From: Cryptosporangium phraense | Lineage (GTDB): Bacteria > Actinomycetota > Actinomycetes > Mycobacteriales > Cryptosporangiaceae | DNA: 64,000 nucleotides | Reading direction: 5' to 3' | NCBI RefSeq assembly: GCF_006912135.1 | Contig: NZ_VIRS01000003.1 | Location: forward strand, 124,001-188,000 | Part shown: in pieces, positions 1 through 64,000 of the stretch | How the letters are laid out: the number at the start of each line of letters is the position of its first letter | Numbering within the stretch: the first letter of the stretch is position 1 | Notes under the pieces: generated by a model | Seen by the model: only the letters and a program-made list of their open reading frames with translations | Told to the model about the DNA's origin: nothing | Databases searched by the model: none | Position numbers and translations under genes: made by a program

Positions 1-39
1 TCGAGCGTCCTTTGGCCGGTAATATCGCGCCTGCGGAGC

Positions 40-165
40 GTGGAGAGCAGTGCTGGTGACAAACTGCGCGACGAGTTAGTCAGATATCACCAGGAGTTGC
101 TTGACGCCGGAAGTCACCGACCGGGCACTATCTCTACCTACATTCAGCATCCCGAGCGACTTACT
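40..165 (+). pseudogene. Integrase-like N-terminal domain fragment
   Basis: An open frame from a GTG reads through a segment resembling the N-terminal DNA-binding domain of tyrosine-recombinase-like proteins: a helix ending LVRYHQELLDAG followed by GTISTYIQHPERL. The resemblance stops at about residue 42, and the frame then runs on into the end of the convergent acetyltransferase gene. No catalytic domain follows. It is most simply a decayed fragment. The window starts only 39 bases upstream, so more of the gene could lie to the left. The assignment rests on motif feel alone and could be wrong. Confidence 0.3.
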
Positions 166-219
166 GTGTTCGCTCCCTGCATTCCAGCCATTGACGAGAA
201 ACGTCCGGTCGTGCCGCGA

Positions 220-717
220 TCAGGGCAGGTGCTTTTCGTAGAGGACTAGGGTCCAGGTCCAGCTTAGTTGATGTTCTCGGCCGACGGCCTGGTAGCCGAG
301 GTTTTCGTAGAAGGCCATGGCCTCGGGTTGGTTGGTGGCAGTGTCCAGGAACATTCGCTGTAGGCCGTTGTGCCGTGCGTGTTGTTCCAACGCGTCCATC
401 AGGGCTCGGCCGATTCCGCGGCGGCGGGTTGCCGGGTGTACGCGGACCCGGAGAATGTTGGCCGCGCCGTTGTGGGCTGGGCGTAGGCCGGCCATGCCGA
501 CGAGATGTCCGTCGAGTTCGGCGACGAGGAACTCGCCGCCGGCTGCGAGGAAGCTGTCGGTGATGTCGGCCAGATCGGGGAAGCCTGGGGGCGGTTGGGT
601 TGCGGGTGGGAGTGGCAGCGGAACAGTGGGGTTGGCGGTGGCGCCGATGTTCGGCAGGTTGTTCAGGGCCCAGATCGTTGAGGCGTCGGCGTCGCGGAAT
701 CGTCGGATCGAGAGCAC
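220..717 (-). CDS. GNAT family N-acetyltransferase
   Basis: A 165-residue protein of the size of a single-domain GNAT acetyltransferase, which moves the acetyl group of acetyl-CoA onto an amine. The acetyl-CoA-binding motif A is clear as RVHPATRRRGIGRALM (about residues 92-107). It is followed by the C-terminal GNAT signature AMAFYENLGYQAVG. Residues 30-50 form a proline-rich insert. The start is a GTG (715-717) with only a weak ribosome-binding site. The gene stands alone and converges on the integrase-like fragment. The acceptor substrate cannot be inferred. Confidence 0.85.
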   Translation of the reverse strand: MLSIRRFRDADASTIWALNNLPNIGATANPTVPLPLPPATQPPPGFPDLADITDSFLAAGGEFLVAELDGHLVGMAGLRPAHNGAANILRVRVHPATRRRGIGRALMDALEQHARHNGLQRMFLDTATNQPEAMAFYENLGYQAVGREHQLSWTWTLVLYEKHLP

Positions 718-874
718 GGTTCGAGAGTGAGCCGTCTCGACCGCCGAGCTCTAGCGATTTCCCGCCCCCTCCACGACCTTCGAGTGCCGTCTCGCGGGAG
801 CCCGGCGGCGATCGTCGGTGGTGGACGCTGCTTGTCGCCGTCGGTCAGCGCGAGGGCGTGTTGTCGGTGGGGCG

Positions 875-1279
875 TCAGACGGCCGGATCCGGGAGGTGGC
901 CTAAGTGGTCGATCACGCGGTCGCGGAGGCGGAGGTACTCCTCCCAGCGGCGCAGCGGGCCGGGTGGACGTGTGACGACGTGCCCGGGGGTGACGATCTG
1001 GCCGGCGCGGAACTGTTCGCGGGTCAGGTCGATGTCGACGCCGCTGGGTAGCCGGTTCCAGTAGTGGAAGCCGTGTTGTTCTCCACGGAGGTGGACTTCG
1101 CCGAGGACGAGGTCGCCGCCGAAAATGTCGTTGACGATCAGCGCGGTGATGTCGCAGTGGCCCCAGGCGGGGTTGTCGGGTCGCCATGGCTCGCGTTCGA
1201 GGTCGTCGGGCGAGCAGGTGTCGGCGGCCCAACTGGAGCGTAGGGCTGCGTCGAGGGTCAGCAGATCCCAGGGAAGCAT
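875..1279 (-). CDS. YunG-like protein
   Basis: A 134-residue soluble protein. The segments WGHCDITALIVNDIFGGD and GFHYWNRLPSGVDIDLTREQF match the YunG-like family as I recall it: a small alpha/beta protein with a conserved Cys early on and a histidine later, reminiscent of a peptidase-like fold. The function of the family is not established. There is no signal peptide or membrane segment. The neighbours are a GNAT and a lectin-like gene, with gaps over 100 bases, so it is probably monocistronic. Confidence 0.65.
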   Translation of the reverse strand: MLPWDLLTLDAALRSSWAADTCSPDDLEREPWRPDNPAWGHCDITALIVNDIFGGDLVLGEVHLRGEQHGFHYWNRLPSGVDIDLTREQFRAGQIVTPGHVVTRPPGPLRRWEEYLRLRDRVIDHLGHLPDPAV

Positions 1280-1392
1280 GCGGAGAGCATCGCACCGGCC
1301 CCTGACGAATCCCGATGGTTCAGACGCCTACCGCTGACTCCGATCGAGTGCACCGACCTGCCGTTGAGCGCCGATCCGGTCCGCGGGGCCCG

Positions 1393-1845
1393 TCAGACCA
1401 GCTGGAACGTGAAGTTGTTCCGCACCTCGTCGCTGTTGTCGTGCGCTTCGATCACGAAGTCGTTGCCCTTCGTGTCGTTGGACAGGAAGACGTTCCATCC
1501 GGTGGAGGGGTGGTGCAACTGGAACTGGCCGCCGCCGACGTCGACGGCGCGGAACAGGTTCCGGTCTTCGTCCCGGTCCGGGTGGGCCTCGACGATGCGG
1601 TCGGGCCCCGCCATGTCGTTCGAGACGAACAGGAACGTGTTGGTGGCTGGGTTGAGCAGCCGGCACCGGCTGCTGTTGGCGATGGGGTACTCGGCTCGGA
1701 ACTCGTTGCGGAACTCGTCTCTGAATGGGTGCGCCTCGACAATGTGGTCGCGGCCTGCCAGATCGTTCGACACGAACAGGAATTGGCCGTTGTGCTGGAC
1801 GCTGAAGAGACGGAAATTGACATTTTCCGGCAGAATGCGCGGCAT
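1393..1845 (-). CDS. Three-fold repeat, beta-trefoil-like protein
   Basis: A 150-residue protein made almost entirely of three homologous repeats of about 48 residues. Each carries the core FVSNDxAGxDxIVEAHPxRDExRNxF; the third copy is the most diverged (VFLSNDTKGNDFVIEAH). Three repeats of this length with alternating hydrophobic positions are typical of beta-trefoil folds such as lectins and fascin-like proteins, so sugar binding is plausible but unproven. There is no signal peptide. The start has a strong site (GAGAGGAG, 7 bases before ATG). The 44-residue Tyr-rich peptide gene lies 280 bases upstream on the same strand. Confidence 0.7.
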   Translation of the reverse strand: MPRILPENVNFRLFSVQHNGQFLFVSNDLAGRDHIVEAHPFRDEFRNEFRAEYPIANSSRCRLLNPATNTFLFVSNDMAGPDRIVEAHPDRDEDRNLFRAVDVGGGQFQLHHPSTGWNVFLSNDTKGNDFVIEAHDNSDEVRNNFTFQLV

Positions 1846-2125
1846 GGTGGAGCTCCTCTCCGAGTTCGGATCCCAGTGTCGGGGCCGGGGAGGACGCGGG
1901 GAATTGGCCGGGGGATGGGGCGGCCGTTGCCGGTTCGGGCAGGCGGTATCAGGGTCAGCACGGTAGGCGGCGCGATACGGTCCGGCCGGCCGGTGCCCGG
2001 AGTAATGTTCCGCACCCGCCGTGATCTGCTGGCCGACGTTCCGCGTCCGATGGTCGCTGGTTCCTCGTTTGGACGTGAAGCGGCCCGGAGCGCGATGTTG
2101 CGTTCCGGGCCGGGTGCTGGGTTGT

Positions 2126-2260
2126 TCAGCTGCAGTAGCTGTAGTCCCAGCAGTCGTTGTAGTGGCGCTTCTTGTGGTGGCGACGGCGCGGGCGGCAGTC
2201 GTAGTCGTACGAGTAGTCGTTGCAGTCGTACGAGTAGTCGTAGTCGTAGCAGCCGCTCAT
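2126..2260 (-). CDS. Tyr/Asp/Cys-rich 44-residue peptide
   Basis: A 44-residue peptide with about ten Tyr, many Asp, five Cys and a basic His/Arg/Lys patch in the middle (RPRRRHHKKRH). The N-terminal half is a YDYDYSYDC-type repeat, encoded by near-identical 21-base direct repeats. I chose ATG 2258-2260 because GGAGG lies 9 bases upstream. A longer frame starting at 2347 has no ribosome-binding site. No family is recognised. The composition suggests metal binding, tyrosine cross-linking or a precursor peptide, but nothing nearby is a recognisable modification enzyme. Confidence 0.5.
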   Translation of the reverse strand: MSGCYDYDYSYDCNDYSYDYDCRPRRRHHKKRHYNDCWDYSYCS

Positions 2261-2400
2261 GTCGTCCAGCCTCCAGAAGCTTTCCGCGGGGCCTGTCCCC
2301 GTGCTGCAGTAAGCCTCCCGCCGGACGACCGCCGGCTCGATCGCCATGACGACGCCGCGAACGTTCGGTTCGCAACACTCGCTTCTGGCTCCCCTCTGTG

Positions 2401-3181
2401 TCAGGAGGCGGTAGGACCGGGCGTCTGGTTGCGGAGCTGGACGGCGTCGATCGGCGCGGTCCCGGCCCAGGATCCGAGGTGCGCCTCGGTCGGGAAGCGG
2501 GTGATGTCGCCGACCTCGACGAGCAGCCGGGCCGGTCCGGACGGGCCGATGCCACGCAGATCCAGCGGGCTGGTCCCGGCCGCCCGCACCAGCTCCTCGA
2601 GTTCCTTGTCGGCGGCTTTGCTACGCCGGCCGACGTCGAGTCTTGCCGGCCGCGTCCCGCGGGCGGACCGTCGCCAGCAGCGCCTCGGACAGAAACTTCT
2701 TCGCCCCACCCGGGATGAGCAGCAACAACAGCTGATGCAGCTGGGACTGGCGGTCGGCCAGAGTCCGCAGTACTGCGAGTTGCTGGTCGTCGACGACTGG
2801 ATGCAACCCCGCCATCCTGGTGCCGACCAACCCGACCGATTGCGCGTCGGTGGCGTCAGTCTTGCGGCCCTGGCCGGTGCGAACACCCGCGCCCTGGCCG
2901 AGAGCTTCGGCGGGACGTCGACGACCTGCGCGCCCTCGCCCAGAAGCCGGGTCGCGACATGCGCGCCGATCCCGGCGCACCCCTCGATCGCCCAGACCTG
3001 GTCCGGCCACTGCGCCACCACCAGGGACGTTCGTCAACAGGCTCACCGACCTCGGTGCGCCCCGAGAACGGCTGGAAACCGGGTCGGAGGGCACCGCTTC
3101 TTCGAGCCGGGCAATACCCTCTCGAGCCATACCGACCCGCAAAGCGACACCCGGCTCGCGCAGGCCAGAAGAGAGCCACAC
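2401..3181 (-). pseudogene. IS110-family transposase remnant
   Basis: Pieces of an IS110-type (DEDD) transposase are spread over two reading frames. WAIEGCAGIGAHVA and the following strand lie in one frame. KTDATDAQSVGLV and the central helical region lie in a second frame. LDLRGIGPSGPARLL and SWAGTAPIDA return to the first. At least two frameshifts are therefore present, and the C-terminal half after the APIDA motif is missing. No terminal repeats were recognised. The boundaries are approximate. It cannot encode an active enzyme. Confidence 0.75.
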
Positions 3182-3371
3182 GACCCGCGTGGGCAGCCGC
3201 CGAAAGCGAGCGACGGACCGGGCGCCTGGACGCTATCCCGCCCGGTGACGTCCTACGACCCAGAAGCCGATGAGAGTGCGTTCAGTCACTCGCGGTGAAG
3301 CGTCGCAGATGGGCTGAGAGCATGCGCCTGACGCCGTGGTCCGGCCCCGCAGTGCTCCGCCTTCTCGTCGT

Positions 3372-4019
3372 TCATCGGGGAAGGTGCCCGTAGAGAAACG
3401 TCCGGATGCCCGCGGTGATGATTGAGTCGACCTCGGCCGAGTCGAGGGTTGCGGCACCTTGGTGCGACCGTTCCATGATCTCGGCGAAAGCCAAGAGGTG
3501 GAACTGGGTCGCCGCGCGCTGTGGATCATCGCCGGCCAGGAGGCCCTGGCGGATGAGTGAATCGAAGTGTCGGGCGAGTTCGGCGCGCGCCGCTTGGGGC
3601 CCGGTGTTCTGCCACGCCTCGCGCGCGTGCGGCGGAAAGTGATTGGCCTCCGAGGTGATGAGGCGGATCAGAGCGAAATGCTCCGCGAATTCGTCCATGG
3701 TGGCCACCCAGGCGTGGGCGACCGCCACCAGGCTCGCTTCCAGATCGGTGGGGAAATCCAGGTGTTGGCGGGTTCGCGCGACGAGGGCGTCTCTGACCTG
3801 CGCCGAACTGTCGGTGAGGACGGACGTGAACAGCGTCTCCTTGTCGCCGAAGTGGTTGTAGACCGTGCGGGTGGAGACGCCGGCTTCCTGGGCGATCGCG
3901 TCGATGCTGGCCCGGGCGTAGCCGTCGCGTGCGAAGACCACACGCGCGCCTCGCCCGATGGCGTCGCGTTTGTCGGCCCAACCCCGGCGTAGCCGGGTCG
4001 GCGTCTCGGCAGGATCCAT
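3372..4019 (-). CDS. TetR family transcriptional regulator
   Basis: A 215-residue TetR-type repressor. The helix-turn-helix lies at about residues 30-60 and ends in the family hallmark VSTRTVYNHFGDKETLF. The C-terminal part (about 80-215) is the helical ligand and dimer domain, with the pattern of the AefR-like C-terminal group. The start ATG is preceded by GGGGAC. It is divergent from the NmrA-type reductase at 4113, and the 93-base gap contains a direct repeat (4035-4070). It therefore probably represses that gene and itself. Confidence 0.9.
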   Translation of the reverse strand: MDPAETPTRLRRGWADKRDAIGRGARVVFARDGYARASIDAIAQEAGVSTRTVYNHFGDKETLFTSVLTDSSAQVRDALVARTRQHLDFPTDLEASLVAVAHAWVATMDEFAEHFALIRLITSEANHFPPHAREAWQNTGPQAARAELARHFDSLIRQGLLAGDDPQRAATQFHLLAFAEIMERSHQGAATLDSAEVDSIITAGIRTFLYGHLPR

Positions 4020-4034
4020 CGTCCGTCCCCAATT

Positions 4035-4070
4035 TTGCAGTTAGCGTTTTACTTTCTTGCAGTCTGCGTT
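4035..4070. promoter_or_regulatory. Direct-repeat candidate operator, tetR/reductase gap
   Basis: Two copies of TTGCAGTnnGCGTT (4035-4048 and 4057-4070) are spaced 22 bases apart, two turns of the helix. They lie in an AT-rich gap between the divergent TetR and reductase genes. The position fits a regulator-binding site controlling both promoters. That TetR binds it is inference. Confidence 0.45.
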
Positions 4071-4112
4071 GTAGCTTACGGCGGCCAGATAACGCGCGCT
4101 GAGGAGTCCTGC

Positions 4113-4988
4113 ATGATCGTCGTCACCGGAGCTACCGGCCAGCTCGGTCGGCTCGTCGTACGGAACCTGCTCGATCTGGTCGCGGCCGACCAGATCGCCG
4201 TCCTGGTCCGTGACCCGGCGCGCGCCACCCACCCGGCCGAACACGGCATCGAGGTTCGGGTCGCCGACCACGACGTCCCGGCTTCACTCGCCGACGCCTT
4301 CCAGGCCGGAGACCGCGTGCTGCTCATCTCGGGCAACCAGTTCGGAGCACGCCGCGCTCAGCACGACGCTGTCATCGACGCGGCGAAGGCCGCCGACGTC
4401 ACGCTCCTGGCCTACACCAGCATCCTCGGCGGTCCGGACACCCGATTCGTGGTCGCCGACGACCACCACGCCACCGAACGGGCGATCGAAGGCTCAGGAC
4501 TGCCGTTCAGCTTCCTGCGCAACGGCTGGTACACCGAGAACTACACCGCACAACTGCCCACCGTGCTGGAGCACGGCGCAGTCGTCGGAACCGCCGCCCC
4601 CGGCTCACGACTGGCGACCGCCACCCGCAACGATTACGCCGCGGCCGCGGCCGCCGTCCTCGCGGGAAACGGCCACGAGAACACCGTCTACGAATTGAGC
4701 GGCGACGAGGCCTGGAGCCTGCACGAGTACGCCACCGAAGTCTCCCGGCAGTCGGGACAGGACATCACCTACCGGCAGATCCCGGCCGCCGAATACCGGC
4801 AAATGCTCGCCGGCAGTGGCCTTCCTGAAGCGATGATCGACGTCTTCCTCGAAACCGAGGACGCCATCGAGCGGGGCGAACTGGCGACCGTCACCGGCGA
4901 TCTGCGCCGTCTGATCGGTCGCCCGAGCACCAGCCTCGCTGAAGTCATCCGCGATCAGATGAAAGCATGCACGGACCCCGCAGTTTGA
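4113..4988 (+). CDS. NmrA-like NAD(P)H-dependent oxidoreductase (QorB type)
   Basis: A 291-residue Rossmann protein of the NmrA/QorB group of atypical short-chain dehydrogenases. The dinucleotide loop VTGATGQLGRLV is at residues 4-15. The segments LLAYTSILGG and LPFSFLRNGWYTENY are typical of quinone oxidoreductase 2. Such enzymes reduce quinones with NADPH or act as redox sensors. I start at ATG 4113, which has GAGGAG 7 bases upstream; the frame extends 26 codons further up, but that part runs into the operator region. It is divergent from a TetR gene, a frequent arrangement for stress-inducible quinone reductases. Confidence 0.85.
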   Translation: MIVVTGATGQLGRLVVRNLLDLVAADQIAVLVRDPARATHPAEHGIEVRVADHDVPASLADAFQAGDRVLLISGNQFGARRAQHDAVIDAAKAADVTLLAYTSILGGPDTRFVVADDHHATERAIEGSGLPFSFLRNGWYTENYTAQLPTVLEHGAVVGTAAPGSRLATATRNDYAAAAAAVLAGNGHENTVYELSGDEAWSLHEYATEVSRQSGQDITYRQIPAAEYRQMLAGSGLPEAMIDVFLETEDAIERGELATVTGDLRRLIGRPSTSLAEVIRDQMKACTDPAV

Positions 4989-5149
4989 ACACCCGCAGCT
5001 ATGCGATCGAGCAGAAGCCGCCAGCGCCACCGTCTCACCCAACTGCCGCTGAGCGCGCGAAGCGCCGACCGTTCAGCCGACGAGCCCATTGTCGTGATCA
5101 GGGTCCGTAGTCGTTCCACTCCACGAACTGGTCACAGACACTTCACGAA

Positions 5150-6223
5150 TCAAGGGCGAACGAGGCCTCGGCCCGTGATCAACGGAAGGTCCAAAGAAGT
5201 GAGCAGCCCCGGCGCCGCCTCCACCACCGCCGGCACCGCGTTCACCAACCGCATCGCTGTCGCCTTCAGCCCCGCCGTGTTGTGGTCTCCGTCCGACGCC
5301 ATCATCGTCATGTCCAGCACATATGTCGGCTCCCCGGTCACGACCACCCGGTACCCGCCCTGACCCGTCGGCTGGGGCCAGTCCGGACCCAGGTCGGGAC
5401 GCAGACGGGTGATGTGCTCCAGCACGCACACGGCTCGGCCGTTTCGTATGCCTCGGACCTCGAAGCGCAGCGCGGCCGCAGTGCCCTTGCCGATCGAGCC
5501 CGACGGGATGTCGAAATCCTCCGGGGCCGGCAGTCTCGTCCACGACTCCTCGACCGCGTCCAGCTCGACGTCCAACCCGGCCGCCAGCTGGCGCACCACC
5601 GAACCCCAGGCGAAGCTCAGCACGCCCGGCTGCAACAGCATCGGCAGGTCGTCGTCGACCGGGCGGCCGAAGCCCATGATGTCGAACAGCACGGTCGGGT
5701 TGTCGTAAGTGGAGTAGTCGAGGATCTCCAGGCAGCGGACCTCGTCGATGCGCTCGGAGATCCCGGTCAGCGTGAGCGCCATCCAGTCGTTGGCCCAGCC
5801 CGGGTCGATGCCGTTGATCCAGAGCGACGCTTGCCCCCTCTCCGCCGCCTCGGTGAGCGGCGCGAGCATGGAATCGGGGATGACGCCGTAGGGGTACTGC
5901 AGGAACACCGGCCCGGAGGCGACGACGTCGATGCCGTTCTCCAGCAGCCGGGTCAGGTCGCCGATCGCCTCCATCAGGCGGTCGTCGGCCATCGCGGTGT
6001 AGACGACGCAGTCCGGCTTCCCGGCGATCAGCGCGTCGGCGTCGGTGGTGGCCTCCACGCCGAGGTGCCGGCCGAGGCCGGCCAGTTCGCCGGCGTCGCG
6101 ACCGGCCTTGGCCGGGTTGCTGACGAACACGCCGGCGAGCTCGAGGTCGGGCCGCGCGTCGATGCCGGCGATCGCGTGCCGGCCGACGTTGCCGGTGCTC
6201 CATTGCACTACCCGGTACGTCAT
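5150..6223 (-). CDS. DapB-like NAD(P)H-dependent amine dehydrogenase family protein
   Basis: A 357-residue protein beginning with a Rossmann motif (VVQWSTGNVGRHAI, residues 4-17). It then follows the pattern of the dihydrodipicolinate-reductase-like family common in mycobacteria and relatives, which includes 2,4-diaminopentanoate dehydrogenase. Most members are uncharacterised, so the substrate is unknown. It starts 11 bases after the SDR gene ends, indicating one operon transcribed from the 7.0 kb side. The KstR-like site in front of that gene would control both. No membrane segments are seen. Confidence 0.75.
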   Translation of the reverse strand: MTYRVVQWSTGNVGRHAIAGIDARPDLELAGVFVSNPAKAGRDAGELAGLGRHLGVEATTDADALIAGKPDCVVYTAMADDRLMEAIGDLTRLLENGIDVVASGPVFLQYPYGVIPDSMLAPLTEAAERGQASLWINGIDPGWANDWMALTLTGISERIDEVRCLEILDYSTYDNPTVLFDIMGFGRPVDDDLPMLLQPGVLSFAWGSVVRQLAAGLDVELDAVEESWTRLPAPEDFDIPSGSIGKGTAAALRFEVRGIRNGRAVCVLEHITRLRPDLGPDWPQPTGQGGYRVVVTGEPTYVLDMTMMASDGDHNTAGLKATAMRLVNAVPAVVEAAPGLLTSLDLPLITGRGLVRP

Positions 6224-6234
6224 CGTGGTGCTCC

Positions 6235-7020
6235 TCAGAGGTCCGGCAGGCCGAGGTCGAGGTTGGGCTGACGCAGGCCGCCGTCGACCTCCAGCACGGT
6301 GCCGGTGACGTAGCTCCCGGCCGGGGAGGCCAGGTAGACGACTGCGGCGGCGATGTCTTCCGGTGCGCCGATCCGGCGCAGCGGGGTGTTCTGCTCCATC
6401 TGCGTCCGCAGCTCGTCGTTTTCCAGAACGAGTTCTAATGCGGACGTGGCGACCGAGCCGACGGCGATCGCGTTGACCCGCACGCGCGGGGCGAGGTCGG
6501 CGGCGGCGAGTTTCGTGTAGTGGGCGAGCGCGGCCTTGGCGGTGCCGTAGGCGGCGTACCCGCGGGCCGGCAGCCGGCCCATGACCGACGAGACGTTGAC
6601 GATCGCGCCGTTCGTCTCGAGCAGGGCCGGGGCGGCCGCGGTGATCAGCGCGTGCGCGGTGGAGACGTTGAACCGGAACGCGGACTCCAGCCGCCGGACC
6701 GACGTCTTCATCAGCGGCCGGGGCATCTCCCCGCCCACGTTGTTGACGACGAGGTCGAGCCGCCCGAACGCGGTCGTCGCGCGATCGGCCAGCCCGGCCG
6801 CGTTGTCGGGGTCGGAGAGGTCGGCGACGACGATCTCGGCCTTGCGCCCGAGGGCCGAGATCCGGTCGGCGACCTCCTGGAGCTGGGGCTCGGTGCGGGC
6901 GGCGAGGAGCACGTCGGCGCCGGCCTCGGCGAGCCCGAGCGCGGTGGCGGCTCCGATGCCCCGCCCGGCGCCGGTGACGACCGCAACGCGCCCATCCAGC
7001 CGAAACCGTTCCAGAATCAT
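6235..7020 (-). CDS. Short-chain dehydrogenase/reductase
   Basis: A 261-residue classical SDR. It has the cofactor motif [11 protein letters not shown] (residues 15-25), VNNVGG in place of NNAG, a catalytic Ser in IVNVSSVMG, and [11 protein letters not shown] giving the Tyr-x3-Lys pair. The C-terminal GTVLEVDGG is typical. The length matches the family. It is the first gene of a two-gene unit with the DapB-like gene. Actinobacterial homologues often act in lipid or steroid catabolism, and the site 7029-7042 matches the KstR consensus; the substrate itself is not deducible. Codon 195 is a TTA. Confidence 0.9.
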
Positions 7021-7028
7021 GGCCGGAC

Positions 7029-7042
7029 TGTAACAGGTTCTA
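7029..7042. promoter_or_regulatory. KstR-like palindromic operator
   Basis: TGTAACAGGTTCTA fits TNNAACNNGTTNNA, the published consensus of KstR, the TetR-type repressor of cholesterol catabolism in mycobacteria and rhodococci. The site is 8 bases upstream of the SDR start codon, where a bound repressor would block transcription. The consensus is short, so chance or another TetR protein remains possible. Confidence 0.45.
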
Positions 7043-7125
7043 GAAGGAGTAGCGTCCGCGTCGTGCTGCTCGACCGGCCGCGAAGGCGTTCACCAACGGC
7101 TCGTGCGTTCCGCCCGACGCGACGG

Positions 7126-7632
7126 TCAAGGCCTACGGCGGCTGCTGGCCGCCAGCCGTTTGTTCGCGGCCGTGCTGGCCTCGGTGAGGCGGGACACGAA
7201 CGCGACGACCCGGCGGAGCTCCTCGGCGCTCGTCGTGGTGAAGACCTCCGCGATCTCGGCGCCGGCCATGGCCAGGAATTCCCGGGCCTGTTCGCGCGCG
7301 GCCGGCTCGGGCCGCAGCGTGACCCGGCGCCGATCCGCGTGCTCGCGGCTGCGTCGGACGTGACCGGCCGCCTCCAGCCGGTTCAGCAGCACGGTGGTCG
7401 CGCCGGACGTCATGCCGAGCTGGCGGGAGAGGTCGGCCGGGGAGAGCGGCTCGTCGTCCTCCGCGGCCCAGACGATGTGGCCGAGCGCGTTCGCGTCCGA
7501 GGTCGGCAGGTTCATCCAGGCCGCCAGGTGCTGGTTCAGCTCCGCGAAGCTGACCGCCCAGTCCCGCAGCCGCTGCATCGCCGCGGTCTGCTCCGGCGTC
7601 CAGTCGGCGGTCAGCGGGTCGACTCTCGTCAT
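7126..7632 (-). CDS. MarR family transcriptional regulator
   Basis: A 168-residue MarR regulator. The winged helix spans about residues 55-110, with SPADLSRQLGMTSGATTVLLNRLEAAG as the recognition region and REHADRRRVTL as the wing. The ATG at 7630-7632 is preceded by GGAACG. A frame extending 23 codons further upstream would run into the operator, so I reject it. The gene is divergent from a flavin monooxygenase, a standard MarR pairing in which a phenolic or aromatic ligand relieves repression. Confidence 0.9.
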   Translation of the reverse strand: MTRVDPLTADWTPEQTAAMQRLRDWAVSFAELNQHLAAWMNLPTSDANALGHIVWAAEDDEPLSPADLSRQLGMTSGATTVLLNRLEAAGHVRRSREHADRRRVTLRPEPAAREQAREFLAMAGAEIAEVFTTTSAEELRRVVAFVSRLTEASTAANKRLAASSRRRP

Positions 7633-7644
7633 GCACGTTCCTTT

Positions 7645-7670
7645 GCTCTGCAGTAGCTTCACTGTAAAGC
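7645..7670. promoter_or_regulatory. Palindromic candidate MarR operator
   Basis: GCTCTGCAGT and ACTGTAAAGC flank a 6-base centre and match as an inverted repeat at 8 of 10 positions. A tighter 13-base near-palindrome, CTTCACTGTAAAG (7657-7669), lies inside. It is centred in the 59-base gap between the divergent MarR and monooxygenase genes, where a MarR dimer would be expected to bind. Confidence 0.5.
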
Positions 7671-7691
7671 ACGAGCAGCGAGGGGCAATAA

Positions 7692-8870
7692 ATGGCAACA
7701 CCGCACGCAGTGATCTCCGGAGCCAGCATCGCCGGGCTCTCGGCCGCGTTCTGGCTCCGGCGGACCGGCTGGGACGTGACCGTGCTGGAACGCGCGCCGA
7801 GCTTCCGCGACGGTGGCCAGAACGTCGACGTCCGAGGCGTCGCCCGGGACGTCCTCCGTCGGATGGGGCTGTTCGACGCGGTCAAGGCGCAGAACACGAC
7901 CGAGACCGGAACGGTCCTGGTCGACGGCGACGGAAAGGTCCGGGCCGAGCTTCCGTCCGACGGACCGGACGGGGCCACGGCCGAGCTGGAGGTGCTGCGC
8001 GGAGATCTGGCCCGCACGATCCGCGACCAGCTGCCCGAGGGCGTCGAGTTCAGCTACGGCGACACGGTCGACGAGGTGACCGACGAGACCGTCACCACCG
8101 CCACCGGACGGACCCTGCGCGCGGACCTGGTGGTGATCGCCGAGGGAGTCCGCTCCACCACCCGCGACCGGCTGTTCGGCGACGCGGTCGACCGGCGCGA
8201 GCTGGGCATCACGATGGTGTTCGGCACGATCCCCCGCACCCCGGACGACGACGACCGCTGGCGGTGGTACAACACCGTCGGCGGACGCCAGATCCACCTC
8301 CGGCCCGACAACCACGGCACCACCCGGGCGATCCTCTCCTACTCCCGCAGCGACGACCTGAGCGACCTCGACCAGCGCGAAGCCCTGGCCGAGGTGCGCC
8401 GCCGGTACGCCGACGCCGGCTGGGAGGCCCCCCGGATCCTGGACGCGTTCGACACGTCCGACGACGTCTACATCGACCACCTGACCCAGATCAGGATGAG
8501 CACCTGGCACCGCGGCCGGGTCGTGCTGGCCGGCGACGCCGGCTGGTGCGTCACGCCGATGGGCGGCGGGGGCGCGTCGCTGGCCCTCACCAGCGGCTAC
8601 GTGCTGGCCGCGTACCTGGCGACGGAGCCCGACCTCCCGGCCGCGCTGGCCGCCTACGAGAAGTGGATGCGGCCGCTGGTCGACGAGGTGCAGACGCTGC
8701 CGCCCGGGCTCGAGCTCTTCGCCTACCCGCAGACCCGGCTCGGCCTGGCCGTGAAGGGCGTGGCCGACAAGGTACTGACGTCGACGCTGTTCAGGCCGCT
8801 GGCGGCCAAGCTCACCCAGGTCGCCGAGACCGACCGGCCGCTCCCCGAGTTCGAGCCGACGACGGCCTAG
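7692..8870 (+). CDS. FAD-dependent aromatic-type monooxygenase
   Basis: A 392-residue single-component flavoprotein monooxygenase (PHBH/TetX-like). The FAD motif is VISGASIAGLSAAFWL (residues 7-22), with Ser in place of the first Gly of GxGxxG. The DG-type segment is ADLVVIAEGVRSTTR. The second FAD motif is VVLAGDAGWCVTPMGGGG. It probably hydroxylates an aromatic or drug-like compound with NAD(P)H and oxygen. The ATG follows GAGGGG by 6 bases. It is divergent from the MarR gene, which most likely represses it. Its last 4 bases overlap the end of the convergent small gene. Confidence 0.88.
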   Translation: MATPHAVISGASIAGLSAAFWLRRTGWDVTVLERAPSFRDGGQNVDVRGVARDVLRRMGLFDAVKAQNTTETGTVLVDGDGKVRAELPSDGPDGATAELEVLRGDLARTIRDQLPEGVEFSYGDTVDEVTDETVTTATGRTLRADLVVIAEGVRSTTRDRLFGDAVDRRELGITMVFGTIPRTPDDDDRWRWYNTVGGRQIHLRPDNHGTTRAILSYSRSDDLSDLDQREALAEVRRRYADAGWEAPRILDAFDTSDDVYIDHLTQIRMSTWHRGRVVLAGDAGWCVTPMGGGGASLALTSGYVLAAYLATEPDLPAALAAYEKWMRPLVDEVQTLPPGLELFAYPQTRLGLAVKGVADKVLTSTLFRPLAAKLTQVAETDRPLPEFEPTTA

Positions 8871-9064
8871 CGGCGCTCGTTGCCGTGCTTGTAGTTGCCG
8901 GTGAGGCGGGCCATCAGCTGCTGGGGATCCCCGCGCTCCACGTCGGCCAGGAACCGGGCCGCGACCGCGCCCCGGAGCACGGTCGCCGCGCGCCCGTGAT
9001 GGCGCACCTCCACGTCCCCGCTCTTGCGGACGCGATAGGTGAACCCCTCGGGTGTCCCGGCCAT
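8867..9064 (-). CDS. Conserved small hypothetical protein
   Basis: A 65-residue soluble protein whose pattern FTYRVRKSGDVEVRHHGRAA and the ending MARLTGNYKHGNERR recalls a family of short proteins widespread in Streptomyces and relatives. No function is known to me. It is basic and rich in charged residues, with no membrane segment. The start ATG 9062-9064 was chosen because similar proteins begin a few residues before FTYRVRK. It faces the divergent hydrolase gene at 9158. Confidence 0.6.
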   Translation of the reverse strand: MAGTPEGFTYRVRKSGDVEVRHHGRAATVLRGAVAARFLADVERGDPQQLMARLTGNYKHGNERR

Positions 9065-9157
9065 CGCCGTATCGTCCCGGCCCGGAGGTTCCGGCGCGAT
9101 CGAATTACGCCGGACGCATGGTTGAGTGGGGCTACCCATTCCGCGAGAGGACGCCCG

Positions 9158-10060
9158 ATGACCGCAACGACGCCCGAGGGCGCGCCCGCCTGGTTCACCG
9201 AGGCGTTGGCGGCGTCCGTCGAGGTCGGCATCGTGAACGTCGGCGGCGCCGACATCCACTACCGGGCCTGGGGCAAGCCCGGTGACGAGAGCGGGATCGT
9301 CCTCGTGCACGGCGGTGCCGCCCACAGCCGGTGGTGGGACCACATCGCGCCGTTCCTGGCCGGTGACCGGCGCGTGGTCGCGCTCGACCTCTCCGGCCAC
9401 GGCGACTCCGGACGCCGGCCCGAGTACCGGATGGAGCTCTGGGCCGACGAGGTGCTCGCCACGGCCGAGGCCGGAAGGGCCGGCCCGCACCCGCTGGTCA
9501 TCGGCCACAGCATGGGCGGGATGGTCTCGCTGACGACGGCCCGGCTGCGGGGCAGCGAGCTGGCCGGGGCGGTCGCGATCGACACCCCGTTCTGGGACAA
9601 CCTCCCCGAGGACGCCGCCGCCAACGCCCAGCAGGCCTTCGGCCCGCTGCGGACCTACCCCACCAAGGACGACGCCCTCCGCCGCTTCAAGCTCATTCCG
9701 ACGCAGGACGGCAACGTTCCGGCCGTGCTCGCGCACATCGCCGAGACCAGCCTGCACGAGCGGGCCAGCGGCTGGTCGTGGAAGTTCGACCCGAACGTCT
9801 TCCGCGGCCGGACCACGCTCCGGACGCTCACCCTGCCGCAGTGCCGGGTCGCGGTGTTCCGGGCCGAGCGCGGGCTGGTGCCGCCGGACATGGGCGACCT
9901 GATCGCCGAGCGGCTCGGCCGGGTCGTACCGGTCGTGGAGATTCCGTTCTCGGCCCACCACGTGATGATCGACCAGCCGCTCAGCCTGATCACCGGCCTG
10001 CGCACGCTGCTCGCCGACTGGACGCACTCCGAACCGCACAAACCAACCCCCGAGGTCTAG
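9158..10060 (+). CDS. Alpha/beta hydrolase
   Basis: A 300-residue alpha/beta-hydrolase-fold enzyme. The oxyanion motif is VLVHGGAAHSRWW, the nucleophile elbow GHSMGG carries the catalytic Ser, and the late catalytic His lies in PFSAHHVMIDQP. Esterases, lipases and C-C bond hydrolases share this pattern, so the substrate is open. ATG 9158 follows a GAGAGG site. The gene ends 21 bases before the glycolate oxidase operon and may be co-transcribed with it, though nothing ties it to glycolate. Confidence 0.85.
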   Translation: MTATTPEGAPAWFTEALAASVEVGIVNVGGADIHYRAWGKPGDESGIVLVHGGAAHSRWWDHIAPFLAGDRRVVALDLSGHGDSGRRPEYRMELWADEVLATAEAGRAGPHPLVIGHSMGGMVSLTTARLRGSELAGAVAIDTPFWDNLPEDAAANAQQAFGPLRTYPTKDDALRRFKLIPTQDGNVPAVLAHIAETSLHERASGWSWKFDPNVFRGRTTLRTLTLPQCRVAVFRAERGLVPPDMGDLIAERLGRVVPVVEIPFSAHHVMIDQPLSLITGLRTLLADWTHSEPHKPTPEV

Positions 10061-10081
10061 CCCAACAGTTACCGTCGAAGC

Positions 10082-11554
10082 GTGGGCAAAGACGGCATCG
10101 AGGCCGCCCGCAGGGACCTGGTCGACGCCCTGCGGCGGGTCGTCGGTGCCGATCGCACGTTCACCCACCCGCACGAGCTGCGCACCTACGAGTCCGACGG
10201 CCTGCTCCAGTACCGCGCGCTGCCCCGGGTGGCGGTCCTGCCCGGCACGGCCGCCGAGGTCCGCGACGTCGTGCGGCTCTGCGCGGAGGCCGAGGTTCCC
10301 TGGGTCGCCCGGGGCGCCGGCTCCGGGCTCTCCGGTGGCGCGCTTCCCGTCGCCGACGGCGTCCTCGTCGCCTTGACCAGGCTCAACCGCATTCTGGAGA
10401 TCGACCTCGACAACGCACGGGTCTGCGTGGAGCCCGGCGTGACCAACGCCGCGGTCTCCGCGGCGGTCGGGCCGGACTTCTTCTATCCGCCGGATCCCTC
10501 CAGCCAGGTCGTGTGTTCGATCGGCGGGAACGTGGCCGAGAACTCCGGTGGCGCGCACTGCTTCAAGTACGGGTTCACGACGAACTACGTCACCGGTCTC
10601 GAGGTCGTGCTGACCGACGGCGAGGTGGTCCGGCTCGGCGGCGAGGAGCTCGACGCCCCCGGTTACGACCTCCTCGGCGCGTTCGTCGGCTCGGAGGGGA
10701 CGCTGGGCGTCACCACGAAGATCTGGCTGCGGGTGGTGCCCTCGCCCGAGGCGGTCCGGACGCTGGTCGCGTTCTTCGACTCGACGCACGCGGCCGGTGA
10801 GGCGGTCTCGGAGATCGTCCGCGCCGGGGTGGTTCCCGGCGCGATCGAGATGATGGACGCGGTGACGATCGACGCCGCCGAGCAGATGGCCCACGCCGGA
10901 TACCCGGTGGGCCGCGGGGCGGCGCTGCTGGTCGAGCTGGACGGCGCGGCCGACGAGTGCGAGGCGCTGTTCCAGGAGGTCGTGAAGACCTGCGAACGCT
11001 GCGGCTCGGACGACGTCCGGGTGAGCCGGGACGAGGCCGAGCGCGCGCTGTTCTGGAAGACCCGGAAGGCCGCGTTCCCGGCGATGGGCCGGGTCTCGCC
11101 GAACTACTTCGTCCAGGACGGCGTGATCCCGCGCACCCAGCTGCCCGAGGTGCTCGAACGGATCGACGCGCTGGCCTCGGAGTACGGGCTGACCGTCGCG
11201 AACGTGTTCCACGCCGGGGACGGGAACCTGCACCCGCTGGTCTGCTACGACGGCCGGGTGCCGGGCGAGGCCGAGAAGGCCGAGGAACTCGCGGGCGCGA
11301 TCCTGCAGGTGTGCCTGGACGCGGGCGGCTCGATCACCGGTGAGCACGGCGTCGGCGTCGACAAGCGCAAGCACATGTCGAAGATGTTCGCCGACGCGGA
11401 TCTCGACGCGTTCCAGCGGCTGCGCTGCGCGTTCGACCCGGCCGGGCTGGCCAACCCGGGCAAGGTCATGCCGACCCCGCGGCTGTGCGGGGAGGTGCCG
11501 GGCCCGTACCGGCAGCACCCGCTCGAGGCGTCCGGCCTCGCGGAGCGGTTCTGA
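10082..11554 (+). CDS. glcD: Glycolate oxidase FAD subunit GlcD
   Basis: A 490-residue FAD-linked oxidase of the VAO/PCMH type. The FAD-binding region has PWVARGAGSGLSGG and SIGGNVAENSGGAHCFKYG. The C-terminal substrate domain has NVFHAGDGNLHP and SITGEHGVGVDKR, with the metal- and substrate-contacting His residues of GlcD and D-lactate dehydrogenases. It oxidises glycolate to glyoxylate, or D-lactate to pyruvate, passing electrons to GlcF. Its stop overlaps the start of glcE by one base (TGATG). D-lactate use cannot be excluded from sequence alone. Confidence 0.9.
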   Translation: MGKDGIEAARRDLVDALRRVVGADRTFTHPHELRTYESDGLLQYRALPRVAVLPGTAAEVRDVVRLCAEAEVPWVARGAGSGLSGGALPVADGVLVALTRLNRILEIDLDNARVCVEPGVTNAAVSAAVGPDFFYPPDPSSQVVCSIGGNVAENSGGAHCFKYGFTTNYVTGLEVVLTDGEVVRLGGEELDAPGYDLLGAFVGSEGTLGVTTKIWLRVVPSPEAVRTLVAFFDSTHAAGEAVSEIVRAGVVPGAIEMMDAVTIDAAEQMAHAGYPVGRGAALLVELDGAADECEALFQEVVKTCERCGSDDVRVSRDEAERALFWKTRKAAFPAMGRVSPNYFVQDGVIPRTQLPEVLERIDALASEYGLTVANVFHAGDGNLHPLVCYDGRVPGEAEKAEELAGAILQVCLDAGGSITGEHGVGVDKRKHMSKMFADADLDAFQRLRCAFDPAGLANPGKVMPTPRLCGEVPGPYRQHPLEASGLAERF

Positions 11555-12636
11555 TGTTCTCGTCGGTGTCCGAAGCGGCCGAGGCGGTCCGGGAGTTGGG
11601 CGCGGCCGGCACCGCGGTGCGTCCGGTGGGCAGCGGTTCCCGGGCCGGCTGGGGCGGCGGCGCGGCCGGGACCCCGCTGTCCACGGCCGGCCTGAATCGG
11701 ATCGTCGAGCACAATCCCGGCGACTTCACCGCGGTCCTCGAGGCCGGTGTGCCGCTGGCCGTCGCCCAGAAGCAGTTCGCGTCGGCCGGCCAGTGGCTGG
11801 CGCTCGACCCGTCGCCCGGTGGGACCATCGGCGGCCTGGTCGCGACCGCCGACTCCGGCCCGGCCCGGCACCGCTACGGCGGGGTCCGTGACCTGGTGAT
11901 CGGCGTGACGCTGGTCCTCTCCGACGGCACCGTGGCCCGGTCCGGCGGCCGGGTCATCAAGAACGTCGCCGGCTACGACCTCGGCAAGCTGTTCACCGGG
12001 TCCTACGGCACGCTGGGGTTGATCGCCGAGGTCGCGGTCCGGCTGCACCCGCTGCCGGCCGGGACGGCGACCGCCGTCGCCGGGTTCTCCGACCCGTCCG
12101 CGCTGGCCCGGGCCGCGGCCGACCTGGCCCGCCGTCCGCTCGAGGCACTGCATGTGGACGCCGCCTGGCGCGCCGGCGCGGGCCGGCTGCTCGTCCGCTT
12201 CGGGGGAGTGACGGCGGGCTCGCAGGCGTCGTCCGTCGCCTCTTTCCTGGGCCAGGCCGACGTCGTAGCGGACGACGAAGCACTCTGGGACGCCCAGCGG
12301 GCCGGTCAGCGGTGCGCCGACGGAGCCGTCCTCAAGGTGAGCGGACGCCCGACGGACCTCGACCGGGTCCTCCGCGCGGCGGACGCGGTCGGCGGGTCGG
12401 TGGTGGCGCGGGCCGCCCTCGGCCTGGCCTGGATCACCGTTCCGGACCCCGCGCTCGTGAAGCAGGTGCGGGAGGCGCTCGCGCCGCGAGCGGTCACCGT
12501 GCTCGACGGCGGCGACCGCGTGCCGGACGCGTGGCCGGACGTGGACCCGGGAGCGGCCGCGGTGATGCGCCGGGTGAAGGCGCGGTTCGACCCGGCCCGG
12601 ATCTTCCGGCCCGGCGCGTTCGTGGGAGGGATCTAG
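11554..12636 (+). CDS. glcE: Glycolate oxidase subunit GlcE
   Basis: A 360-residue second FAD-binding subunit of glycolate oxidase. It has the short FAD-binding domain only: RPVGSGSRAGWGG, PSPGGTIGGLVATADSG and GGRVIKNVAGYDLGKLFTGS, the last being the most characteristic GlcE block. It lacks the large substrate domain of GlcD, as expected. It lies between glcD and glcF with one-base overlaps at both ends, so the three subunits are translationally coupled and made together. Confidence 0.9.
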   Translation: MFSSVSEAAEAVRELGAAGTAVRPVGSGSRAGWGGGAAGTPLSTAGLNRIVEHNPGDFTAVLEAGVPLAVAQKQFASAGQWLALDPSPGGTIGGLVATADSGPARHRYGGVRDLVIGVTLVLSDGTVARSGGRVIKNVAGYDLGKLFTGSYGTLGLIAEVAVRLHPLPAGTATAVAGFSDPSALARAAADLARRPLEALHVDAAWRAGAGRLLVRFGGVTAGSQASSVASFLGQADVVADDEALWDAQRAGQRCADGAVLKVSGRPTDLDRVLRAADAVGGSVVARAALGLAWITVPDPALVKQVREALAPRAVTVLDGGDRVPDAWPDVDPGAAAVMRRVKARFDPARIFRPGAFVGGI

Positions 12637-13970
12637 TGACGGCCGACCTCTCGAACACGACCCCGTCGGGCGGCGACGAGCCCTCGCTGCACGGCGCTCC
12701 GAGCGGGTGGGACGCGCACCGCCCGCCCGACCCGGAGCTGATCAAGGACTGCGTCCACTGTGGCTTCTGCCTGACGACCTGCCCGAGCTACACGGTGTTC
12801 CAGGACGAGGCCGACTCGCCGCGCGGGCGGATCGTGCTCATGCGGGTGGGGCATGACGATGTTCTCGGCGAGACCATGCAGACGCACTTCGACCGCTGTC
12901 TGGGCTGCATGGCCTGCGTCACCGCGTGCCCGTCCGGGGTGCAGTACGACCGGCTGATCGAGCAGGTCCGGCCACAGATCGAGCGGAACGTGCCCCGGTC
13001 GCGGGCCGACCGCGCGTACCGGGCGCTGATCTTCGCGCTGTTCACGCATCCGGGGCGGGTGCGTGCGCTGGTGCCGGTGCTGGCGGTGCCGGGGCGCCTC
13101 GGGGCGCGGATCGCCCGGCTGGTGCCGCGGACCCGGGTTGGGGCGTTGCTGTCGCTGGCGCCGCCGGTCTCGCTGGGGGCCACGGTCCGGCAGCTGGATC
13201 GGGTGACGCCGGCTGCGCCCGGGGTGACGCCCCGGGGGCGGATCGCGTTCATGCAGGGGTGCATCCAGCGGGCGCTGTTCGGCGACGTCAACGCGGCGAC
13301 GGTCCGGGTGCTGGCGGCCGAGGGCTTCGAGGTGCATTCACCCCGGTCTCCGCGCTGCTGCGGTGCGCTGCAGCTGCACGGCGGGGTCGAGGAGTCGGCG
13401 CTGGTCGAGGCGCGGAAGACGATCGCCGCCTACGAGGGCTTCGACACGATCGCGGTGAACGTCGCCGGCTGCGGGTCGGCGATGAAGGACTACGGGCACC
13501 TGCTGTCGGACGACTCGGCCTGGGCCTCGCGGGCCGAGGCTTTCTCGGCCAAGGTGCGCGATGTGCACGAGGTGCTGGGGTCGGTCGAGCCGCAGGCCCG
13601 TCGGTATCCGATTCCGCTGACCGTCGCGTACCACGACGCGTGTCACCTGGCGCACGCCCAGGGGGTGCGCACGCAGCCGCGTGACCTGCTGCGGGGGATT
13701 CCCGAGCTGACGCTGGTCGAGCCGGCCGAGTGGGAGCTCTGCTGCGGCTCGGCCGGCATCTACAACCTGACCCAGCCGGCCGCCGCGGCCGAGCTCGGTG
13801 CGCGCAAGGCGGCGAATCTGGCCGCGACCGGGGCCCAGGCGATCGCCGCGGCGAACCCCGGCTGCGCGCTGCAGATCACCGCGCACCTCTCGGTGCCGAC
13901 CCCGGTTTATCACCCGATGACACTGCTCGACGCCTCGATCCGGGGAGTACGGCCCGAAGCCCGAACTTAA
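12636..13970 (+). CDS. glcF: Glycolate oxidase iron-sulfur subunit GlcF
   Basis: A 444-residue iron-sulfur protein that takes electrons from GlcD/GlcE to the quinone pool. Two 4Fe-4S motifs are visible: CVHCGFCLTTCPSY (about residues 36-49) and CLGCMACVTACPSG (about 88-101). Two CCG-type cysteine domains follow (SPRCCGALQLHGG and WELCCGSAGIYN), with a conserved AYHDACHLAHAQG. The GTG start overlaps the glcE stop by one base. The gene closes the operon. Confidence 0.92.
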   Translation: MTADLSNTTPSGGDEPSLHGAPSGWDAHRPPDPELIKDCVHCGFCLTTCPSYTVFQDEADSPRGRIVLMRVGHDDVLGETMQTHFDRCLGCMACVTACPSGVQYDRLIEQVRPQIERNVPRSRADRAYRALIFALFTHPGRVRALVPVLAVPGRLGARIARLVPRTRVGALLSLAPPVSLGATVRQLDRVTPAAPGVTPRGRIAFMQGCIQRALFGDVNAATVRVLAAEGFEVHSPRSPRCCGALQLHGGVEESALVEARKTIAAYEGFDTIAVNVAGCGSAMKDYGHLLSDDSAWASRAEAFSAKVRDVHEVLGSVEPQARRYPIPLTVAYHDACHLAHAQGVRTQPRDLLRGIPELTLVEPAEWELCCGSAGIYNLTQPAAAAELGARKAANLAATGAQAIAAANPGCALQITAHLSVPTPVYHPMTLLDASIRGVRPEART

Positions 13971-13984
13971 CCAGAATGGGTGCG

Positions 13985-14005
13985 CCGATCGGGGTGACCG
14001 ATCGG
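13985..14005. repeat. Paired CCGATCGG palindromes
   Basis: The self-complementary octamer CCGATCGG occurs twice, at 13985-13992 and 13998-14005, with starts 13 bases apart. It lies just past the end of glcF and 130 bases before the L,D-transpeptidase-like gene. A related TGATCGGTTGACCGG follows near 14030. It may be a terminator-like fold or a protein site; nothing decides between these. Confidence 0.5.
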
Positions 14006-14132
14006 CCAGCAATACCAGCCTATTCCGCTGATCGGTTGACCGGCTCAGCGGCGATTTTCAGTCGGCATTGTCGGCTAAAGTGAACCGCTGCGGAACTCCG
14101 TTCTGCTATTACTTTACCGTGCCCTTGGGGGG

Positions 14133-14696
14133 ATGATGAAACACATGCTCATCAGACGGTTAGGTCGTGGGCTTGTCGCTGTTCTTTTCGGCTTGATAGT
14201 GACGAGCCTTTTCGGCCCGGCAGCCAGCGCGGACACGCCGCGTCATCCGCATCTAGTGTTCGTCAAGAACATGGCCAACCCTTTGGACAGCCGGTTGTAT
14301 CTCTACTATTCGAAGCCGAACGATCCTCAGCGCTATTACATCGTGATGCGCGCCGGAAGTGGTGTTGGAAGCACTGATGACTGTCAGCGGAACCGCGGAT
14401 TTCTGCCGGACGGCACGTATCCGGTGCGACAGTGGAATGTTCCGGGAACCCCGCATACCACCAAGACCACGCTGGGCGGGCCGGTTTGGTACCTCGGCAA
14501 CCATCTGTGCCATGGCAATCTGAATTCGCGAACCGAGTTGTTCATCCACTCCAACGGCGTGAGAGGAACAAGATGGAACGGCAATTACGCCACTGATGGC
14601 TGCATCAAGATCAGCCAGGCGGATCGAGACCGACTTCTGGCCCGCTGGCGGATCGCGTACGACACCGTGCACGCCGACCTACTCGTTCGTTCCTGA
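14133..14696 (+). CDS. Secreted L,D-transpeptidase-like protein
   Basis: A 187-residue protein with a signal peptide (basic start, hydrophobic LVAVLFGLIVTSLFG, probable cleavage after PAASA near residue 33). The C-terminal part resembles the YkuD catalytic core: FIHSNG supplies His139/Ser140 and ATDGCIKIS supplies Cys157. Enzymes of this family make 3-3 cross-links in peptidoglycan. The usual SHGC motif reads TDGC here, so Asp replaces the second His. There is no Ig-like or LysM domain. The gene is less GC-rich than its neighbours and has a TTA codon at position 10. ATG 14133 directly follows a G-run; ATG 14136 is an alternative. Confidence 0.65.
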   Translation: MMKHMLIRRLGRGLVAVLFGLIVTSLFGPAASADTPRHPHLVFVKNMANPLDSRLYLYYSKPNDPQRYYIVMRAGSGVGSTDDCQRNRGFLPDGTYPVRQWNVPGTPHTTKTTLGGPVWYLGNHLCHGNLNSRTELFIHSNGVRGTRWNGNYATDGCIKISQADRDRLLARWRIAYDTVHADLLVRS

Positions 14697-14734
14697 CGTG
14701 ACGGCTTCCGAGCGTGGCGGGCGGCGCTCGGACC

Positions 14735-15919
14735 ATGAGTACGGTGCTCGGCATGGAGGCGGAGTTGCGCGCGGCGGCGATCGAGCACGTTCGTGGCGAG
14801 GTCGGGCGGGGGTCGGCGGCGTTCCTGGACGTCGTGAACAGCACGCTCGAGTACCTCGAGGGCGAGGCCGAGCCGGACGAGTTACGGGCGCTGGCCTGGT
14901 CGGTGGCGAGCGAGGACTTCGCGGCCGCGCTGGCCGCCCAGGCGTCCTGGCCCGCGCGCACCGACAACGACCGTCTCACCGAGGCGTTCCGGGCGCTGGA
15001 CGCGGCCGGGATCGTCGCTCGGCAGGACTTCGCCTGCTGCCAGAATTGCGGGCTGACGGAGATCGGCGACGAGGCGCGGGGCCCGGCGCGCGGCTACGCG
15101 TTCTATCACCGGCAGGACACGGAGTCCGCGGTCGCCGGTCACGGCGTCTACCTGGCTTACGGACGGTTCGGGCAGCCGCCGACCACCGAGATCGGCGCCG
15201 AGGTCGCGTCCGCGCTGACCACGGCCGGGCTGACCGTCGACTGGGACGGCACGACCGGGCAGCGCATCCGCGTCCCGCTCGACTGGGCGGTGCGCCGGCA
15301 CGGCCGCCGGGCCGCGTTCGCACCCGCGCCCGAGCCGCGGCCGGACGTCGACGTGGAGGTGTACGGCGGGCGGCCGGGAGTGCCGGAGGGTCGGCACTCG
15401 GCGGAGGTGCTGGCGCTCCTCGAGCTGCCGTGGCTGCCCGGCGGGGTGCGGCTGCGGGTCGAGCCGCTGGACGGCGGGGGCGGACCGGTCGTCGTCCGCC
15501 GGGACTTCGACCGGCTGGTGACCGACGACGGCCGGGTCGCCGGCCGCTTCGACGGCCTGCCGCTGCTGCGCCGCGCGCCCGTCCCGGCGCCGGCCGACGA
15601 GCCGGACCTCCTGGCGGTCCGGTACGACGACGGCACCTACCACCACGACCGTCCGGTGACGCTCGCCGAGGTCGTGGACCTGGTGCGCGCGATGCCGACG
15701 TCCGAGACCTGGCTGTCCGCGCAGGGCCGCAGCGGGGGAGTCGTCCAGCTGAGCCGGCCCGAGGGGCGCCTGTGGGTCGAGTCGCCCCACCCGGCCCGGC
15801 GGACGACGACCGGCGCGTACACGACGCCCGCCGAGGCCGAGCGGCTCCTCGCGGTCCTGGCGGCCGAGGACCGGGCCGCGACCGGCGGTTTGCCCGGTGC
15901 CACCACCACCCCCTGGTGA
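14735..15919 (+). CDS. DUF6891-like protein
   Basis: A 394-residue protein. The central region (about residues 95-190) has FACCQNCGLTEIGDE, GYAFYHRQDTE and GVYLAYGRFG, the pattern I associate with DUF6891, an actinobacterial domain of unknown role. The CCQNCG cysteines could bind a metal. The remaining C-terminal 200 residues show no recognised domain and look like a second alpha/beta region. There is no signal peptide. ATG 14735 is chosen over an upstream GTG; ATG 14753 is also possible. Codon 50 is TTA. Confidence 0.65.
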   Translation: MSTVLGMEAELRAAAIEHVRGEVGRGSAAFLDVVNSTLEYLEGEAEPDELRALAWSVASEDFAAALAAQASWPARTDNDRLTEAFRALDAAGIVARQDFACCQNCGLTEIGDEARGPARGYAFYHRQDTESAVAGHGVYLAYGRFGQPPTTEIGAEVASALTTAGLTVDWDGTTGQRIRVPLDWAVRRHGRRAAFAPAPEPRPDVDVEVYGGRPGVPEGRHSAEVLALLELPWLPGGVRLRVEPLDGGGGPVVVRRDFDRLVTDDGRVAGRFDGLPLLRRAPVPAPADEPDLLAVRYDDGTYHHDRPVTLAEVVDLVRAMPTSETWLSAQGRSGGVVQLSRPEGRLWVESPHPARRTTTGAYTTPAEAERLLAVLAAEDRAATGGLPGATTTPW

Positions 15920-15923
15920 CGCC

Positions 15924-16373
15924 TCAGACAACATGCGGCGAGCGGACGTGCTCGAAGATCACGCTCGTGTTCACGTCGGCGACCTCCCTGCGCTCGGTCA
16001 GCCGGTCGATCACGAACGCGTAGAGGCCCTCGTTGTCGGGCACCGCGACGTGGAGCAGGAAGTCCCAGCCCCCGGCGGTCACGAACAGGCCGACGGTCTC
16101 CGGGAGCGCGGCCGCCCACTCCCGGAACGCGGTGATCACCGGCCGGGACGGCGGCCGGATGCGCACCGAGATCAGCGCCTGGATCGGCCGCCCGACCGCG
16201 GCCAGGTCGATCTCGGCCCGGTACCCGGCGATGACGCCCCGGTCGCGCAGCGCCCGCACCCGCAGCAGCGACGTGGACGGGACGACGCCGACCGCGGACG
16301 CCAGGTCGCGGTTCGTCGCCCGCGCATCGTTCTCCAGTTCCCGCAGGAGGGCGCGGTCGATCGCATCAAGCAT
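15924..16373 (-). CDS. Lrp/AsnC family transcriptional regulator
   Basis: A 149-residue Lrp/AsnC regulator. The N-terminal helix-turn-helix starts MLDAIDRALLRELENDARAT and continues DLASAVGVVPSTSLLRVRAL. The C-terminal RAM (ligand and oligomer) domain includes GLFVTAGGWDFLLHVAV. The length is standard. It is divergent from the DUF2000 gene, with a palindrome between them (16388-16410). This places DUF2000 as its likely target, a frequent pairing in actinobacteria. Confidence 0.9.
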   Translation of the reverse strand: MLDAIDRALLRELENDARATNRDLASAVGVVPSTSLLRVRALRDRGVIAGYRAEIDLAAVGRPIQALISVRIRPPSRPVITAFREWAAALPETVGLFVTAGGWDFLLHVAVPDNEGLYAFVIDRLTERREVADVNTSVIFEHVRSPHVV

Positions 16374-16387
16374 CGGTGTTTCTCGCT

Positions 16388-16410
16388 TTCGTCAAACGAA
16401 GTTCGACGAA
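16388..16410. promoter_or_regulatory. Candidate Lrp-type operator
   Basis: TTCGTC and GACGAA form a 6-base inverted repeat around 11 bases. Inside it TTCGTCAAACGAA (16388-16400) is itself a 13-base palindrome with 5-base arms. It sits in the 75-base gap between the divergent Lrp and DUF2000 genes, so autoregulation plus control of DUF2000 is plausible. Confidence 0.4.
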
Positions 16411-16448
16411 GCCGCCGAACCCTGCAACGGCAGCCTAGTGTTCCGGCC

Positions 16449-16907
16449 GTGCAACTTCTCGAGGCGAATGACGAACGGCTGGCGCTGACGACGCGTCAGC
16501 AGCGGACGAAGTGGGTCGTGGTCGTTGACCGTGACCTGCCGATCGGGCTGATCGCGAATGCGGCCGCGCTGCTGTCGGCGAGCGTCGGGCAGCAGGTGCC
16601 GGATCTGCTCGGGCCGGTCGTGACCGACGGGTCGGGGTTCGAGCACCAGCCGCTGCCGTACGTCGGATGTTCGATTCTCGGCGCGGACGCCGAGACCGTG
16701 CACCGCATCCGCACGAAGGCCGCGACGAAGCCGACGCTGTTCGTGGCCGACGTGCCTCGGGCCGCCCAGCAGGCGACGTCGCACACGGACTACCAGGCCG
16801 TGATGGCGGCGACGTCGGAGGAGGAGATGGCTTATTACGCGGTCGCGCTGGTCGGGCCGCGGAATCAGGTCGACAAGCTCGTCGGCGGCCTGACCCTGCT
16901 CCGATGA
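16449..16907 (+). CDS. DUF2000 family protein
   Basis: A 152-residue protein matching the DUF2000 pattern: KWVVVVDRDLPIGLIANAAALLSASVG near the start, then PLPYVGCSILGA and a C-terminal YYAVALVGPRNQVDKLVGGL. The fold resembles peptidyl-tRNA hydrolase 2, but no activity is established. The GTG start gives the family's usual N-terminus. Its stop overlaps the next gene's ATG (ATGA), so the two are coupled. The divergent Lrp gene is its probable regulator. Confidence 0.8.
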   Translation: MQLLEANDERLALTTRQQRTKWVVVVDRDLPIGLIANAAALLSASVGQQVPDLLGPVVTDGSGFEHQPLPYVGCSILGADAETVHRIRTKAATKPTLFVADVPRAAQQATSHTDYQAVMAATSEEEMAYYAVALVGPRNQVDKLVGGLTLLR

Positions 16908-17161
16908 CCGACGTCGGCGATTTCGTAGACGCCGTCGACCTCGTCGATCTCGTTGACCGGGTCGCGCGGCTCGCGGGCACCGGTCCGGCCCGGGTCGTGG
17001 CGTCGTCGGTGACCGCGACGGCGGCAGGCCGGCCGGTCGTGATGCTGCGCCTCGACACCGGGGCGGAGTTCCGCTGGTCCCGTCCCGCCGTCGGCGTGAC
17101 CGCCCGCGACCTGGACGCCGACTTCCGCGCGTGGTGCCGCAGTCGGCCGCTCGCGGGCTAG
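16904..17161 (+). CDS. Hypothetical protein coupled to DUF2000
   Basis: An 85-residue protein with an acidic, Val/Asp-rich N-terminus (VGDFVDAVDLVDLVDRV) and a Trp-containing C-terminal half. No family is recognised. It overlaps the DUF2000 stop by 4 bases, implying translational coupling. It runs into a transposase remnant at its 3' end (convergent, overlapping by 4 bases). Its C-terminus may have been altered by that insertion. Confidence 0.55.
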   Translation: MTDVGDFVDAVDLVDLVDRVARLAGTGPARVVASSVTATAAGRPVVMLRLDTGAEFRWSRPAVGVTARDLDADFRAWCRSRPLAG

Positions 17162-17545
17162 TTGTTCGGCTCCGACAGGGTGGTGGGTGTGAGTGGTCGC
17201 CGGTCGCGGTGCAGGCAGGCGTAGCCGCTCATCGGGTGGCGGTTCTTGCGGGCGATGGGCGTGGCCCGGGCGGGGCGTCCGCCGGTCGCGCGTCCGGGGA
17301 CGCGGTGGCCGCCGCCGTCGCGGATCCGGCCGAGTTTCTTGACGTCGACGTGGATCGGATCGCCGGGTGCGCCGCCTTCGTGGCGGCGGATCGTGACACC
17401 GGTGGCGCGGTCGAGATGGGCCGGTCAGGCGGTAGCGGGTCGTCTTCACGGGCGTCTGCTGGTGCGCGCGGACCACGGTCGAGTCGACCGACACGTCCGA
17501 GGTGATTAGCCCGCGAGCCTGGGTCCGAGACCGCAGATTGGACAC
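17158..17545 (-). pseudogene. Chimaeric IS5/IS481 transposase remnant
   Basis: Reading on the minus strand, an IS5-type segment with TSDVSVDSTVVRAHQ (about 17545-17460) is followed, in another frame, by an IS481-type segment with DRATGVTIRRHEGGAPGDP and HVDVKKLGRIRDGGGHRV (about 17410-17290). It ends at a stop at 17158. Neither enzyme is complete and the catalytic residues downstream are lost. The joint implies successive insertions and deletions. The exact breakpoint cannot be fixed by eye. Confidence 0.65.
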
Positions 17546-17646
17546 GATCCGCGCCCACGACCAGTGGTTCGACGACCGTCACCAACCTATGTGGGCAGCA
17601 CGGCTAGTGCTCAGCGTCCGCATCGGCCGACGTGTTGTTCTGCGGT

Positions 17647-17688
17647 TTGGTCAACTTTCCTGACTACTTGGTCAAGTAAGTTGACCAA
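17647..17688. promoter_or_regulatory. TTGGTCAA operator-like array
   Basis: Three copies of TTGGTCAA lie here: direct at 17647-17654 and 17668-17675, inverted (TTGACCAA) at 17681-17688. The last two form a perfect 8-5-8 palindrome and the direct pair is 21 bases apart. This looks like a multi-site operator for a dimeric repressor. No matching regulator gene is adjacent. The 17546-17841 gap otherwise shows no gene, and the IS remnant lies on its left. Confidence 0.55.
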
Positions 17689-17841
17689 TTCCCAGAAGTA
17701 GCAGGCGATCCGGCGAGCGCGAAACCGACGAGCATGATGCCCAACTCGACAACGACCGGGTCCGCCGCTGTGACCGAGGGCGATCGCGACCAGTGTCCGG
17801 TCACCGTCGCCGCGCGAGAAATGCCGGGCCGGGACCGAACG

Positions 17842-18516
17842 CTAGCTCGGGGTGGCGGCCAGTTTGAGGCCGAAGCCGATCAGGGCGGTGCCGGTGACCC
17901 GGTCGATCGCGCGGCGGACGGCGGGACGGCTCAGCCAGCGGCGCAGGGTGTGGGCGGCCAGGATCAGGCCGGTGAACCAGAGCATGCCCTCGGCGTTGTG
18001 CACGAGCGCCAGCAGGAGGCCCATGAGCAGGTGCGGGGCGTGCTCGGGCAGGAACTGCGGGATCACCGCCAGGTAGAACGCACCCACCTTCGGATTCAAC
18101 AGATTGGTCAACACCCCCCGCCGCCAAGCCCGCCACCCCCCATCCCGCCCCGCGCCCGCGCCGCCCGCGCCCGCGCCCGCGCTGCCCGCGCCTGCGCTGC
18201 CCGCGCCCGGGCCCGGGGTGGCCGCGCGGGGGCCGAGCGTCTCCCGGATCAGCTGAACGCCCAGGAACACCAGGTACGCAGCGCCCGCCACCCGGAGCAC
18301 GGTGTACGCCACCGTCGACGCCGTGAGCAGCGCCGACACCCCCACCGCGGCCGCCGCCCCCCACGCCAGCGCCCCGGTCCCGATCCCCACCGCGGCCGCG
18401 AACGCCGGACGACGCCCACTCACGATCGCGGTCCGCAGCACATACGTCGTATCCAGCCCCGGCACGATCGTCAGCAACGCGGCCACCACGGCAAACGACA
18501 CGAGAGCAGAGATCAC
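17842..18516 (-). CDS. LysE/RhtB family amino-acid exporter
   Basis: About 224 residues with roughly six hydrophobic segments. The family motif is seen as LTIVPGLDTTYVLRTAI near the N-terminus, and the second-half signature as GVLTNLLNPKVGAFYLAVIPQF. LysE/RhtB proteins export amino acids or related metabolites across the cytoplasmic membrane. Between the halves (about 18140-18225) is an unusual Gly/Ala tract encoded by short GC-rich repeats, lying in the expected cytoplasmic loop. I start at GTG 18516, which gives the usual ISALVSF N-terminus; GTG 18546 is an alternative. It is divergent from the FAD oxidoreductase. Confidence 0.85.
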   Translation of the reverse strand: MISALVSFAVVAALLTIVPGLDTTYVLRTAIVSGRRPAFAAAVGIGTGALAWGAAAAVGVSALLTASTVAYTVLRVAGAAYLVFLGVQLIRETLGPRAATPGPGAGSAGAGSAGAGAGGAGAGRDGGWRAWRRGVLTNLLNPKVGAFYLAVIPQFLPEHAPHLLMGLLLALVHNAEGMLWFTGLILAAHTLRRWLSRPAVRRAIDRVTGTALIGFGLKLAATPS

Positions 18517-18606
18517 GCCCCCAGTCTGACCTGTGACCCCGGACACACCGGCTCACGACGAGACGTTCCCACTCCGTCCCCTGCGCGACGAGAGAGAGGA
18601 ACGACC

Positions 18607-19746
18607 ATGCACGAGATCGTGGTACTCGGCGCGGGCTACTCGGGGCTCTCCGCGACGACGGGTCTGGCCGGCCGTCTCGGCGCGCGGAGCGACGTCCGCA
18701 TCACGGTGGTGAACCCCGGCGAACGGTTCACCGAACGACTGCGGCTGCACCAGGTGGCGGCCGGTCAGCAGGTCGCGGACCTGCGGATCCCGGACCTCCT
18801 GCGGAAGACCGGCGTCCGGCTGGTGCCGGGCTGGGTGACCGCGGTCGACGCCGACGCCCGGACCGTCCGCATCGACGACGAGCGGGAACTGGCCTACGAC
18901 ACGCTCGTGTACGCACTGGGCGCGGTCGCCGACACCGCCGCGGTGCCCGGCGCCGACGAGCACGCGTACACGGTCGACAACGCCCGCCTGTTCGCCGAGC
19001 GCCTCCCCGGTAAGCGCACGGTCGCGGTCTGCGGCACCGGCCTCACCGGCATCGAGGCCGCCACCGAACTCGCCGAGTCCCACCCCGGCCTGACCGTCAC
19101 GCTCGTCGGCCGCGACGAACCCGGTGCGCGCCTCGGCCCCAAAGCCAAGGCCCACCTCGACCGCGCTCTCGACCGCCTCGGGATACACGTCCGCCGAGCC
19201 GAGATCGTCGCGATCGACGCCGACGGCGTCACGCTGGCCGACGGGCACCTCCCGGCCGACGCCGTGCTCTGGACCAGCGGCGTCCGGGTCTCGCCGCTGG
19301 CCGCGAAGGCCGGTCTCGACGTCGACGAGCGCGGCCGGATCCGCACCGGCCCGACGCTCCGCTCGCTCTCGCACCCGGACGTCGTCGCGATCGGCGACGC
19401 GGCCGCGATCCGGCAGTCGTACGGCGTTCTGCACGGCACCTGCCAGAGCGGCATGCCCACCGGCGCCTACGCGGCCTGGGCGATCGCCCGCGCGCTGGCC
19501 GGTAAGCCGGTCAAGCCGTTCCGGTTCGGCTACCTGCACGTGCCGATCAGCCTCGGCCGCCGCGACGCGGTCGTCCAGTTCACCCATCCGGACGATTCAC
19601 CGAAGCGCCTCGCGCTGACCGGAGGCCTCGCCCGCTGGTACAAGGAGACCGTGAGCGGATCACCGTGGCCCACGCTGAGCCGCACGGCCGCGGCACCGAA
19701 GATCACGATGCTCGGCTGGCGGAGGGGCGGTCGCTACACCCGATGA
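18607..19746 (+). CDS. FAD/NAD(P)-dependent oxidoreductase (NDH-2-like)
   Basis: A 379-residue pyridine nucleotide-disulfide oxidoreductase-type flavoprotein. The FAD motif is VVLGAGYSGLSATTGL (residues 5-20). The NAD motif is VAVCGTGLTGIEAATELA (about 140-157). The late FAD motif is HPDVVAIGDAAAI. There is no redox-active CxxC, and the pattern is close to type II NADH dehydrogenase/FSP1-like enzymes. The ATG follows a GAGAGAGGAA stretch. Its stop overlaps the start of the ECF sigma gene (ATGA). Such oxidoreductases are the typical partner and regulated target of ECF41 sigma factors. Confidence 0.88.
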   Translation: MHEIVVLGAGYSGLSATTGLAGRLGARSDVRITVVNPGERFTERLRLHQVAAGQQVADLRIPDLLRKTGVRLVPGWVTAVDADARTVRIDDERELAYDTLVYALGAVADTAAVPGADEHAYTVDNARLFAERLPGKRTVAVCGTGLTGIEAATELAESHPGLTVTLVGRDEPGARLGPKAKAHLDRALDRLGIHVRRAEIVAIDADGVTLADGHLPADAVLWTSGVRVSPLAAKAGLDVDERGRIRTGPTLRSLSHPDVVAIGDAAAIRQSYGVLHGTCQSGMPTGAYAAWAIARALAGKPVKPFRFGYLHVPISLGRRDAVVQFTHPDDSPKRLALTGGLARWYKETVSGSPWPTLSRTAAAPKITMLGWRRGGRYTR

Positions 19747-20621
19747 ACCCCTTCGACGAACACCGCGACCTGCTGTTCTCGGTGGCCTACCGCGTCCTCG
19801 GCAGCGCCGCCGACGCCGAGGACGCGGTGCAGGACGCCTGGCTGAAGTGGTCCGCGGCCGACCGGTCGAAGGTCGCCGACCCCCGCGCCTACCTGGTGCG
19901 GATCGTCACGAACACCGCGCTGGACCGGCTGCGGGCGGCCCAGGCCCGGCGGGAGACCTACGTCGGCCCCTGGCTGCCCGAGCCGATCCTGACCAGCTCC
20001 GACACGGCCGAGGTCGCGGAGTCGGTCTCGGTCGCGCTGCTCGTCGTGTTGGAGAGCCTGAGCCCGCTGGAACGCGCGGTCTTCGTGCTCCGGGAAGCCT
20101 TCGGCTTCGACTACACCGAGATCGCGGACGCCGTCGGGCGCTCCGCCGAGGCCGTGCGTCAGGCCGGGGTCCGAGCCCGGGCCCACGTCGACGACCGGCG
20201 ACCGCGGTTCCGGGCGACGAAGGCCCGGCACCGTGAGGTCACCGAGCGGTTCTTCGCCGCGGCGATCGGCGGCGATCTGAACACGCTGATGGAGCTGCTC
20301 GCCCCGGACGTGACGCTCTGGACCGACGGCGGCGGCAAGGTCCGGCAGGCGATGCGGCCGGTCGTCGGGGCCGAGCGGGTCGCCGCGTGGTTCGCCGGCG
20401 TGGCCACGCGTCCGTATGAAGGCGTGCACCCGACCGAGATGGCGGCCGAGGTCGTGGACCTCAACGGGGCACCCGGGGTCGTCTTCCGCGGCGCCGGCCG
20501 CGTCGTCTCGACGCTGACGTTCGCGTTGAATGCGGACGGACGCATCGCGGCCATCCACAACGTGGCGAACCCTGACAAGCTCCGCGCAGTCACCACCTCG
20601 ATCGTGCACCCGGTCATCTGA
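19743..20621 (+). CDS. ECF41-type sigma factor with SnoaL C-terminal domain
   Basis: A 292-residue sigma factor. Sigma region 2 lies at about residues 5-75 (AYRVLGSAADAEDAVQDAWLKW), region 4 at about 110-160 (LSPLERAVFVLREAFGFDYTEIA). A SnoaL-like domain occupies about 175-285 with the ECF41 motif WTDGGGK. In this group the C-terminal domain, rather than a separate anti-sigma factor, modulates activity. It is translationally coupled to the upstream FAD oxidoreductase, matching the conserved ECF41-oxidoreductase linkage. An ECF41 promoter would be expected before 18607. Confidence 0.92.
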   Translation: MNPFDEHRDLLFSVAYRVLGSAADAEDAVQDAWLKWSAADRSKVADPRAYLVRIVTNTALDRLRAAQARRETYVGPWLPEPILTSSDTAEVAESVSVALLVVLESLSPLERAVFVLREAFGFDYTEIADAVGRSAEAVRQAGVRARAHVDDRRPRFRATKARHREVTERFFAAAIGGDLNTLMELLAPDVTLWTDGGGKVRQAMRPVVGAERVAAWFAGVATRPYEGVHPTEMAAEVVDLNGAPGVVFRGAGRVVSTLTFALNADGRIAAIHNVANPDKLRAVTTSIVHPVI

Positions 20622-20689
20622 CTGATGCGCTTGCGTGCGGACGGTGCAGGATAGGGTCGTTGGCGGCGTGAGCGGAGGGAACGAACGCG

Positions 20690-21697
20690 ATGGTCAAGCC
20701 GGTCGAATCGCAGCCGGTGCTCACCCCGCTCACCGAGGCGGCGCTGTTCCTCGTGCTGGTGATCCGGGACGGCGGCGAGGACGTGGTCCGCGACCTGGTG
20801 CCCGACATCGCGGGCCTCGGCCGGTCGGTCGGGTTCCGATCGCCCGAGGGTGACCTCAAGGTCGTCGCCGGGTTCGGCTCGGACGCCTGGGACCGGCTGT
20901 TCGGCGGCCCGCGCCCGGCCGAGCTGCACCCGTTCGTCCCGCTCGACGGGCCTCGTCACCGGGCGCCGTCCACGCCGGGTGACCTGATCTTCCACGTCCG
21001 GGCCCGCCGGATGGACCTCTGCTTCGAGTTCGCGACGCAGCTGATGAAGCGGTTGCGCGGCGCGGTCGAGGTCGTCGACGAGACGGTCGGCTTCCGGTAC
21101 TTCGACCAGCGCGACCTGATGGGCTTCGTCGACGGCACCGAGAACCCCACCGGCGCGGCCGCGCTCGACGCCGCCGCGATCGGCGACGAGGACCCGGACT
21201 TCACCGGCGGCAGCTACGTCGTCGTGCAGAAGTACCTCCACGACATCGACGCCTGGAACGCGCTGCCGGTGGAGGCCCAGGAGCACGTGATCGGCCGCAC
21301 GAAGCTCGACGACATCGAGCTCCCCGACGACGTCAAGCCGGCGAACTCGCACGTGGCGCTGAACACGATCGAGGACGAGGACGGCAACGAGCTGCAGATC
21401 GTCCGCGACAACATGCCGTTCGGGTCGGTCGGGTCGGGGGAGTTCGGCACGTACTTCATCGGGTACGCGAAGACGCCGTCGATCACCGAGCGGATGCTGC
21501 GGAACATGTTCCTCGGCGATCCGCCGGGCGTCACCGACCGGATCCTCGACTTCTCGACCGCGGTCACCGGCAGCCTGTTCTTCGTCCCCAGCGCCGACTT
21601 CCTGGACGACCCGCCCGGGCCGCGCGTCGAACAAACGACCACCACTGACGACGGATCCCTGCGCATCGGCAGCCTCAAGAGGAGCACCGCACCGTGA
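20690..21697 (+). CDS. Dye-decolorizing peroxidase, encapsulin cargo
   Basis: A 335-residue heme peroxidase of the DyP family, uses hydrogen peroxide to oxidise diverse substrates. The signature GFVDGTENP (about residues 145-153) carries the catalytic Asp. The heme-ligand His lies in NSHVALN and the distal Arg in QIVRDNMPFG. The C-terminal tail has DGSLRIGSLK, the targeting peptide that docks cargo inside encapsulin shells. The ATG follows GGAGGGA by about 9 bases. The stop overlaps the encapsulin start by 4 bases (GTGA), so cargo and shell are co-translated. Confidence 0.95.
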   Translation: MVKPVESQPVLTPLTEAALFLVLVIRDGGEDVVRDLVPDIAGLGRSVGFRSPEGDLKVVAGFGSDAWDRLFGGPRPAELHPFVPLDGPRHRAPSTPGDLIFHVRARRMDLCFEFATQLMKRLRGAVEVVDETVGFRYFDQRDLMGFVDGTENPTGAAALDAAAIGDEDPDFTGGSYVVVQKYLHDIDAWNALPVEAQEHVIGRTKLDDIELPDDVKPANSHVALNTIEDEDGNELQIVRDNMPFGSVGSGEFGTYFIGYAKTPSITERMLRNMFLGDPPGVTDRILDFSTAVTGSLFFVPSADFLDDPPGPRVEQTTTTDDGSLRIGSLKRSTAP

Positions 21698-22494
21698 ACA
21701 ACCTGTACCGCGAGCTCGCGCCGATCTCCGACGTCGCCTGGGCCGACATCGAGACCGAGGCGCGCCGCACGTTCACCCGTCACCTGGCCGCGCGCCGGGT
21801 CGTCGACGTGCTCGGCCCGTCGGGCGAGGAGCTGTCCGCCGTCGGCACCGGTCACCTGACCGAGCTCGCCGCCCCGGCCGACGGCGTGCGGGCCCGCAGC
21901 CGGAACGTCCAGTCGATCGTCGAGTTCCGGATCCCGTTCGTCGTCGACCGCCAGGCCGTGGACGACGTCGAGCGGGGCGCGAAGGACTCGGACTGGCAGC
22001 CGGTCAAGGACGCGGCCAAGGCGCTGGCGTTCGCCGAGGACCGCGCGATCCTCGACGGGTACGCGGCCGCCGGCATCGTCGGCCTCCGCCCGGGCAGCAG
22101 CAACGCGACGATCGCGCTGCCCGGCGACGTCCGGGAGTACCCGACCGCGGTCGCGCAGGCGATCTCGTCGCTGCGGCTGGCCGGTGTGGACGGTCCGTAC
22201 AGCCTGCTGCTCTCGGCCGAGGCCTACACCGCGGTCGCCGAGACCGCCGACCACGGCTACCCGATCCACGAGCACATCGCCCGCGTCCTGCGCGACGGCG
22301 AGATCATCTGGGCGCCGGCGATCGACGGGGCGGTCGTGCTCTCGACCCGCGGCGGGGACTTCGAGCTGTACCTGGGCCAGGACGTGTCGATCGGCTACCT
22401 GTCGCACGACGCGAACTCGATCGAGCTCTACTTCCAGGAGTCGCTCACGTTCCTCGTCCAGACCAGCGAAGCCTCGGTCAACCTGACCTCCTAG
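21694..22494 (+). CDS. Type I encapsulin shell protein
   Basis: A 266-residue HK97-fold protein that self-assembles into a hollow protein nanocompartment. The N-terminus MNNLYRELAPISDVAWADIE is the hallmark of family 1 encapsulins. Later blocks RVVDVLGPSG, FRIPFVVDRQ, AFAEDRAILDGY and YLGQDVSIGYLSHD are equally typical. It starts at a GTG overlapping the peroxidase stop. The DyP enzyme with its C-terminal loading peptide is its cargo. The compartment probably confines peroxidase chemistry under oxidative stress. Confidence 0.95.
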   Translation: MNNLYRELAPISDVAWADIETEARRTFTRHLAARRVVDVLGPSGEELSAVGTGHLTELAAPADGVRARSRNVQSIVEFRIPFVVDRQAVDDVERGAKDSDWQPVKDAAKALAFAEDRAILDGYAAAGIVGLRPGSSNATIALPGDVREYPTAVAQAISSLRLAGVDGPYSLLLSAEAYTAVAETADHGYPIHEHIARVLRDGEIIWAPAIDGAVVLSTRGGDFELYLGQDVSIGYLSHDANSIELYFQESLTFLVQTSEASVNLTS

Positions 22495-22533
22495 GCGGGC
22501 GCCAGGCTCGAACGTGAGGCCGGTCGCCGTCGC

Positions 22534-22564
22534 TTGACCTGAAGGTGGCTTCAGGTTGCACGCT
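22534..22564 (+). promoter_or_regulatory. MerR-type promoter/operator
   Basis: ACCTGAAG-gtgg-CTTCAGGT (22537-22556) is a perfect 8-base inverted repeat. It overlaps a -35 box TTGACC (22534-22539) and is followed after 19 bases by a -10-like CACGCT. An operator inside a lengthened spacer is the hallmark of promoters activated by MerR/SoxR-family proteins. Transcription would begin close to the ATG at 22572, so the message may be leaderless. The -10 match is weak and no MerR gene is in the window. Confidence 0.6.
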
Positions 22565-22571
22565 TCCGTCC

Positions 22572-22970
22572 ATGACGAACACCGATCTGGACGCCTTGGC
22601 CGACGTCGTCGCGACCCTCGAGCACTCACAGCAGCACGAGCTGCCCGACGAGTTCATCGGCCTGTTCCGGGACGACGCGTTCTGGACGACCGCCCACGGC
22701 AAGCGCCTGTTCGGCCGGGACGAAATCGCGGCTTTCACCCGTCAGGTGCTGCCGGGCGCGATGGCCGAGTCGACCGCGACCTACGAGATCGAGCACGTGC
22801 TGTTCCTGCGCCCGGACGTCGCCGCGGTGAAGGTGCGCCAGCGCGCGGTGACCCTCGACGGCGAGCCGATCGAGAACGAGCCGCCGGGCAGCCCGCTCTA
22901 CGTCCTCACCCGGGAAGACGGCGAGTGGCGCATCGCCGTCGGCCAAAACACGATCGTGCTCGCGGACTGA
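22572..22970 (+). CDS. SnoaL-like (SgcJ/EcaC type) protein
   Basis: A 132-residue protein of the SnoaL/NTF2-like fold. The start resembles SgcJ/EcaC-type proteins (helical N-terminus, FIGLFRDDAFWTTAHGKRLFGRDEIAAF), and the end has LYVLTREDGEWRIAVGQNTIV. Members bind or transform small molecules, often in secondary metabolism or stress. No active residues can be assigned. There is no ribosome-binding site before ATG 22572, which fits a leaderless transcript from the MerR-type promoter just upstream. The encapsulin gene ends 77 bases before it. Confidence 0.8.
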   Translation: MTNTDLDALADVVATLEHSQQHELPDEFIGLFRDDAFWTTAHGKRLFGRDEIAAFTRQVLPGAMAESTATYEIEHVLFLRPDVAAVKVRQRAVTLDGEPIENEPPGSPLYVLTREDGEWRIAVGQNTIVLAD

Positions 22971-23119
22971 CGGAGCTACGGTGAGTGGCATGGCGAGTCG
23001 GGCATTTCTTCGCCCCCGGCCGGGGATCGGCCGCGGGGGTGCCGACGTCCGTCGGTGAACCGCGAGGCCGGCGGCCGGGGGAGATGACGCCCTTTCCGCC
23101 GGCCCTCGAAGGACTCGCC

Positions 23120-24181
23120 GTGCAACTCCTCTCCGTCGACGAACTGGCCGCCGCGCTGCGGCTGCGCGACCTCACCGACCCCGCCTCCGGCCCGCACGCC
23201 CTGCAGCTGCTGCTGGCCGACGTGCTCCGTGCGCTCACCGACGCCTGGGGGTGCCGCCTCGACGTCCAGCGGCGGCACTCGCTGGTCAGCGTCGAAGACA
23301 ATTACGACCGCCTCGGGTATCCGCCGGACGCGGTCGCCCGGGACGTCCGCTACACCAGGTACGCCGCCGAGACCGTGGTGCTGCGCAGCCACACCACCGC
23401 TGGGGTCCCGGCCGCGCTGCGCACCCTCGACACCGACGACGACGTGCTGCTCGCCCTGCCCGGCCTCGTCTACCGCCGTGACACTTTCGACCGCCTGCAC
23501 ACCGGCGCGCCGCACCAGGTCGACCTCTGGCGGCTTTCGGCCCGGCCGCTCGGCCGCGCCGACCTGCACCGGATGATCGACCTGGTCGTCCGGGCCGTGC
23601 TGCCCGGGGCGCGCTGGCGGGCCACGCCGGCGTCCCATCCGTACACGAACGACGGCCTGCAGGTGGACGTCGAGACGCCGGACGGATGGGTCGAGCTGGC
23701 CGAGTGCGGCCTGGCCGCGCCGCACGTCGTGGGGCAGCGGAGCGGCCTGGCGCTCGGGCTGGGGCTCGACCGGGCCGTGATGCTGCGCAAGCGCCTCGAC
23801 GACATCCGGCTGCTCCGCTCGGAAGACCCGCGGGTGGCGGCGCAGATGTCCGATCTGGACCCTTGGCGCCCGGTGTCCCGCCGTCCGCCGATCCGGCGCG
23901 ACCTGTCGGTCGCGCTCGACGACCCTCCCGATGCCGAGCTCCTCGGCGACGCGGTCCGCACCGCGCTCGGTGACGACGCCGACGATCTGGAGGAGGTCGC
24001 GATCCTGTCCACGACGACGTACGACGCGCTGCCGGACGCGGCCCGGAAGCGGCTCGGCATCGAACCGGGCCAGGTCAACGTCCTGCTCCGGATCACCTTC
24101 CGTCCGATCGGGCGCACGCTCACCGACGCGGAGGCCAACCGGCGCCGGGCCGCCGTCCACCGGGCCCTGAGGAACGGCTGA
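23120..24181 (+). CDS. Orphan PheS-like ligase with FDX-ACB domain
   Basis: About 353 residues. The first two thirds are a class II aminoacyl-tRNA-synthetase core like PheS: DNYDRLGYPPDAVARD, then VLRSHTTAGVPAALR (motif 2 region) and GLGLDRAVMLRKRLDDIRLL (motif 3). The last 95 residues form an FDX-ACB domain like the PheT C-terminus (RRDLSVALDD ... RTLTDAEANRRR). This catalytic-core-plus-FDX-ACB layout resembles monomeric mitochondrial PheRS, but the coiled coil of bacterial PheS is absent. The group is annotated elsewhere as PheS-related mystery ligase. GTG 23120 follows AAGGA; ATG 23084 is an alternative start. Confidence 0.8.
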   Translation: MQLLSVDELAAALRLRDLTDPASGPHALQLLLADVLRALTDAWGCRLDVQRRHSLVSVEDNYDRLGYPPDAVARDVRYTRYAAETVVLRSHTTAGVPAALRTLDTDDDVLLALPGLVYRRDTFDRLHTGAPHQVDLWRLSARPLGRADLHRMIDLVVRAVLPGARWRATPASHPYTNDGLQVDVETPDGWVELAECGLAAPHVVGQRSGLALGLGLDRAVMLRKRLDDIRLLRSEDPRVAAQMSDLDPWRPVSRRPPIRRDLSVALDDPPDAELLGDAVRTALGDDADDLEEVAILSTTTYDALPDAARKRLGIEPGQVNVLLRITFRPIGRTLTDAEANRRRAAVHRALRNG

Positions 24182-24183
24182 AG

Positions 24184-24222
24184 CCGGCCCGCGCCGTTCC
24201 CGGACGGTGCGGCGCGGGCCGG
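24184..24222. terminator. Hairpin terminator between convergent genes
   Basis: CCGGCCCGCGCCG (24184-24196) pairs perfectly over 13 bases with 24210-24222 around a 13-base loop. It lies between the end of the PheS-like gene and the end of the convergent acyl-CoA ligase gene, so it can serve both. There is no U-tract, as is usual in high-GC actinobacteria. Confidence 0.75.
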
Positions 24223-24229
24223 GGCCTGG

Positions 24230-25735
24230 TCAGCCCGCGTACTCCTCCCGCAGCTTCCCCTTCACCAGCTTGCCGGTCGGCGTCCGCGGTAGAGCGTCGG
24301 TGAACTCGATCCGGCGGGGAACCTTGAAGCCGGCCAGGCGGGCCCGGGCGAACTCGGTGATCGACGCGCGCGTCTCGTCGTCCGGGGAGGCCGACGCGAT
24401 CAGCTCGACGACGGCGAGGACCGACTCGCCGAACTCCGGATCTCCGACCCCGATCACCGCGACGTCGAGCACCGCGGGGTGCTGCAGGATCGCGTCCTCG
24501 ATCTCCTGCGGGTAGATGTTCACACCGCCGGAGATGATCGTGAACGCCTTGCGGTCGCTGAGAAACAGGTAGCCCTCGTCGTCGACGTAGCCGACGTCCC
24601 CGACCGTGGTCCACGTCGGATGGTCGGGGTGCTGCGCGCCCCGGGTCTTCTCCGGGTCGTTGTGGTAGGTGAACGGCAGGTCGTCGCGCTCGAAGAAGAT
24701 CAGGCCGGGCTCGCCGCCGGGCAGCAGCGCGCCCTTGTCGTCGCAGATCCGGGGCACACCGATCATCGGCCGGCCGACCGAGCCCGGGTGCTTGAGCCAC
24801 TCCTCGGACCCGATGAACGTGCCGCCGGCCCCCTCGGTGGACGCGTAGTACTCCTCGAGGATCGGCCCCCACCACTCGATCATCGCCCGCTTGACCTCGA
24901 CCGGGCACGGCGCGGCCGCGTGGATCGCCACCCGGTGCGAGCTGAGGTCGAAGCCGCCGCGCACCGACACGGGCAGCCGCAGCATCCGGACGAAGTGCGT
25001 CGGCACCCACTGGCTGTGCGTGACCCGGTACCGCGCGATCGCCCGGATCGCCCGCTCGGCGTCGAACGACGTCATGACGACGACCGTGCCGCCGAGGCTG
25101 GTCACGACCATGCCGAACCGCAGCGGGGCGGCGTGGTAGAGCGGCGCGGGGGAGAGGTACACCGAGTTCTCGTCGAACCCGTAGAGCGGCCCGAACACCC
25201 CGACGTACGGATCGCCGGGCTCGTCCACCTGCCGGTCGGGCAGATTCGGTTTGATGCCCTTCGGGCGTCCGGTGGTGCCGGAGGAGTAAAGCATGTCCCC
25301 GCCCCGGGGCTGGTTCGCCGGCGGTTCGGGCGACGCGGACGCGAGGACGGCCTCGTAGTCGTCGCCGATGACGATCCGGGTGTGCAGGGCGGGGAAGTCG
25401 CCCTCGGCCAGCGGGTTGAGGCTCTCGGAGACGACGAGAGCCGAGGCTCCGCAGTCCTGCAGGATGTAGCCGACCTCGGGCTTGGCCAGGTGCCAGTTCA
25501 CCGCGGTGAGGTAGAGCCCGGACCGTAAGCAGGCCCAGTACACCTCGAACACCCGCGGGCTGTTCTCGGTCAGCAGCGCAACGACGTCGCCCGGTCGCAA
25601 CCCGGCCGCGGTGAACGCGTTGGCCAGGCGGACGGAGCGTTCTTCCAGCTGAGCGTAGGTGAGAACTTCGCTGTCGTCCTCCATGACGACGGCGGGCTTG
25701 TCGGGGGAGGAGGCGGCATAGGCTCCTGGGTACAC
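24230..25735 (-). CDS. AMP-dependent acyl-CoA synthetase
   Basis: A 501-residue adenylate-forming enzyme (ANL superfamily) that activates a carboxylic acid as acyl-AMP and transfers it to CoA. It has the P-loop MLYSSGTTGRPKG, the adenine-binding EYYASTEG, the hinge FLSDRKAFTIISGGVNIYP and the C-terminal catalytic Lys in PRTPTGKLVKGKL. It is of the fatty-acid or aryl-CoA ligase type; chain length is not deducible. The start is GTG 25735 with GAGGTG 6 bases upstream, rejecting a longer frame from 25936. Codon 70 is TTA. It is monocistronic and divergent from a GNAT gene. Confidence 0.9.
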   Translation of the reverse strand: MYPGAYAASSPDKPAVVMEDDSEVLTYAQLEERSVRLANAFTAAGLRPGDVVALLTENSPRVFEVYWACLRSGLYLTAVNWHLAKPEVGYILQDCGASALVVSESLNPLAEGDFPALHTRIVIGDDYEAVLASASPEPPANQPRGGDMLYSSGTTGRPKGIKPNLPDRQVDEPGDPYVGVFGPLYGFDENSVYLSPAPLYHAAPLRFGMVVTSLGGTVVVMTSFDAERAIRAIARYRVTHSQWVPTHFVRMLRLPVSVRGGFDLSSHRVAIHAAAPCPVEVKRAMIEWWGPILEEYYASTEGAGGTFIGSEEWLKHPGSVGRPMIGVPRICDDKGALLPGGEPGLIFFERDDLPFTYHNDPEKTRGAQHPDHPTWTTVGDVGYVDDEGYLFLSDRKAFTIISGGVNIYPQEIEDAILQHPAVLDVAVIGVGDPEFGESVLAVVELIASASPDDETRASITEFARARLAGFKVPRRIEFTDALPRTPTGKLVKGKLREEYAG

Positions 25736-25855
25736 GGGCAACACCTCGCGCGGTCGGCAGTGCCAGCATCGTGACGCGCGCCACAGCCTCCTGTCGAGGC
25801 TTCCTAGCCAAGAATCGTCCGGAACGCGCCCGGCCGGCCGCGACATACTTCGGCG

Positions 25856-26341
25856 GTGGAACCGACCATCGTGCTCGGCGGGGCCGAGCTGATCGACGAC
25901 GTCGAAGAGCTGTGGAAGGCCCTGCACCGGCACCATCAGCTCGGCCTACCGGGCTTCGCCTACCACCCCGACGAGGTGTCGTGGGCGGTCCGGAGCGACG
26001 AGTACCGGCGCTGGCTGGCCCGGCCGGGCTCGTTCGTGCTGGTCGCGTACGCCGGGGCCGCGCCGGTGGGGTACGCGCTGGTCGAGGTCCTGGACGGGCC
26101 GGAAGACACCTGGGTGACCGGCGACCGGATCGCGATGCTCCAGTCGCTGTCGATCGCGCCGTTGTGGCGCGGCCGAGGCTTGGGCACGGTGCTCGCCGAC
26201 CGGGTCGACGCCGAGCTCGACGCCCGCGGGATCCACGACCTGATGCTCGACGTCGTCGAGGGCAACACGGGCGCCGAACGCTTCTACGAACGCCGGGGGC
26301 TGCGCCGGGTCATGAGCATCTACGCGAGGTTCTCCGGCTGA
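25856..26341 (+). CDS. GNAT family N-acetyltransferase
   Basis: A 161-residue GNAT. Motif A reads LSIAPLWRGRGLGTVLADRV, with the acetyl-CoA pyrophosphate loop RGRGLG. The C-terminal motif is NTGAERFYERRGLRRVMSIYARF. The start is a GTG at 25856. It is divergent from the acyl-CoA ligase and ends 69 bases before the MDR reductase on the same strand, so the two may be co-transcribed. The acceptor is unknown. Confidence 0.87.
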   Translation: MEPTIVLGGAELIDDVEELWKALHRHHQLGLPGFAYHPDEVSWAVRSDEYRRWLARPGSFVLVAYAGAAPVGYALVEVLDGPEDTWVTGDRIAMLQSLSIAPLWRGRGLGTVLADRVDAELDARGIHDLMLDVVEGNTGAERFYERRGLRRVMSIYARFSG

Positions 26342-26410
26342 GGCGGGCTGCCGGCCGCCCGCCGGTCCTCCGGCGACGGCTCGCGCGCGACAGCGCGTAT
26401 CTTCGCGGGC

Positions 26411-27298
26411 ATGTCCAGAGCTGTGGTCCTGTCCGCGTACGGCGCCCCCGACGTCCTGCGCCCGGCCGACGTCGAGATGCCGGAGCCGGGCCCGGGGCAG
26501 ATCCGGATCCGGGTCCGAGCGGCCGGGGTCGGGCCGACCGACCTCGACATCCGCGCCGGCCACCTGCAGCAGGCCTTCCCGCTGACGCTCCCGGCCGTGC
26601 TCGGGTTCGAGGCGGCCGGCGTCGTGGACGCGCTCGGGCCGGGCGTCACCGGCGTCGAAGCGGGCGACCCGGTGGCCGCGTTCCTGCCCGGGCTCGGCGG
26701 CTACGGCGACTACGCGCTGGCTGCGACCTGGGCCGTCAAGCCCGACGCGGTCGGCTGGGCCGACGCGGCCGCGCTGCCCGCCTCGGCCGAGGCGGCCGTC
26801 GGCACCCTGCGCCAGACCGGGGTGACGGCCGGCGACACGGTCCTCGTCCTCGGCGGCGGTGGGTCGGTCGGGCTGATCGCGACCCAGCTCGCGGTGGCGG
26901 CCGGCGCCCGCGTCCTCGCCGTCGTCGGCGCCCGCGACGAACAGCTGATCTCCGACGTCGGCGCGCAGCCGGTCCGCTACGACCGGCCGCTCGCCGCCCA
27001 GGTGAAGACCCCGGTCGACGTCGTCCTGGACGCCGCCGGCCACGGGCTCACCGACGCGCTGGCGCTGATCAAGAGCCCGGACCGGGCGATCACGCTGGCC
27101 GACCACACGTCCGGGGTCCGGTTCTCCGCGCCGACGCCCGACCGCGCCCCGGACGCCCTCGACGTGACGCTCCCGCTGCTGGCCGCGAAGACCCTGCGTC
27201 TCCGGGCCCAGCGCGAGTTCCCGCGCGACGACGCGGCGGCCGCCCACACCGAGCTGGAGAGCGGCCGCCTGCGCGAGAAGGTGGTCCTGGTCAGCTGA
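26411..27298 (+). CDS. MDR family quinone-oxidoreductase-like reductase
   Basis: A 295-residue medium-chain dehydrogenase/reductase. The N-terminal GroES-like domain has PEPGPGQIRIRVRAAGVGPTD. The cofactor motif is VLVLGGGGSVGLIATQLAVAAG. The Cys/His zinc ligands of true alcohol dehydrogenases are absent, placing it with zinc-free quinone oxidoreductases that use NADPH. It is slightly shorter than the usual 310-330 residues. It ends convergent with the F420 enzyme gene, overlapping by 8 bases. Confidence 0.85.
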   Translation: MSRAVVLSAYGAPDVLRPADVEMPEPGPGQIRIRVRAAGVGPTDLDIRAGHLQQAFPLTLPAVLGFEAAGVVDALGPGVTGVEAGDPVAAFLPGLGGYGDYALAATWAVKPDAVGWADAAALPASAEAAVGTLRQTGVTAGDTVLVLGGGGSVGLIATQLAVAAGARVLAVVGARDEQLISDVGAQPVRYDRPLAAQVKTPVDVVLDAAGHGLTDALALIKSPDRAITLADHTSGVRFSAPTPDRAPDALDVTLPLLAAKTLRLRAQREFPRDDAAAAHTELESGRLREKVVLVS

Positions 27299-28244
27299 AC
27301 CGGGGCAGGACGTCCTTGCTCCAGGCCGCGAAGAACGCGTCCTGGTCGGCGCCGATCTGCTGCACGTAGACCTCGTCGAAGCCCGCGTCGACGTACTGCT
27401 GCACGGACTGCGCGTGCTGGTCCAGATCGGGCCCCAACGGCAGCGGCGACGAGTCGATGATGTCCTCGGTGATCAGCTCCGACGCCTGCTCGAACAGCAA
27501 CGGCGTGGGCAGCTCCTGGGCCAGCTGGCCCGGCAGCTGCTCGTTCGGCCACAGCCGGTGCACGGTCTTCACCGCCGACGCCCGGTCGGCCGCGTAACAG
27601 ACCTTCATCCCGCCCTGCGTCGGTCCCTTGCCCCCGGCTTCCCGGTAGGCCTTCACCAGGTCAGCGTCGGGCTGGGTGGTGCAGAACCCGTCGCCGATCT
27701 CCGCGGCCAGCGTCGCGGCCTGCTCGCCGAACGCCGAGACGTAGATCGGCACCGGCTGCTCGGGCAGCGTGTAGATCCGGGCGTTCTCGACGACGTAGTG
27801 CTCACCGTGGTGGGTGACGATCTTCCCGCCGTGGAGTTCACGAATGAGCGCGACCGCCTCCTCGAGCATTTCCTGGCGCACTCCGGCCGGCGGCCACGCG
27901 TCCCCCAGGATGTGTTCGTTGAGAGCCTCGCCCGAGCCGACGCCGAGCACGAAACGGCCCTGCAGTTGCACGGCGGCCGTGGCCGCGGCCTGGGCGATGA
28001 TCGCCGGGTGGATCCGCACGGTCGGGCAGGTGACGGCCGTGGTGACCGGCAGCGAGACGGCCTCGGACAGCGCGCCGATCACCGACCAGACGAACGGGCT
28101 GTTGCCCTGCTCGCCGTTCCAGGGGTGGAAGTGATCGGAGATCCACAGCCGGGTGAACCCGGCCTGCTCGGCCTTGCGCGCTTGGTCGACGAGCTCGCGC
28201 GGGCCGAACTCCTCGCAGGACAGGAAGTATCCGATGCTCACCAT
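27291..28244 (-). CDS. F420-dependent LLM-class oxidoreductase
   Basis: A 317-residue luciferase-like TIM-barrel protein. The N-terminus IGYFLSCEEFGPRELVDQARKAE and the blocks WISDHFHPWNGEQGNSPFVW and GVGSGEALNEHILG match the TIGR03557 group related to F420-dependent glucose-6-phosphate dehydrogenase. It transfers hydride with the deazaflavin F420, a cofactor typical of actinobacteria. The substrate is unknown. ATG 28242-28244 gives the family's N-terminus; an upstream extension lacks similarity. It is divergent from the catalase gene. Confidence 0.88.
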   Translation of the reverse strand: MVSIGYFLSCEEFGPRELVDQARKAEQAGFTRLWISDHFHPWNGEQGNSPFVWSVIGALSEAVSLPVTTAVTCPTVRIHPAIIAQAAATAAVQLQGRFVLGVGSGEALNEHILGDAWPPAGVRQEMLEEAVALIRELHGGKIVTHHGEHYVVENARIYTLPEQPVPIYVSAFGEQAATLAAEIGDGFCTTQPDADLVKAYREAGGKGPTQGGMKVCYAADRASAVKTVHRLWPNEQLPGQLAQELPTPLLFEQASELITEDIIDSSPLPLGPDLDQHAQSVQQYVDAGFDEVYVQQIGADQDAFFAAWSKDVLPRFS

Positions 28245-28351
28245 GTGGCCGGGATGCCCGGAACCGAGCTGGGAAAACGGGCGGTTTGAAGCGGGTTTCC
28301 CCGGGCACACGGACGCGGTCCGCCTCATCGACGCTGTCCAGGAGCTCCTCC

Positions 28352-30457
28352 ATGCCCCCTGCGAAACGCCAGCCCGACCAGGCCGCCCCGAAGAAGGTCA
28401 GCCCGACCGGGCGGTCCGAACGCGAAGGTCTGCTCGGTGGCGATCCCCGCGCTCAGGCGGGTGACCACCTCACGACGGCTCAGGGTCTCCGGCTCTCCGA
28501 CACCGATCACTCGCTGAAGGCCGGGCCGCGCGGCCCGTCGCTGCTCGAGGATCACCACCTGCGCGAAAAGATCACCCACTTCGACCACGAGCGCATCCCC
28601 GAGCGGGTCGTCCACGCCCGCGGTGCGGCCGCCCACGGCACGTTCGTCGCCTACGGCAACGCGGCCTCGGCCACGAAGGCCGGGTTCCTGTCCCAGAAGG
28701 GCAAGGAGACCGACGTCTTCGTCCGTTTCTCGACCGTCCTCGGCTCCCGCGGGTCCGCGGACACGGTGCGGGACACGCGCGGGTTCGCCGTGAAGTTCTA
28801 CACCGACGAGGGAAACTTCGACCTCGTCGGCAACAACATCCCGGTGTTCTTCATCCAGGACGCGATCAAGTTCCCCGACGTCATCCACGCGGGCAAGCCG
28901 CACCCGGACCGCGAGATCCCGCAGGCCCAGTCGGCCCACGACACGTTCTGGGACTTCGTCGGCCTGCACACCGAGGCCACCCACCACGTGTTCTGGAACA
29001 TGTCCGACCGGGGCATCCCGCGCTCCTACCGGACGATGGAGGGCTTCGGCGTCCACACGTTCCGGCTGGAGAACGGTTCCGGGGAGACCGTGCTGGTGAA
29101 GTTCCACTGGAAGCCGATCGCCGGGGTGCACTCGCTGGTCTGGGAGGAAGCCCAGATCGCGGCCGGGGTCGACCCTGACTTCCACCGGCGTGACATGGCC
29201 GACTCGATCGAGGCCGGTGCGCCGCTGGAGTACGAGCTGGGCCTGCAGCTGTTCCCGGACTCGGGCGAGGAGACGTTCGAGGGCATCGACCTGCTCGACC
29301 CGACGAAGATCGTCCCCGAAGAGCTGGCGCCGGTGCAGCTCGTCGGCAAGCTGACCCTCGACCGGAACCCGACGAACTACTTCGCCGAGACCGAGCAGGT
29401 CGCGTTCCACCTGGGCAACCTGGTGCCGGGCATCCACGTCACGAACGACCCGCTGCTGCAGGGCCGGCTGTTCTCCTACGTGGACACCCAGCTGACCCGG
29501 CTGGGCGGGCCGAACTTCTCGCAGCTGCCGATCAACCGGCCGCACACCGAGGTCAACGACAACCTGCGGGACGGCATGCACCAGACCGCGGTGCACACCG
29601 GCCTGGCCCCGTACCTGCCGAACACGATCGACGGCGGCGGCCCCTTCACGACCGACGGCTACGTCGAGGTGCCGGTTCTGGTCGACGGGCCGAAGGTTCG
29701 GCAGAACCCGGTCTCGTTCGACGACCACTTCAGCCAGCCGGCGCTGTTCTACCACTCGCTGACCGCGGTCGAGCAGGTGCACATCGCCGAGGCGTTCACG
29801 TTCGAGCTCGGCAAGTGCTACGAGCAGGCGATCAAGGAGCGCTACCTGACCGTGCTGGCCCGGATCGACACCGCGCTGTGCGAGACGGTGGCGGCCGGGC
29901 TCGGCCTGCCCGCGCCGTCGGACAAGCCGGTGACGCACGGCGACGTCTCGCCGACGCTGTCGCAGATCGTCGCCGCGCCGGGGCCGATCACCGGGCGGAT
30001 CGTCGGCGTGGTCGCCGGGCCGGGCGCCGACCTGGCCGGGATCGAGAAGCTGCGCAAGCCGCTCGAGGAGGCCGGAGCCGTGCTGCGGGTGATCGCGCCG
30101 CAGGGCGGGATCCTCGGCAAGGGCAAGAACAAGCAGGTCGTCGAGCGGACGTTCGTGACCGCGCGGTCGATCGAGTTCGACGCGCTGGTGATCGCGGCCG
30201 GCGTCGCCGAGTCGCCGGACGCCGGTGACATCAAGGCGCAGATCATGCTGCTCGAGGCGTTCCGGCACCTCAAGGCGATCGGCGCCTGGGGCGACGGAGC
30301 GAAGGTGCTGGCCGGGGCCGGCATCAGCGGGCCGGGCGTCCTGCTCGGCGACTCGCCGGACGAGGAGTTCGCGACGTCGTTCGTGGCCGCGCTCGGCCTG
30401 CACCGGGTGTGGGAGCGCGCCGACTCGGTGATGGCGTCGCAGGTTCCGCCGGCCTGA
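28352..30457 (+). CDS. katE: Large-subunit monofunctional catalase
   Basis: A 701-residue clade 2 catalase that converts hydrogen peroxide to water and oxygen. The catalytic His lies in IPERVVHARGAAAHG and the distal Asn in NNIPVFFIQDAIKFPD. The proximal heme-ligand Tyr lies in RLFSYVDTQLTRLG. The last 150 residues or so form the extra flavodoxin/DJ-1-like domain specific to large catalases (TGRIVGVVAGPGADLAG onwards). ATG 28352 is preceded by AGGAG. A strong hairpin follows the stop. Confidence 0.95.
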   Translation: MPPAKRQPDQAAPKKVSPTGRSEREGLLGGDPRAQAGDHLTTAQGLRLSDTDHSLKAGPRGPSLLEDHHLREKITHFDHERIPERVVHARGAAAHGTFVAYGNAASATKAGFLSQKGKETDVFVRFSTVLGSRGSADTVRDTRGFAVKFYTDEGNFDLVGNNIPVFFIQDAIKFPDVIHAGKPHPDREIPQAQSAHDTFWDFVGLHTEATHHVFWNMSDRGIPRSYRTMEGFGVHTFRLENGSGETVLVKFHWKPIAGVHSLVWEEAQIAAGVDPDFHRRDMADSIEAGAPLEYELGLQLFPDSGEETFEGIDLLDPTKIVPEELAPVQLVGKLTLDRNPTNYFAETEQVAFHLGNLVPGIHVTNDPLLQGRLFSYVDTQLTRLGGPNFSQLPINRPHTEVNDNLRDGMHQTAVHTGLAPYLPNTIDGGGPFTTDGYVEVPVLVDGPKVRQNPVSFDDHFSQPALFYHSLTAVEQVHIAEAFTFELGKCYEQAIKERYLTVLARIDTALCETVAAGLGLPAPSDKPVTHGDVSPTLSQIVAAPGPITGRIVGVVAGPGADLAGIEKLRKPLEEAGAVLRVIAPQGGILGKGKNKQVVERTFVTARSIEFDALVIAAGVAESPDAGDIKAQIMLLEAFRHLKAIGAWGDGAKVLAGAGISGPGVLLGDSPDEEFATSFVAALGLHRVWERADSVMASQVPPA

Positions 30458-30466
30458 GTTGGTTCT

Positions 30467-30502
30467 TCCCGGGGGCGGCGCGGCCAGGTGCCGCCCCCGG
30501 GA
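30467..30502. terminator. Bidirectional hairpin terminator
   Basis: A 13-base perfect stem (TCCCGGGGGCGGC, 30467-30479, with 30490-30502) and a 10-base loop lie between the catalase stop (30457) and the convergent end of the glycan operon (30505). It can terminate both transcripts. Confidence 0.8.
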
Positions 30503-30504
30503 GG

Positions 30505-31596
30505 CTAGGCTCTCGTGACTTCCAGGGCCAGCTGGTGTTCTTCGCGGACCCGGACGACCAGGACCGGAACGTCGGCGGAGGGCTCGGAGATCGGGCCGTC
30601 GTCGTCCCGGTTGCCGCCGGTGACCGGCTGGATCCCGAGGACGGCCAGCTCGGAACAGACCGCCGCACGGACCTCGGGCTGGTCCCAGCCGATCTCCCCG
30701 GTGAACACCAGCGCGTCCAGGTGCGGCAGCGACGCCGCCATCGCGCCGACGGCCCGCCGCACCGCGTGCGCGTAGGCGTCCAGCGCGGCGGCCGCGGCCG
30801 GGTCGCTCGAGGCCACCAGCTCGCGGGTGTCGCCGGAGATCCCGCCCGACATCCCGAGCAGCCCGGACCTCTTCTGCAGCCCGTCGGCGAGGTCGTCGAC
30901 CGACAGCCGGCCGTCGAGCAGCCAGAGCAGCAAGCCCGGGTCGACCGCGCCGGAGCGGCGCGACATCGGGATCCCGTCCAACGGTGTCATCCCCATCGTC
31001 GTGTCGACGCTCATCCCGCCGGCGACCGCGCAGACCGACGCCCCGCCGCCCAGGTGGGCGATCACCAGGTTCGGCGACGGATTGCCGAGCAGCACCGCGG
31101 CCCGGCGGGACGACCACGCGTACGACAGCCCGTGGAACCCGTAGCGGTGCAGGTTCCAGCGGCCGCGCCATTCCGCGGGCAGCGGCAGCATCGCCGCGGC
31201 CGGCGGGAGCGTGGCGTGGAACGCGGTGTCCGGGCACACGTAGTGCGGGACGTCGGGCAGCGCGGTGCGGGCCGCGGCCAGCAGCGCCAGCGCCGGCGGA
31301 TCGTGCTGCGGCGCCAGGTCGGCGACCTCGTGCAGCGCCGCGACCAGCGCGTCGTCCACGACCGTCGGCACCGCGACGAGCCCGCCGCCGTGCACGAGCC
31401 GGTGCCCCACCGCGTCCGGCGCGGCCGGCAGATCCGCGACGAACGCCCCGAACGCGTCGGCGGCGTCCGGAGAGCCGGGCTCGAGGTCGAGCGTCTCGGC
31501 CGCCAGCTCGGTCATGGCGTCCGGGTCGTCCCCCGGCTCCAGGAGCGCGACCCCGACGCTGTGCGACCCGGCGGTGACCGCCAGAACCCGTGTCAT
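30505..31596 (-). CDS. Divergent acetate kinase-like protein
   Basis: A 363-residue member of the acetate/propionate kinase (ASKHA) family. Recognisable blocks are GHRLVHGG, DTAFHATLP, HRYGFHGLS, RRSGAVDPGLL and FTGEIG. Several otherwise conserved positions differ: the N-terminal NAGSSSLK motif reads TAGSHSVG (Asn to Thr8, Lys to Gly15) and HLGNGAS reads HLGGGAS. Catalysis on acetate is therefore doubtful, and no phosphotransacetylase gene is nearby. It is the last gene of the 13-gene glycan operon, overlapping the preceding stop by 4 bases. A different acid or sugar substrate, or loss of function, are alternatives. Confidence 0.75.
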   Translation of the reverse strand: MTRVLAVTAGSHSVGVALLEPGDDPDAMTELAAETLDLEPGSPDAADAFGAFVADLPAAPDAVGHRLVHGGGLVAVPTVVDDALVAALHEVADLAPQHDPPALALLAAARTALPDVPHYVCPDTAFHATLPPAAAMLPLPAEWRGRWNLHRYGFHGLSYAWSSRRAAVLLGNPSPNLVIAHLGGGASVCAVAGGMSVDTTMGMTPLDGIPMSRRSGAVDPGLLLWLLDGRLSVDDLADGLQKRSGLLGMSGGISGDTRELVASSDPAAAAALDAYAHAVRRAVGAMAASLPHLDALVFTGEIGWDQPEVRAAVCSELAVLGIQPVTGGNRDDDGPISEPSADVPVLVVRVREEHQLALEVTRA

Positions 31597-32510
31597 ACCT
31601 GCGGCAGTACCCCGAGGGCTTCGATCAATCCCCTGGTGAGGCCGTCCGGGCGGCCGGAGCGGTAGGCGGCCGCGCGGTGGTGGGCGGCCGGGGATCGGCA
31701 CCAGTCCCACCACTCCGGCAGCTCGTCGAGCCGGTCGGCGTCCAGGACGGCGGGCCAGTCCAGGGCCCGGGCCTGGGCGGTGACCTTCGCGCCGCCGTCG
31801 ACCGGGTCGACCGCCAGCACCGGGACGCCGGCCTGCAGGCCGAGCACCAGCCCGTGCAGGCGGGTCGTCACCACCACGTCAAGACGGCTGAGCACCGACC
31901 GCAGCTGGCCGGGGGTCGCGAACAGGCGCCAGTCGTGGGCGTCGAGGCGGGTGTCGAGCGGGACCCGGGCCACGTCCAGGCCGTGCAGCCAGCCGGTGAG
32001 GGCCGACGCCACCGAGCCGTGCCGGCGCCGGACGCCGTACTCGTGCTGACCGTCGGTGAGGATCACACCGACCACCGGTACGGCGTCCGGCTCCGGGGCT
32101 GCGAGGGCCAGATCCGGTTGCGGGTCCGATCCGGCGCCGTCGCGGGGCAGGACCACGTCGAAGCCGGTCACCGCCGGGTCGGTCGCGTCGAGCACCGAGA
32201 CGCCGACCGCGATCCTCCGGCAGCGCGTGAACCGGGCGTGCAGGTCGAGCAGCGGGCTCGGGATGCCCGACCCCGGTGCGTTGCTGTGCAGCGGCCCGCA
32301 CGCGAAAACGACCGTGTGGTACTCGTCCGGGTCGGCGTCCTCCAGGTGCAGACCGTCAGCCCGGAACCCCGGCGACCAGGCCACGTCGTACGGGATCCCG
32401 GCCGCGTCCAGCGTCGCGGTGACCGCGTCGCCGGCCAGCACGTCCCCGGCCGTCGCCTCGCCGTGCAGGAAGCTGTACCACCCGGTGACCAGTACCCGGT
32501 CAGCCCACAT
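31593..32510 (-). CDS. Polysaccharide pyruvyl transferase family protein
   Basis: A 305-residue protein of the polysaccharide pyruvyl transferase family, which puts pyruvate ketals on glycan sugars. Visible hallmarks are VFACGPL near residue 68 and the C-terminal SRLDVVVTTRLHGLVLGLQAGVPVLAVD, which ends in the family's RLHG motif. The N-terminal half is poorly conserved. It overlaps the upstream glycosyltransferase by 11 bases and the downstream kinase-like gene by 4. Pyruvylation of the operon's heptose glycan is a reasonable inference. Confidence 0.75.
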   Translation of the reverse strand: MWADRVLVTGWYSFLHGEATAGDVLAGDAVTATLDAAGIPYDVAWSPGFRADGLHLEDADPDEYHTVVFACGPLHSNAPGSGIPSPLLDLHARFTRCRRIAVGVSVLDATDPAVTGFDVVLPRDGAGSDPQPDLALAAPEPDAVPVVGVILTDGQHEYGVRRRHGSVASALTGWLHGLDVARVPLDTRLDAHDWRLFATPGQLRSVLSRLDVVVTTRLHGLVLGLQAGVPVLAVDPVDGGAKVTAQARALDWPAVLDADRLDELPEWWDWCRSPAAHHRAAAYRSGRPDGLTRGLIEALGVLPQV

Positions 32511-33402
32511 AGGACCGCGCTCCGGACTCGCGCTGCGGGGCCTCCAGGGCCCGCAGACCGCGTTCGACCCACGGCGGCGCCGGGCGCCGCTCGCGCAGCA
32601 CCCACGGCAGGCCGGCCGCCGCGTCGGCGAACGCCAGCAGCGAGGTCCGGTCGCGGGGGACGGTCGAGGCCAGGAACGCGCTCCGGCGCACCGCCCGCCC
32701 GAGCGGACGCCGCAGCCAGGTGAACCAGAGCGTGTTCCGGATCCCGTGCCGGCGGCGCAGCGTCGCGTCCCGCGCGGGCGACGGACGGTGGTGCACGGTC
32801 AGCTCGGACGCGTAGACCAGCCACCACCCGGCCGCCACCAGGTCGACGGCCAGCAGCTCCTCCTCGCCCCCGAGCCAGAGCCGGGGCGAGAACCCGCCGG
32901 CGTCCCGGAACGGCTCCAGCCGCATCACGGTGGCCCCGGCCAGGAACGATCCGAGCGCCGGGCCGGGCAGCCACGGCGGCCGCGGCACCGGCGAATCGCG
33001 CAGCTCGGGCACGATCGGGTCCTCGAACACGGCGCCGTCGGCGTGCACCAGGATCCGCGCGGTCACGGCCGCGACCAGCGGATGCGCGTCCAGCAGGTCG
33101 GCCGCCCGAGCCAGCGACGACGGCTCCCACCAGGTGTCGTCGTCGCAGAACGCCAGGTACGGCGTCGCCGCCTCGCGGGCGGCCAGGTTCCGACCCGTCG
33201 CCCCGAGATTCCGCCCGGGCTCGAGCAGCCGCACGTCGGGAAAGGACGACGCGACGGCCGCCGCGGTTCCGTCGGTGGACGCGTTGTCGACCACGATCAC
33301 CGGCGGCCGCTCCGGAAGCGCGGCCAGCCGGTCGAGCGTGTGCAGCAGCTCGTCGCGCCGGTTGTGCGTGATGACGGCGACCGTCACCCGTCCGTCGTTC
33401 AT
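32500..33402 (-). CDS. Family 2 glycosyltransferase
   Basis: A 300-residue GT-A fold transferase. VAVITHNRRDELLHTLDRL opens the nucleotide-sugar domain. VIVVDNASTDGTA is the GT2 signature and FCDDDTWWEPSSLARA holds the DxD metal site. No membrane segments are seen, so it works on the cytoplasmic face. It is closely similar to the next gene upstream (33399-34247), suggesting duplication, and starts 4 bases inside that gene. The donor and acceptor are unknown. Confidence 0.9.
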   Translation of the reverse strand: MNDGRVTVAVITHNRRDELLHTLDRLAALPERPPVIVVDNASTDGTAAAVASSFPDVRLLEPGRNLGATGRNLAAREAATPYLAFCDDDTWWEPSSLARAADLLDAHPLVAAVTARILVHADGAVFEDPIVPELRDSPVPRPPWLPGPALGSFLAGATVMRLEPFRDAGGFSPRLWLGGEEELLAVDLVAAGWWLVYASELTVHHRPSPARDATLRRRHGIRNTLWFTWLRRPLGRAVRRSAFLASTVPRDRTSLLAFADAAAGLPWVLRERRPAPPWVERGLRALEAPQRESGARSYVG

Positions 33403-34247
33403 GAAATCCTTTCGAGGTCCTTCTCGACGCGGCCCGGCAGGCGCCTCCGGTGGCGCATCGCGTCGGGAAACTTGGAGAGCGCGGCGACGAGCGCCCGGCG
33501 GGCGATCGCGTCGTCACGGGCGGAGCGGGCCAGCGCAGCGGTGTCGGCCGCGATCACCGGCCAGGGCCGGCGCAGCCAGGTCGTGAGCAGCGCGTTGCGG
33601 CGCAGCTGGGCGACCCGGCCGGGCCGTCCGCCGTCGGCCGGATGGTGGTGCGCGACCACCTCCGGACAGTAGGCGACGCCCCACCCGGCGGTGGCCAGGT
33701 CGATCGCCAGCAGCGTCTCTTCGGAGCCGAAGTGCAGCACCGGGGAGAACCCGCCGGCCTCCAGGAACGCCGACCGGCGCACGATGCTCGCGCAGGCCAG
33801 GAACCCGAGCACCGACGGCCCGGGGAGGTCGGCGGCGGTGCCGAGCGGGGAGTCCGCCAGCACGGCGTTCAGCGGGTCCTCGGTCTCGTCCGGGCCGACC
33901 AGGGTCCGAGCCGCGACCAGCCCGAGCCGCGGGTGCTCGCGGAGCAGCCGCTCGCCGGTGCGGATCGCCCCCGGGGCCCACCAGGAGTCGTCGTCGCTGA
34001 ACGCCACGAACTCGGTGTCGAGGGCCCGCGCGCCGATCGTCCGGGCGGCCGCGCCGTGGTTGCGCGCCGATCGGATCACCCGCACGTCCGGGTGGCGGGC
34101 CGCGACCGCGTCCGCGGTCCCGTCCCGCGACCCGTTGTCCACGACCACGACCGGTGGCTGCTCCGGCAGCGCGACCAGCTGCTCCAGGGTGGCGAGGGTC
34201 CGCTCCCGCCGGTCGCGGGTGATCATGACGATCCCGGTTCCGGTCAT
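33399..34247 (-). CDS. Family 2 glycosyltransferase (paralogue)
   Basis: A 282-residue GT2 enzyme with VMITRDRRERTLATLEQL, VVVVDNGSRDGTADAV and FSDDDSWWAPGAI (DxD). It shares layout and many residues with its downstream neighbour, including the late FLEAGGFSPVLHFGSEETLLAIDL block, so the two are probably tandem duplicates. ATG 34247 gives the conserved start; an in-frame upstream extension of 46 codons lies within the previous gene and is rejected. It overlaps its neighbours by 4 bases on both sides. Confidence 0.9.
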   Translation of the reverse strand: MTGTGIVMITRDRRERTLATLEQLVALPEQPPVVVVDNGSRDGTADAVAARHPDVRVIRSARNHGAAARTIGARALDTEFVAFSDDDSWWAPGAIRTGERLLREHPRLGLVAARTLVGPDETEDPLNAVLADSPLGTAADLPGPSVLGFLACASIVRRSAFLEAGGFSPVLHFGSEETLLAIDLATAGWGVAYCPEVVAHHHPADGGRPGRVAQLRRNALLTTWLRRPWPVIAADTAALARSARDDAIARRALVAALSKFPDAMRHRRRLPGRVEKDLERIS

Positions 34248-35203
34248 CGGACGGCTCCGGCCAGTACCCCGAGGTTCTCGAGCTCGGTCAGCACGTCCTC
34301 CTTCTGGACGCGGAGCAGCCGCGCGTCGGGGGCGGCTCCGTGGGCGTCGCCGGGACGCAGGTCGGACGGGTCGTCGGGGCGCCACAGGATCCGGTGCCGG
34401 ACGTCGGGCGGAGGACCCCAGAGCGCGGGGGAGACCGGGCCGAACAGCACGACCGAGGGCGTGCCCAGCGCGGTCGCGAGGTGAGCGATCCCGGTGTCCC
34501 CGACGACGACGGCCCGGGCCGCGCCGATCAGCCGGACGAGATCGGAGAACCCCAGGTCACCGGTACCACCCAGGACCGCGTCCGCGGGGAGGCCGGCGTC
34601 GGCCGCGACGGACTCGGCCAGGGCGCGCTCGCCCCGGCCGGCGGTGATCACGACCGGGACGTGCGCCCGCGCGAGCTCGCGGGCCACGGCGGCGAACCGG
34701 TCGGGCGGCCAGCGGCGGGACCCGGCGTCGGCGCCCGGATGGAGCACGACCGGGCCGTTCCCGGCTGGTTCGCCGATCCGCAGGTCGAGCGGGTCGCACT
34801 CGACCCCGTACCACTCCAGCATCCGGCACCAGCGCACGCGCTCGTGCTCGTCCTCGCGCCACATCGGCCCGTCGAACCCGGGCAGCGCCCAGCCCAGCAC
34901 CGCGCCCGGCGAGAGCGCCCGCAGCACCTGCCTGCTCGGCAGCCCGTTGCCGTGCAGATCCACCGCGACGTCCGGCGCCGGCCCGTCCCAGGGCAGCACC
35001 GGCGGCACCGACCGGCCCGGCGCGGTCGTCGGCAGCACCCGGTCGACCGCACCGGAGGCCAGCGCGACCGCCGCGAAGCGGTCCGGCGCGGCCAGCACGA
35101 TCTCGGCGTCGGGCAGCGCTCGGCGCAGGCCCCGCAGGGCCGGCACCGCGGTGAGCAGGTCGCCCAGTCCGAGCGCCCGCAGCACCAGTACCCTGGCCGT
35201 CAT
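34244..35203 (-). CDS. Family 9 glycosyltransferase (heptosyltransferase-like)
   Basis: A 319-residue GT9 (GT-B fold) enzyme, the family of LPS heptosyltransferases that use ADP-heptose. It begins VLVLRALGLGDLLTAVPALRG, the GT9 N-terminal signature. The C-terminal half has VVLHPGADAGSRRWP and VVGDTGIAHLATALGTPSVVLFGP, which bind the nucleotide sugar. With hldE and gmhA directly upstream it is a natural user of the heptose made by this operon. It overlaps both neighbours by 4 bases. Confidence 0.9.
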   Translation of the reverse strand: MTARVLVLRALGLGDLLTAVPALRGLRRALPDAEIVLAAPDRFAAVALASGAVDRVLPTTAPGRSVPPVLPWDGPAPDVAVDLHGNGLPSRQVLRALSPGAVLGWALPGFDGPMWREDEHERVRWCRMLEWYGVECDPLDLRIGEPAGNGPVVLHPGADAGSRRWPPDRFAAVARELARAHVPVVITAGRGERALAESVAADAGLPADAVLGGTGDLGFSDLVRLIGAARAVVVGDTGIAHLATALGTPSVVLFGPVSPALWGPPPDVRHRILWRPDDPSDLRPGDAHGAAPDARLLRVQKEDVLTELENLGVLAGAVR

Positions 35204-36585
35204 CCCCGGGCCCGTTCCAGCAGCCCGGTCGTCGACCGTCCGTCCAGATAGGGCAGCACGACGGCCTCGCCGCCCCAGGACCGCACGGCCGCGGCCTCGG
35301 GCAGCGCGTCCACCGTGTAGTCGCCGCCCTTGACCCAGCGGTCCGGGCGCAGCTCGTTCAGCACCTGCTCGGGGGTGTCCTCGTCGAACACGACGACCGC
35401 GTCGACGGCGGCCAGCCCGGAGAGGACGGCGGCCCGGTCGGCGGCGGTGTTCAGCGGCCGCCCGGCGCCCTTCAGCCGGGTCACCGAGGCGTCCGAGTTG
35501 AGCAGCACGATCAGGCAGTCCCCGGCTCGCCGGGCCGCCTCCAGCAACCCGACGTGCCCCGCGTGCACGAGATCGAAGCACCCCCCGGTAGCCACCACGG
35601 TCCCGCCCTCGGCCCGCACGGCCTCCGCCAGCCCAACGGCCTCCGCCAGCCCGATACCCGCCCCGCCCGCGCCGCCGCGGGCTCCGGCCCCGCTCACGCC
35701 GCCGCGTGCTCCGGCCCCGCCCGCGCCGCTGCGCGGCGCACCGGCGCCCCGGCCGGGCCAGGCGAACGCGCCTCCGGCGTCCACGAAAGCCGTGGCCGAC
35801 GCCACCGCGCGCGCCACCGCCTCCTCGGGCAGCGCCCCGTCGGCGAGCGCGGCCGCCGCGGTAGCGGCGAAACAGTCCCCGGCTCCGCACGGATCACCCG
35901 ACGCCTCGAACGGCGCGGGCACCAGCATCGGCGACGCGGTCCCGCGGCTCAGCATCGCCCCCCGGGCACCCATCGTGATCACCACCGACGAAGCACCCCA
36001 CGATTCGGCCAGCGAAGACGCCGACCGCCCCCCGGCCTCCGAGGCGTTCGGCGTAGCCAGCCGCACCCCCGCCACCGGCGCCGACCCCCGCGGATGCGGA
36101 TCCCACAGCACCCGGGACGCCACCGCGGCCAGCTCCGGACGCACCGCGTCGGCCACACCCCGCCCGTAGTCGGCCACCAGCACCCCGGCCGCCCGCGAGA
36201 GCAGCGCCCCCACTCCGGCGTCCGGATAGGGCAGCGGAACCCCGTCCCCGCGATCCAGCCGCACCACCGGACGCCCACCGGCCAGCACGCGCGTCTTCAC
36301 CGGCACCGTGCCCCGCAGCGGCAGCTCGACCAGCCGCACCCGCCCGGCCAGCAACTCCCGCAGCGCGTCGGCGTCGGGCCCCGACCCGATCGCGGTGACC
36401 AGCACGACCTCGCGATGGGTCCGCTCCGCGGCCAGGCACGCGGCCAGCGCCGCACCGCCCGGCCGGTCCCGCGACCCGGACACGTCGACTACCGGCACCG
36501 GAGCGTCCGGTGCCAGCCGCGTCGCGGTCCCGGTCACGTCCCGGTCGAGCAGCGCGTCGCCGACCACGACCAGCGGAGCGGTCAT
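35200..36585 (-). CDS. hldE: Bifunctional heptose-7-P kinase / heptose-1-P adenylyltransferase
   Basis: A 461-residue HldE (RfaE). The N-terminal PfkB-type kinase (about 1-300) ends with the catalytic CGAGDCFAATAAAAL. The C-terminal nucleotidyltransferase (about 335-461) has GCFDLVHAGHVGLLEAA (HxGH), VKGGDYT and DGRSTTG. It makes heptose 1,7-bisphosphate and later ADP-D,D-heptose. Two oddities: the kinase motif usually read GGAxNxA is GGAALAA, and the domains are joined by a Gly/Ala/Arg linker encoded by 27-base repeats. It lies between gmhA and a GT9, coupled to both by 4-base overlaps. Confidence 0.92.
   Translation of the reverse strand: MTAPLVVVGDALLDRDVTGTATRLAPDAPVPVVDVSGSRDRPGGAALAACLAAERTHREVVLVTAIGSGPDADALRELLAGRVRLVELPLRGTVPVKTRVLAGGRPVVRLDRGDGVPLPYPDAGVGALLSRAAGVLVADYGRGVADAVRPELAAVASRVLWDPHPRGSAPVAGVRLATPNASEAGGRSASSLAESWGASSVVITMGARGAMLSRGTASPMLVPAPFEASGDPCGAGDCFAATAAAALADGALPEEAVARAVASATAFVDAGGAFAWPGRGAGAPRSGAGGAGARGGVSGAGARGGAGGAGIGLAEAVGLAEAVRAEGGTVVATGGCFDLVHAGHVGLLEAARRAGDCLIVLLNSDASVTRLKGAGRPLNTAADRAAVLSGLAAVDAVVVFDEDTPEQVLNELRPDRWVKGGDYTVDALPEAAAVRSWGGEAVVLPYLDGRSTTGLLERARG
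35671..35724 (-). repeat. 27-base repeat encoding the HldE linker
   Basis: Two 27-base units (35671-35697 and 35698-35724) differ at only a few positions and encode AGARGGVSG/AGARGGAGG-type nonapeptides; a partial third follows. They keep the frame and fall exactly between the two enzyme domains, so length changes should be tolerated. Confidence 0.6.
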
Positions 36586-37190
36586 GCCGAGAGCCTGCGG
36601 CCGAGCAGCGCCTCGTCGAACGCCGCACACATCAGATGCAGCGCGACCAGGTGCGCCTCCTGCACGGTCGCGGTCGCGTCGGCGTCGACGCACAGCGCCG
36701 AGTCGGCCGCGGCCGCGAGCGGGTTGGGCTGCGGCCCGGTCATCGCCCACACCGTGATCCCGAGGTCCCTGGCCACCTCGACCGCGCGCAGCAGGTTGCG
36801 GCTGCTGCCCGACGTCGACATCGCGACCAGGACGTCACCGGGCCGGCCGTGCGCGGCGACCTGCCGGGCGAACAGCTCCTCGAACCCGTAGTCGTTGCCG
36901 ATCGCGGTCAGCGTCGACGTCTCCGCGTGCAGCGCGATCGCCGAGTACGCGGGCCGGTCGTCGCGGTAGCGGCCGACCAACTCGGCGGTCAGGTGCTGGG
37001 CCTGCGCGGCGCTGCCGCCGTTGCCGGCCGCGAGCAACCGCGACCCGGACGGCAGCCGGGCCGCGAGCGTCTCGCCCCAGCCCGTCAGCAGCGGGATCTG
37101 GGTCCGGCGCAGCCGGGCCAGCGTCTGCTCCAGCGCGAGACAGTGGTCCGCGGCGGCGCTCGTGCCCACCCGGTCGAGTTGAGAGGTCAT
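36582..37190 (-). CDS. gmhA: Phosphoheptose isomerase GmhA
   Basis: A 202-residue SIS-domain isomerase converting sedoheptulose 7-phosphate to D-glycero-D-manno-heptose 7-phosphate, the first step of heptose synthesis. It has LLAAGNGGSAAQAQHLTAEL (phosphate loop and catalytic Glu), AIGNDYGFEELFARQV and MSTSGSSRNLLRA. The late catalytic His lies in QEAHLVALHLMCAAFD. The length is standard. It overlaps hldE downstream and a GT4 gene upstream by 4 bases each. Confidence 0.93.
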   Translation of the reverse strand: MTSQLDRVGTSAAADHCLALEQTLARLRRTQIPLLTGWGETLAARLPSGSRLLAAGNGGSAAQAQHLTAELVGRYRDDRPAYSAIALHAETSTLTAIGNDYGFEELFARQVAAHGRPGDVLVAMSTSGSSRNLLRAVEVARDLGITVWAMTGPQPNPLAAAADSALCVDADATATVQEAHLVALHLMCAAFDEALLGRRLSA

Positions 37191-38443
37191 CGGGTTGCTC
37201 CTGTGGCGGTGGCGGCCGACCGGCTGCGCCGGACCGCCGAGATGCGACGGGGGACGGGGGGCGCGCACACGCCCCGGTAGGCGGCTTCGGTCGCCGCGGC
37301 GACGCGGTCCCAGCCGTAGTGGGCCTCGGCCCGGCGACGTCCGGCCGCGCCGAACGCGCTCCGGCCGGCCGGGTCGGCCAGCAGCGCGGTCACGGCGCCG
37401 GCCAGCGCGTCCGGGTCGCCCGGCGGCACCAGGCGGCCGGTGCGGCCCTCGGCGACCGTGTCGAGGTGCCCGCCGACGGCGCTGGCCACGACCGGCCGCG
37501 CGCAGGCCATGGCCTCCAGCGGGACGATGCCGAACGGCTCGTAGTGCGGCGGGCAGAGCACCAGGTCGGCGCTGCGGAACAGGGCCGGCATCCGGCTCCG
37601 CTCGACGCCGCCGAGCAGCACGAACCGGTCGGCCAGCCCCAGCGACGCGGCCAGCGCCCGCAGCCGCTGCGCCTCGGGGTCGGCGTCCAGCCGGTCGGCG
37701 GGCGGACCACCGGCCAGCACCAGCTCGGCGTCGGGGATCGACGTCAGCGCGCGCAGGGCGACGTCGGCGCCCTTGCGCCGGACCAGCCGGCCGACCTGCA
37801 GCAGCCGCGGCCGCCCGGACCGCGGCTCGACCGGCCCGGCCGGGGCGAACGCGGTGACGTCCACCCCGCACGGCACGACCTGCAGCCGGCCGGCCGGGAT
37901 CCCGAGCGCGCGCAGCTCGCGCACCTCGTCGGTGCAGGTCGCGATCGTCGTGGCGACGCTGTGCCCGATCGTCGTCTCGTACTCGACCCGGTCGGGCGGG
38001 CTGGTGTCGTCGTCGCCCTGGTGGCGCCGCTTGACGCTGCCCAGCGCGTGGAACGTCTGCACGACCGGCAGCCCGGGGAAGTCCCGCGCCCCGGCCAGCG
38101 CGGCCAGCCCCGACATCCAGAAGTGCGCGTGCACGACGTCCGGCTCGGACGTCCGCCAGAACCGTGCCAGCTCGGCGCCGAACGTCGGCATGTACGGCAG
38201 CAGGTCGTCCTTCGGGATCACCGACGCCGGGCCCGCGGTCACGTGGTGCACGGTGACGCCCGGCGCGAACGGCATCGTCTCGGGCAGCGCCGGGTCGTCC
38301 CGGCGGGTGTGGACGGTCACCTGGTGGCCGCGCTCGGCCAGCGCGACGGCCAGGCTGGCCACGTGGACGTTCTGCCCGCCTGCGTCGACCTCACCGAGGA
38401 CGGCCAGCGGGCTCGCGTGTTCGGAGACCAGGGAGATCCTCAC
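37187..38443 (-). CDS. Family 4 glycosyltransferase
   Basis: A 418-residue GT-B retaining transferase. The N-terminus ISLVSEHASP and GEVDAGGQNVHVASLAVALA match MshA/sucrose-synthase-like GT4 enzymes. The C-terminal half has LLQVGRLVRRKGADVALRAL and the EX7E motif HYEPFGIVPLEAMACARPVV. It is soluble or membrane-associated on the cytoplasmic side. The GTG start overlaps the previous stop by 4 bases. MshA itself (mycothiol synthesis) is less likely given the operon. Confidence 0.9.
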   Translation of the reverse strand: MRISLVSEHASPLAVLGEVDAGGQNVHVASLAVALAERGHQVTVHTRRDDPALPETMPFAPGVTVHHVTAGPASVIPKDDLLPYMPTFGAELARFWRTSEPDVVHAHFWMSGLAALAGARDFPGLPVVQTFHALGSVKRRHQGDDDTSPPDRVEYETTIGHSVATTIATCTDEVRELRALGIPAGRLQVVPCGVDVTAFAPAGPVEPRSGRPRLLQVGRLVRRKGADVALRALTSIPDAELVLAGGPPADRLDADPEAQRLRALAASLGLADRFVLLGGVERSRMPALFRSADLVLCPPHYEPFGIVPLEAMACARPVVASAVGGHLDTVAEGRTGRLVPPGDPDALAGAVTALLADPAGRSAFGAAGRRRAEAHYGWDRVAAATEAAYRGVCAPPVPRRISAVRRSRSAATATGATR

Positions 38444-39387
38444 GCGACCACCTCCTCCAGGAGCACGTCCCAGTCGTCGAGGAATCGTTTGAGTCCGTAC
38501 CGCTCGAGCGCGGCCTGCCGGGCCGCGGTGCCGTGGGCGGCGGCCAGGTCCGGGTCGTCGAGGTAGCGGCGGGCGGCCGCGGCCAGCTCGTCCGGGTCGG
38601 TCGAGATCACCCCGGCGCCGTCCGGAACCGCGCGGTACACCTCGGTCGTGGCCAGCGCGACCACCGGCATCCCCAGGTGCATCGCCTCCAGCAACGACAG
38701 GCCCAGCGACGTCCACCGGATCGGGTGCAGGTAGCAACGGCGGGCCGCCATCGCGTCGTGCAGGTCGGCCTGGGCCAGGTCGAACGTCCGCACGCCGGTC
38801 AGCCGGAGCTGATCGGCGCGCATGCCGAAGACGTCCAGCGGGGCCGCGGCCGACAGCCGCGGCAGCAGGTCGGTCCCGGTCGTCCGGCCCCGCCGGACCG
38901 GGTCGTTGATGACGACCGCGGCCCGTTCGACGGTGCCCGTGTACCGGTGGCCGGGGTCCGGGATCCCGTGCTCGATCACCGCGGTCCGGCTCCCGCCGTT
39001 GTCCCAGAACAACCGGTTGAAGTGCGTCACGTGGACGATCGGCAGGCCGGCGTCCGCCATCGGGTGACGCGTGTCGGGCACCGACCCGGTGCCGGCGCCG
39101 TCGGTGCCCGGGGCGTTGTGCTCCAGGTAGATCGCCGGGAGGTCGCGACCGGTCCACTCGCGGGCCAGCGCGATCTCGTGCGGGCGCTGGACGATCACGA
39201 CGTCGATCTCGGCCTCGCGCAGCTGCTGCGGGGTCAGCTCGACGGCGGTGGCCGGCCAGTCGTACGTGCGCGCACGTCCCAGGCCGTCCGGCCCACGGTC
39301 CGGCGTCATCGGTATCAGGTAGCGGTGCGGGCCGTGGACGAAAGCCGTCGTCCAGGCTCCGTGTACGTGCCAGAGCAGGATGTTCAC
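38440..39387 (-). CDS. Family 4-like glycosyltransferase
   Basis: A 315-residue GT-B type protein. The first domain starts NILLWHVHGAWTTAFVHGPH, with VVIVQRPHEIALA and YLEHNAPG. The second has SLGLSLLEAMHLGMPVVALATTE, a variant of the EX7E region of GT4 enzymes. The C-terminus ends in helices typical of this fold. It starts at a GTG inside the end of the GT9 gene and ends 4 bases inside the next GT4 gene. The sugar specificity is unknown. Confidence 0.85.
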   Translation of the reverse strand: MNILLWHVHGAWTTAFVHGPHRYLIPMTPDRGPDGLGRARTYDWPATAVELTPQQLREAEIDVVIVQRPHEIALAREWTGRDLPAIYLEHNAPGTDGAGTGSVPDTRHPMADAGLPIVHVTHFNRLFWDNGGSRTAVIEHGIPDPGHRYTGTVERAAVVINDPVRRGRTTGTDLLPRLSAAAPLDVFGMRADQLRLTGVRTFDLAQADLHDAMAARRCYLHPIRWTSLGLSLLEAMHLGMPVVALATTEVYRAVPDGAGVISTDPDELAAAARRYLDDPDLAAAHGTAARQAALERYGLKRFLDDWDVLLEEVVA

Positions 39388-40433
39388 GCGGTCACCTCCC
39401 GGGTGTTCTGAGGAGCGGGCCGCTTCTTGACCCGGGGGATGAGTCCGTCGACCGCGGCCAGGACGTCCTCGCCGCGGATCGAGGTGAGGCAGGGATGGCC
39501 GGGGATCGGGCAGGTCCGGGCACGGGTGTCCCGGCAGGCCGCCCGCTGGTCGCCGAGCACCACCGACGGGACGCGGTAGGGCGCCCAGCGCTGGGCCGGG
39601 ACGACCGGCGCGAACAATGAGACGACCGGGGTGCCGACGGCCGCGGCCAGGTGCGCCGGGCCGGTGTTGCCGACGACGACCGCGTCGGCTCCGGCGAGGA
39701 TGCCGGCCAGGCCGTGCAGGTCGGTGCGTCCGCCGAGGTCGAGCGCGCCCGTGCGGTAGGCGACCGACGAGGTCAGCGCGGTCTCGCCGGGCCCGCCGGT
39801 GAGGACGACGCGGTGGCCGGCCTGCAGCAGCGCGGTCGTGATCTCCACCGCGGTCCCGAAGCCGGGCGCCCGGGCCGGAACCGCGGCTCCCGGATGGACG
39901 ACGACGTAAGGCTCGGGGCCGGTCAGGCCGGTGACGTTCGGGGGCGCCGTGATCGCGAGGCGGCCGTCGTCGTTGGACGGGAGCGCGAAGCCGGCCGCGC
40001 GGGCCAGGTCGAGGGCCGCGTCGGCCTCGTGGCGGTCGTCGCCCCGCTGGTGACGCAGGTCGAGCAGCGAGCCCGGGTAGTCGACGCTGTCGGCGCCGAT
40101 CCAGCCGACGCCGGCCAGGCGCAGCAGCAGCGCGGTCGGCAGCGGGCTCTGGTGGAAGCTGGTCAGGATCAGCGCGCGGTCGAGGCGCCGGTCGGCCAGC
40201 GACGCGGTGATCGCGGCGATGTCGTCGGCGCGGACCGGCGGCGGCTCGAGGCCGACCCAGGGCGCGTCCCAGACGATCACGTCGTCGACGCCGGGCAGCA
40301 GGCGGGCCGCGGCCGCTCCCTGCGGGCCGCACAGCAGCGTCACCCAGGCCGAGGACGCGGCCGCGGCCCGGACCGTGGGCCCGGCGAGCAGCACATCACC
40401 GGCGCTGTCGAGCCGGGCGATCAGCGTCCTCAT
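39384..40433 (-). CDS. Family 9 glycosyltransferase (heptosyltransferase-like)
   Basis: A 349-residue second GT9 enzyme. The N-terminus LIARLDSAGDVLLAGPTVRA, then YVVVHPGAAVPAR, VVVGNTGPAHLAAAVGTPVV and SLFAPVVPAQRW are GT9 landmarks. A Cys-containing segment (CRDTRARTCPIPGHPCL) near the C-terminus is shared with many actinobacterial and proteobacterial homologues. It follows gmhB and probably adds a heptose. Four-base overlaps couple it to both neighbours. Confidence 0.9.
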   Translation of the reverse strand: MRTLIARLDSAGDVLLAGPTVRAAAASSAWVTLLCGPQGAAAARLLPGVDDVIVWDAPWVGLEPPPVRADDIAAITASLADRRLDRALILTSFHQSPLPTALLLRLAGVGWIGADSVDYPGSLLDLRHQRGDDRHEADAALDLARAAGFALPSNDDGRLAITAPPNVTGLTGPEPYVVVHPGAAVPARAPGFGTAVEITTALLQAGHRVVLTGGPGETALTSSVAYRTGALDLGGRTDLHGLAGILAGADAVVVGNTGPAHLAAAVGTPVVSLFAPVVPAQRWAPYRVPSVVLGDQRAACRDTRARTCPIPGHPCLTSIRGEDVLAAVDGLIPRVKKRPAPQNTREVTA

Positions 40434-41080
40434 CGGGAGACCTCGCGGGCCAGCGGGAGCGACCGCGGGCCCGGGCGGAGCAGGTGCGAGACGGCGCTGA
40501 ACAGGTCCGGGGCCGTGCCCGGGGCGGCGGCGATCTCCTCGGCCCTGGTCACCGGGGTCGGGACCAGGATGCCGCCGGCTCCCGCGGCGGCCGCGGCGCC
40601 GAGGTCCGCGCCGATGTCGCCGATCACGACCGTGTCGGCCGGATCGACGCCGAGCGCCTCGGTGCCGGCGAGCACCATCCCCGGCTCGGGTTTGCGGCAG
40701 GCGCAGCCCTCGCCCGGGGTGTGCGGGCAGAACGTCCAGACGTCGAGGGGGTCGTCGAGGAGGTGCTGGATGCGGTCGGCGACGGACTCGACCTGGGCCC
40801 GGGTGAGCAGGCCGCGGCCGACGCCCGACTGATTGCTGACGACGCCGACCGCGATGCGGCGGGCCCGCAGGAGCAGCACCGCCTCTTTGGCGCCCGGGCG
40901 GAGCACGACGTTGTCCGGGTCGCCGTTGTAGGGCGGGTCGTCCTCGGTCAGCGTGCCGTCCCGGTCGAACAGCACCGCCCGGGGCAGCCCGGAGCCGCTG
41001 TCCCGGGGTCGGGGTCGCGCCGGGTCCACGTACACCCACGCGTCGGGCGCGAACGCGGAGCGAGCCGGGACGTGCCTCAC
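40430..41080 (-). CDS. gmhB: D,D-heptose 1,7-bisphosphate phosphatase
   Basis: A 216-residue HAD-family phosphatase that removes the 7-phosphate of heptose 1,7-bisphosphate. It has the nucleophile motif VLFDRDGTLTEDDPPYNGDP, then GVVSNQSGVGRG. The zinc-binding cysteine cluster CPHTPGEGCACRKPEPGM is diagnostic of GmhB, and the metal-binding IGDIGADLGAA follows. A 30-residue N-terminal extension precedes the HAD core. The GTG start overlaps the upstream GT2 stop by 4 bases. Confidence 0.92.
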   Translation of the reverse strand: MRHVPARSAFAPDAWVYVDPARPRPRDSGSGLPRAVLFDRDGTLTEDDPPYNGDPDNVVLRPGAKEAVLLLRARRIAVGVVSNQSGVGRGLLTRAQVESVADRIQHLLDDPLDVWTFCPHTPGEGCACRKPEPGMVLAGTEALGVDPADTVVIGDIGADLGAAAAAGAGGILVPTPVTRAEEIAAAPGTAPDLFSAVSHLLRPGPRSLPLAREVSR

Positions 41081-42138
41081 CGCGCCACCGCCGAGTGTGG
41101 AACGTCCGACCGGCTCGGGGCCGCCGAAGTGTCCACGCTTCCGCCGGGAGCGGCGGCGCCCGCAGCGGCCGGGGGCGGCCAGGGCGTCGCTCGGCGGTGG
41201 CGCCACTCGCCGCGGAGCCGGTGGCCGACCGCCGCGAACGGGATCACCGCGCTGGTCGCGAGCATCGTGAGCACCTCGGACCGGCTGCGCGGGCCGGGCG
41301 CGATCCGGGCGGCCGCGAACTCGGCCGTGCCCACCGCCCAGGCGCCCGCTGCGGCCAGCGCCGCCCGCCGCCGGCCGGACACCGCCAGCCCCACCGCCGC
41401 CGCCCCGGCCGCGGCGATCACCGCGTGCCGCGTGATCCGCCCGCGCGGCGCCTCGGCCCGCTCGGCCCAGTCTGCCCCGTGCAACCGTCGCATCAGGACG
41501 TCGTCCGCATTGCCGGCTTGAGCGGAGACCGACACGAGCGGGCCGGCCGTCCGGACCGGATGGACGGTGACCCGCCGTCCCACGGTCAGGCCCCACCCGG
41601 CGTCGGCGACCCGCAGCGCGAGGTCCGCGTCCTCGCGGAACGCGCGGGGGAAGCGCTCGTCGAAGCCGCTGACGGCGGCCAGCGCCGACCGGCGGTAGGC
41701 GATGTCCGCGGTGATCCACCGGGAGGTCTCGAGCCCGGCGGTGTTCCGCTCGAAGTCGGTCGGCCGGCGACCGGCCGGCAGCGGCACCGTGATCCGCCCC
41801 TGCACCGCGGCCGTCGCCGGATCGGCTTCGTCCAGGTCGCGAGCGAGGTCGGCGGCCCAGGTCCGCGACGGCACGACGTCGTCGTCCAGGAACACGACCC
41901 ACGGCGTCGTCGTCGCCCGCCAGCCCGCGTTCCGGGCCGCGGCCGGCCCGTTCCCGCAGCTGTAGACGACCCGGTCGACCCGGTCGAGGCCGACGCCGAG
42001 CGGCCCGCAGTCGGTCAGCGGCCGGTCGTCCACCACGACGACCTCGGCCGGAGCCGGACCGGCGCTCTCGGCGAGAGCCCGCAGACAGTCGGCCAGCGAC
42101 GCACGGCCGACGGTCGGGATCACCACCGAGTAGGTCAT
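41077..42138 (-). CDS. Family 2 glycosyltransferase with C-terminal membrane segments
   Basis: A 353-residue GT2. The catalytic domain (about 1-215) has SVVIPTVGRASLADCLRAL, VVVVDDRPL and VVFLDDDVVPSRTWAADL (DxD), plus FREDADLALRVADAGW. Residues 235-305 contain two or three hydrophobic stretches that probably anchor it in the membrane. The tail is Ala/Pro/Ser-rich. It lies between the carbamoyltransferase and gmhB with 4-base overlaps on each side. Confidence 0.88.
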   Translation of the reverse strand: MTYSVVIPTVGRASLADCLRALAESAGPAPAEVVVVDDRPLTDCGPLGVGLDRVDRVVYSCGNGPAAARNAGWRATTTPWVVFLDDDVVPSRTWAADLARDLDEADPATAAVQGRITVPLPAGRRPTDFERNTAGLETSRWITADIAYRRSALAAVSGFDERFPRAFREDADLALRVADAGWGLTVGRRVTVHPVRTAGPLVSVSAQAGNADDVLMRRLHGADWAERAEAPRGRITRHAVIAAAGAAAVGLAVSGRRRAALAAAGAWAVGTAEFAAARIAPGPRSRSEVLTMLATSAVIPFAAVGHRLRGEWRHRRATPWPPPAAAGAAAPGGSVDTSAAPSRSDVPHSAVAR

Positions 42139-43778
42139 GCGAACATCCGGCCCCGCCGGACCACGAACGGGCCGAGCGCGAGCAGGTCCACCGGGGCCGA
42201 GCCGAAGCACTCCAGCGCGTCCCGGACGTCGTCGACCATCGGGCGACCGGCCGTGTTCAGGCTGGTGTTGACGACGACCGGCAGCCCGGTCCGGCGTTCG
42301 AACCCGCGCAGCATCGCCGCCACCCGGGGTTCGGTCGCCGGGTCCACGGTCTGGATCCGTGCGGTGCCGTCGACGTGCACGACGGCCGGGATGCGGTCCT
42401 TCCACTCCGGCTTGGTGTCGTGGACGAACAGCATGTACGGGCTGGGGAACGGGCCGCCGGTGAAGATGTCGGGGGCCCGGTCGGCCAGCACCATCGGCGC
42501 GACCGGCCGGAACTGCTCCCGGCCCTTGACGTCGTTGAGCCGCTCGAGGTTGCCGGAGTGACCGGGGTGGGCCATCAGCGACCGATGGCCGAGCGCGCGC
42601 GGACCGAACTCGGACCGGCCCTGGAACCACGCGACGACCTGGTTGTCGGCCAGCGCCTCGGCGACCGTCTCGGCCACGTCGTCGGGCCGCTCGTAGGGGA
42701 CGGCGGCGGTCTTCAGCCAGGCCTCGATCTCGGCGTCGGGCCAGCCGCGGCCGAGGTCGGCGCCGGACAGCGGTTCGGGATCGATCCCGTTGAGGGCCGA
42801 CAGGAAGACCGCGGCGCCCAGCGCGGTGCCCGCGTCGCCCGCGGCCGGCTGCACCCAGACCCGGTCGAACGGCCCTTCGCGGACGATCCGGGAGTTCGCG
42901 ACGCAGTTCAGCGCGGTGCCGCCGGCCATCGTGAGCAGCGAGTCGCCGGTCTGGCCGTGCAGCCAGCGGGCCAGGTCGAGCAGGACGTCCTCGAGCACCA
43001 GCTGGGCGGAGGCGGCGATGTCGGCGTGCTCCTGGGTCCAGGCCTCGTTCTCGCCGCGGATCGGGGCGAACTCGGTCCAGTCGATGCCGGTGGCGTGGAA
43101 GCCGCCGTCCTGGGTGGAGTACACCCGCTTGCGTAGTTCGTCGGCCATCCGTGGCGACCCGTAGGAGGCCAGCGCCATCACCTTGAACTCGTCCGACGAG
43201 CGGAGGAAACCGAGGTGGGCGGTGAGGTCCTCGTAGAACAGACCGAGCGAGTGCGGGAGCCGCTGCGAGGCGAGCGTGTGCAGTTCGTTGCCGACCCGGC
43301 GTCCGGCGAGGTGGGACGTCGCCTCGCCGCGGCCGTCGAGCACCAGCACGGAGCCGGTCGCGGAGTCCGGAGCCGCGTACGCGGCCGAGGCGGCGTGGGC
43401 GACGTGGTGGCGGACGAACTTGACCTTGGCCGGGTCGAGGCCGGGCAGGGCCTCGGCCAGGAAGCCCGGAGCTTCTCGGGCGTATCTCTGTCGAAGGTGG
43501 TCCCAGGGGTCGTTCAGTCCGAGGTCCTCGGCCGGCTCCGACAGTGCGGGGTCGTACGAGTACCCCACGTAGTCGATGTCCTGCGGACGGAGGCCGGCCT
43601 GCGCGAGGCACCAGGCGGCCGCTTTCTCGGGCAGCTCCCAGGCCGAGAACGGCAGCGGACGCTTGCCGTGCTTGCGCCGGGAGAATCGCTCTTCTTCAGC
43701 TGCGGCCACGACCTTTCCGTCCACCACGAGGCACGCGGAGGGATCGTGGAACAGCGCGTTGATGCCGAGCACACGCAT
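42135..43778 (-). CDS. NodU/CmcH-type carbamoyltransferase
   Basis: A 547-residue O-carbamoyltransferase that uses carbamoyl phosphate and ATP to carbamoylate a hydroxyl, here probably on a sugar. The N-terminal ASKHA-like domain starts VLGINALFHDPSACLVVDG and has the metal-binding HHVAHAASAAYAAP. The C-terminal YrdC-like domain has WFQGRSEFGPRALGHRSL. It is the first gene of the operon, with GGGAG upstream of ATG 43778. The promoter lies in the 226-base gap to the TetR gene, which also holds a direct repeat. Confidence 0.92.
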   Translation of the reverse strand: MRVLGINALFHDPSACLVVDGKVVAAAEEERFSRRKHGKRPLPFSAWELPEKAAAWCLAQAGLRPQDIDYVGYSYDPALSEPAEDLGLNDPWDHLRQRYAREAPGFLAEALPGLDPAKVKFVRHHVAHAASAAYAAPDSATGSVLVLDGRGEATSHLAGRRVGNELHTLASQRLPHSLGLFYEDLTAHLGFLRSSDEFKVMALASYGSPRMADELRKRVYSTQDGGFHATGIDWTEFAPIRGENEAWTQEHADIAASAQLVLEDVLLDLARWLHGQTGDSLLTMAGGTALNCVANSRIVREGPFDRVWVQPAAGDAGTALGAAVFLSALNGIDPEPLSGADLGRGWPDAEIEAWLKTAAVPYERPDDVAETVAEALADNQVVAWFQGRSEFGPRALGHRSLMAHPGHSGNLERLNDVKGREQFRPVAPMVLADRAPDIFTGGPFPSPYMLFVHDTKPEWKDRIPAVVHVDGTARIQTVDPATEPRVAAMLRGFERRTGLPVVVNTSLNTAGRPMVDDVRDALECFGSAPVDLLALGPFVVRRGRMFA

Positions 43779-43935
43779 CGGCGGCTCCCTTCCAGCGGCA
43801 GCGTTCGGTAGTCGCGGGGGAGTCGTTTGCCGGCCGGAACGGCTCACTCGAGAGCCCGGCGGCCCCATCCGCACCGAGGCAGATACCCCTGGTGCGAGCG
43901 TTAAACGTCGGGTGCAGCAATTGAACTGTCAGGCC

Positions 43936-43970
43936 TGCGGATGCACTTACCTGCGTGCGGATGCTCTTAC
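43936..43970. repeat. Direct repeat upstream of the glycan operon
   Basis: TGCGGATGCnCTTAC occurs at 43936-43950 and 43956-43970, a 20-base period with one mismatch. It lies about 160-190 bases upstream of the carbamoyltransferase start codon, a distance suiting an activator site for the 13-gene operon. No binding protein is known. Confidence 0.5.
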
Positions 43971-44004
43971 TACCAGTGAGCGCGCGACGGCCCCGGTAGG
44001 CCCG

Positions 44005-44595
44005 TTAGGGGCCGAGGGACTTCAGGTAGGACTCGACGACCGTGGGCATGTCGACGGCGGCCGGGTCGAGTAGCCACTGGATCTGCAAACCGTCCATCAG
44101 CGCGATCAGCGCGGTAGCGATCACCGCCGGATCGAGGGCCGGATCGACGTCCCCGGCCCGCTGCCCCTCGGCCACCGCCACCCCCAGATACCGACGAAGC
44201 GCCCGGTACCGCTCCACGAACGACGTGTGCGCAGGATGACCCTCCGCCACCGCCTCGCCCGACAGCGTCACGTACAGCTGAACGAGCCCCGGCACCGTCG
44301 TGTTGTGGCGGACCTGCTCGGCCAGGCCGGCCAGCGCGTCCCGGCCCGACGGCGTCGACTCCGCAAAACGCCTGGCCTGGTCCGACGCGTCACGGAGCGC
44401 GATCACCTCGGCCAGTAGGTGCTCTTTGGACGAAAAGTGGTGCAGCAGCCCGGCCTGGCTCAGCCCGACCCGGTCGGCGATCTCCTTCAGCGAGCCGCCG
44501 CGGTAGCCGGACTCGGCGAACACGGCCATCGCTTCGTGCAGGATCTCCGCACGCTTGGCCCGCCCCTTGGTATAGCTGCCGCGTGGCTTTGTCAC
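44005..44595 (-). CDS. TetR family transcriptional regulator
   Basis: A 196-residue TetR repressor. The DNA-binding domain (about 10-60) has AVFAESGYRGGSLKEIADRVGLSQAGLLHHFSSKEHLL. The remainder is the ligand-binding helical domain with a BetI-like C-terminal pattern. I start at GTG 44595, which has AGGG upstream; GTG 44604 is possible. It is divergent from an MFS transporter and GH3 glucosidase, with a near-perfect palindrome between (44613-44638). It therefore probably represses uptake and hydrolysis of a glucoside or similar ligand. Confidence 0.9.
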   Translation of the reverse strand: MTKPRGSYTKGRAKRAEILHEAMAVFAESGYRGGSLKEIADRVGLSQAGLLHHFSSKEHLLAEVIALRDASDQARRFAESTPSGRDALAGLAEQVRHNTTVPGLVQLYVTLSGEAVAEGHPAHTSFVERYRALRRYLGVAVAEGQRAGDVDPALDPAVIATALIALMDGLQIQWLLDPAAVDMPTVVESYLKSLGP

Positions 44596-44612
44596 ACCAC
44601 ACACCCTAAGAT

Positions 44613-44638
44613 GAAAACCTATCGGCCAGTCGGTTTTC
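44613..44638. promoter_or_regulatory. Palindromic TetR operator
   Basis: GAAAACC and GGTTTTC end a 26-base near-palindrome centred on GGCC (44624-44627), with 7-base perfect outer arms. It lies between the divergent TetR and MFS genes, overlapping where the MFS promoter should be, and is the expected binding site of the adjacent TetR. Confidence 0.6.
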
Positions 44639-44672
44639 GACCCCCGGCCGAGAAACCGCAGAGGAGCGGTCC

Positions 44673-45899
44673 ATGACCCAGGCCGTCGAGCGCAGGACCC
44701 CGCTGGGCGTGTTCGTCGCGACGATGCCGCTCGCCGGGTTCGGGCTCTACGTGGCGCTGCTGACGCCGGTCGTGGTGACGCTCGCGCTGAAGGTCGAGGC
44801 GGTGGCGCCCGGCAGCAAAGAGCGCGATCTCGGCCTGGTGCTCGGCGTCGGGGCGTTGCTGGCGATGATCAGCAACCCGATCGCGGGCCGGCTCTCCGAT
44901 CGCACCGCCTCCCGCTTCGGCATGCGCCGCCCGTGGCTGATCGGCGGCACGCTCCTCGGTACGGCCGGTCTGGTGCTCGTCGCCACCGCGGAAGACGTCC
45001 CGCTCATCGGCGTCGGCTGGTGCATCACGCAGGTGTCGTACAACGGCGCGCTCGCCGCGCTGACCGCGACGCTGCCGGACCAGGTGCCGGACGCGCGCCG
45101 GGGCGCGGTCAGCGGCCTGGCCGGGATCGCCCTGCAGGTGGCGATCGTGGCCGGCGCGGTGACCGCGGCGGTCTTCTCCGGTGACCTGGCCCGGTTCCTG
45201 GTGCCGGCGGCCATCGCGCTGGTTTTGATCGGGGTCTTCGCCGCGGTGCTGCGCGACCGCGTGCTGGCGACCCGCCCGGCCACGGCCCTCGGATTACGGC
45301 AGCTGCTCGGCACGTTCGTGTTCGACCCGCGCCGCCACCCCGACTTCGCCTGGACCTGGCTGACCCGGTTCGCGTTCATGTTCGCGACCGCCACCGGCGT
45401 CACCTACCTGCCGTACTTCCTCACCGACGAGATCGGCATCCCGAAGGACGACGTCCCCGGCAAGGTCGCGCTCGCCACCGTCGTCCTGACGATCCTGACG
45501 GTCGTGACCAGCGTCGTCGGGGGCCTGCTCTCCGACCGGATCGGACGGCGGAAGCCGTTCGTGATGGTCGCCGCCGTCGTCGCGATGGCCGGTCTGCTCG
45601 TGGTGGCCTTCGCCGGGACGTTCTCGCAGGTCGTCGTCGGGTTCGTGATCTTCGGCATCGGCACCGGGTGCTTCTACGCGGTCGACCTGGCGCTGGTCAC
45701 GCAGGTGCTGCCGAGCACGGACGACACCGGCAAGGACCTCGGCATCATCAACATCGCCAACGCGCTTCCCCAGTCCCTGGCCCCGGCGATCGCGCCGGTG
45801 TTCCTGGCGATCGGCGGTTACCCGCTGCTGTTCGCCGCCGGAGCCGTCGTCGGAATCGTCGGCGCGCTGCTCGTGACGAGAGTTCGGAGTGTGGCATGA
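44673..45899 (+). CDS. MFS transporter
   Basis: A 408-residue major facilitator protein with about twelve hydrophobic segments. Between segments 2 and 3 is the MFS motif GRLSDRTASRFGMRRPW, repeated in the second half as GGLLSDRIGRRKPF. Such carriers of the sugar-cation-symporter-like type import glycosides. It overlaps the beta-glucosidase gene by 4 bases (ATGA), so import and hydrolysis of a glucoside are likely linked. A TTA codon is at position 208. The substrate is not deducible. Confidence 0.9.
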   Translation: MTQAVERRTPLGVFVATMPLAGFGLYVALLTPVVVTLALKVEAVAPGSKERDLGLVLGVGALLAMISNPIAGRLSDRTASRFGMRRPWLIGGTLLGTAGLVLVATAEDVPLIGVGWCITQVSYNGALAALTATLPDQVPDARRGAVSGLAGIALQVAIVAGAVTAAVFSGDLARFLVPAAIALVLIGVFAAVLRDRVLATRPATALGLRQLLGTFVFDPRRHPDFAWTWLTRFAFMFATATGVTYLPYFLTDEIGIPKDDVPGKVALATVVLTILTVVTSVVGGLLSDRIGRRKPFVMVAAVVAMAGLLVVAFAGTFSQVVVGFVIFGIGTGCFYAVDLALVTQVLPSTDDTGKDLGIINIANALPQSLAPAIAPVFLAIGGYPLLFAAGAVVGIVGALLVTRVRSVA

Positions 45900-48289
45900 A
45901 GGATCTGACCCTGGAGCAGAAGGTCCGGCTGCTGACCGGCGAGGACTTCTGGTCGCTCTACGCCGAACCGGCGATCGGGCTGCGCAAGATCGTCGTGTCC
46001 GACGGCCCGGCCGGAGTACGTGGGAACAATTGGGACGAACGTGATCGGTCGGCGAACATTCCGTCGCCGACGGCGCTCGCGGCCTCCTGGGACCGGGCGC
46101 TGGTGGAGCGGCTCGGGCGACTGCTCGCCGCCGAGGCCCGGCGGAAGAACGTCGACGTGCTGCTCGCGCCGACCGTCAACCTGCACCGCTCGCCGCTCGG
46201 CGGCCGGCACTTCGAGGCGTTCTCCGAGGACCCGCTGCTCTCGGCCGAGCTCGGCGCGGCCTACGTGCGTGGCGTGCAGTCGGGTGGCGTCGGCGCGACC
46301 GTGAAGCACTTCGTCGCGAACGACAGCGAGACCGATCGGATGTCGGTCGACGTGACCGTCGACGACCGCGCGCTGCGCGAGGTGTACCTGGCGCCGTTCG
46401 AGCGGATCGTGCGCGAGGGCGTCTGGGCCGTGATGGCCGCGTACAACCAGGTCGCGGGCGTCACGATGACCGAGAGCCCGCTGCTGCGGTCGATCCTGCA
46501 GGAGGAGTGGGGCTTCGACGGCGTCGTCATGTCGGACTGGTTCGCGACCCGCTCGACCGTGGCGGCCGCGAACGCGGCCCTCGACCTGGCCATGCCCGGG
46601 CCCGACAGCCCGTGGGGCGCGGCCCTGGTCGCGGCCGTGCGGGCGGGCGAGGTGCCGGAGGCCGTCATCGACGACAAGGTGGAGCGGCTGCTGCGGCTGG
46701 CCTCGCGGGTCGGAGCGCTCGCCGGGTCCGCTGGCTCGGCGATCCCGCCGGCCCCGGCCGTCGAGATCGCGGCGCTCTCCCGCGAGGCCGCGGCCCGCGG
46801 GATGGTGCTGGTCCGCAACGACGGCCTGCTGCCGCTGCCGCCGGTCCGCCGGCTCGCCGTCATCGGTCCGAACGCCCTGCACGCGCGGACGATGGGCGGT
46901 GGCTCCGCCTCGGTCAGTCCGACGTATACGGTGACGCCGCTGGCCGGGCTGGCGGCCGCGCTCGGCGATTCCGTGGAGATCGTGTCGGCCGAGGGATGCT
47001 TCCCGTCCGAGAAGCTCGACCCGGTGCCGCTGGAGCAGATCGTCGACCCGGCCGACGGCACGCCGGGCCTGCGGGTTCGGTTCCTGTCCGCGTCCGGGGC
47101 CGTGCTGGCCGAGGAGCACCGGGAGAGCGGCCGCCTGACCTACCTGGGCAGCTTCGCGGGGGCCGACGCGGCCCAGGTGACCGCGATCGAGCTCTCGGCC
47201 CGGTTCACCGCGGCGGTGGCCGGAGAGCACGCGCTCGGGGCGGCCGGCGTCGGGCCGTTCCGGCTGACCGTCGACGGGCACGACGTGCTCGACCAGGTCA
47301 TCGACCCGCCGGGGCCGGACCTGGTCGAGGCGATGATGAACCCGGGCCAGGCGGTGACGGCCGTGCGACTGGCCGCCGGCCAGACCGTCGACGTGGTGCT
47401 CACCCACTCGCTGCCGCCGGGCAACACGTTCCCGGGCGCGATGCTGAGGCTGGTCGCCGCCGCGCCCCGCCGGACCGAAGACGACGAGCTGTCGTACGCC
47501 GAGTCGCTGGCGGCCTCCGCTGATGCGGTCGTCGTCGCGGTCGGGACGAACGAGGAGGTCGAGAGCGAGGGCTACGACCGCGCGAACCTGGCGTTGCCCG
47601 GGCGGCAGGACGAGCTGGTGCGCCGGGTGCTGGCGGCCAACCCGCGGACGGTCGTGGTGGTCAACTCGGGGGCGCCGGTCGTGCTGCCTTCGGCGCCGGC
47701 TGTGCTGCTGACCTGGTTCCCCGGGATGGAGGCCGGCCACGCGCTGGCCGACGTCCTGCTCGGCGTGGCCGAGCCCGGGGGCCGGCTGCCCACGACCTGG
47801 CCGGCGGCCGAGACCGACGTGCCGGTGTACTCGACCCGGCCGGTCGACGGCGGGCTGACCTACGCGGAGTCGATCCACGTCGGGCACCGCGGGTGGCTCC
47901 GGTCGGGCGCCTCGCCGGCCTGGTGGTTCGGGCACGGGCTCGGGTACACCACGTGGTCGTACGAGACCGTCTCGGTAGCTGGTGACGGCGTGTCGGTGCA
48001 GGTCCGGAACACCGGCCCGCGGGCCGGCCGGGAGGTCGTCCAGGTGTACGCGTCCCGCCCCGGCAGCGCGGTGGACCGGCCGGTGCGCTGGCTGGCCGGC
48101 TTCGCCGTCGCGTCCGCCGGTCCGGGCGAGACGGTGACGGTCGAGGTGTCGCTGCCGGCCCGGGCCTTCGAACACTGGGACGCCGGAGGCTGGGCGCGGG
48201 AAGAGGGCAGCTTCACCCTGCACGTCGGCCGCTCGGTCGTCGACACGCCGCTCGAAGTTGAGTGGCCTGGGCTCAAGTCCGGGGAATGA
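45896..48289 (+). CDS. GH3 beta-glucosidase with PA14 insert
   Basis: A 797-residue glycoside hydrolase family 3 enzyme. The TIM-barrel domain carries the nucleophile Asp214 in GVVMSDWFA. A region at about 385-520 interrupts the second domain and resembles a PA14 carbohydrate-binding insert. The acid/base region is EEVESEGYDR, and a fibronectin III-like domain closes the protein. There is no signal peptide, so it acts in the cytoplasm on imported glucosides. It is translationally coupled to the MFS transporter and probably under the divergent TetR. Confidence 0.93.
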   Translation: MKDLTLEQKVRLLTGEDFWSLYAEPAIGLRKIVVSDGPAGVRGNNWDERDRSANIPSPTALAASWDRALVERLGRLLAAEARRKNVDVLLAPTVNLHRSPLGGRHFEAFSEDPLLSAELGAAYVRGVQSGGVGATVKHFVANDSETDRMSVDVTVDDRALREVYLAPFERIVREGVWAVMAAYNQVAGVTMTESPLLRSILQEEWGFDGVVMSDWFATRSTVAAANAALDLAMPGPDSPWGAALVAAVRAGEVPEAVIDDKVERLLRLASRVGALAGSAGSAIPPAPAVEIAALSREAAARGMVLVRNDGLLPLPPVRRLAVIGPNALHARTMGGGSASVSPTYTVTPLAGLAAALGDSVEIVSAEGCFPSEKLDPVPLEQIVDPADGTPGLRVRFLSASGAVLAEEHRESGRLTYLGSFAGADAAQVTAIELSARFTAAVAGEHALGAAGVGPFRLTVDGHDVLDQVIDPPGPDLVEAMMNPGQAVTAVRLAAGQTVDVVLTHSLPPGNTFPGAMLRLVAAAPRRTEDDELSYAESLAASADAVVVAVGTNEEVESEGYDRANLALPGRQDELVRRVLAANPRTVVVVNSGAPVVLPSAPAVLLTWFPGMEAGHALADVLLGVAEPGGRLPTTWPAAETDVPVYSTRPVDGGLTYAESIHVGHRGWLRSGASPAWWFGHGLGYTTWSYETVSVAGDGVSVQVRNTGPRAGREVVQVYASRPGSAVDRPVRWLAGFAVASAGPGETVTVEVSLPARAFEHWDAGGWAREEGSFTLHVGRSVVDTPLEVEWPGLKSGE

Positions 48290-48349
48290 ATCGGGGCGCT
48301 GCGGCGTCGAAGCGGGTGGACCAATCGGCACTGTGGCAGGGAGCGGAAG

Positions 48350-49264
48350 GTGGCCACCACTACGAGCAGCGACTACTACGACGTGCTGGGCGTCGAGCGG
48401 ACGGCGAGCCAGGAGGACATCCAGCGCGCCTACCGCAAGCTGGCCCGGAAGTATCACCCGGATGTGAACTCCGATCCGGACGCCGAGGACACGTTCAAGC
48501 GCGTGAACGAGGCCAACGAGGTCCTGAGCGACCCGGAGGCTCGCGAGCGCTACGACAAGTTCTCGCCGCAGTTCGGTGACGACTGGCGCAAGGTGCCGTC
48601 GGACTACGACCCTTCTGCTGGTGCGCGCGCTCACGGGTTTTCGGGGGACGGGGCGAGCTTCGAGGACCTGCTCGGCGGGCTGTTCGGGGGCGGGTCCGGC
48701 TTCTTCAGCCGGGGTCCGATGCCCGGCTCCGACATCGAGGCCGAGATCGAGCTCCCGATCGAGGACGCGTACTCCGGCGGGCGTCGCAGCCTGACGATGC
48801 AGTCCGCTGAGGGCCTCCGCACGATCGACGTCAACATCCCGGCCGGTGTGCTGGACGGCCAGCGGATCCGGCTGGCCGGTCAGGGTGGCGAGGGCTACGG
48901 CGAGGGCGCGCCCCGCGGTGACCTGTACCTCCGCGTGCGGCTCGCCCCGCACCGCCGCTACCGCGTCGACGGCCGCGACCTCACGGTCGAACTCCCGGTG
49001 ACGCCCTGGGACGCGACCCTCGGCGCGAAGGCCACCGTGGAGACGCTCGCCGGGAATGTGGACGTGAAGGTACCGGCCGGTTCGTCGTCGGGACGTCGGC
49101 TGCGGCTGCGTGGCCGGGGGCTGCCTAATTCGCGGGGTGCCGCCGGTGACCTGTACGCCGAGGTGAAGATCGTCGTTCCGCAGCGTCTGACCGGTAGGCA
49201 GCGGGCGCTCTGGGAGGAGCTGGCCGGCCTGGAGTCGGCCGACGCCGAGGGCGAGGCCGCCTGA
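48350..49264 (+). CDS. DnaJ-like co-chaperone without zinc finger (CbpA type)
   Basis: A 304-residue J-domain protein. The J domain is residues 8-70 with HPD at 36-38, followed by a Gly/Phe linker ([14 protein letters not shown]) and two C-terminal substrate-binding domains ([18 protein letters not shown], then [18 protein letters not shown]). The CxxCxGxG zinc finger of classical DnaJ is absent, so this is a class B, CbpA-like partner for DnaK. The GTG start follows GGGAGCGGAAGG. No dnaK or grpE is adjacent. Confidence 0.9.
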
Positions 49265-49274
49265 CGGTTTCTTG

Positions 49275-49339
49275 GGGTGGGCGGAGGCTCGGGCGGGCGG
49301 AGGCTCGGGTGGGCGGAGGCTCGGGTGGGCGGGAGGCTC
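49275..49339. repeat. 16-base tandem repeat, four copies
   Basis: GGGTGGGCGGAGGCTC is repeated at 49275-49290, 49291-49306, 49307-49322 and, with one extra base, 49323-49339. It fills the gap between the DnaJ-like gene and the DUF2277 gene. The G-rich strand could form G-quadruplex-type structure; no function is evident. Confidence 0.8.
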
Positions 49340-49374
49340 GGCCGGGCGGGCGGGGGCCTGTAGCTTCGGAAAGC

Positions 49375-49653
49375 ATGTGCCGAAACATCACCGAGCTGCG
49401 GGGCCTCCAGCCGCCCGCGACCGACGACGAGATCACCGCGGCCGCGGCCCAGTTCGTCCGGAAGGTCACCGGGATCGGGAAGCCGAACCCGTCGGTGGCG
49501 CCGAAGATCGACGACGCCGTGCACCAGATCGCGCACATCATGCGCGACCTGCTGGGCGAGCTACCCGAGCGGCGCGGCGAGCCGACGACGGTGCCGCCGC
49601 TGCGCCGCCCGCAGGTGCGGGCTCGCCTGGGCCTGGCCCCGTTCGAGGGCTGA
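49375..49653 (+). CDS. DUF2277 family protein
   Basis: A 92-residue protein beginning MCRNITELRGLQPPATDDE, the signature of the DUF2277 family, with AAQFVRKVTGIGKPN and a basic C-terminus. The family's function is unknown; the early MCRNI Cys is strongly conserved. It is soluble. ATG 49375 gives the family start, and the frame upstream of it is repeat sequence. It stands alone downstream of the tandem repeat. Confidence 0.85.
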   Translation: MCRNITELRGLQPPATDDEITAAAAQFVRKVTGIGKPNPSVAPKIDDAVHQIAHIMRDLLGELPERRGEPTTVPPLRRPQVRARLGLAPFEG

Positions 49654-50279
49654 CCCTGTTCGTTGGCCGGTCGTGTCGTCGGCCACGCCGTGAGCCCTTC
49701 GCGATGCGCGCGGGTAACTCGCTGGGGCCTGAGGCTGCGTGAAGTGGCGCCCGGCATGATCGGATCCGTGGCCGCTGGGCCGTGGTCGCTGGACTGTGGG
49801 CCGCGTGTGCGGAGGTTGCCGGCCCCCGGGTCTCTCGGCGGCGCCTAGACGCCGTTTCGACCTCCTCCGCGGGTCGCGGATGCTGCCGACCTGCGGTAAC
49901 CAGTGCGTCTCAGGCCTCCACCCCTGCGCTCGGCGGGTCGCCACGCATGGGTGGGGCACATGGCAGGCCCCACGCACGGCGGGCCCCGGGCGCGATCGTT
50001 CCGCGTGAGCTGGGTCCCGCGCGGGGCGGCCCACGTGTGGCCCGAGTGCGCTACGCCTAGAAGGCGACCGCGCCGGACCGGCCACCGCCCAGGCTGGGGT
50101 CACCGCCGATGCTGGGGTCACCGCCCAGGCTGGCGACCCACGCCCGGTGGCCGCCCGTACTGGGCGGCCACCGCGCCCGGCAACCACCCGCGCTCAGCGG
50201 GCAGTACAACCTCGCCGCGGCCGTTTGACCTCGGACCGGGCCTCGCCACCGCCGCCCCAACCGAGTTACGAGGCGGGCC
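49654..50279. other. 626-base intergenic region without a convincing gene
   Basis: No open frame here has a ribosome-binding site and family-like sequence; a long minus-strand frame (to 50187) is low-complexity and overlaps DUF2277. The region holds a 7-base perfect hairpin (GTGGGGC, 49951-49957, with 49967-49973) and three 18-base repeats at 50083-50136. No tRNA or known RNA shape was recognised. Confidence 0.55.
50083..50136. repeat. 18-base tandem repeat, three copies
   Basis: CACCGCCCAGGCTGGGGT (50083-50100) is followed by two variants (50101-50118, 50119-50136) differing at 2-3 positions. It lies in the non-coding stretch before the acyl-CoA dehydrogenase end. It could encode a hexapeptide repeat on the minus strand, but that frame is not otherwise gene-like. 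Confidence 0.7.
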
Positions 50280-51419
50280 TCAGGCCGGCGTGGTCGCGAA
50301 AGTGCGGCTGATCACCAGGCGCTGGATCTGGTTCGTGCCCTCGAAGATCTGCATGATCTTCGCCTCCCGCATATACCGCTCGACCGGAAAATCACGCGTA
50401 TACCCGTACCCCCCGAGCACCTGAACCGCGTCCGTCGTGACCTTCATCGCGGCGTCCGTGGCGATCAACTTCGCGACGCTGGCCTGGCGACTGTACGGCC
50501 GGCCCGCATCGCGCCGGCGGGCAGCGTCCACATAGGTGGCCCGAGCCGAATCGACGGCGGCGGCCATGTCGGCGAGCAGGAACCCCAGGCCCTGGTGATC
50601 GACGATCTTGCGGCCGAAGGCCGTGCGCTCGTTGGCGTAGCCGACGGCGGCGTCGAGCGCGGCCTGGGCCAGGCCGGTCGCGCACGCGGCGATGCCGAGG
50701 CGCCCGGAGTCCAGCGCGCTGAACGCGATCTGCAGACCCTGGCCCTCGCGGCCGATCAGCCGGTCGCCGTCGAGGAAGGCTCCGTCCCAGTAGGCAGCAG
50801 TGGTCGGCACCGCGTTCAGGCCCATCTTCTGCTCGGGCGGCCCGAACGTGAGGCCGTCGACCGAACCCGGGGCGAGGAAGCACGAGATGCCGCCGGCCGC
50901 GCGCACGAACAGCGCGTAGTACGAGGCCTTGCCGCCGTGGGTGATCCAGGCCTTGGTGCCGGTGATGCGGTAGCCGTCCCCGTCGCGGTCGGCGCGGCAG
51001 GTGAGCGCGGCCGCGTCCGAGCCGGCCTGGGGCTCCGACAGGCTGTAGCCGCCGATCAGCTCGCCGGCCAGCATGTCCGGCAGCCAGCGCTCCTGCTGCG
51101 CACGCGTGCCGAACATGGCGACCGGATAGCACGACAGGCCGTGCACGCTGGTCGCCACCGCGACCGCCGCCCAGCGGGCCGCCAGCTCCTCCAGAACCTG
51201 CAGGTACACCTCGTACGGCTGCCCACCGCCGCCGAACTCCTCCGGGTAGGGCAGGCCGAGCAGCCCGGCCGCGCCGAGCATGTCGAACAGGCCCTCGGGG
51301 TAGGTCTCGGCCTTCTCGTGGGCGTCGACTCTCGGGGCCAGCTCCTTGTCGGCGATGGCGCGGGTCAGGTCGAGCAGATCCGCGGCCTCGGACGAGGGGA
51401 GTAGGCGGTCGACGGCCAT
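50280..51419 (-). CDS. Acyl-CoA dehydrogenase
   Basis: A 379-residue FAD enzyme catalysing alpha,beta-dehydrogenation of an acyl-CoA, the first step of beta-oxidation. It has SLSEPQAGSDAAALTC (flavin/substrate region), QVLGGYGYTRDFPVERYMRE and the catalytic Glu in QIFEGTNQIQRLVISR, the position used by short- and medium-chain enzymes. ATG 51419 has a perfect AAGGAG 4 bases upstream. It is divergent from a TetR gene with a palindrome between, so it is probably induced by an acyl-CoA or fatty-acid ligand. Confidence 0.92.
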   Translation of the reverse strand: MAVDRLLPSSEAADLLDLTRAIADKELAPRVDAHEKAETYPEGLFDMLGAAGLLGLPYPEEFGGGGQPYEVYLQVLEELAARWAAVAVATSVHGLSCYPVAMFGTRAQQERWLPDMLAGELIGGYSLSEPQAGSDAAALTCRADRDGDGYRITGTKAWITHGGKASYYALFVRAAGGISCFLAPGSVDGLTFGPPEQKMGLNAVPTTAAYWDGAFLDGDRLIGREGQGLQIAFSALDSGRLGIAACATGLAQAALDAAVGYANERTAFGRKIVDHQGLGFLLADMAAAVDSARATYVDAARRRDAGRPYSRQASVAKLIATDAAMKVTTDAVQVLGGYGYTRDFPVERYMREAKIMQIFEGTNQIQRLVISRTFATTPA

Positions 51420-51435
51420 GTGGCTCCTTCTATAG

Positions 51436-51451
51436 GTACCGCTAACGGTAC
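51436..51451. promoter_or_regulatory. Palindromic candidate TetR operator
   Basis: GTACCGCTAACGGTAC is palindromic at 14 of 16 positions. It lies in the 83-base gap between the divergent acyl-CoA dehydrogenase and TetR genes, just upstream of the dehydrogenase ribosome-binding site, where a repressor would block both promoters. Confidence 0.55.
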
Positions 51452-51502
51452 TACAGAACCACGATGAATAGCCGATGCGACGCGGTGGCAGAATGGCGCC
51501 CC

Positions 51503-52087
51503 ATGACCTCAGCACCCGTCCGGCGTGGCGTGGCCCGCCGCACCGAGCTGCTCGACGCGCTCGTCGCGCTGCTGCTCGCGGAGGGGTTCGCGTCGTTCAC
51601 GCTCGACGACCTGGCCGCCCGGCTGCACTGCTCGAAACGCACGCTGTACTCGATCGCCGGGAGCAAGGAACAGCTGGTCCGCACCGCGGTCGTGCACTTC
51701 TTCCGGGGTGCGACCGCGGCCGTGGAGGACGCGGTCGCGCGCGAGCCCGACCCGGCCGCCCGGATCACCGTCTACCTCCAGGCGGTCGCGGTCGCGCTGC
51801 GGCCGGCGTCGGCGGCGATCCTCGACGACGTCGCGTCGTTCCCGCCGGCCGCCGAGATCTACGAGCGGAACACCCGGGCCGCCGCCCGCCGGATCCGCGA
51901 GTTCATCGACGAGGGCGTGGCCGCGGGCGCGTTCCGCGCGACGCACACCGGCTTCGTCGCCGACGTCGTCGCGTCGACGATGGTGCGGATCCAGCAGCGC
52001 CAGGTGGCCGCCGCGACCGGACTGTCGGACGCGGAGGCCTACGCCGAGCTCGCCGCGCTGGTCACTAACGGGCTAGCAGCTCCCTGA
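51503..52087 (+). CDS. TetR family transcriptional regulator
   Basis: A 194-residue TetR regulator with helix-turn-helix LLAEGFASFTLDDLAARLHCSKRTLYSIAGSKEQLV at about 25-60 and a helical ligand domain after it. SIAGSKE replaces the more usual HFxSKE. ATG 51503 is taken over an in-frame start at 51464. Its natural target is the divergent acyl-CoA dehydrogenase. The 3' end overlaps the convergent hydrolase gene by 23 bases. Confidence 0.88.
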   Translation: MTSAPVRRGVARRTELLDALVALLLAEGFASFTLDDLAARLHCSKRTLYSIAGSKEQLVRTAVVHFFRGATAAVEDAVAREPDPAARITVYLQAVAVALRPASAAILDDVASFPPAAEIYERNTRAAARRIREFIDEGVAAGAFRATHTGFVADVVASTMVRIQQRQVAAATGLSDAEAYAELAALVTNGLAAP

Positions 52088-52937
52088 TCGCCTTCACCAC
52101 CTCGGCCGGGGCCTCCTCGGCCATGAAATGGCCGGCGCTGGTGGTCCGGTGGTCGAGGTCGGCGGCCCACCGGCTCCAGATCCCCTCCGCGTCGAAGCCG
52201 AGCGCGGCGCCCCAGTCCTGTTGGAGGACGGTGACCGGCATCGCCAGGCGGTGGCCGGCGTCGCGATCGACGGTGTCGTGGGCGACGTCGATGCCGGCGG
52301 TGGCGCGGTAGTCGGCGACGATCGACGGCGTGGCTGCGGCCGACGCCCGCAGGTACTCGGCCCGGACGTCTTCCGGGATCGCGTCGGAATTGCCGGCCCA
52401 CTGGTCGAGGAACGAGCCGTAGAACTCGTCGGCGACCGCGGCGATCATCTTCTCCGGCAGGCCTGCGGGCTGCGCCATCAGGTACAGGTGCCAGCCGACC
52501 GCACCGTGCACGCCCCGGAGCACGTCCCAGCTCTCCAGCGTCGGGAGGACGTCGAGAGAGGCCAGGTGGGTGACGGTGTCGGGATGGTCGAGGCCGGCCC
52601 GGATCGCGACCAGCGCACCGCGGTCGTGGCCGGCGAGCGCGAAGCGGTCGTGGCCGAACGCCTTCGCGAGCGCGACGACGTCGGCGGCCATCGTGCGCTT
52701 GGAGTAGGTGTCGGCCGACGCTTCGGCGGGCTTGTCGGAGTCGCCGTAGCCGCGCAGGTCGGGGACCAGGACCGTGTGGTCGGCGGCCAGGTCGGCGGCG
52801 ACGTGGCGCCACATCAGGTGGGTCTCGGGGAAGCCGTGGAGCAGCACGATCGGCGAGCCGGTGCCGGCGACCGCGGTCTGCAGGGACACGCCGTCGGCGA
52901 CCGGGACGCGCTGGTAGTCGAAGCCGTTGATCTTCAT
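52065..52937 (-). CDS. Alpha/beta hydrolase, haloacetate-dehalogenase/epoxide-hydrolase type
   Basis: A 290-residue alpha/beta hydrolase. The oxyanion segment is IVLLHGFPETHLMWRHVA. The nucleophile elbow GHDRGA carries Asp, as in dehalogenases and epoxide hydrolases rather than esterases, and the catalytic His is in SAGHFMAEEAP. The block YLMAQPAGLPEKMI and the VADYRATAGID segment resemble fluoroacetate dehalogenases. However, the second Arg expected after the nucleophile and the halide-pocket Trp appear as Leu, so another substrate, such as an epoxide, is likely. It is monocistronic. Confidence 0.85.
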   Translation of the reverse strand: MKINGFDYQRVPVADGVSLQTAVAGTGSPIVLLHGFPETHLMWRHVAADLAADHTVLVPDLRGYGDSDKPAEASADTYSKRTMAADVVALAKAFGHDRFALAGHDRGALVAIRAGLDHPDTVTHLASLDVLPTLESWDVLRGVHGAVGWHLYLMAQPAGLPEKMIAAVADEFYGSFLDQWAGNSDAIPEDVRAEYLRASAAATPSIVADYRATAGIDVAHDTVDRDAGHRLAMPVTVLQQDWGAALGFDAEGIWSRWAADLDHRTTSAGHFMAEEAPAEVVKAIRELLAR

Positions 52938-52999
52938 GGGGTCCAGCGTCGCCGTTCCGGATCAGCAGTGGATCAGCAGCGACTGAGTAGGCTTCGGCG

Positions 53000-55900
53000 G
53001 TGCGATTCGGCGTGCTGGGCCCGCTGACGGCGTCCGGACCGGCGGGCGCGGTGGACCTGAAAGGGCCCGCGCACCGGTCGGTGATCGCGCGGTTGCTGGT
53101 GGCGCGAGGGCGGGTCGTGCCGGTGTCGGTGCTGGTCGACGATCTGTGGGACGGAACGTCGCCGGAGGGCGCGGTCGGGGCGGTGCAGACGTTCGTCGCC
53201 GCGCTGCGCAAGTCGCTGGAGCCGGATCGGGCGCCGCGAGCACCGGCTCGGCTGCTGGTGACCGCCGGGCCGGGGTACGCGTTGCGCGCGTCGGACGTGG
53301 ATGCCTGGGAGTTCGAGGCCGAGGTCACGGCGGCCGGGTGGTCGGGCGGCGGGGCCGCGGACGCGGCCGCGGCCGCGGGGCGGTTGAGCGCGGTGCTCGG
53401 GTTGTGGCGGGGGCCGGCGTACGCGGAGTTCGCGGAGCGGCCGTGGGCGCGGGCCGAGGTCGCCCGGCTGGACGAGCTGCGGTTGCTGGCGATCGAGCGG
53501 CGCGCGGAGGCGCTGCTCGCGGCCGGCCGGGCGGCCGAGGCGGTCGCGGACCTCGAGGCGTTCACCGACACGCACCCGGCCCGCGAGAGCGGCCGCCGGC
53601 TGCTGGCGCTGGCCCTCTACCGCACCGGCCGGCCGGCCGACGCGCTCGCGTCGCTGCGCCGGGCCCGCCGGGCCCTCGCCGAGGCCGACGGCCTCGACCC
53701 CAGCCCCGACCTCCGCCGCCTGGAGGCCGACATCCTCGCCCAGTCCCCGTCCCTGGACCCGGCCCCCGCCGGTCCGCTGACCGTAGGAACTCCGCCGTCG
53801 AACGACGTCCGGCCTCCCGGCCACGAACGGCCGCATTCGGACGTCGATCGGCTGGTCGGACGCGAGCGGGAGCTACGGCAGCTGGCCGACGCGGCCGAGG
53901 ACGCGATCGCGCGCGGACGCCTGCGGGTCGGGCTGATCGCCGGGGAGGCCGGGGCCGGAAAGACCGCGCTGGCCGAAGAGCTCGCGGCCCGGGTCGACGG
54001 CTACGGCTGGACGTCCGCGACCGGCACCAACCCCGACGACGAGGGGCTCCCGGCGGCCTGGCCGTGGACGCAGATCCTCGGGAGCCTCGCCCGGGTCGTG
54101 CCGAGCCCGCCCGAGCCCGGCGCCTCGCGCTTTCAGTGGCACCGGGCGGTGGCGGCCTACCTCACCGACGTGGCGACGCGGGCGCCGCTGCTGCTCGTCG
54201 TCGACGATCTGCACTGGGCCGGTCCGGAGACCCTGGCCCTGTTCGCGGCCCTGGCCGCCGAGCCGATCGCCGCGCCGATCCTGCTGGTCGCGACCTACCG
54301 CAGCACCGACCCGCCGCGGGCGCTGGCCGACGTCCTGGGTCGGGTCGCCCGGGCCGAGCCGGCCCGCGTCTACCTCGGTGGGCTCCCCGCCGACGCGATC
54401 CCGGCCGTCGTCCGGGGGGTGATCGGCCACGACGTGGACGCGTCGACCGCCGCGACCATCCACCGGCGCACCGGGGGTAACCCGTTCTTCGTCCGGGAGC
54501 TGGCCCGGCTCGTCGAGAGCGGCGAGCTGGACGCGGTGCCGCCGGGCGTCCGGGACGTCGTCCGGTACCGGATCGCCGGGCTGGCGTCGCCGGTGCGTGA
54601 CGTACTGCGGCGGGCCGCGGTGCTCGGTCCGGAGATCGACCCGGACCTGCTCGAGGACGCCGACCTGACCGCGCTCGAGGTGGCCACCGCCCGGGGGTTC
54701 CTGGTCGAGCGGGGCCCGGGCCGGTTCGCGTTCGCCCACGCGCTGGTGCGGGATGCCCTGGATGCCGATGTGTCTCGCTCGCGCCGGGCCCGGTGGCACA
54801 CGGCAGCGGCCGAGCTGCTCGAACGGCTCCGGCCGGGCGACGTCGACGCGCTGGCCCGGCACTACCTGCTCGCGGACACTCCGGAGACTGCGGCCCGCGC
54901 CGCCCGGTACGCCCGGGCCGCCGCCGAGCGCGCCGAGCGCCGGTCCGCCCCGCTCGAGGCCGCCCGCCTCTGGCGAGCCGCCCTCACCGCCTTCGACCGA
55001 GCCGCCGCGTTCGAGGGGGGCGCCGCTTCGGACGGGGTCACCGGCTTTGACGGGGTCGCCGCCGGCCGCGCCGCCGGCATCGATCGCGCGGGCGGCGGGG
55101 GTGTGGCCGATGGCGATCGCGCTGCGGGCGGGGGTGTGGCCAACGGCGATCGCGTCGGCGGCGGGGGTGTGGCCAACGGCGATTGCGCTGGCGGCGGGGG
55201 TGTGGTCAATGGCGATGGCGTCGGCGGCGGGGGTGCGGCCAACGGCGGTCGCGCGGGCGGCGGGGGTGTGGTCAATGGCGGTCGCGCTGGGGGTGGGGGC
55301 GTGGCCGATGGCGATCGTGCTGGCGGCGGGGGGCAGCGGGATCGGTTGGATCTGATCATGGGGGAGGTGCGGGCGCTCGCGGTCAGTGGCTCGCTCGGGC
55401 GGGCCCGGGGCCTGCGAGCCGACGCGATCGCGCTCGCCGAGAGCCTCGGCGACCCCGTCCTCACCGCCGAGGTCATCGGCGCGTTCGACGTCCCGGCGAT
55501 CTGGACCGACAGCGACGACCCGGCCCTGGCCCGGCACATCGCCGACGTCACCGAACGGACGCTGGCCGCGCTCCCGCCCGACCGCCCGGCCACGCGGGCC
55601 CGGCTGCTCGCGACGCTCGCGCTCGAGCTCCGGAACACCGGTGGCGACCGGGCCGCCGCGGCCGCCCGGGAGGCCGAACGGATCGCCCGCGATCTCGGCG
55701 ACCCGAGCGTCCTCGCGTTCGCCCTCAATGCCCGATTCATGCAGTCGTTCGGCCGCGCTGGCCTGGCGCCCGAACGCGCGGCCCTCGGAACCGAGATCGT
55801 CGCGATCGCGCAGACCGCGGACCTGCCGACGTTCGAGATCCTCGGCCACCTGATCCTGATGCAGGCCCGCTCCGCGCTGGCCGATTTCGTGGCCGCCGAC

Positions 55901-56884
55901 GAGCACGCCGCCGCCGCCGACCGGCTCGGCGAACGCTACGACTCGCCGCTCGTCGCGGTGTTCACGGACTGGTACCGGGCGCTTCGGACCGCGGTGACCG
56001 GTCGGCCCTCGGACGCCGAGGCCGCCTACCGCGCCGCCGCGGCCCGCCTGGCCGCCACCGACATGACCGGCCTAGACCGAGGCCTGCTCCCGTTCGCCCT
56101 ACTAGCCCTACGCCTCCAGGCCGGCCCGCCCCCCACCCCCGCGCTCACCGGCCCCGAGCTCACCGGCCCCGAGCTCACCGGCCGCGAGCCCGCCGGCCCC
56201 GAGCTCACCGGCCCCGAGCCCGCCGGCCCCGCGCTCGCGTCCGCCGGCCCTGCGCTCGCCGGCCCTGCGCCCGCGCCCGCAGGCTCCGAGCCCGCGCCTG
56301 CCGGTTCCGAGCCCGCGCCCGCCGGCTCCGGGCTCGTGTCGGTCGGCCCCGAGCCCGCTGGCTCCGAGCCTGCGACCGCCGACAGCGAGTTCGCGTCCGT
56401 CGGCCCCGCGCCGGCCGGCCCTGAGCTCGCGGCCGTCGGCCACGAGTCCGCGCCCACCGAGCCCAGCGGCCCGGGCCCCCGGGCCGGCGTCCCGGGCGGC
56501 ACGGACTTCGGCGCGTTTGCGCCGTGGTGCGCCCCGGCCGGCGAGATTCCCCCGTCCCCGCCCGACCTGCTCTACGAGGCTCGCACCTGCCTCCACGCCC
56601 TGGCCGCCCTCGACGCGAACGACCACCCCACCATCGAGCGCCTCTACACCGACCTCCTCCCGGCCGCCGGCGAGCTCGCCGGCGCCGGCAGCGGCCTGCT
56701 CACGCTCGGCCCGGTCGCCGACTACCTGGCCCTTCTCGCCGACGCCCTGAACCGCCCGGCCGACGCCGCCCGCCACCGCGCCGACGCCACCCGCCTCCGC
56801 GCCGACGCCACCCGCCCGCGCGCCAACGCCACCGCGCCAACGCCACTCGCCACCGCCACCCGCCACCGCCACCCGCCTCCGTGA
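53000..56884 (+). CDS. SARP-type regulator with BTAD and AAA ATPase domains
   Basis: A 1294-residue cytoplasmic regulator. Residues 1-95 form an OmpR-type winged helix (MRFGVLGPLTASG ... TAGPGYALRA). Residues 100-245 are a bacterial transcriptional activation domain (BTAD). From about 290 there is an NTPase with Walker A GEAGAGKTALAEEL and Walker B LLLVVDDLHWAG, then helical repeats. Two low-complexity linkers (residues 697-773 and about 1049-1147) and a degenerate ADATR-rich tail are encoded by minisatellites. There is no C-terminal LuxR domain. SARPs activate secondary-metabolite or developmental genes; the target is not in view. Confidence 0.88.
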   Translation: MRFGVLGPLTASGPAGAVDLKGPAHRSVIARLLVARGRVVPVSVLVDDLWDGTSPEGAVGAVQTFVAALRKSLEPDRAPRAPARLLVTAGPGYALRASDVDAWEFEAEVTAAGWSGGGAADAAAAAGRLSAVLGLWRGPAYAEFAERPWARAEVARLDELRLLAIERRAEALLAAGRAAEAVADLEAFTDTHPARESGRRLLALALYRTGRPADALASLRRARRALAEADGLDPSPDLRRLEADILAQSPSLDPAPAGPLTVGTPPSNDVRPPGHERPHSDVDRLVGRERELRQLADAAEDAIARGRLRVGLIAGEAGAGKTALAEELAARVDGYGWTSATGTNPDDEGLPAAWPWTQILGSLARVVPSPPEPGASRFQWHRAVAAYLTDVATRAPLLLVVDDLHWAGPETLALFAALAAEPIAAPILLVATYRSTDPPRALADVLGRVARAEPARVYLGGLPADAIPAVVRGVIGHDVDASTAATIHRRTGGNPFFVRELARLVESGELDAVPPGVRDVVRYRIAGLASPVRDVLRRAAVLGPEIDPDLLEDADLTALEVATARGFLVERGPGRFAFAHALVRDALDADVSRSRRARWHTAAAELLERLRPGDVDALARHYLLADTPETAARAARYARAAAERAERRSAPLEAARLWRAALTAFDRAAAFEGGAASDGVTGFDGVAAGRAAGIDRAGGGGVADGDRAAGGGVANGDRVGGGGVANGDCAGGGGVVNGDGVGGGGAANGGRAGGGGVVNGGRAGGGGVADGDRAGGGGQRDRLDLIMGEVRALAVSGSLGRARGLRADAIALAESLGDPVLTAEVIGAFDVPAIWTDSDDPALARHIADVTERTLAALPPDRPATRARLLATLALELRNTGGDRAAAAAREAERIARDLGDPSVLAFALNARFMQSFGRAGLAPERAALGTEIVAIAQTADLPTFEILGHLILMQARSALADFVAADEHAAAADRLGERYDSPLVAVFTDWYRALRTAVTGRPSDAEAAYRAAAARLAATDMTGLDRGLLPFALLALRLQAGPPPTPALTGPELTGPELTGREPAGPELTGPEPAGPALASAGPALAGPAPAPAGSEPAPAGSEPAPAGSGLVSVGPEPAGSEPATADSEFASVGPAPAGPELAAVGHESAPTEPSGPGPRAGVPGGTDFGAFAPWCAPAGEIPPSPPDLLYEARTCLHALAALDANDHPTIERLYTDLLPAAGELAGAGSGLLTLGPVADYLALLADALNRPADAARHRADATRLRADATRPRANATAPTPLATATRHRHPPP
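55088..55318 (+). repeat. 33-base minisatellite in the SARP gene, seven copies
   Basis: Seven in-frame 33-base units encode variants of AGGGGVANGDR (residues 697-773), with a partial eighth. The unit length keeps the frame, so copy number can change without breaking the protein. It lies between the ATPase part and the C-terminal helical repeats. Confidence 0.85.
56144..56440 (+). repeat. 15-base repeat array in the SARP gene
   Basis: CTCACCGGCCCCGAG and variants are repeated in frame, encoding LTGPE, PAGPE and PAGSEP pentapeptides and hexapeptides over about residues 1049-1147. The copies degenerate towards the 3' end. They form a Pro/Gly/Ala/Glu-rich linker. Confidence 0.75.
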
Positions 56885-56914
56885 AACAGCGCTACAGATC
56901 GAGTCGAAACAGCC

Positions 56915-57289
56915 TCAGCGGTAACGGAACCCGTCGAAGAAGCGCCGGAACACGCCCCCGGGCCGGGGCAGCGGTGCGGCCTGCGGTGGCGACGTGGCCA
57001 TCCGGCGGGCGATCGGCTGGTCGTAGTCGGTGTGCACGATCGCCTCGATGACCTGCTCCTCGTCGAAGTTCTCGGAACCCTCGATGACCGGCACGAACCC
57101 CACCAGGACGCCGTTGCGCATCACCTGGGCCTCGATGCCGGCGGTGCCGTCCGAGTCCCAGATCGCCTGGCGTCCCTGCGACAGCATCACGCCCACACCG
57201 AACTGGTAAACGCCGACCTTGGCCGGAAATGCGTCGACGCCCCGGTCGCGGAGGGCGTCGACGACTCGCCGTGCTCTGTTCTCGTCCAT
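56915..57289 (-). CDS. Conserved hypothetical protein
   Basis: A 124-residue soluble protein. The N-terminal 95 residues look like a compact alpha/beta domain (VVDALRDRGVDAFPAKVGVYQFGVGVML, then QAIWDSDGTAGIEAQV and GFVPVIEGSENFDEEQVIEAI). The C-terminus is Pro/Arg/Phe-rich and probably disordered. I recognise the pattern from actinobacterial genomes but no function. ATG 57289 lies downstream of the decayed membrane-protein gene on the same strand. Confidence 0.65.
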   Translation of the reverse strand: MDENRARRVVDALRDRGVDAFPAKVGVYQFGVGVMLSQGRQAIWDSDGTAGIEAQVMRNGVLVGFVPVIEGSENFDEEQVIEAIVHTDYDQPIARRMATSPPQAAPLPRPGGVFRRFFDGFRYR

Positions 57290-57339
57290 TGACCGTCTAA
57301 CGTACGTGACCTCGGCTTCTCTCCCGCCCCGACGATCTC

Positions 57340-57619
57340 GAACCGATCACGACGTCGCGACCGCCGGTTCGGTCCGCTCGGTCGGCAGCAGCCGGACACC
57401 GCCCGGCTGCCGACGATCGTCCAGGTCGCGGCCGGTCTCACCGTGCGCCGGCCCCAGACCACCGCGCCAAGCGTGACCACACCGCACAGCCCGGCCGGCA
57501 CGACGATGGCGAACGGCGGCCCGGCCTCGTCGGGGATCGGCCGGGACGAACGACGAGACGACGTCCGGCACACCGAGAATTCCCGCCAATACCAGCCCGA
57601 TGCGATATTTCGTACTCAC
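57340..57619 (-). pseudogene. Frameshifted small membrane protein
   Basis: The minus strand starts MSTKYRIGLVLAGILGV with DVVSSFVP in one frame. The sequence then continues sensibly only in another frame as IPDEAGPPFAIVVPAGLCGVVTLGAVVWG and AATWTIVGSRAVS. Together they read like a small multi-spanning actinobacterial membrane protein. A one-base insertion or two-base deletion near 57548 separates the halves, and the C-terminal membrane segments after SRAVS are missing. It is either a decayed gene or a sequencing error plus truncation. Confidence 0.55.
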
Positions 57620-57741
57620 GGAGACCTCCGATCACCGGCCGGTCTGTAGGCGCGATTACATTCGTGATCTCACTCCCGTGGTTCAGTAATCCCTGGCCGC
57701 AACCGCGCGCCCCACTCACTCTCATCACGGGGGAAGGAACA

Positions 57742-58521
57742 ATGCACGTTTTATCGAGGTCGATCCGCGTTCTGGTGGCGTCGGTCGGCGTCGCCGCGCT
57801 GGTCGCCCTGACCGGTTGCGGCCCGCTCGACTCCACCGCCTCCAAACCCACGTCCGCGCAGGCCAGCAAGCCGGCCGCGGTCGCCGGCGACCCGTCCGCG
57901 AGCCCGGCCGGCGACTCCGACGCGGTCGTGCAGAACATCCTCGACTCGGTTGTCGCCTATTGGACCGAACAATTCCAGTCCAGCGGCTACACGTTCAAGC
58001 CAGCCGACAAGGTGATCACGTACACCAAGGCCGGCGAGGCGAGCTGCAGCGGCACTCCACTCGAAGCCGGCAATGCGTTCTACTGCTTCGGCGACAACAC
58101 GATCATCTACGACGCCAAATGGGTCCAGCAGTACCGCGACAAGATCGGCGACGGATTCCTTTACTTCCTCTTCTCCCACGAATACGGCCACTCGGTGCAG
58201 GGCCAGGTCGGCGCGAACATGCTGCTCAGCATCACGCTCGAACTGCAGGCCGATTGCCTGTCGGGCGCGTACCTGGGCGACTCGGTCCGGGCCGGCTCGA
58301 TCCGGCTCACCGACGCCGACGTCGTCTCGCTGAAGAAGTCGCTGATGGAGGTCGGCGACGCGCCGACCGACAACGCGTACGGTGCCTGGTTCGGCCCGCT
58401 GGCCCACGGGACGATGGAGAAGCGGCTGGCCGCCTTCACTCGCGGCTACGACAGCTCGTACGGCGCCTGCCACCTCGACTCCAACAAGGGCGTGGTCCTG
58501 AAGTCCCCCAAGCAGGTGTGA
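57742..58521 (+). CDS. Zinc metallopeptidase-like lipoprotein (YpfJ type)
   Basis: A 259-residue exported protein. The signal peptide ends in the lipobox ALTGC (Cys near residue 27), followed by a Ser/Ala/Pro linker. The catalytic domain has FSHEYGHSVQGQVG, with the HExxH zinc site at His146-His150, and the third ligand Glu in LELQADCLSG, as in the neutral zinc metallopeptidase family PF04228. It acts at the outer face of the membrane. ATG 57742 has GGGGGAAGGA upstream. A strong terminator follows. The substrate is unknown. Confidence 0.9.
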   Translation: MHVLSRSIRVLVASVGVAALVALTGCGPLDSTASKPTSAQASKPAAVAGDPSASPAGDSDAVVQNILDSVVAYWTEQFQSSGYTFKPADKVITYTKAGEASCSGTPLEAGNAFYCFGDNTIIYDAKWVQQYRDKIGDGFLYFLFSHEYGHSVQGQVGANMLLSITLELQADCLSGAYLGDSVRAGSIRLTDADVVSLKKSLMEVGDAPTDNAYGAWFGPLAHGTMEKRLAAFTRGYDSSYGACHLDSNKGVVLKSPKQV

Positions 58522-58554
58522 GTCACCTTCTGGGGCCAGAGTGAACAGATGGAC

Positions 58555-58584
58555 GCGACGCTCCGCTGAACAGCGGAGCGTCGC
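58555..58584 (+). terminator. Strong hairpin terminator
   Basis: GCGACGCTCCGCT (58555-58567) pairs perfectly over 13 bases with 58572-58584 around the tetraloop GAAC, 34 bases after the metallopeptidase stop. A short T-containing stretch follows. It ends the lipoprotein transcript before the next small gene. Confidence 0.85.
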
Positions 58585-58631
58585 TCTGCGTGTACGGAGA
58601 AGAGGCGCCGCACGAGCCGAAGAAGGTAGCC

Positions 58632-58949
58632 ATGTCAGACGTCGTCTACTCGCTGTACCAGCAGGACCGCCTGCGCTGGGTCGTCGAGGACGACCAGCTA
58701 CCGGCCGCCCTCGCCGCGATGCACCAGAGCGGGGTCAGCGACGTGGAGGTCCGCACCGCCGACGGCCGCCCGCCGGCGCCGGCCGAACTCTCCACGCGCT
58801 ACCTCACCACCGACGAGTTCTGCGGGTTCCACGTGTTCGAGGCCGCGGTGAGCCTGGCCGGGGAGGAGATCGTCCGGACGCGGTACTCGGTCCCGGGCTG
58901 CGCCTGCACCGCCACCCCGCACCGGAGCTGCGCCGTTCCGGCCTCTTAG
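58632..58949 (+). CDS. Hypothetical protein
   Basis: A 105-residue soluble protein with a Trp/Asp-rich N-terminal half (SLYQQDRLRWVVEDDQLPAAL) and a Cys-containing end (YSVPGCACTATPHRSCAVP). No family recognised. The four cysteines and a His near the C-terminus could bind metal. ATG 58632 is preceded by a GAAGAAGG site; a GTG 14 codons upstream lies close to the terminator hairpin and is less likely. Confidence 0.55.
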   Translation: MSDVVYSLYQQDRLRWVVEDDQLPAALAAMHQSGVSDVEVRTADGRPPAPAELSTRYLTTDEFCGFHVFEAAVSLAGEEIVRTRYSVPGCACTATPHRSCAVPAS

Positions 58950-58960
58950 GACCTGTCCGT

Positions 58961-59041
58961 CCTGTTCGGTAGGTCGCGATTTGCCATCATCTCTGCCGCA
59001 ACCTCGCTCGCTCCCCGTATCCGGTTGATCCTGTTCGGTAG
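58961..59041. repeat. Separated direct repeat before the binding-protein gene
   Basis: CCTGTTCGGTAG occurs at 58961-58972 and again at 59030-59041, with starts 69 bases apart, both upstream of the solute-binding lipoprotein start at 59090. They may mark a regulator site or a duplicated promoter element. Confidence 0.5.
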
Positions 59042-59089
59042 CGATCACGGGGGTGCCTCCGGGCGCCGCGGGAGAGGAGACGCACGCAC

Positions 59090-60835
59090 ATGCGACGACC
59101 CATCAGATTCACGACGGTCGCTGTTCTGGCGGTCGCGCTCGCCGCCGCCGGGTGTACGAAGAACACCGGCGACAAGGACGAGGGTGACCAGCAGGAGGCC
59201 TCGACCCAGACCGCGGTGCTGGCGGAGAACTCTGACGGACCCGCCCCCGGCGTGCCCGGGGCCAAGAAGGGCGGGACGGTCACGGTCTACACCAGCGGCG
59301 ACTTCGAGCACCTCGACCCGCAGCAGGCGTACGTGATCCCGGCCCTGACCGCCGGCACGAACCTGATGTGGCGGACGCTCACCCAGTTCCGCGAGAACGG
59401 CGACGGCAAGTTGGAAGTCGTCGGTGACCTGGCCACGAACACCGGCGAGGAGTCCAACGGCGGCAAGACCTGGAAATTCACGCTCAAGGACGGGCTGAAG
59501 TTCGAGGACGGCACGCCGATCACGTCCAAGGACGTCGCCTACGGCGTGGCCCGCTCGTTCAGCCCCGACCTCACCGAGGGTCCGAAGTGGTTCCAGCAGT
59601 GGCTGGCCGGCAGCGCCGAGTACAACAAGGTGTACAAGGGCCCGTACGACGGCGGCGCGAAGGTCCCACCGGGCGTCGAGGTGCCGGACGACAAGACGAT
59701 CATCTTCAACTTCAAGACCCCGCACGCCGACGTCCCGTTCGCCGCGACCATGCCGACGACGTCCCCGGTGCCGGCGGCCAAGGACACCAAGGCGCAGTAC
59801 GAGAACCACCCGGTCTCGTCCGGGCCGTACAAGATCCAGACCTACAACCGCAGCCAGAAGATGACGCTGGTCCGTAACGAGAACTGGGACCCGAACACGG
59901 ACCCGATCCGGCACAACTTCCCGGACTCGTACGTCTTCGAGTTCACGCGCACCGCCGAGCAGGCCAGTGAGGCGCTGCTGGCCGACGCCGGCGAGGCCCA
60001 GTCGGGTCTGTCGTTCCAGGACGAGCAGGTCCCGGCCAGCGTCTACCCGAAGGTGATCGCGAACCCGGACGCCAAGAAGCGGATCCTCACCGGCCCGACG
60101 CAGTTCGTCTGGATGATCGACATCAACCTGCAGCGGGTCAAGGACATCAACGTCCGCAAGGCGCTCAACTACGCGCTCGACCGCGAGGGCATGCTCAAGG
60201 TCTGGGGCTCGTTCTCCGGCCTGCCGGCCACGACGATCCTGTCGCCGACGACGTCCGGGTACGAGGACTTCAACCTCTACGACGGCGGGAAGAACGGCAA
60301 CGTCGAGAAGGCCAAGGAGCTGCTCGGCGGCAAGCGGGTGCCGCTGACCTACGCCTACCGCAACACCGAGCGGAACCAGGCCATCGCCGCGTTCCTGCGC
60401 AGCAGCCTGAAGAACGCCGGGTTCGACCTGACGATCCAGCCGGTCGACGAAGACCAGTACTACACGGTGCTCGGGCGTCGGGACAACCCGTTCGACCTGT
60501 ATCTGCAGGGCTGGGGCTCGGACTGGCCGGGCGGCAGCACGACGATCCCGCCGCTGTTCGACGGCCGGGCGATCACGCCGACCGGCAACCAGAACATCAC
60601 GTACATGAACGACGACACGGCCAACCAGAAGATGGACGAGATCCTCGCGCTGACCGACCAGACCCAGGCCGACAAGCAGTGGGCAGCCCTGGACAAGGAC
60701 ATCATGACCCGGGTCGTCCCGATCGTCCCGGCCATCTACGACAAGCAGACGACGATGTACGGCTCGAAGATCGGCGGCATCTATCTCAGTGCCCCGTACG
60801 GCAACTCGGGCCTGAACAACCTGTACGTGAAGTAG
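59090..60835 (+). CDS. Family 5 solute-binding lipoprotein (peptide/nickel type)
   Basis: A 581-residue extracytoplasmic substrate-binding protein. The signal peptide ends with the lipobox LAAAGC (Cys near residue 22). An acidic linker precedes the SBP family 5 domain: FEHLDPQQAYVIPALTAG, LATNTGEESNGGKTWKFTLKD (signature region) and VRKALNYALDREGML. Such proteins deliver oligopeptides or other solutes to Dpp/Opp-type permeases. No permease or ATPase genes of that type are adjacent, so it is an orphan here. A bidirectional terminator follows. Confidence 0.92.
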   Translation: MRRPIRFTTVAVLAVALAAAGCTKNTGDKDEGDQQEASTQTAVLAENSDGPAPGVPGAKKGGTVTVYTSGDFEHLDPQQAYVIPALTAGTNLMWRTLTQFRENGDGKLEVVGDLATNTGEESNGGKTWKFTLKDGLKFEDGTPITSKDVAYGVARSFSPDLTEGPKWFQQWLAGSAEYNKVYKGPYDGGAKVPPGVEVPDDKTIIFNFKTPHADVPFAATMPTTSPVPAAKDTKAQYENHPVSSGPYKIQTYNRSQKMTLVRNENWDPNTDPIRHNFPDSYVFEFTRTAEQASEALLADAGEAQSGLSFQDEQVPASVYPKVIANPDAKKRILTGPTQFVWMIDINLQRVKDINVRKALNYALDREGMLKVWGSFSGLPATTILSPTTSGYEDFNLYDGGKNGNVEKAKELLGGKRVPLTYAYRNTERNQAIAAFLRSSLKNAGFDLTIQPVDEDQYYTVLGRRDNPFDLYLQGWGSDWPGGSTTIPPLFDGRAITPTGNQNITYMNDDTANQKMDEILALTDQTQADKQWAALDKDIMTRVVPIVPAIYDKQTTMYGSKIGGIYLSAPYGNSGLNNLYVK

Positions 60836-60839
60836 AGCC

Positions 60840-60868
60840 GGGGCGGCGCGCACGACGCGCGCCGCCCC
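60840..60868. terminator. Bidirectional hairpin terminator
   Basis: GGGGCGGCGCGC (60840-60851) pairs perfectly over 12 bases with 60857-60868 around a 5-base loop. It sits between the end of the binding-protein gene and the convergent end of the ABC permease gene. Confidence 0.85.
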
Positions 60869-60872
60869 GATC

Positions 60873-62444
60873 TCAGCCCACGTCCCGGCGGCGGAAACCG
60901 GCCAGGCCGGCCCCCGCCAGCGCGGCGGCGATCACGGTCAGCCAGACCAGCGGCGCCGCCCGCACCGCGTCGCCCGGCAGCTTCGGGACGTGCGCGAACG
61001 GCGACGCGTCGATCAGCCACTGGCTCAGCCCGAGCAGGGCGCCGAGCTCCAGCAGCACGAAGCAGGCGATCAGCCCGGCCCAGGTCAGCGCGCTGGCCCG
61101 CGGCGCCAGCCCGAACAGCAGCGCGCCGAACCCGGCCAGCACCCACGCGGCCGGCGTCTGCACCAGCGCGGCCTCGGTCAGCCGGGGCACCTGCCCGCTG
61201 ACGTCCGAGGTCTCCAGACCGTAGACCAGCCCGCCGCTGACCCCGGCCACCAGCAGCAGCAACGGCGTCCCGAGCACGGCGAACGCCAGGTGGCCGAGCG
61301 CCCACCGCAGCCGCCCGACCGGCGTCGCCAGCAGCGGCTCGACCCGTTGCGCGGCCTCCTCGGTGTGCAGCCGCAGCACGGCCTGCACCGTGTACGCGGC
61401 GATCGTCAGCCCGACGATCCCGAACACCGCGGCCAGGTACGCGTCGGTGACGCCCTGGTGGCCGCCCAACCGCGACAGCACGTCGCTGATGTTCGAATTC
61501 GAGTCCAGCGACTCGGACAGCCCGTTGGCGGCCCCGCCGAGCACCCCACCGGCGAACACCATCGCGACGACCCAGCCCAGCAGCACACCGCGCTGCAGCC
61601 GCCAGGCCAGCCCGAACACACTGCCGAGTGCGCCGTCCGCCGGGGCCGCCCGCTCCGGCAGCAGCGAGGCGCCCAGATCCCGCCGCGCCACCAGCGCGTA
61701 CGCGCCCGCTCCGAACAACACGGCCACCACGAGCGACAGACCCAGCACCCACCACCGTTCGCCCGCGTAGGAACGCGTCCGCATCGCCCAACCGATCGGG
61801 GACAGCCAGCTCAGCCAGGTCGGACCCGTGTCACCCAGCGCCCGCAGCAGGTAGGCGGCGCCGAGCACCGCCGAGGCGATCCCGGTCGCGGAGCGACCGG
61901 CCCCGACGAGTTGCGCGGCGACCGCCGCGACCGCGGCGAAGACCAGCCCGGCCGACCCGGTCGCCAGACCGAACGCGAGCGATCCGGCGACCGGCAGGCC
62001 GGTCGCGGCCAGGAACGCGAACACCAGCAGGGTCGCGGCCGCGTTCGCGACGGCCGCGGTCAGGACGGCCGCCGTCAGCGGCGCGTACCGCCCGGTCGCG
62101 GCCGACCCGACCAGCTCCAGCCGGCCGGTCTCCTCCTCCGTCCGGGTGTGGCGGACGACGGTCAACAGGCTCATCAACGCCACGAGGACGAATTCGGTCG
62201 CGCCGATCTTCCACGCGGTCAGCCCGCCCAGCGTCACGCTGAACAGCGAGCCGTTGATCGCCTCCAGCGCCGGGTTGGCGAGGATCCCGCTGACGTCCCT
62301 GATGTCGGCGTCGGTCGGGTAGAGCTGCATGTACTGGGCCGCGGTGCTCGCCGGGAGCACCGCCAGCACCAGCACCCAGATCGGCAGACGCACCCGGTCG
62401 AGCCGCAGCGCCAGCCGCAGCAGCGCACCCGTTCCGGCGAACAT
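60873..62444 (-). CDS. ABC-2-like exporter permease
   Basis: A 523-residue membrane protein with about twelve hydrophobic segments in two similar halves. A cytoplasmic segment VRHTRTEEETGRLELVGSAATGR in the first half is mirrored by LHTEEAAQRVEPLLATPVGR in the second. This EExxGRxE pattern is typical of TipB-like antibiotic or polyketide exporter permeases. It overlaps the ATPase stop by one base (TGATG) and is the last gene of the TetR-ATPase-permease operon. Confidence 0.88.
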   Translation of the reverse strand: MFAGTGALLRLALRLDRVRLPIWVLVLAVLPASTAAQYMQLYPTDADIRDVSGILANPALEAINGSLFSVTLGGLTAWKIGATEFVLVALMSLLTVVRHTRTEEETGRLELVGSAATGRYAPLTAAVLTAAVANAAATLLVFAFLAATGLPVAGSLAFGLATGSAGLVFAAVAAVAAQLVGAGRSATGIASAVLGAAYLLRALGDTGPTWLSWLSPIGWAMRTRSYAGERWWVLGLSLVVAVLFGAGAYALVARRDLGASLLPERAAPADGALGSVFGLAWRLQRGVLLGWVVAMVFAGGVLGGAANGLSESLDSNSNISDVLSRLGGHQGVTDAYLAAVFGIVGLTIAAYTVQAVLRLHTEEAAQRVEPLLATPVGRLRWALGHLAFAVLGTPLLLLVAGVSGGLVYGLETSDVSGQVPRLTEAALVQTPAAWVLAGFGALLFGLAPRASALTWAGLIACFVLLELGALLGLSQWLIDASPFAHVPKLPGDAVRAAPLVWLTVIAAALAGAGLAGFRRRDVG

Positions 62445-63334
62445 CACGCGGCCGCGGTGTAGTGCGAGAGGAACAGCTCCTCCAGCGTGGGCGGACGCGA
62501 CTCCAGCGAGCGGACGCCGATCGTCGTCAGGTGCACGAGTGCTTCGTCCAGCTGGGCGACGTCGACCGTGAACGTGACGCGGTTGTCGCGGACCTGCAGG
62601 TCGTGGACGCCGGTCAGGCCGTCGAGGCCGGTCGGCGGACCGGCGAGCTCGGCCCGGATCGACGTACGGGTCAGGTGGCGCAGCTCGGTCAGCGTGCCGG
62701 TCTCGACGGCCCGGCCCTCGCGGACGATCGTCACGCGGTCGCAGAGGGCCTCCACTTCGGACAGGATGTGGCTGGAGAGCAGCACGGTCCGCCCGTCCTC
62801 GGCCACGAACTCTTCGACGACCGAACGGAAGACCTCCTCCATCAGCGGGTCGAGGCCGGACGTCGGCTCGTCGAGCAACAGCAGCTCGGCGTCGGACGCG
62901 AACGCGGCGACCAGCGCGACCTTCTGCCGGTTGCCCTTCGAGTAGGCGCGGCCCTTCTTGCGCGGGTCGAGCTGGAAGCGTTCGAGCAGCTCGGTGCGGC
63001 GCTTGGGGTTGATGCCGCCGCGCAGCCGCCCGAGCAGGTCGATGATCTCGCCGCCGGAGAGGTTCGGCCACAGTGTGACGTCGCCGGGGACGTAGGCCAG
63101 CCGGCGGTGCAGGTCGGTGGCCTGCGACCAGGGGTCGCCGCCGAGCAGCGTCGCGGTGCCGCCGTCGGCGCGGGCCAGGCCGAGCAGGATGCGGATCGTC
63201 GTGGTCTTCCCGGCGCCGTTCGGGCCGAGGAAGCCGTGCACCTCGCCGGTGCGGACGGCCAGGTCGAGGCCGTTGAGCGCCCGGGTGGTGCCGAAGTTCT
63301 TGAGGAGACCGGACACGGCGATGGCGTCGGTCAT
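62444..63334 (-). CDS. ABC exporter ATPase
   Basis: A 296-residue ATP-binding subunit. It has Walker [11 protein letters not shown] (about residues 38-47) and Walker [13 protein letters not shown]. The signature loop is YSKGNRQK instead of LSGGQ, common in this drug-exporter subgroup. The H-loop lies in LLSSHILSE. The C-terminal 80 residues are the extension found in DrrA-type ATPases. It drives the adjacent permease and lies 4 bases after the TetR gene. Confidence 0.92.
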
Positions 63335-63338
63335 CGCA

Positions 63339-63962
63339 CTACTCCTTGCGATCGAGGGATTCGCGGGCCTGCCGGGCCAGCTCGGGGGTGATCAGCGCGT
63401 GCGAGTAGATGTCGAGCATCGCGAGTTCGAGCCGGTGCTCGGGGTCCGCGTAGATGTCGTCGACGCCGAGGAGCCGGCCGACGTGGTTCTGCAGCAGCGA
63501 GACGCCGAACACCATCGCGGTCCACGCGGCCGCCCGGGTGCCGACGTCGATCATCGGTTCGTCGTCGCGGAGCTTGTCGGACTCCTCGATCCAGGCCTCG
63601 GTGAGCTTGGCGACCTGGTCGAAGAGGGCGGCGATCGTGGGAGAGCCGTCGAGCAGCGCCCGCGAAAAGTAGCGCTGGAACGGCTGCATGGACTCCCGGC
63701 TCACCGCCGGGCTGAACGTGTGCTGCCCGGCCGCCTCGGCGACCTTCGCGTTCGCCTCGCGGATCTGGTCCAGCACGTGCGCGTCGACGGCGTCGCGCAG
63801 TTCCTCTTTGGAGCCGAAGTGGTGGCGGAGCAGCCCGGGGGAGACGCCGGCCTCGGCGGCGATGCTGCGGATCGTGGCCTTCTGGAACCCGACGTCGGCG
63901 AACTGGGCCAGCGCCGCGTCGCGGATGCGGGCGCGAGCGGTCAGGTCGTCGGGGTCGGGCAT
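63339..63962 (-). CDS. TetR family regulator of the ABC exporter
   Basis: A 207-residue TetR protein. The DNA-binding domain (about 8-55) has [35 protein letters not shown]. The rest is a helical ligand domain. I start at ATG 63962, with GGAGAC upstream. A second in-frame ATG at 63986 lies inside the palindromic operator and is rejected. As first gene of the operon it represses itself and the exporter until the drug-like ligand binds. Confidence 0.9.
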
Positions 63963-63972
63963 GAGCGTCTCC

Positions 63973-64000
63973 AGTCGGCTATACATCCGTGTAGCCGACT
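63973..64000. promoter_or_regulatory. Palindromic TetR operator at the window edge
   Basis: AGTCGGCTA (63973-63981) is perfectly inverted as TAGCCGACT (63992-64000), a 28-base palindrome with 9-base arms. It lies 11 bases upstream of the TetR start codon and so overlaps the promoter or 5' end of the TetR-exporter message. The site may extend beyond the window. Confidence 0.7.

Follow-up and report, generated by a model that had tools for sequence, protein, structure and literature searches.

The cwg ("cell wall glycan") operon of Streptomyces coelicolor, cwgA-L (SCO6179-6190), was described and named in 2002, and its transcription is controlled by sigma-E and induced by vancomycin. In the parts of the published accounts available to us, a cell wall glycan as the cwg product is a prediction only; the labels given there include a phosphoheptose isomerase for SCO6186 and a putative heptosyl transferase for SCO6183, and the same portion of the literature on heptose and heptosyltransferases in Streptomyces or Actinobacteria yielded no account of the chemistry of the cwg product. 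Related chemistry has been reported in Pseudomonas LPS, where assignment of the carbamoyltransferase WapO to heptose provides a precedent for heptose carbamoylation, and in Streptomyces, where septacidin biosynthesis uses ADP-heptose.

Here we analyzed a 64,000-nucleotide stretch of the Cryptosporangium phraense genome (contig NZ_VIRS01000003.1, positions 124,001 to 188,000; hereafter the window, numbered from its first letter), which carries an operon that, judging from its sequence, is a relocated variant of the Streptomyces cwg operon and very probably directs the synthesis of a decorated heptose-based glycan.

Operon Organization and Relationship to cwg

Gene calls made with a codon-usage script, in which starts may be off and some genes may be missed, gave a minus-strand operon of 13 genes extending from 43778 to 30505. 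All 13 frames are open with a strong coding signal, and 11 of the 12 junctions are 4-bp overlaps (the remaining one being 11 bp), an arrangement unlike that of chance neighbors. Genes 1 to 11 occur in the same order as cwgB-cwgL, all on one strand, as judged via Streptomyces loci and the published labels. At the cwgB position is a NodU/TobZ-type O-carbamoyltransferase (CarbT, 42135-43778; PF02543 and PF16861) whose PDB relatives are GdmN, novobiocin carbamoyltransferase and TobZ, followed by a family 2 glycosyltransferase at the cwgC position (GT2a, 41077-42138; PF00535, 53.5 bits), a GmhB-like heptose bisphosphate phosphatase of the HAD-IIIA type (cwgD position, 40430-41080), a heptosyltransferase-like protein (GT9a, cwgE position, 39384-40433; PF01075, 67.7 bits, cut-off 22) and a short GT4-like glycosyltransferase (GT4s, cwgF position, 38440-39387; PF13692, 44.2 bits, cut-off 27; 17-row alignment). 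The run continues with a GT4 glycosyltransferase (cwgG position, 37187-38443; PF00534, 135.4 bits), a GmhA-like sedoheptulose 7-phosphate isomerase (cwgH position, 36582-37190; SIS_2), an HldE-like heptose 7-phosphate kinase/heptose 1-phosphate nucleotidyltransferase (cwgI position, 35200-36585), a second heptosyltransferase-like protein with PDB relatives of the WaaF/WaaC type (GT9b, cwgJ position, 34244-35203; PF01075, 70.7 bits, cut-off 22) and two further family 2 glycosyltransferases at the cwgK and cwgL positions (GT2b, 33399-34247, and GT2c, 32500-33402; PF00535, 70.4 and 73.1 bits, respectively). The last two genes encode a polysaccharide pyruvyltransferase-like protein (PyrT, 31593-32510) and a member of the acetate kinase family (AckA, 30505-31596; PF00871, 273 bits).

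The initial annotation had delimited this pathway as 34244-43778, which is too short, since two of the three GT2 genes and PyrT lie outside that range and the run continues to 30505. The genes it listed for GmhA, GmhB, HldE, two GT9 enzymes, GT2 and GT4 enzymes (both GT4 genes being inside its range) and a carbamoyltransferase do form a single minus-strand run, whereas the pyruvyltransferase-like gene that it also counted lies beyond those limits. Its proposal that the system is undescribed cannot be retained, because 11 of the genes are collinear with cwgB-cwgL, which are already labeled in the literature and known to be under sigma-E. What it had recognized at the core of the locus, an NDP-heptose pathway with heptosyltransferase-like enzymes and a carbamoyltransferase, but no HldD, in an actinomycete, is borne out.

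The window is collinear with locus L074, whose layout is the exact 12-gene cwg arrangement plus a diverging deacetylase gene, and with the published labels for SCO6180-6188, which fit position by position. The order from CarbT to HldE is the same and unbroken in 48 of 80 named loci (75 Streptomyces, two Kitasatospora, and one each of Wenjunlia, Actinacidiphila and "Actinobacteria bacterium OV450"). These are the best 80 of at least 418 confirmed loci, many of them cut by contig ends, and shares among them are therefore not shares among all Streptomyces. The window operon differs from cwg in having no cwgA at its head, no diverging deacetylase, PyrT and AckA at its end, and a TetR-family regulator (44005-44595, minus strand; PF00440) upstream of CarbT in place of cwgA. 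The cwgA product itself fits the UDP-glucuronate decarboxylase (UDP-xylose synthase) family with 288 bits versus 127 bits for the next family, and scored only 67.9 bits with the heptose epimerase model TIGR02197, so we rejected it as the missing heptose epimerase. The genome to which the window belongs has two cwgA homologs (contigs C26 and C39; 58% and 57%), and the cwgA genes of loci L132-L134, whose genomes belong to the same class as the window's but to a different order, share 84-89% identity with the S. coeruleorubidus gene.

Because a regular expression for sigma-E promoters matched just two of 63 loci and overlooked relatives of the genuine cwg operon, alignment to the published cwgA promoter was used instead, with 200 shuffles that preserve single-base content only. 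The alignment beat all 200 shuffles in L072, L074 and L134, was just above them in L073 and tied with them in L068. It was not above them in L132, L003, L075, the two congeners (L122 and L123) or the window, where the 322 bp upstream of CarbT scored 13 against a shuffled maximum of 21.

Heptose Activation, Epimerase and Export Genes

Each of the pathway enzymes has family and PDB matches, and the PDB relatives agree with the assignments of GmhA, the heptose kinase and GmhB. GmhA scored 169.3 bits with TIGR00441, below the cut-off of 209.45, although the family is right and PDB phosphoheptose isomerases are related to it. Two GmhB models gave 115.6 and 70.7 bits, both below their cut-offs (178 for the former), and the best PDB match, 4pnh, is a heptose 1,7-bisphosphate phosphatase. 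In HldE, the kinase part reached 104.5 bits with TIGR02198, below the cut-off of 345, and the heptose 1-phosphate nucleotidyltransferase part reached 186.7 bits with TIGR02199, above the curated cut-off of 181.5; the catalytic motifs GAGD and HxGH are retained.

At its end the window HldE carries the motif YLDGRSTT. A motif (F/L)XXGRSTT, with its arginine, is the mark reported for NTP-promiscuous heptose nucleotidyltransferases (STTR5) that also make CDP- and UDP-heptose. In the window the arginine is present and the first residue is Y rather than F or L; both congeners have H in place of R. In the 99 rows surveyed, the STT motif was absent from the last 60 residues of 19, some of which are fragments. 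Since the arginine matches the reported mark, ADP is not certain as the nucleotide, and the nucleotide choice of the window HldE may extend beyond it. The ADP-heptose pathway of the initial annotation is supported as an NDP-heptose pathway, which may not be restricted to ADP.

The initial annotation had noted the absence of hldD from the operon, and a TIGR02197 search of the whole genome agreed with this. None of the 13 loose matches reached the cut-off (the best had 108.1 versus 274.6 bits), so we rejected all of them as an HldD encoded elsewhere, and D,D-heptose is therefore expected. The related claim that there is no flippase or initiating enzyme is true of the operon only. A Pfam scan of the 20 genes called between 26423 and 49264 found no flippase, ABC exporter or initiating transferase family, and no clear membrane enzyme was found in the 13-gene operon, but two PF01943 (flippase-type) and four PF02397 (initiating-transferase-type) matches lie over cut-off elsewhere in the genome.

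Glycosyltransferases and Downstream Genes

GT9a and GT9b are the sole GT9 matches in the genome by PF01075 search. The closest relatives of the GT4 enzyme are Tll1590 and enzymes of the MshA type, with 6kih (Tll1590, 235.9 bits) as the best PDB match, followed by 3c4q; enzymes of these types act on small soluble acceptors. The predicted structure of GT4s was poor (mean pLDDT 59.0) and was left out of the analysis.

PyrT matched PF04230 with 38.5 bits (cut-off 25.3), but over a short alignment covering residues 176-235 only, and had no match among PDB sequences at E 0.1. Its predicted structure (pLDDT 89.0) is GT-B-like and matched many GT-B enzymes in Foldseek; Pvg1p ranked 21, behind many GT-B glycosyltransferases, and was missing from the 50 rows of a second listing. 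We regard its identity as a pyruvyltransferase as weakly assigned, and any pyruvylation would depend on this weak family match. AckA is the only PF00871 match in the genome and is also the final gene of both congener operons, but was seen in none of the 80 named loci (the best 80 of at least 418); a role for it in the glycan pathway is doubtful. The TetR gene occupies the same place in both congeners (72% identity in L122 and 70% in L123) and is a possible local regulator of the operon.

Origin of the Operon

In midpoint-rooted trees of 39 rows per gene, built from relatives and 23 loci hand-chosen from the 80, the window copy and those of the two congeners fall inside Streptomycetaceae clades (support 100/99 for CarbT and 100/96 for GT9a), and a genome of the window's own family sits apart from them. 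This placement makes it likely that the operon reached the genus by horizontal transfer from a Streptomycetaceae-like lineage. The operon is absent from one of the four genomes of the genus compared here.

Proposed Product and Alternatives

The explanation that we consider the best, and hold to be somewhat better than an even bet, is that a transferred cwgB-cwgL-type operon makes a carbamoylated heptose envelope oligosaccharide by way of unlinked export. Heptose would be activated in the D,D form, given that no HldD is present, and transferred by the two GT9 enzymes, and a cytoplasmic oligosaccharide would be lengthened by the GT4 and GT2 enzymes, possibly incorporating xylose or glucuronate supplied by UDP-sugar enzymes encoded elsewhere (the cwgA homologs acting in trans). 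CarbT would attach an O-carbamoyl group and PyrT perhaps a pyruvate ketal, and export would probably proceed on a lipid carrier via an unlinked flippase, with the product joining the cell envelope. The most likely product is thus a D,D-heptose oligosaccharide of the envelope, carbamoylated and perhaps also pyruvylated. Family evidence supports the putative heptose activation, heptosyl transfer and carbamoylation, so that a carbamoylated heptose product is a reasonable prediction; we infer the order in which substrates are used, the linkages, the acceptor, the export step and the placement in the envelope, an envelope role being favored by the response of cwg to sigma-E and vancomycin in S. coelicolor. 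Counted against this explanation were the GmhA, GmhB and HldE kinase scores under curated cut-offs; the absence of exporter, carrier-priming and clear membrane enzymes from the operon; the lack of cwgA, the diverging deacetylase and a sigma-E promoter match in the window; and the weak PyrT assignment, the proximity of GT4 to Tll1590/MshA-type enzymes and the H for R in the congener HldE.

The absence from the operon of any flippase or enzyme for a lipid carrier would also suit a heptose-containing metabolite that is small and either soluble or secreted, comparable to septacidin with its reported ADP-heptose supply, as would the fact that members of this carbamoyltransferase family such as GdmN and TobZ modify antibiotics. 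In 49 of the best 80 of at least 418 loci, a gene for an MFS transporter (c11) is found close to the operon. This transporter has no counterpart in the window, however, where the MFS gene at 44673-45899 was rejected as c11 for lack of a significant match; polyketide, peptide and nucleoside genes were not found among the 20 genes scanned; and close CarbT homologs, present in 80 of the 394 class genomes sampled, together with GT4s homologs, present in 162 of 298 genomes of the order, suggest a broad role. With the reported sigma-E and vancomycin control of S. coelicolor cwg also weighing against it, we consider such a metabolite unlikely.

Less likely again is a modified donor, in which cwgA and an extra SDR of the relatives would act on NDP-heptose to give a deoxy, epimerized or oxidized heptose. 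Of 12 cwg-type loci from outside the Streptomycetaceae, 11 do have an SDR gene (k8) following HldE (L124, L126-L131, L136-L138 and L140; L125 and L135, mostly not cwg-type along their length, are left out of the 12). The k8 genes of 10 genomes share at least 56% identity with that of L128, and an SDR related to k8 (c13) occurs in 16 of the best 80 of at least 418 loci. The window has no k8 ortholog, though: its best candidate, an SDR at 6235-7020, was rejected at 26% identity, and the family fit of cwgA to UDP-glucuronate decarboxylase is also contrary to this scheme. That the operon was acquired but is decaying or does not function, AckA being there by chance, might be suspected from the absence of cwgA, the genus genome without the operon and the variable HldE motif among congeners; we consider this very improbable in view of the 13 open frames, the gene order and 3' AckA preserved in two congeners, and the HldE motifs GAGD and HxGH.

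The envelope oligosaccharide that we favor links the cwg label to a full NDP-heptose and carbamoyltransferase set and so makes a testable chemical prediction, namely that actinomycete envelopes contain heptose and O-carbamate. NDP-heptoses are also reported to activate ALPK1, a sensor of innate immunity, which gives wider interest to the question of which Gram-positive species produce them and for what purpose. More tentatively, and with the chances slightly against us, we suggest that cwg-type operons encode a widespread Gram-positive class of envelope glycans built on carbamoylated D,D-heptose, whose synthesis would dispense with HldD and might draw on CDP- or UDP-heptose. Such glycans would be the actinobacterial equivalent of the LPS core with its carbamoylated heptose; the operons would have moved among families of actinomycetes, with the supply of UDP-xylose and pyruvylation adjusting the product locally.

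Comparison with Known Systems

The operon shares its predicted heptose activation steps and its GT9 enzymes with the pathway for the Gram-negative LPS inner core (GmhA, HldE, GmhB, HldD and WaaC/WaaF), and a carbamoyltransferase with the Pseudomonas version of that pathway (WapO), but its genome has no HldD over cut-off and its host lineage is Gram-positive. By pathway description, it resembles septacidin biosynthesis in the putative use of ADP-heptose by an actinomycete, although the product of the latter is an antibiotic. Nearest to the window in the trees is a second Streptomycetaceae clade (including L075 of Actinacidiphila oryziradicis and L034 of Wenjunlia), and L075 has CarbT through PyrT in the same order as the window; unlike the window, this clade has kept cwgA directly upstream of CarbT, as is the case in 63 of the 66 loci with CarbT.

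Operon architecture and extent

A codon-usage gene call placed 13 consecutive genes on the minus strand, from 43778 to 30505, with 4-bp overlaps at 11 of the 12 junctions and an 11-bp overlap at the other, as expected of a single translationally coupled operon. Family scans gave the order, 5' to 3', as carbamoyltransferase (CarbT), GT2, GmhB, GT9, short GT4 (GT4s), GT4, GmhA, HldE, GT9, GT2, GT2, pyruvyltransferase-like (PyrT) and acetate kinase (AckA). These scans agree with the enzyme list of the initial annotation, whose limits were about 3.7 kb too short and excluded the pyruvyltransferase-like gene that it had placed inside them.

A TetR gene lies upstream, and the TetR-to-AckA block is also present in two congeners (L122 and L123); a third, G397, is without the operon. 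In the gap upstream of CarbT (43779-44004), the short blocks CCTGACAGTT and CGACGTTTA are common to the window and both congeners and are possible candidates for a promoter or TetR operator. Two genes diverge from the TetR gene (44673-48289, plus strand), one for a sugar-transporter-like MFS protein and one for a GH3 glycosidase, and together they resemble a catabolic module. L140 too has a GH3 gene beside its cwg-type operon (see below).

Heptose pathway and nucleotide

The HldE nucleotidyltransferase domain scored 186.7 bits against TIGR02199, above the curated cut-off of 181.5; GmhA, GmhB and the HldE kinase domain matched the right families with scores below their curated cut-offs. Relatives of known structure point the same way: GmhA resembles phosphoheptose isomerases and GmhB heptose bisphosphate phosphatases, the two halves of HldE match a heptose 7-phosphate kinase and a chain titled putative cytidylyltransferase, GT9b matches heptosyltransferases, and CarbT matches the carbamoyltransferases GdmN and TobZ. 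The enzymology originally proposed was largely right. A search of the whole genome gave no HldD epimerase above cut-off; NDP-D,D-heptose is therefore the expected donor.

Among 99 HldE sequences (the window, 80 named loci representing the best 80 of 418 relatives, and 18 further relatives), the GAGD motif is present in all and HxGH in 98. According to excerpts of two commentaries, heptose nucleotidyltransferases able to use CTP and UTP as well are marked by (F/L)XXGRSTT. The corresponding stretch of the window HldE is YLDGRSTT, starting with Y rather than F or L. At the arginine place, the same 99 sequences (including the best 80 of 418) have R in 69, H in 8, L in 2 and Y in 1, with the motif absent from 19; both congeners have H. 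From its sequence, neither should ADP specificity be assumed for the window HldE nor NTP promiscuity regarded as established.

The window HldE (35200-36585, minus strand) has an Ala/Gly-rich low-complexity linker between its domains. Another contig of the genome, C22, encodes a 165-residue single-domain relative of the nucleotidyltransferase (L152:9019-9516; about 40% identity, C-terminal GRSTS), whose substrate may be another sugar phosphate, and a second carbamoyltransferase (L141:5331-8961), 36-39% identical to CarbT and beside an NAD-dependent sugar epimerase-like gene.

Proposed product

Family evidence supports a putative pathway that activates heptose and uses two heptosyltransferase-like enzymes together with other glycosyltransferases and an O-carbamoylation step. 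Assembly would be cytoplasmic: in a crude hydropathy scan none of the operon enzymes was clearly an integral membrane protein, and GT2a, GT9a, GT4s and GT9b showed single segments that barely passed the threshold. The genome encodes four PF02397 and two PF01943 proteins; one of the former could prime synthesis and one of the latter, both unlinked, could export a product that would end up in the envelope. The closest match of GT4 is Tll1590 (235.9 bits), a sucrose-phosphate synthase, so a soluble acceptor is possible. Pyruvylation by PyrT is the weakest of all the assignments. The window combines CarbT with a heptose pathway. Heptose is carbamoylated in the Pseudomonas LPS core, where excerpts of PMC8005017 assign the transfer to WapO, which makes carbamoylated heptose a reasonable guess here too.

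Distribution and origin

In maximum-likelihood trees with midpoint roots only, the window and its two congeners were nested in otherwise Streptomycetaceae clades, with support of 100/99 (CarbT) and 100/96 (GT9a), and G399, a genome of the window's own family, was placed elsewhere in both. Because of these placements, horizontal transfer of the operon is the simplest reading of the sequences, and the operon type is apparently mobile between families. Of the genomes sampled in the class, 80 of 394 carry a CarbT homologue (E <= 1e-140); in the order, 162 of 298 carry a GT4s homologue (E <= 1e-60). Across the phylum, a member of the nucleotidyltransferase family exceeds the cut-off in 47 of 396 sampled genomes.

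Comparison with the Streptomyces cwg operon

Of the best 80 of the 418 HldE relatives in named genomes (L003-L082), 75 have Streptomyces titles and the others come from near relatives; identity over the best segment is 54-63%. In 48 of these 80 loci the block of eight genes that starts with CarbT and finishes with HldE has the unbroken window order. CarbT is visible in 66 loci (among the best 80 of 418), and in 63 of them an NAD-dependent nucleotide-sugar gene lies directly upstream of it on the same strand. Forty-nine of these best 80 of 418 have an MFS transporter of cluster c11 near the operon, usually convergent and just beyond the operon's end.

Excerpts of the literature describe the S. 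coelicolor cwg operon as SCO6179-6190, with the putative deacetylase SCO6178 as neighbor (PMC6767563). The same layout is found in L074 (S. coeruleorubidus): exactly twelve genes, with a gene for a polysaccharide deacetylase running divergently from the operon head. Compared through L074-type layouts and printed labels rather than S. coelicolor DNA, the gene labels agree in their positions, with SCO6182 as dehydratase, SCO6186 as phosphoheptose isomerase and SCO6187 as bifunctional synthase/transferase (PMC5839063, in part), and SCO6183/cwgE as putative heptosyl transferase (PMC5882110, in part). When the published cwgA promoter was aligned to the matching place, it exceeded all 200 shuffles in L072, L074 and L134, narrowly so in L073, only tied the best shuffle in L068, and was not better than the shuffles in L132 or the window.

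The window operon differs from the cwg operon in missing cwgA. By family score the cwgA protein fits UDP-glucuronate decarboxylases best (288 bits, versus 127 for the next family), for which reason it would probably supply UDP-xylose rather than act as a heptose epimerase. Fitting such a supply, a UDP-glucose/GDP-mannose dehydrogenase cluster protein adjoins the operon in all five family f2 loci of the window's order (L127-L131). The window genome has two cwgA homologues outside the operon (58% and 57% identical); that on contig C39 also fits UDP-glucuronate decarboxylase and is about 3 kb from a protein of the same dehydrogenase cluster. Two genes of the window, PyrT and AckA, come on top of the cwg set. 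PyrT is shared with 21 of the 80 named loci (best 80 of 418). AckA (30505-31596, minus strand), in contrast, was in none of these best 80 of 418, yet is the last operon gene in the window and both congeners and the sole acetate kinase match in the genome. Its N-terminus is TAGSHSVG, where acetate kinases carry NAGSSS, and its Pfam match begins at residue 61. Phosphoketolase, the usual partner of acetate kinase, is encoded on a different contig. Of 12 cwg-type loci from outside the Streptomycetaceae, 11 have a conserved short-chain dehydrogenase gene after HldE (L128:9873-10571; equivalents in L124, L126, L127, L129-L131, L136-L138 and L140); the window is without it.

Two further papers that name cwg treat it, in the excerpts available, only as the cell wall glycan operon (PMC13011467, PMC3902916). 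Gene order and printed labels place what had initially been put forward as the best candidate for an undescribed system in an operon type already known as cwg, and the window operon is a variant of this known, chemically unsolved and well conserved type.
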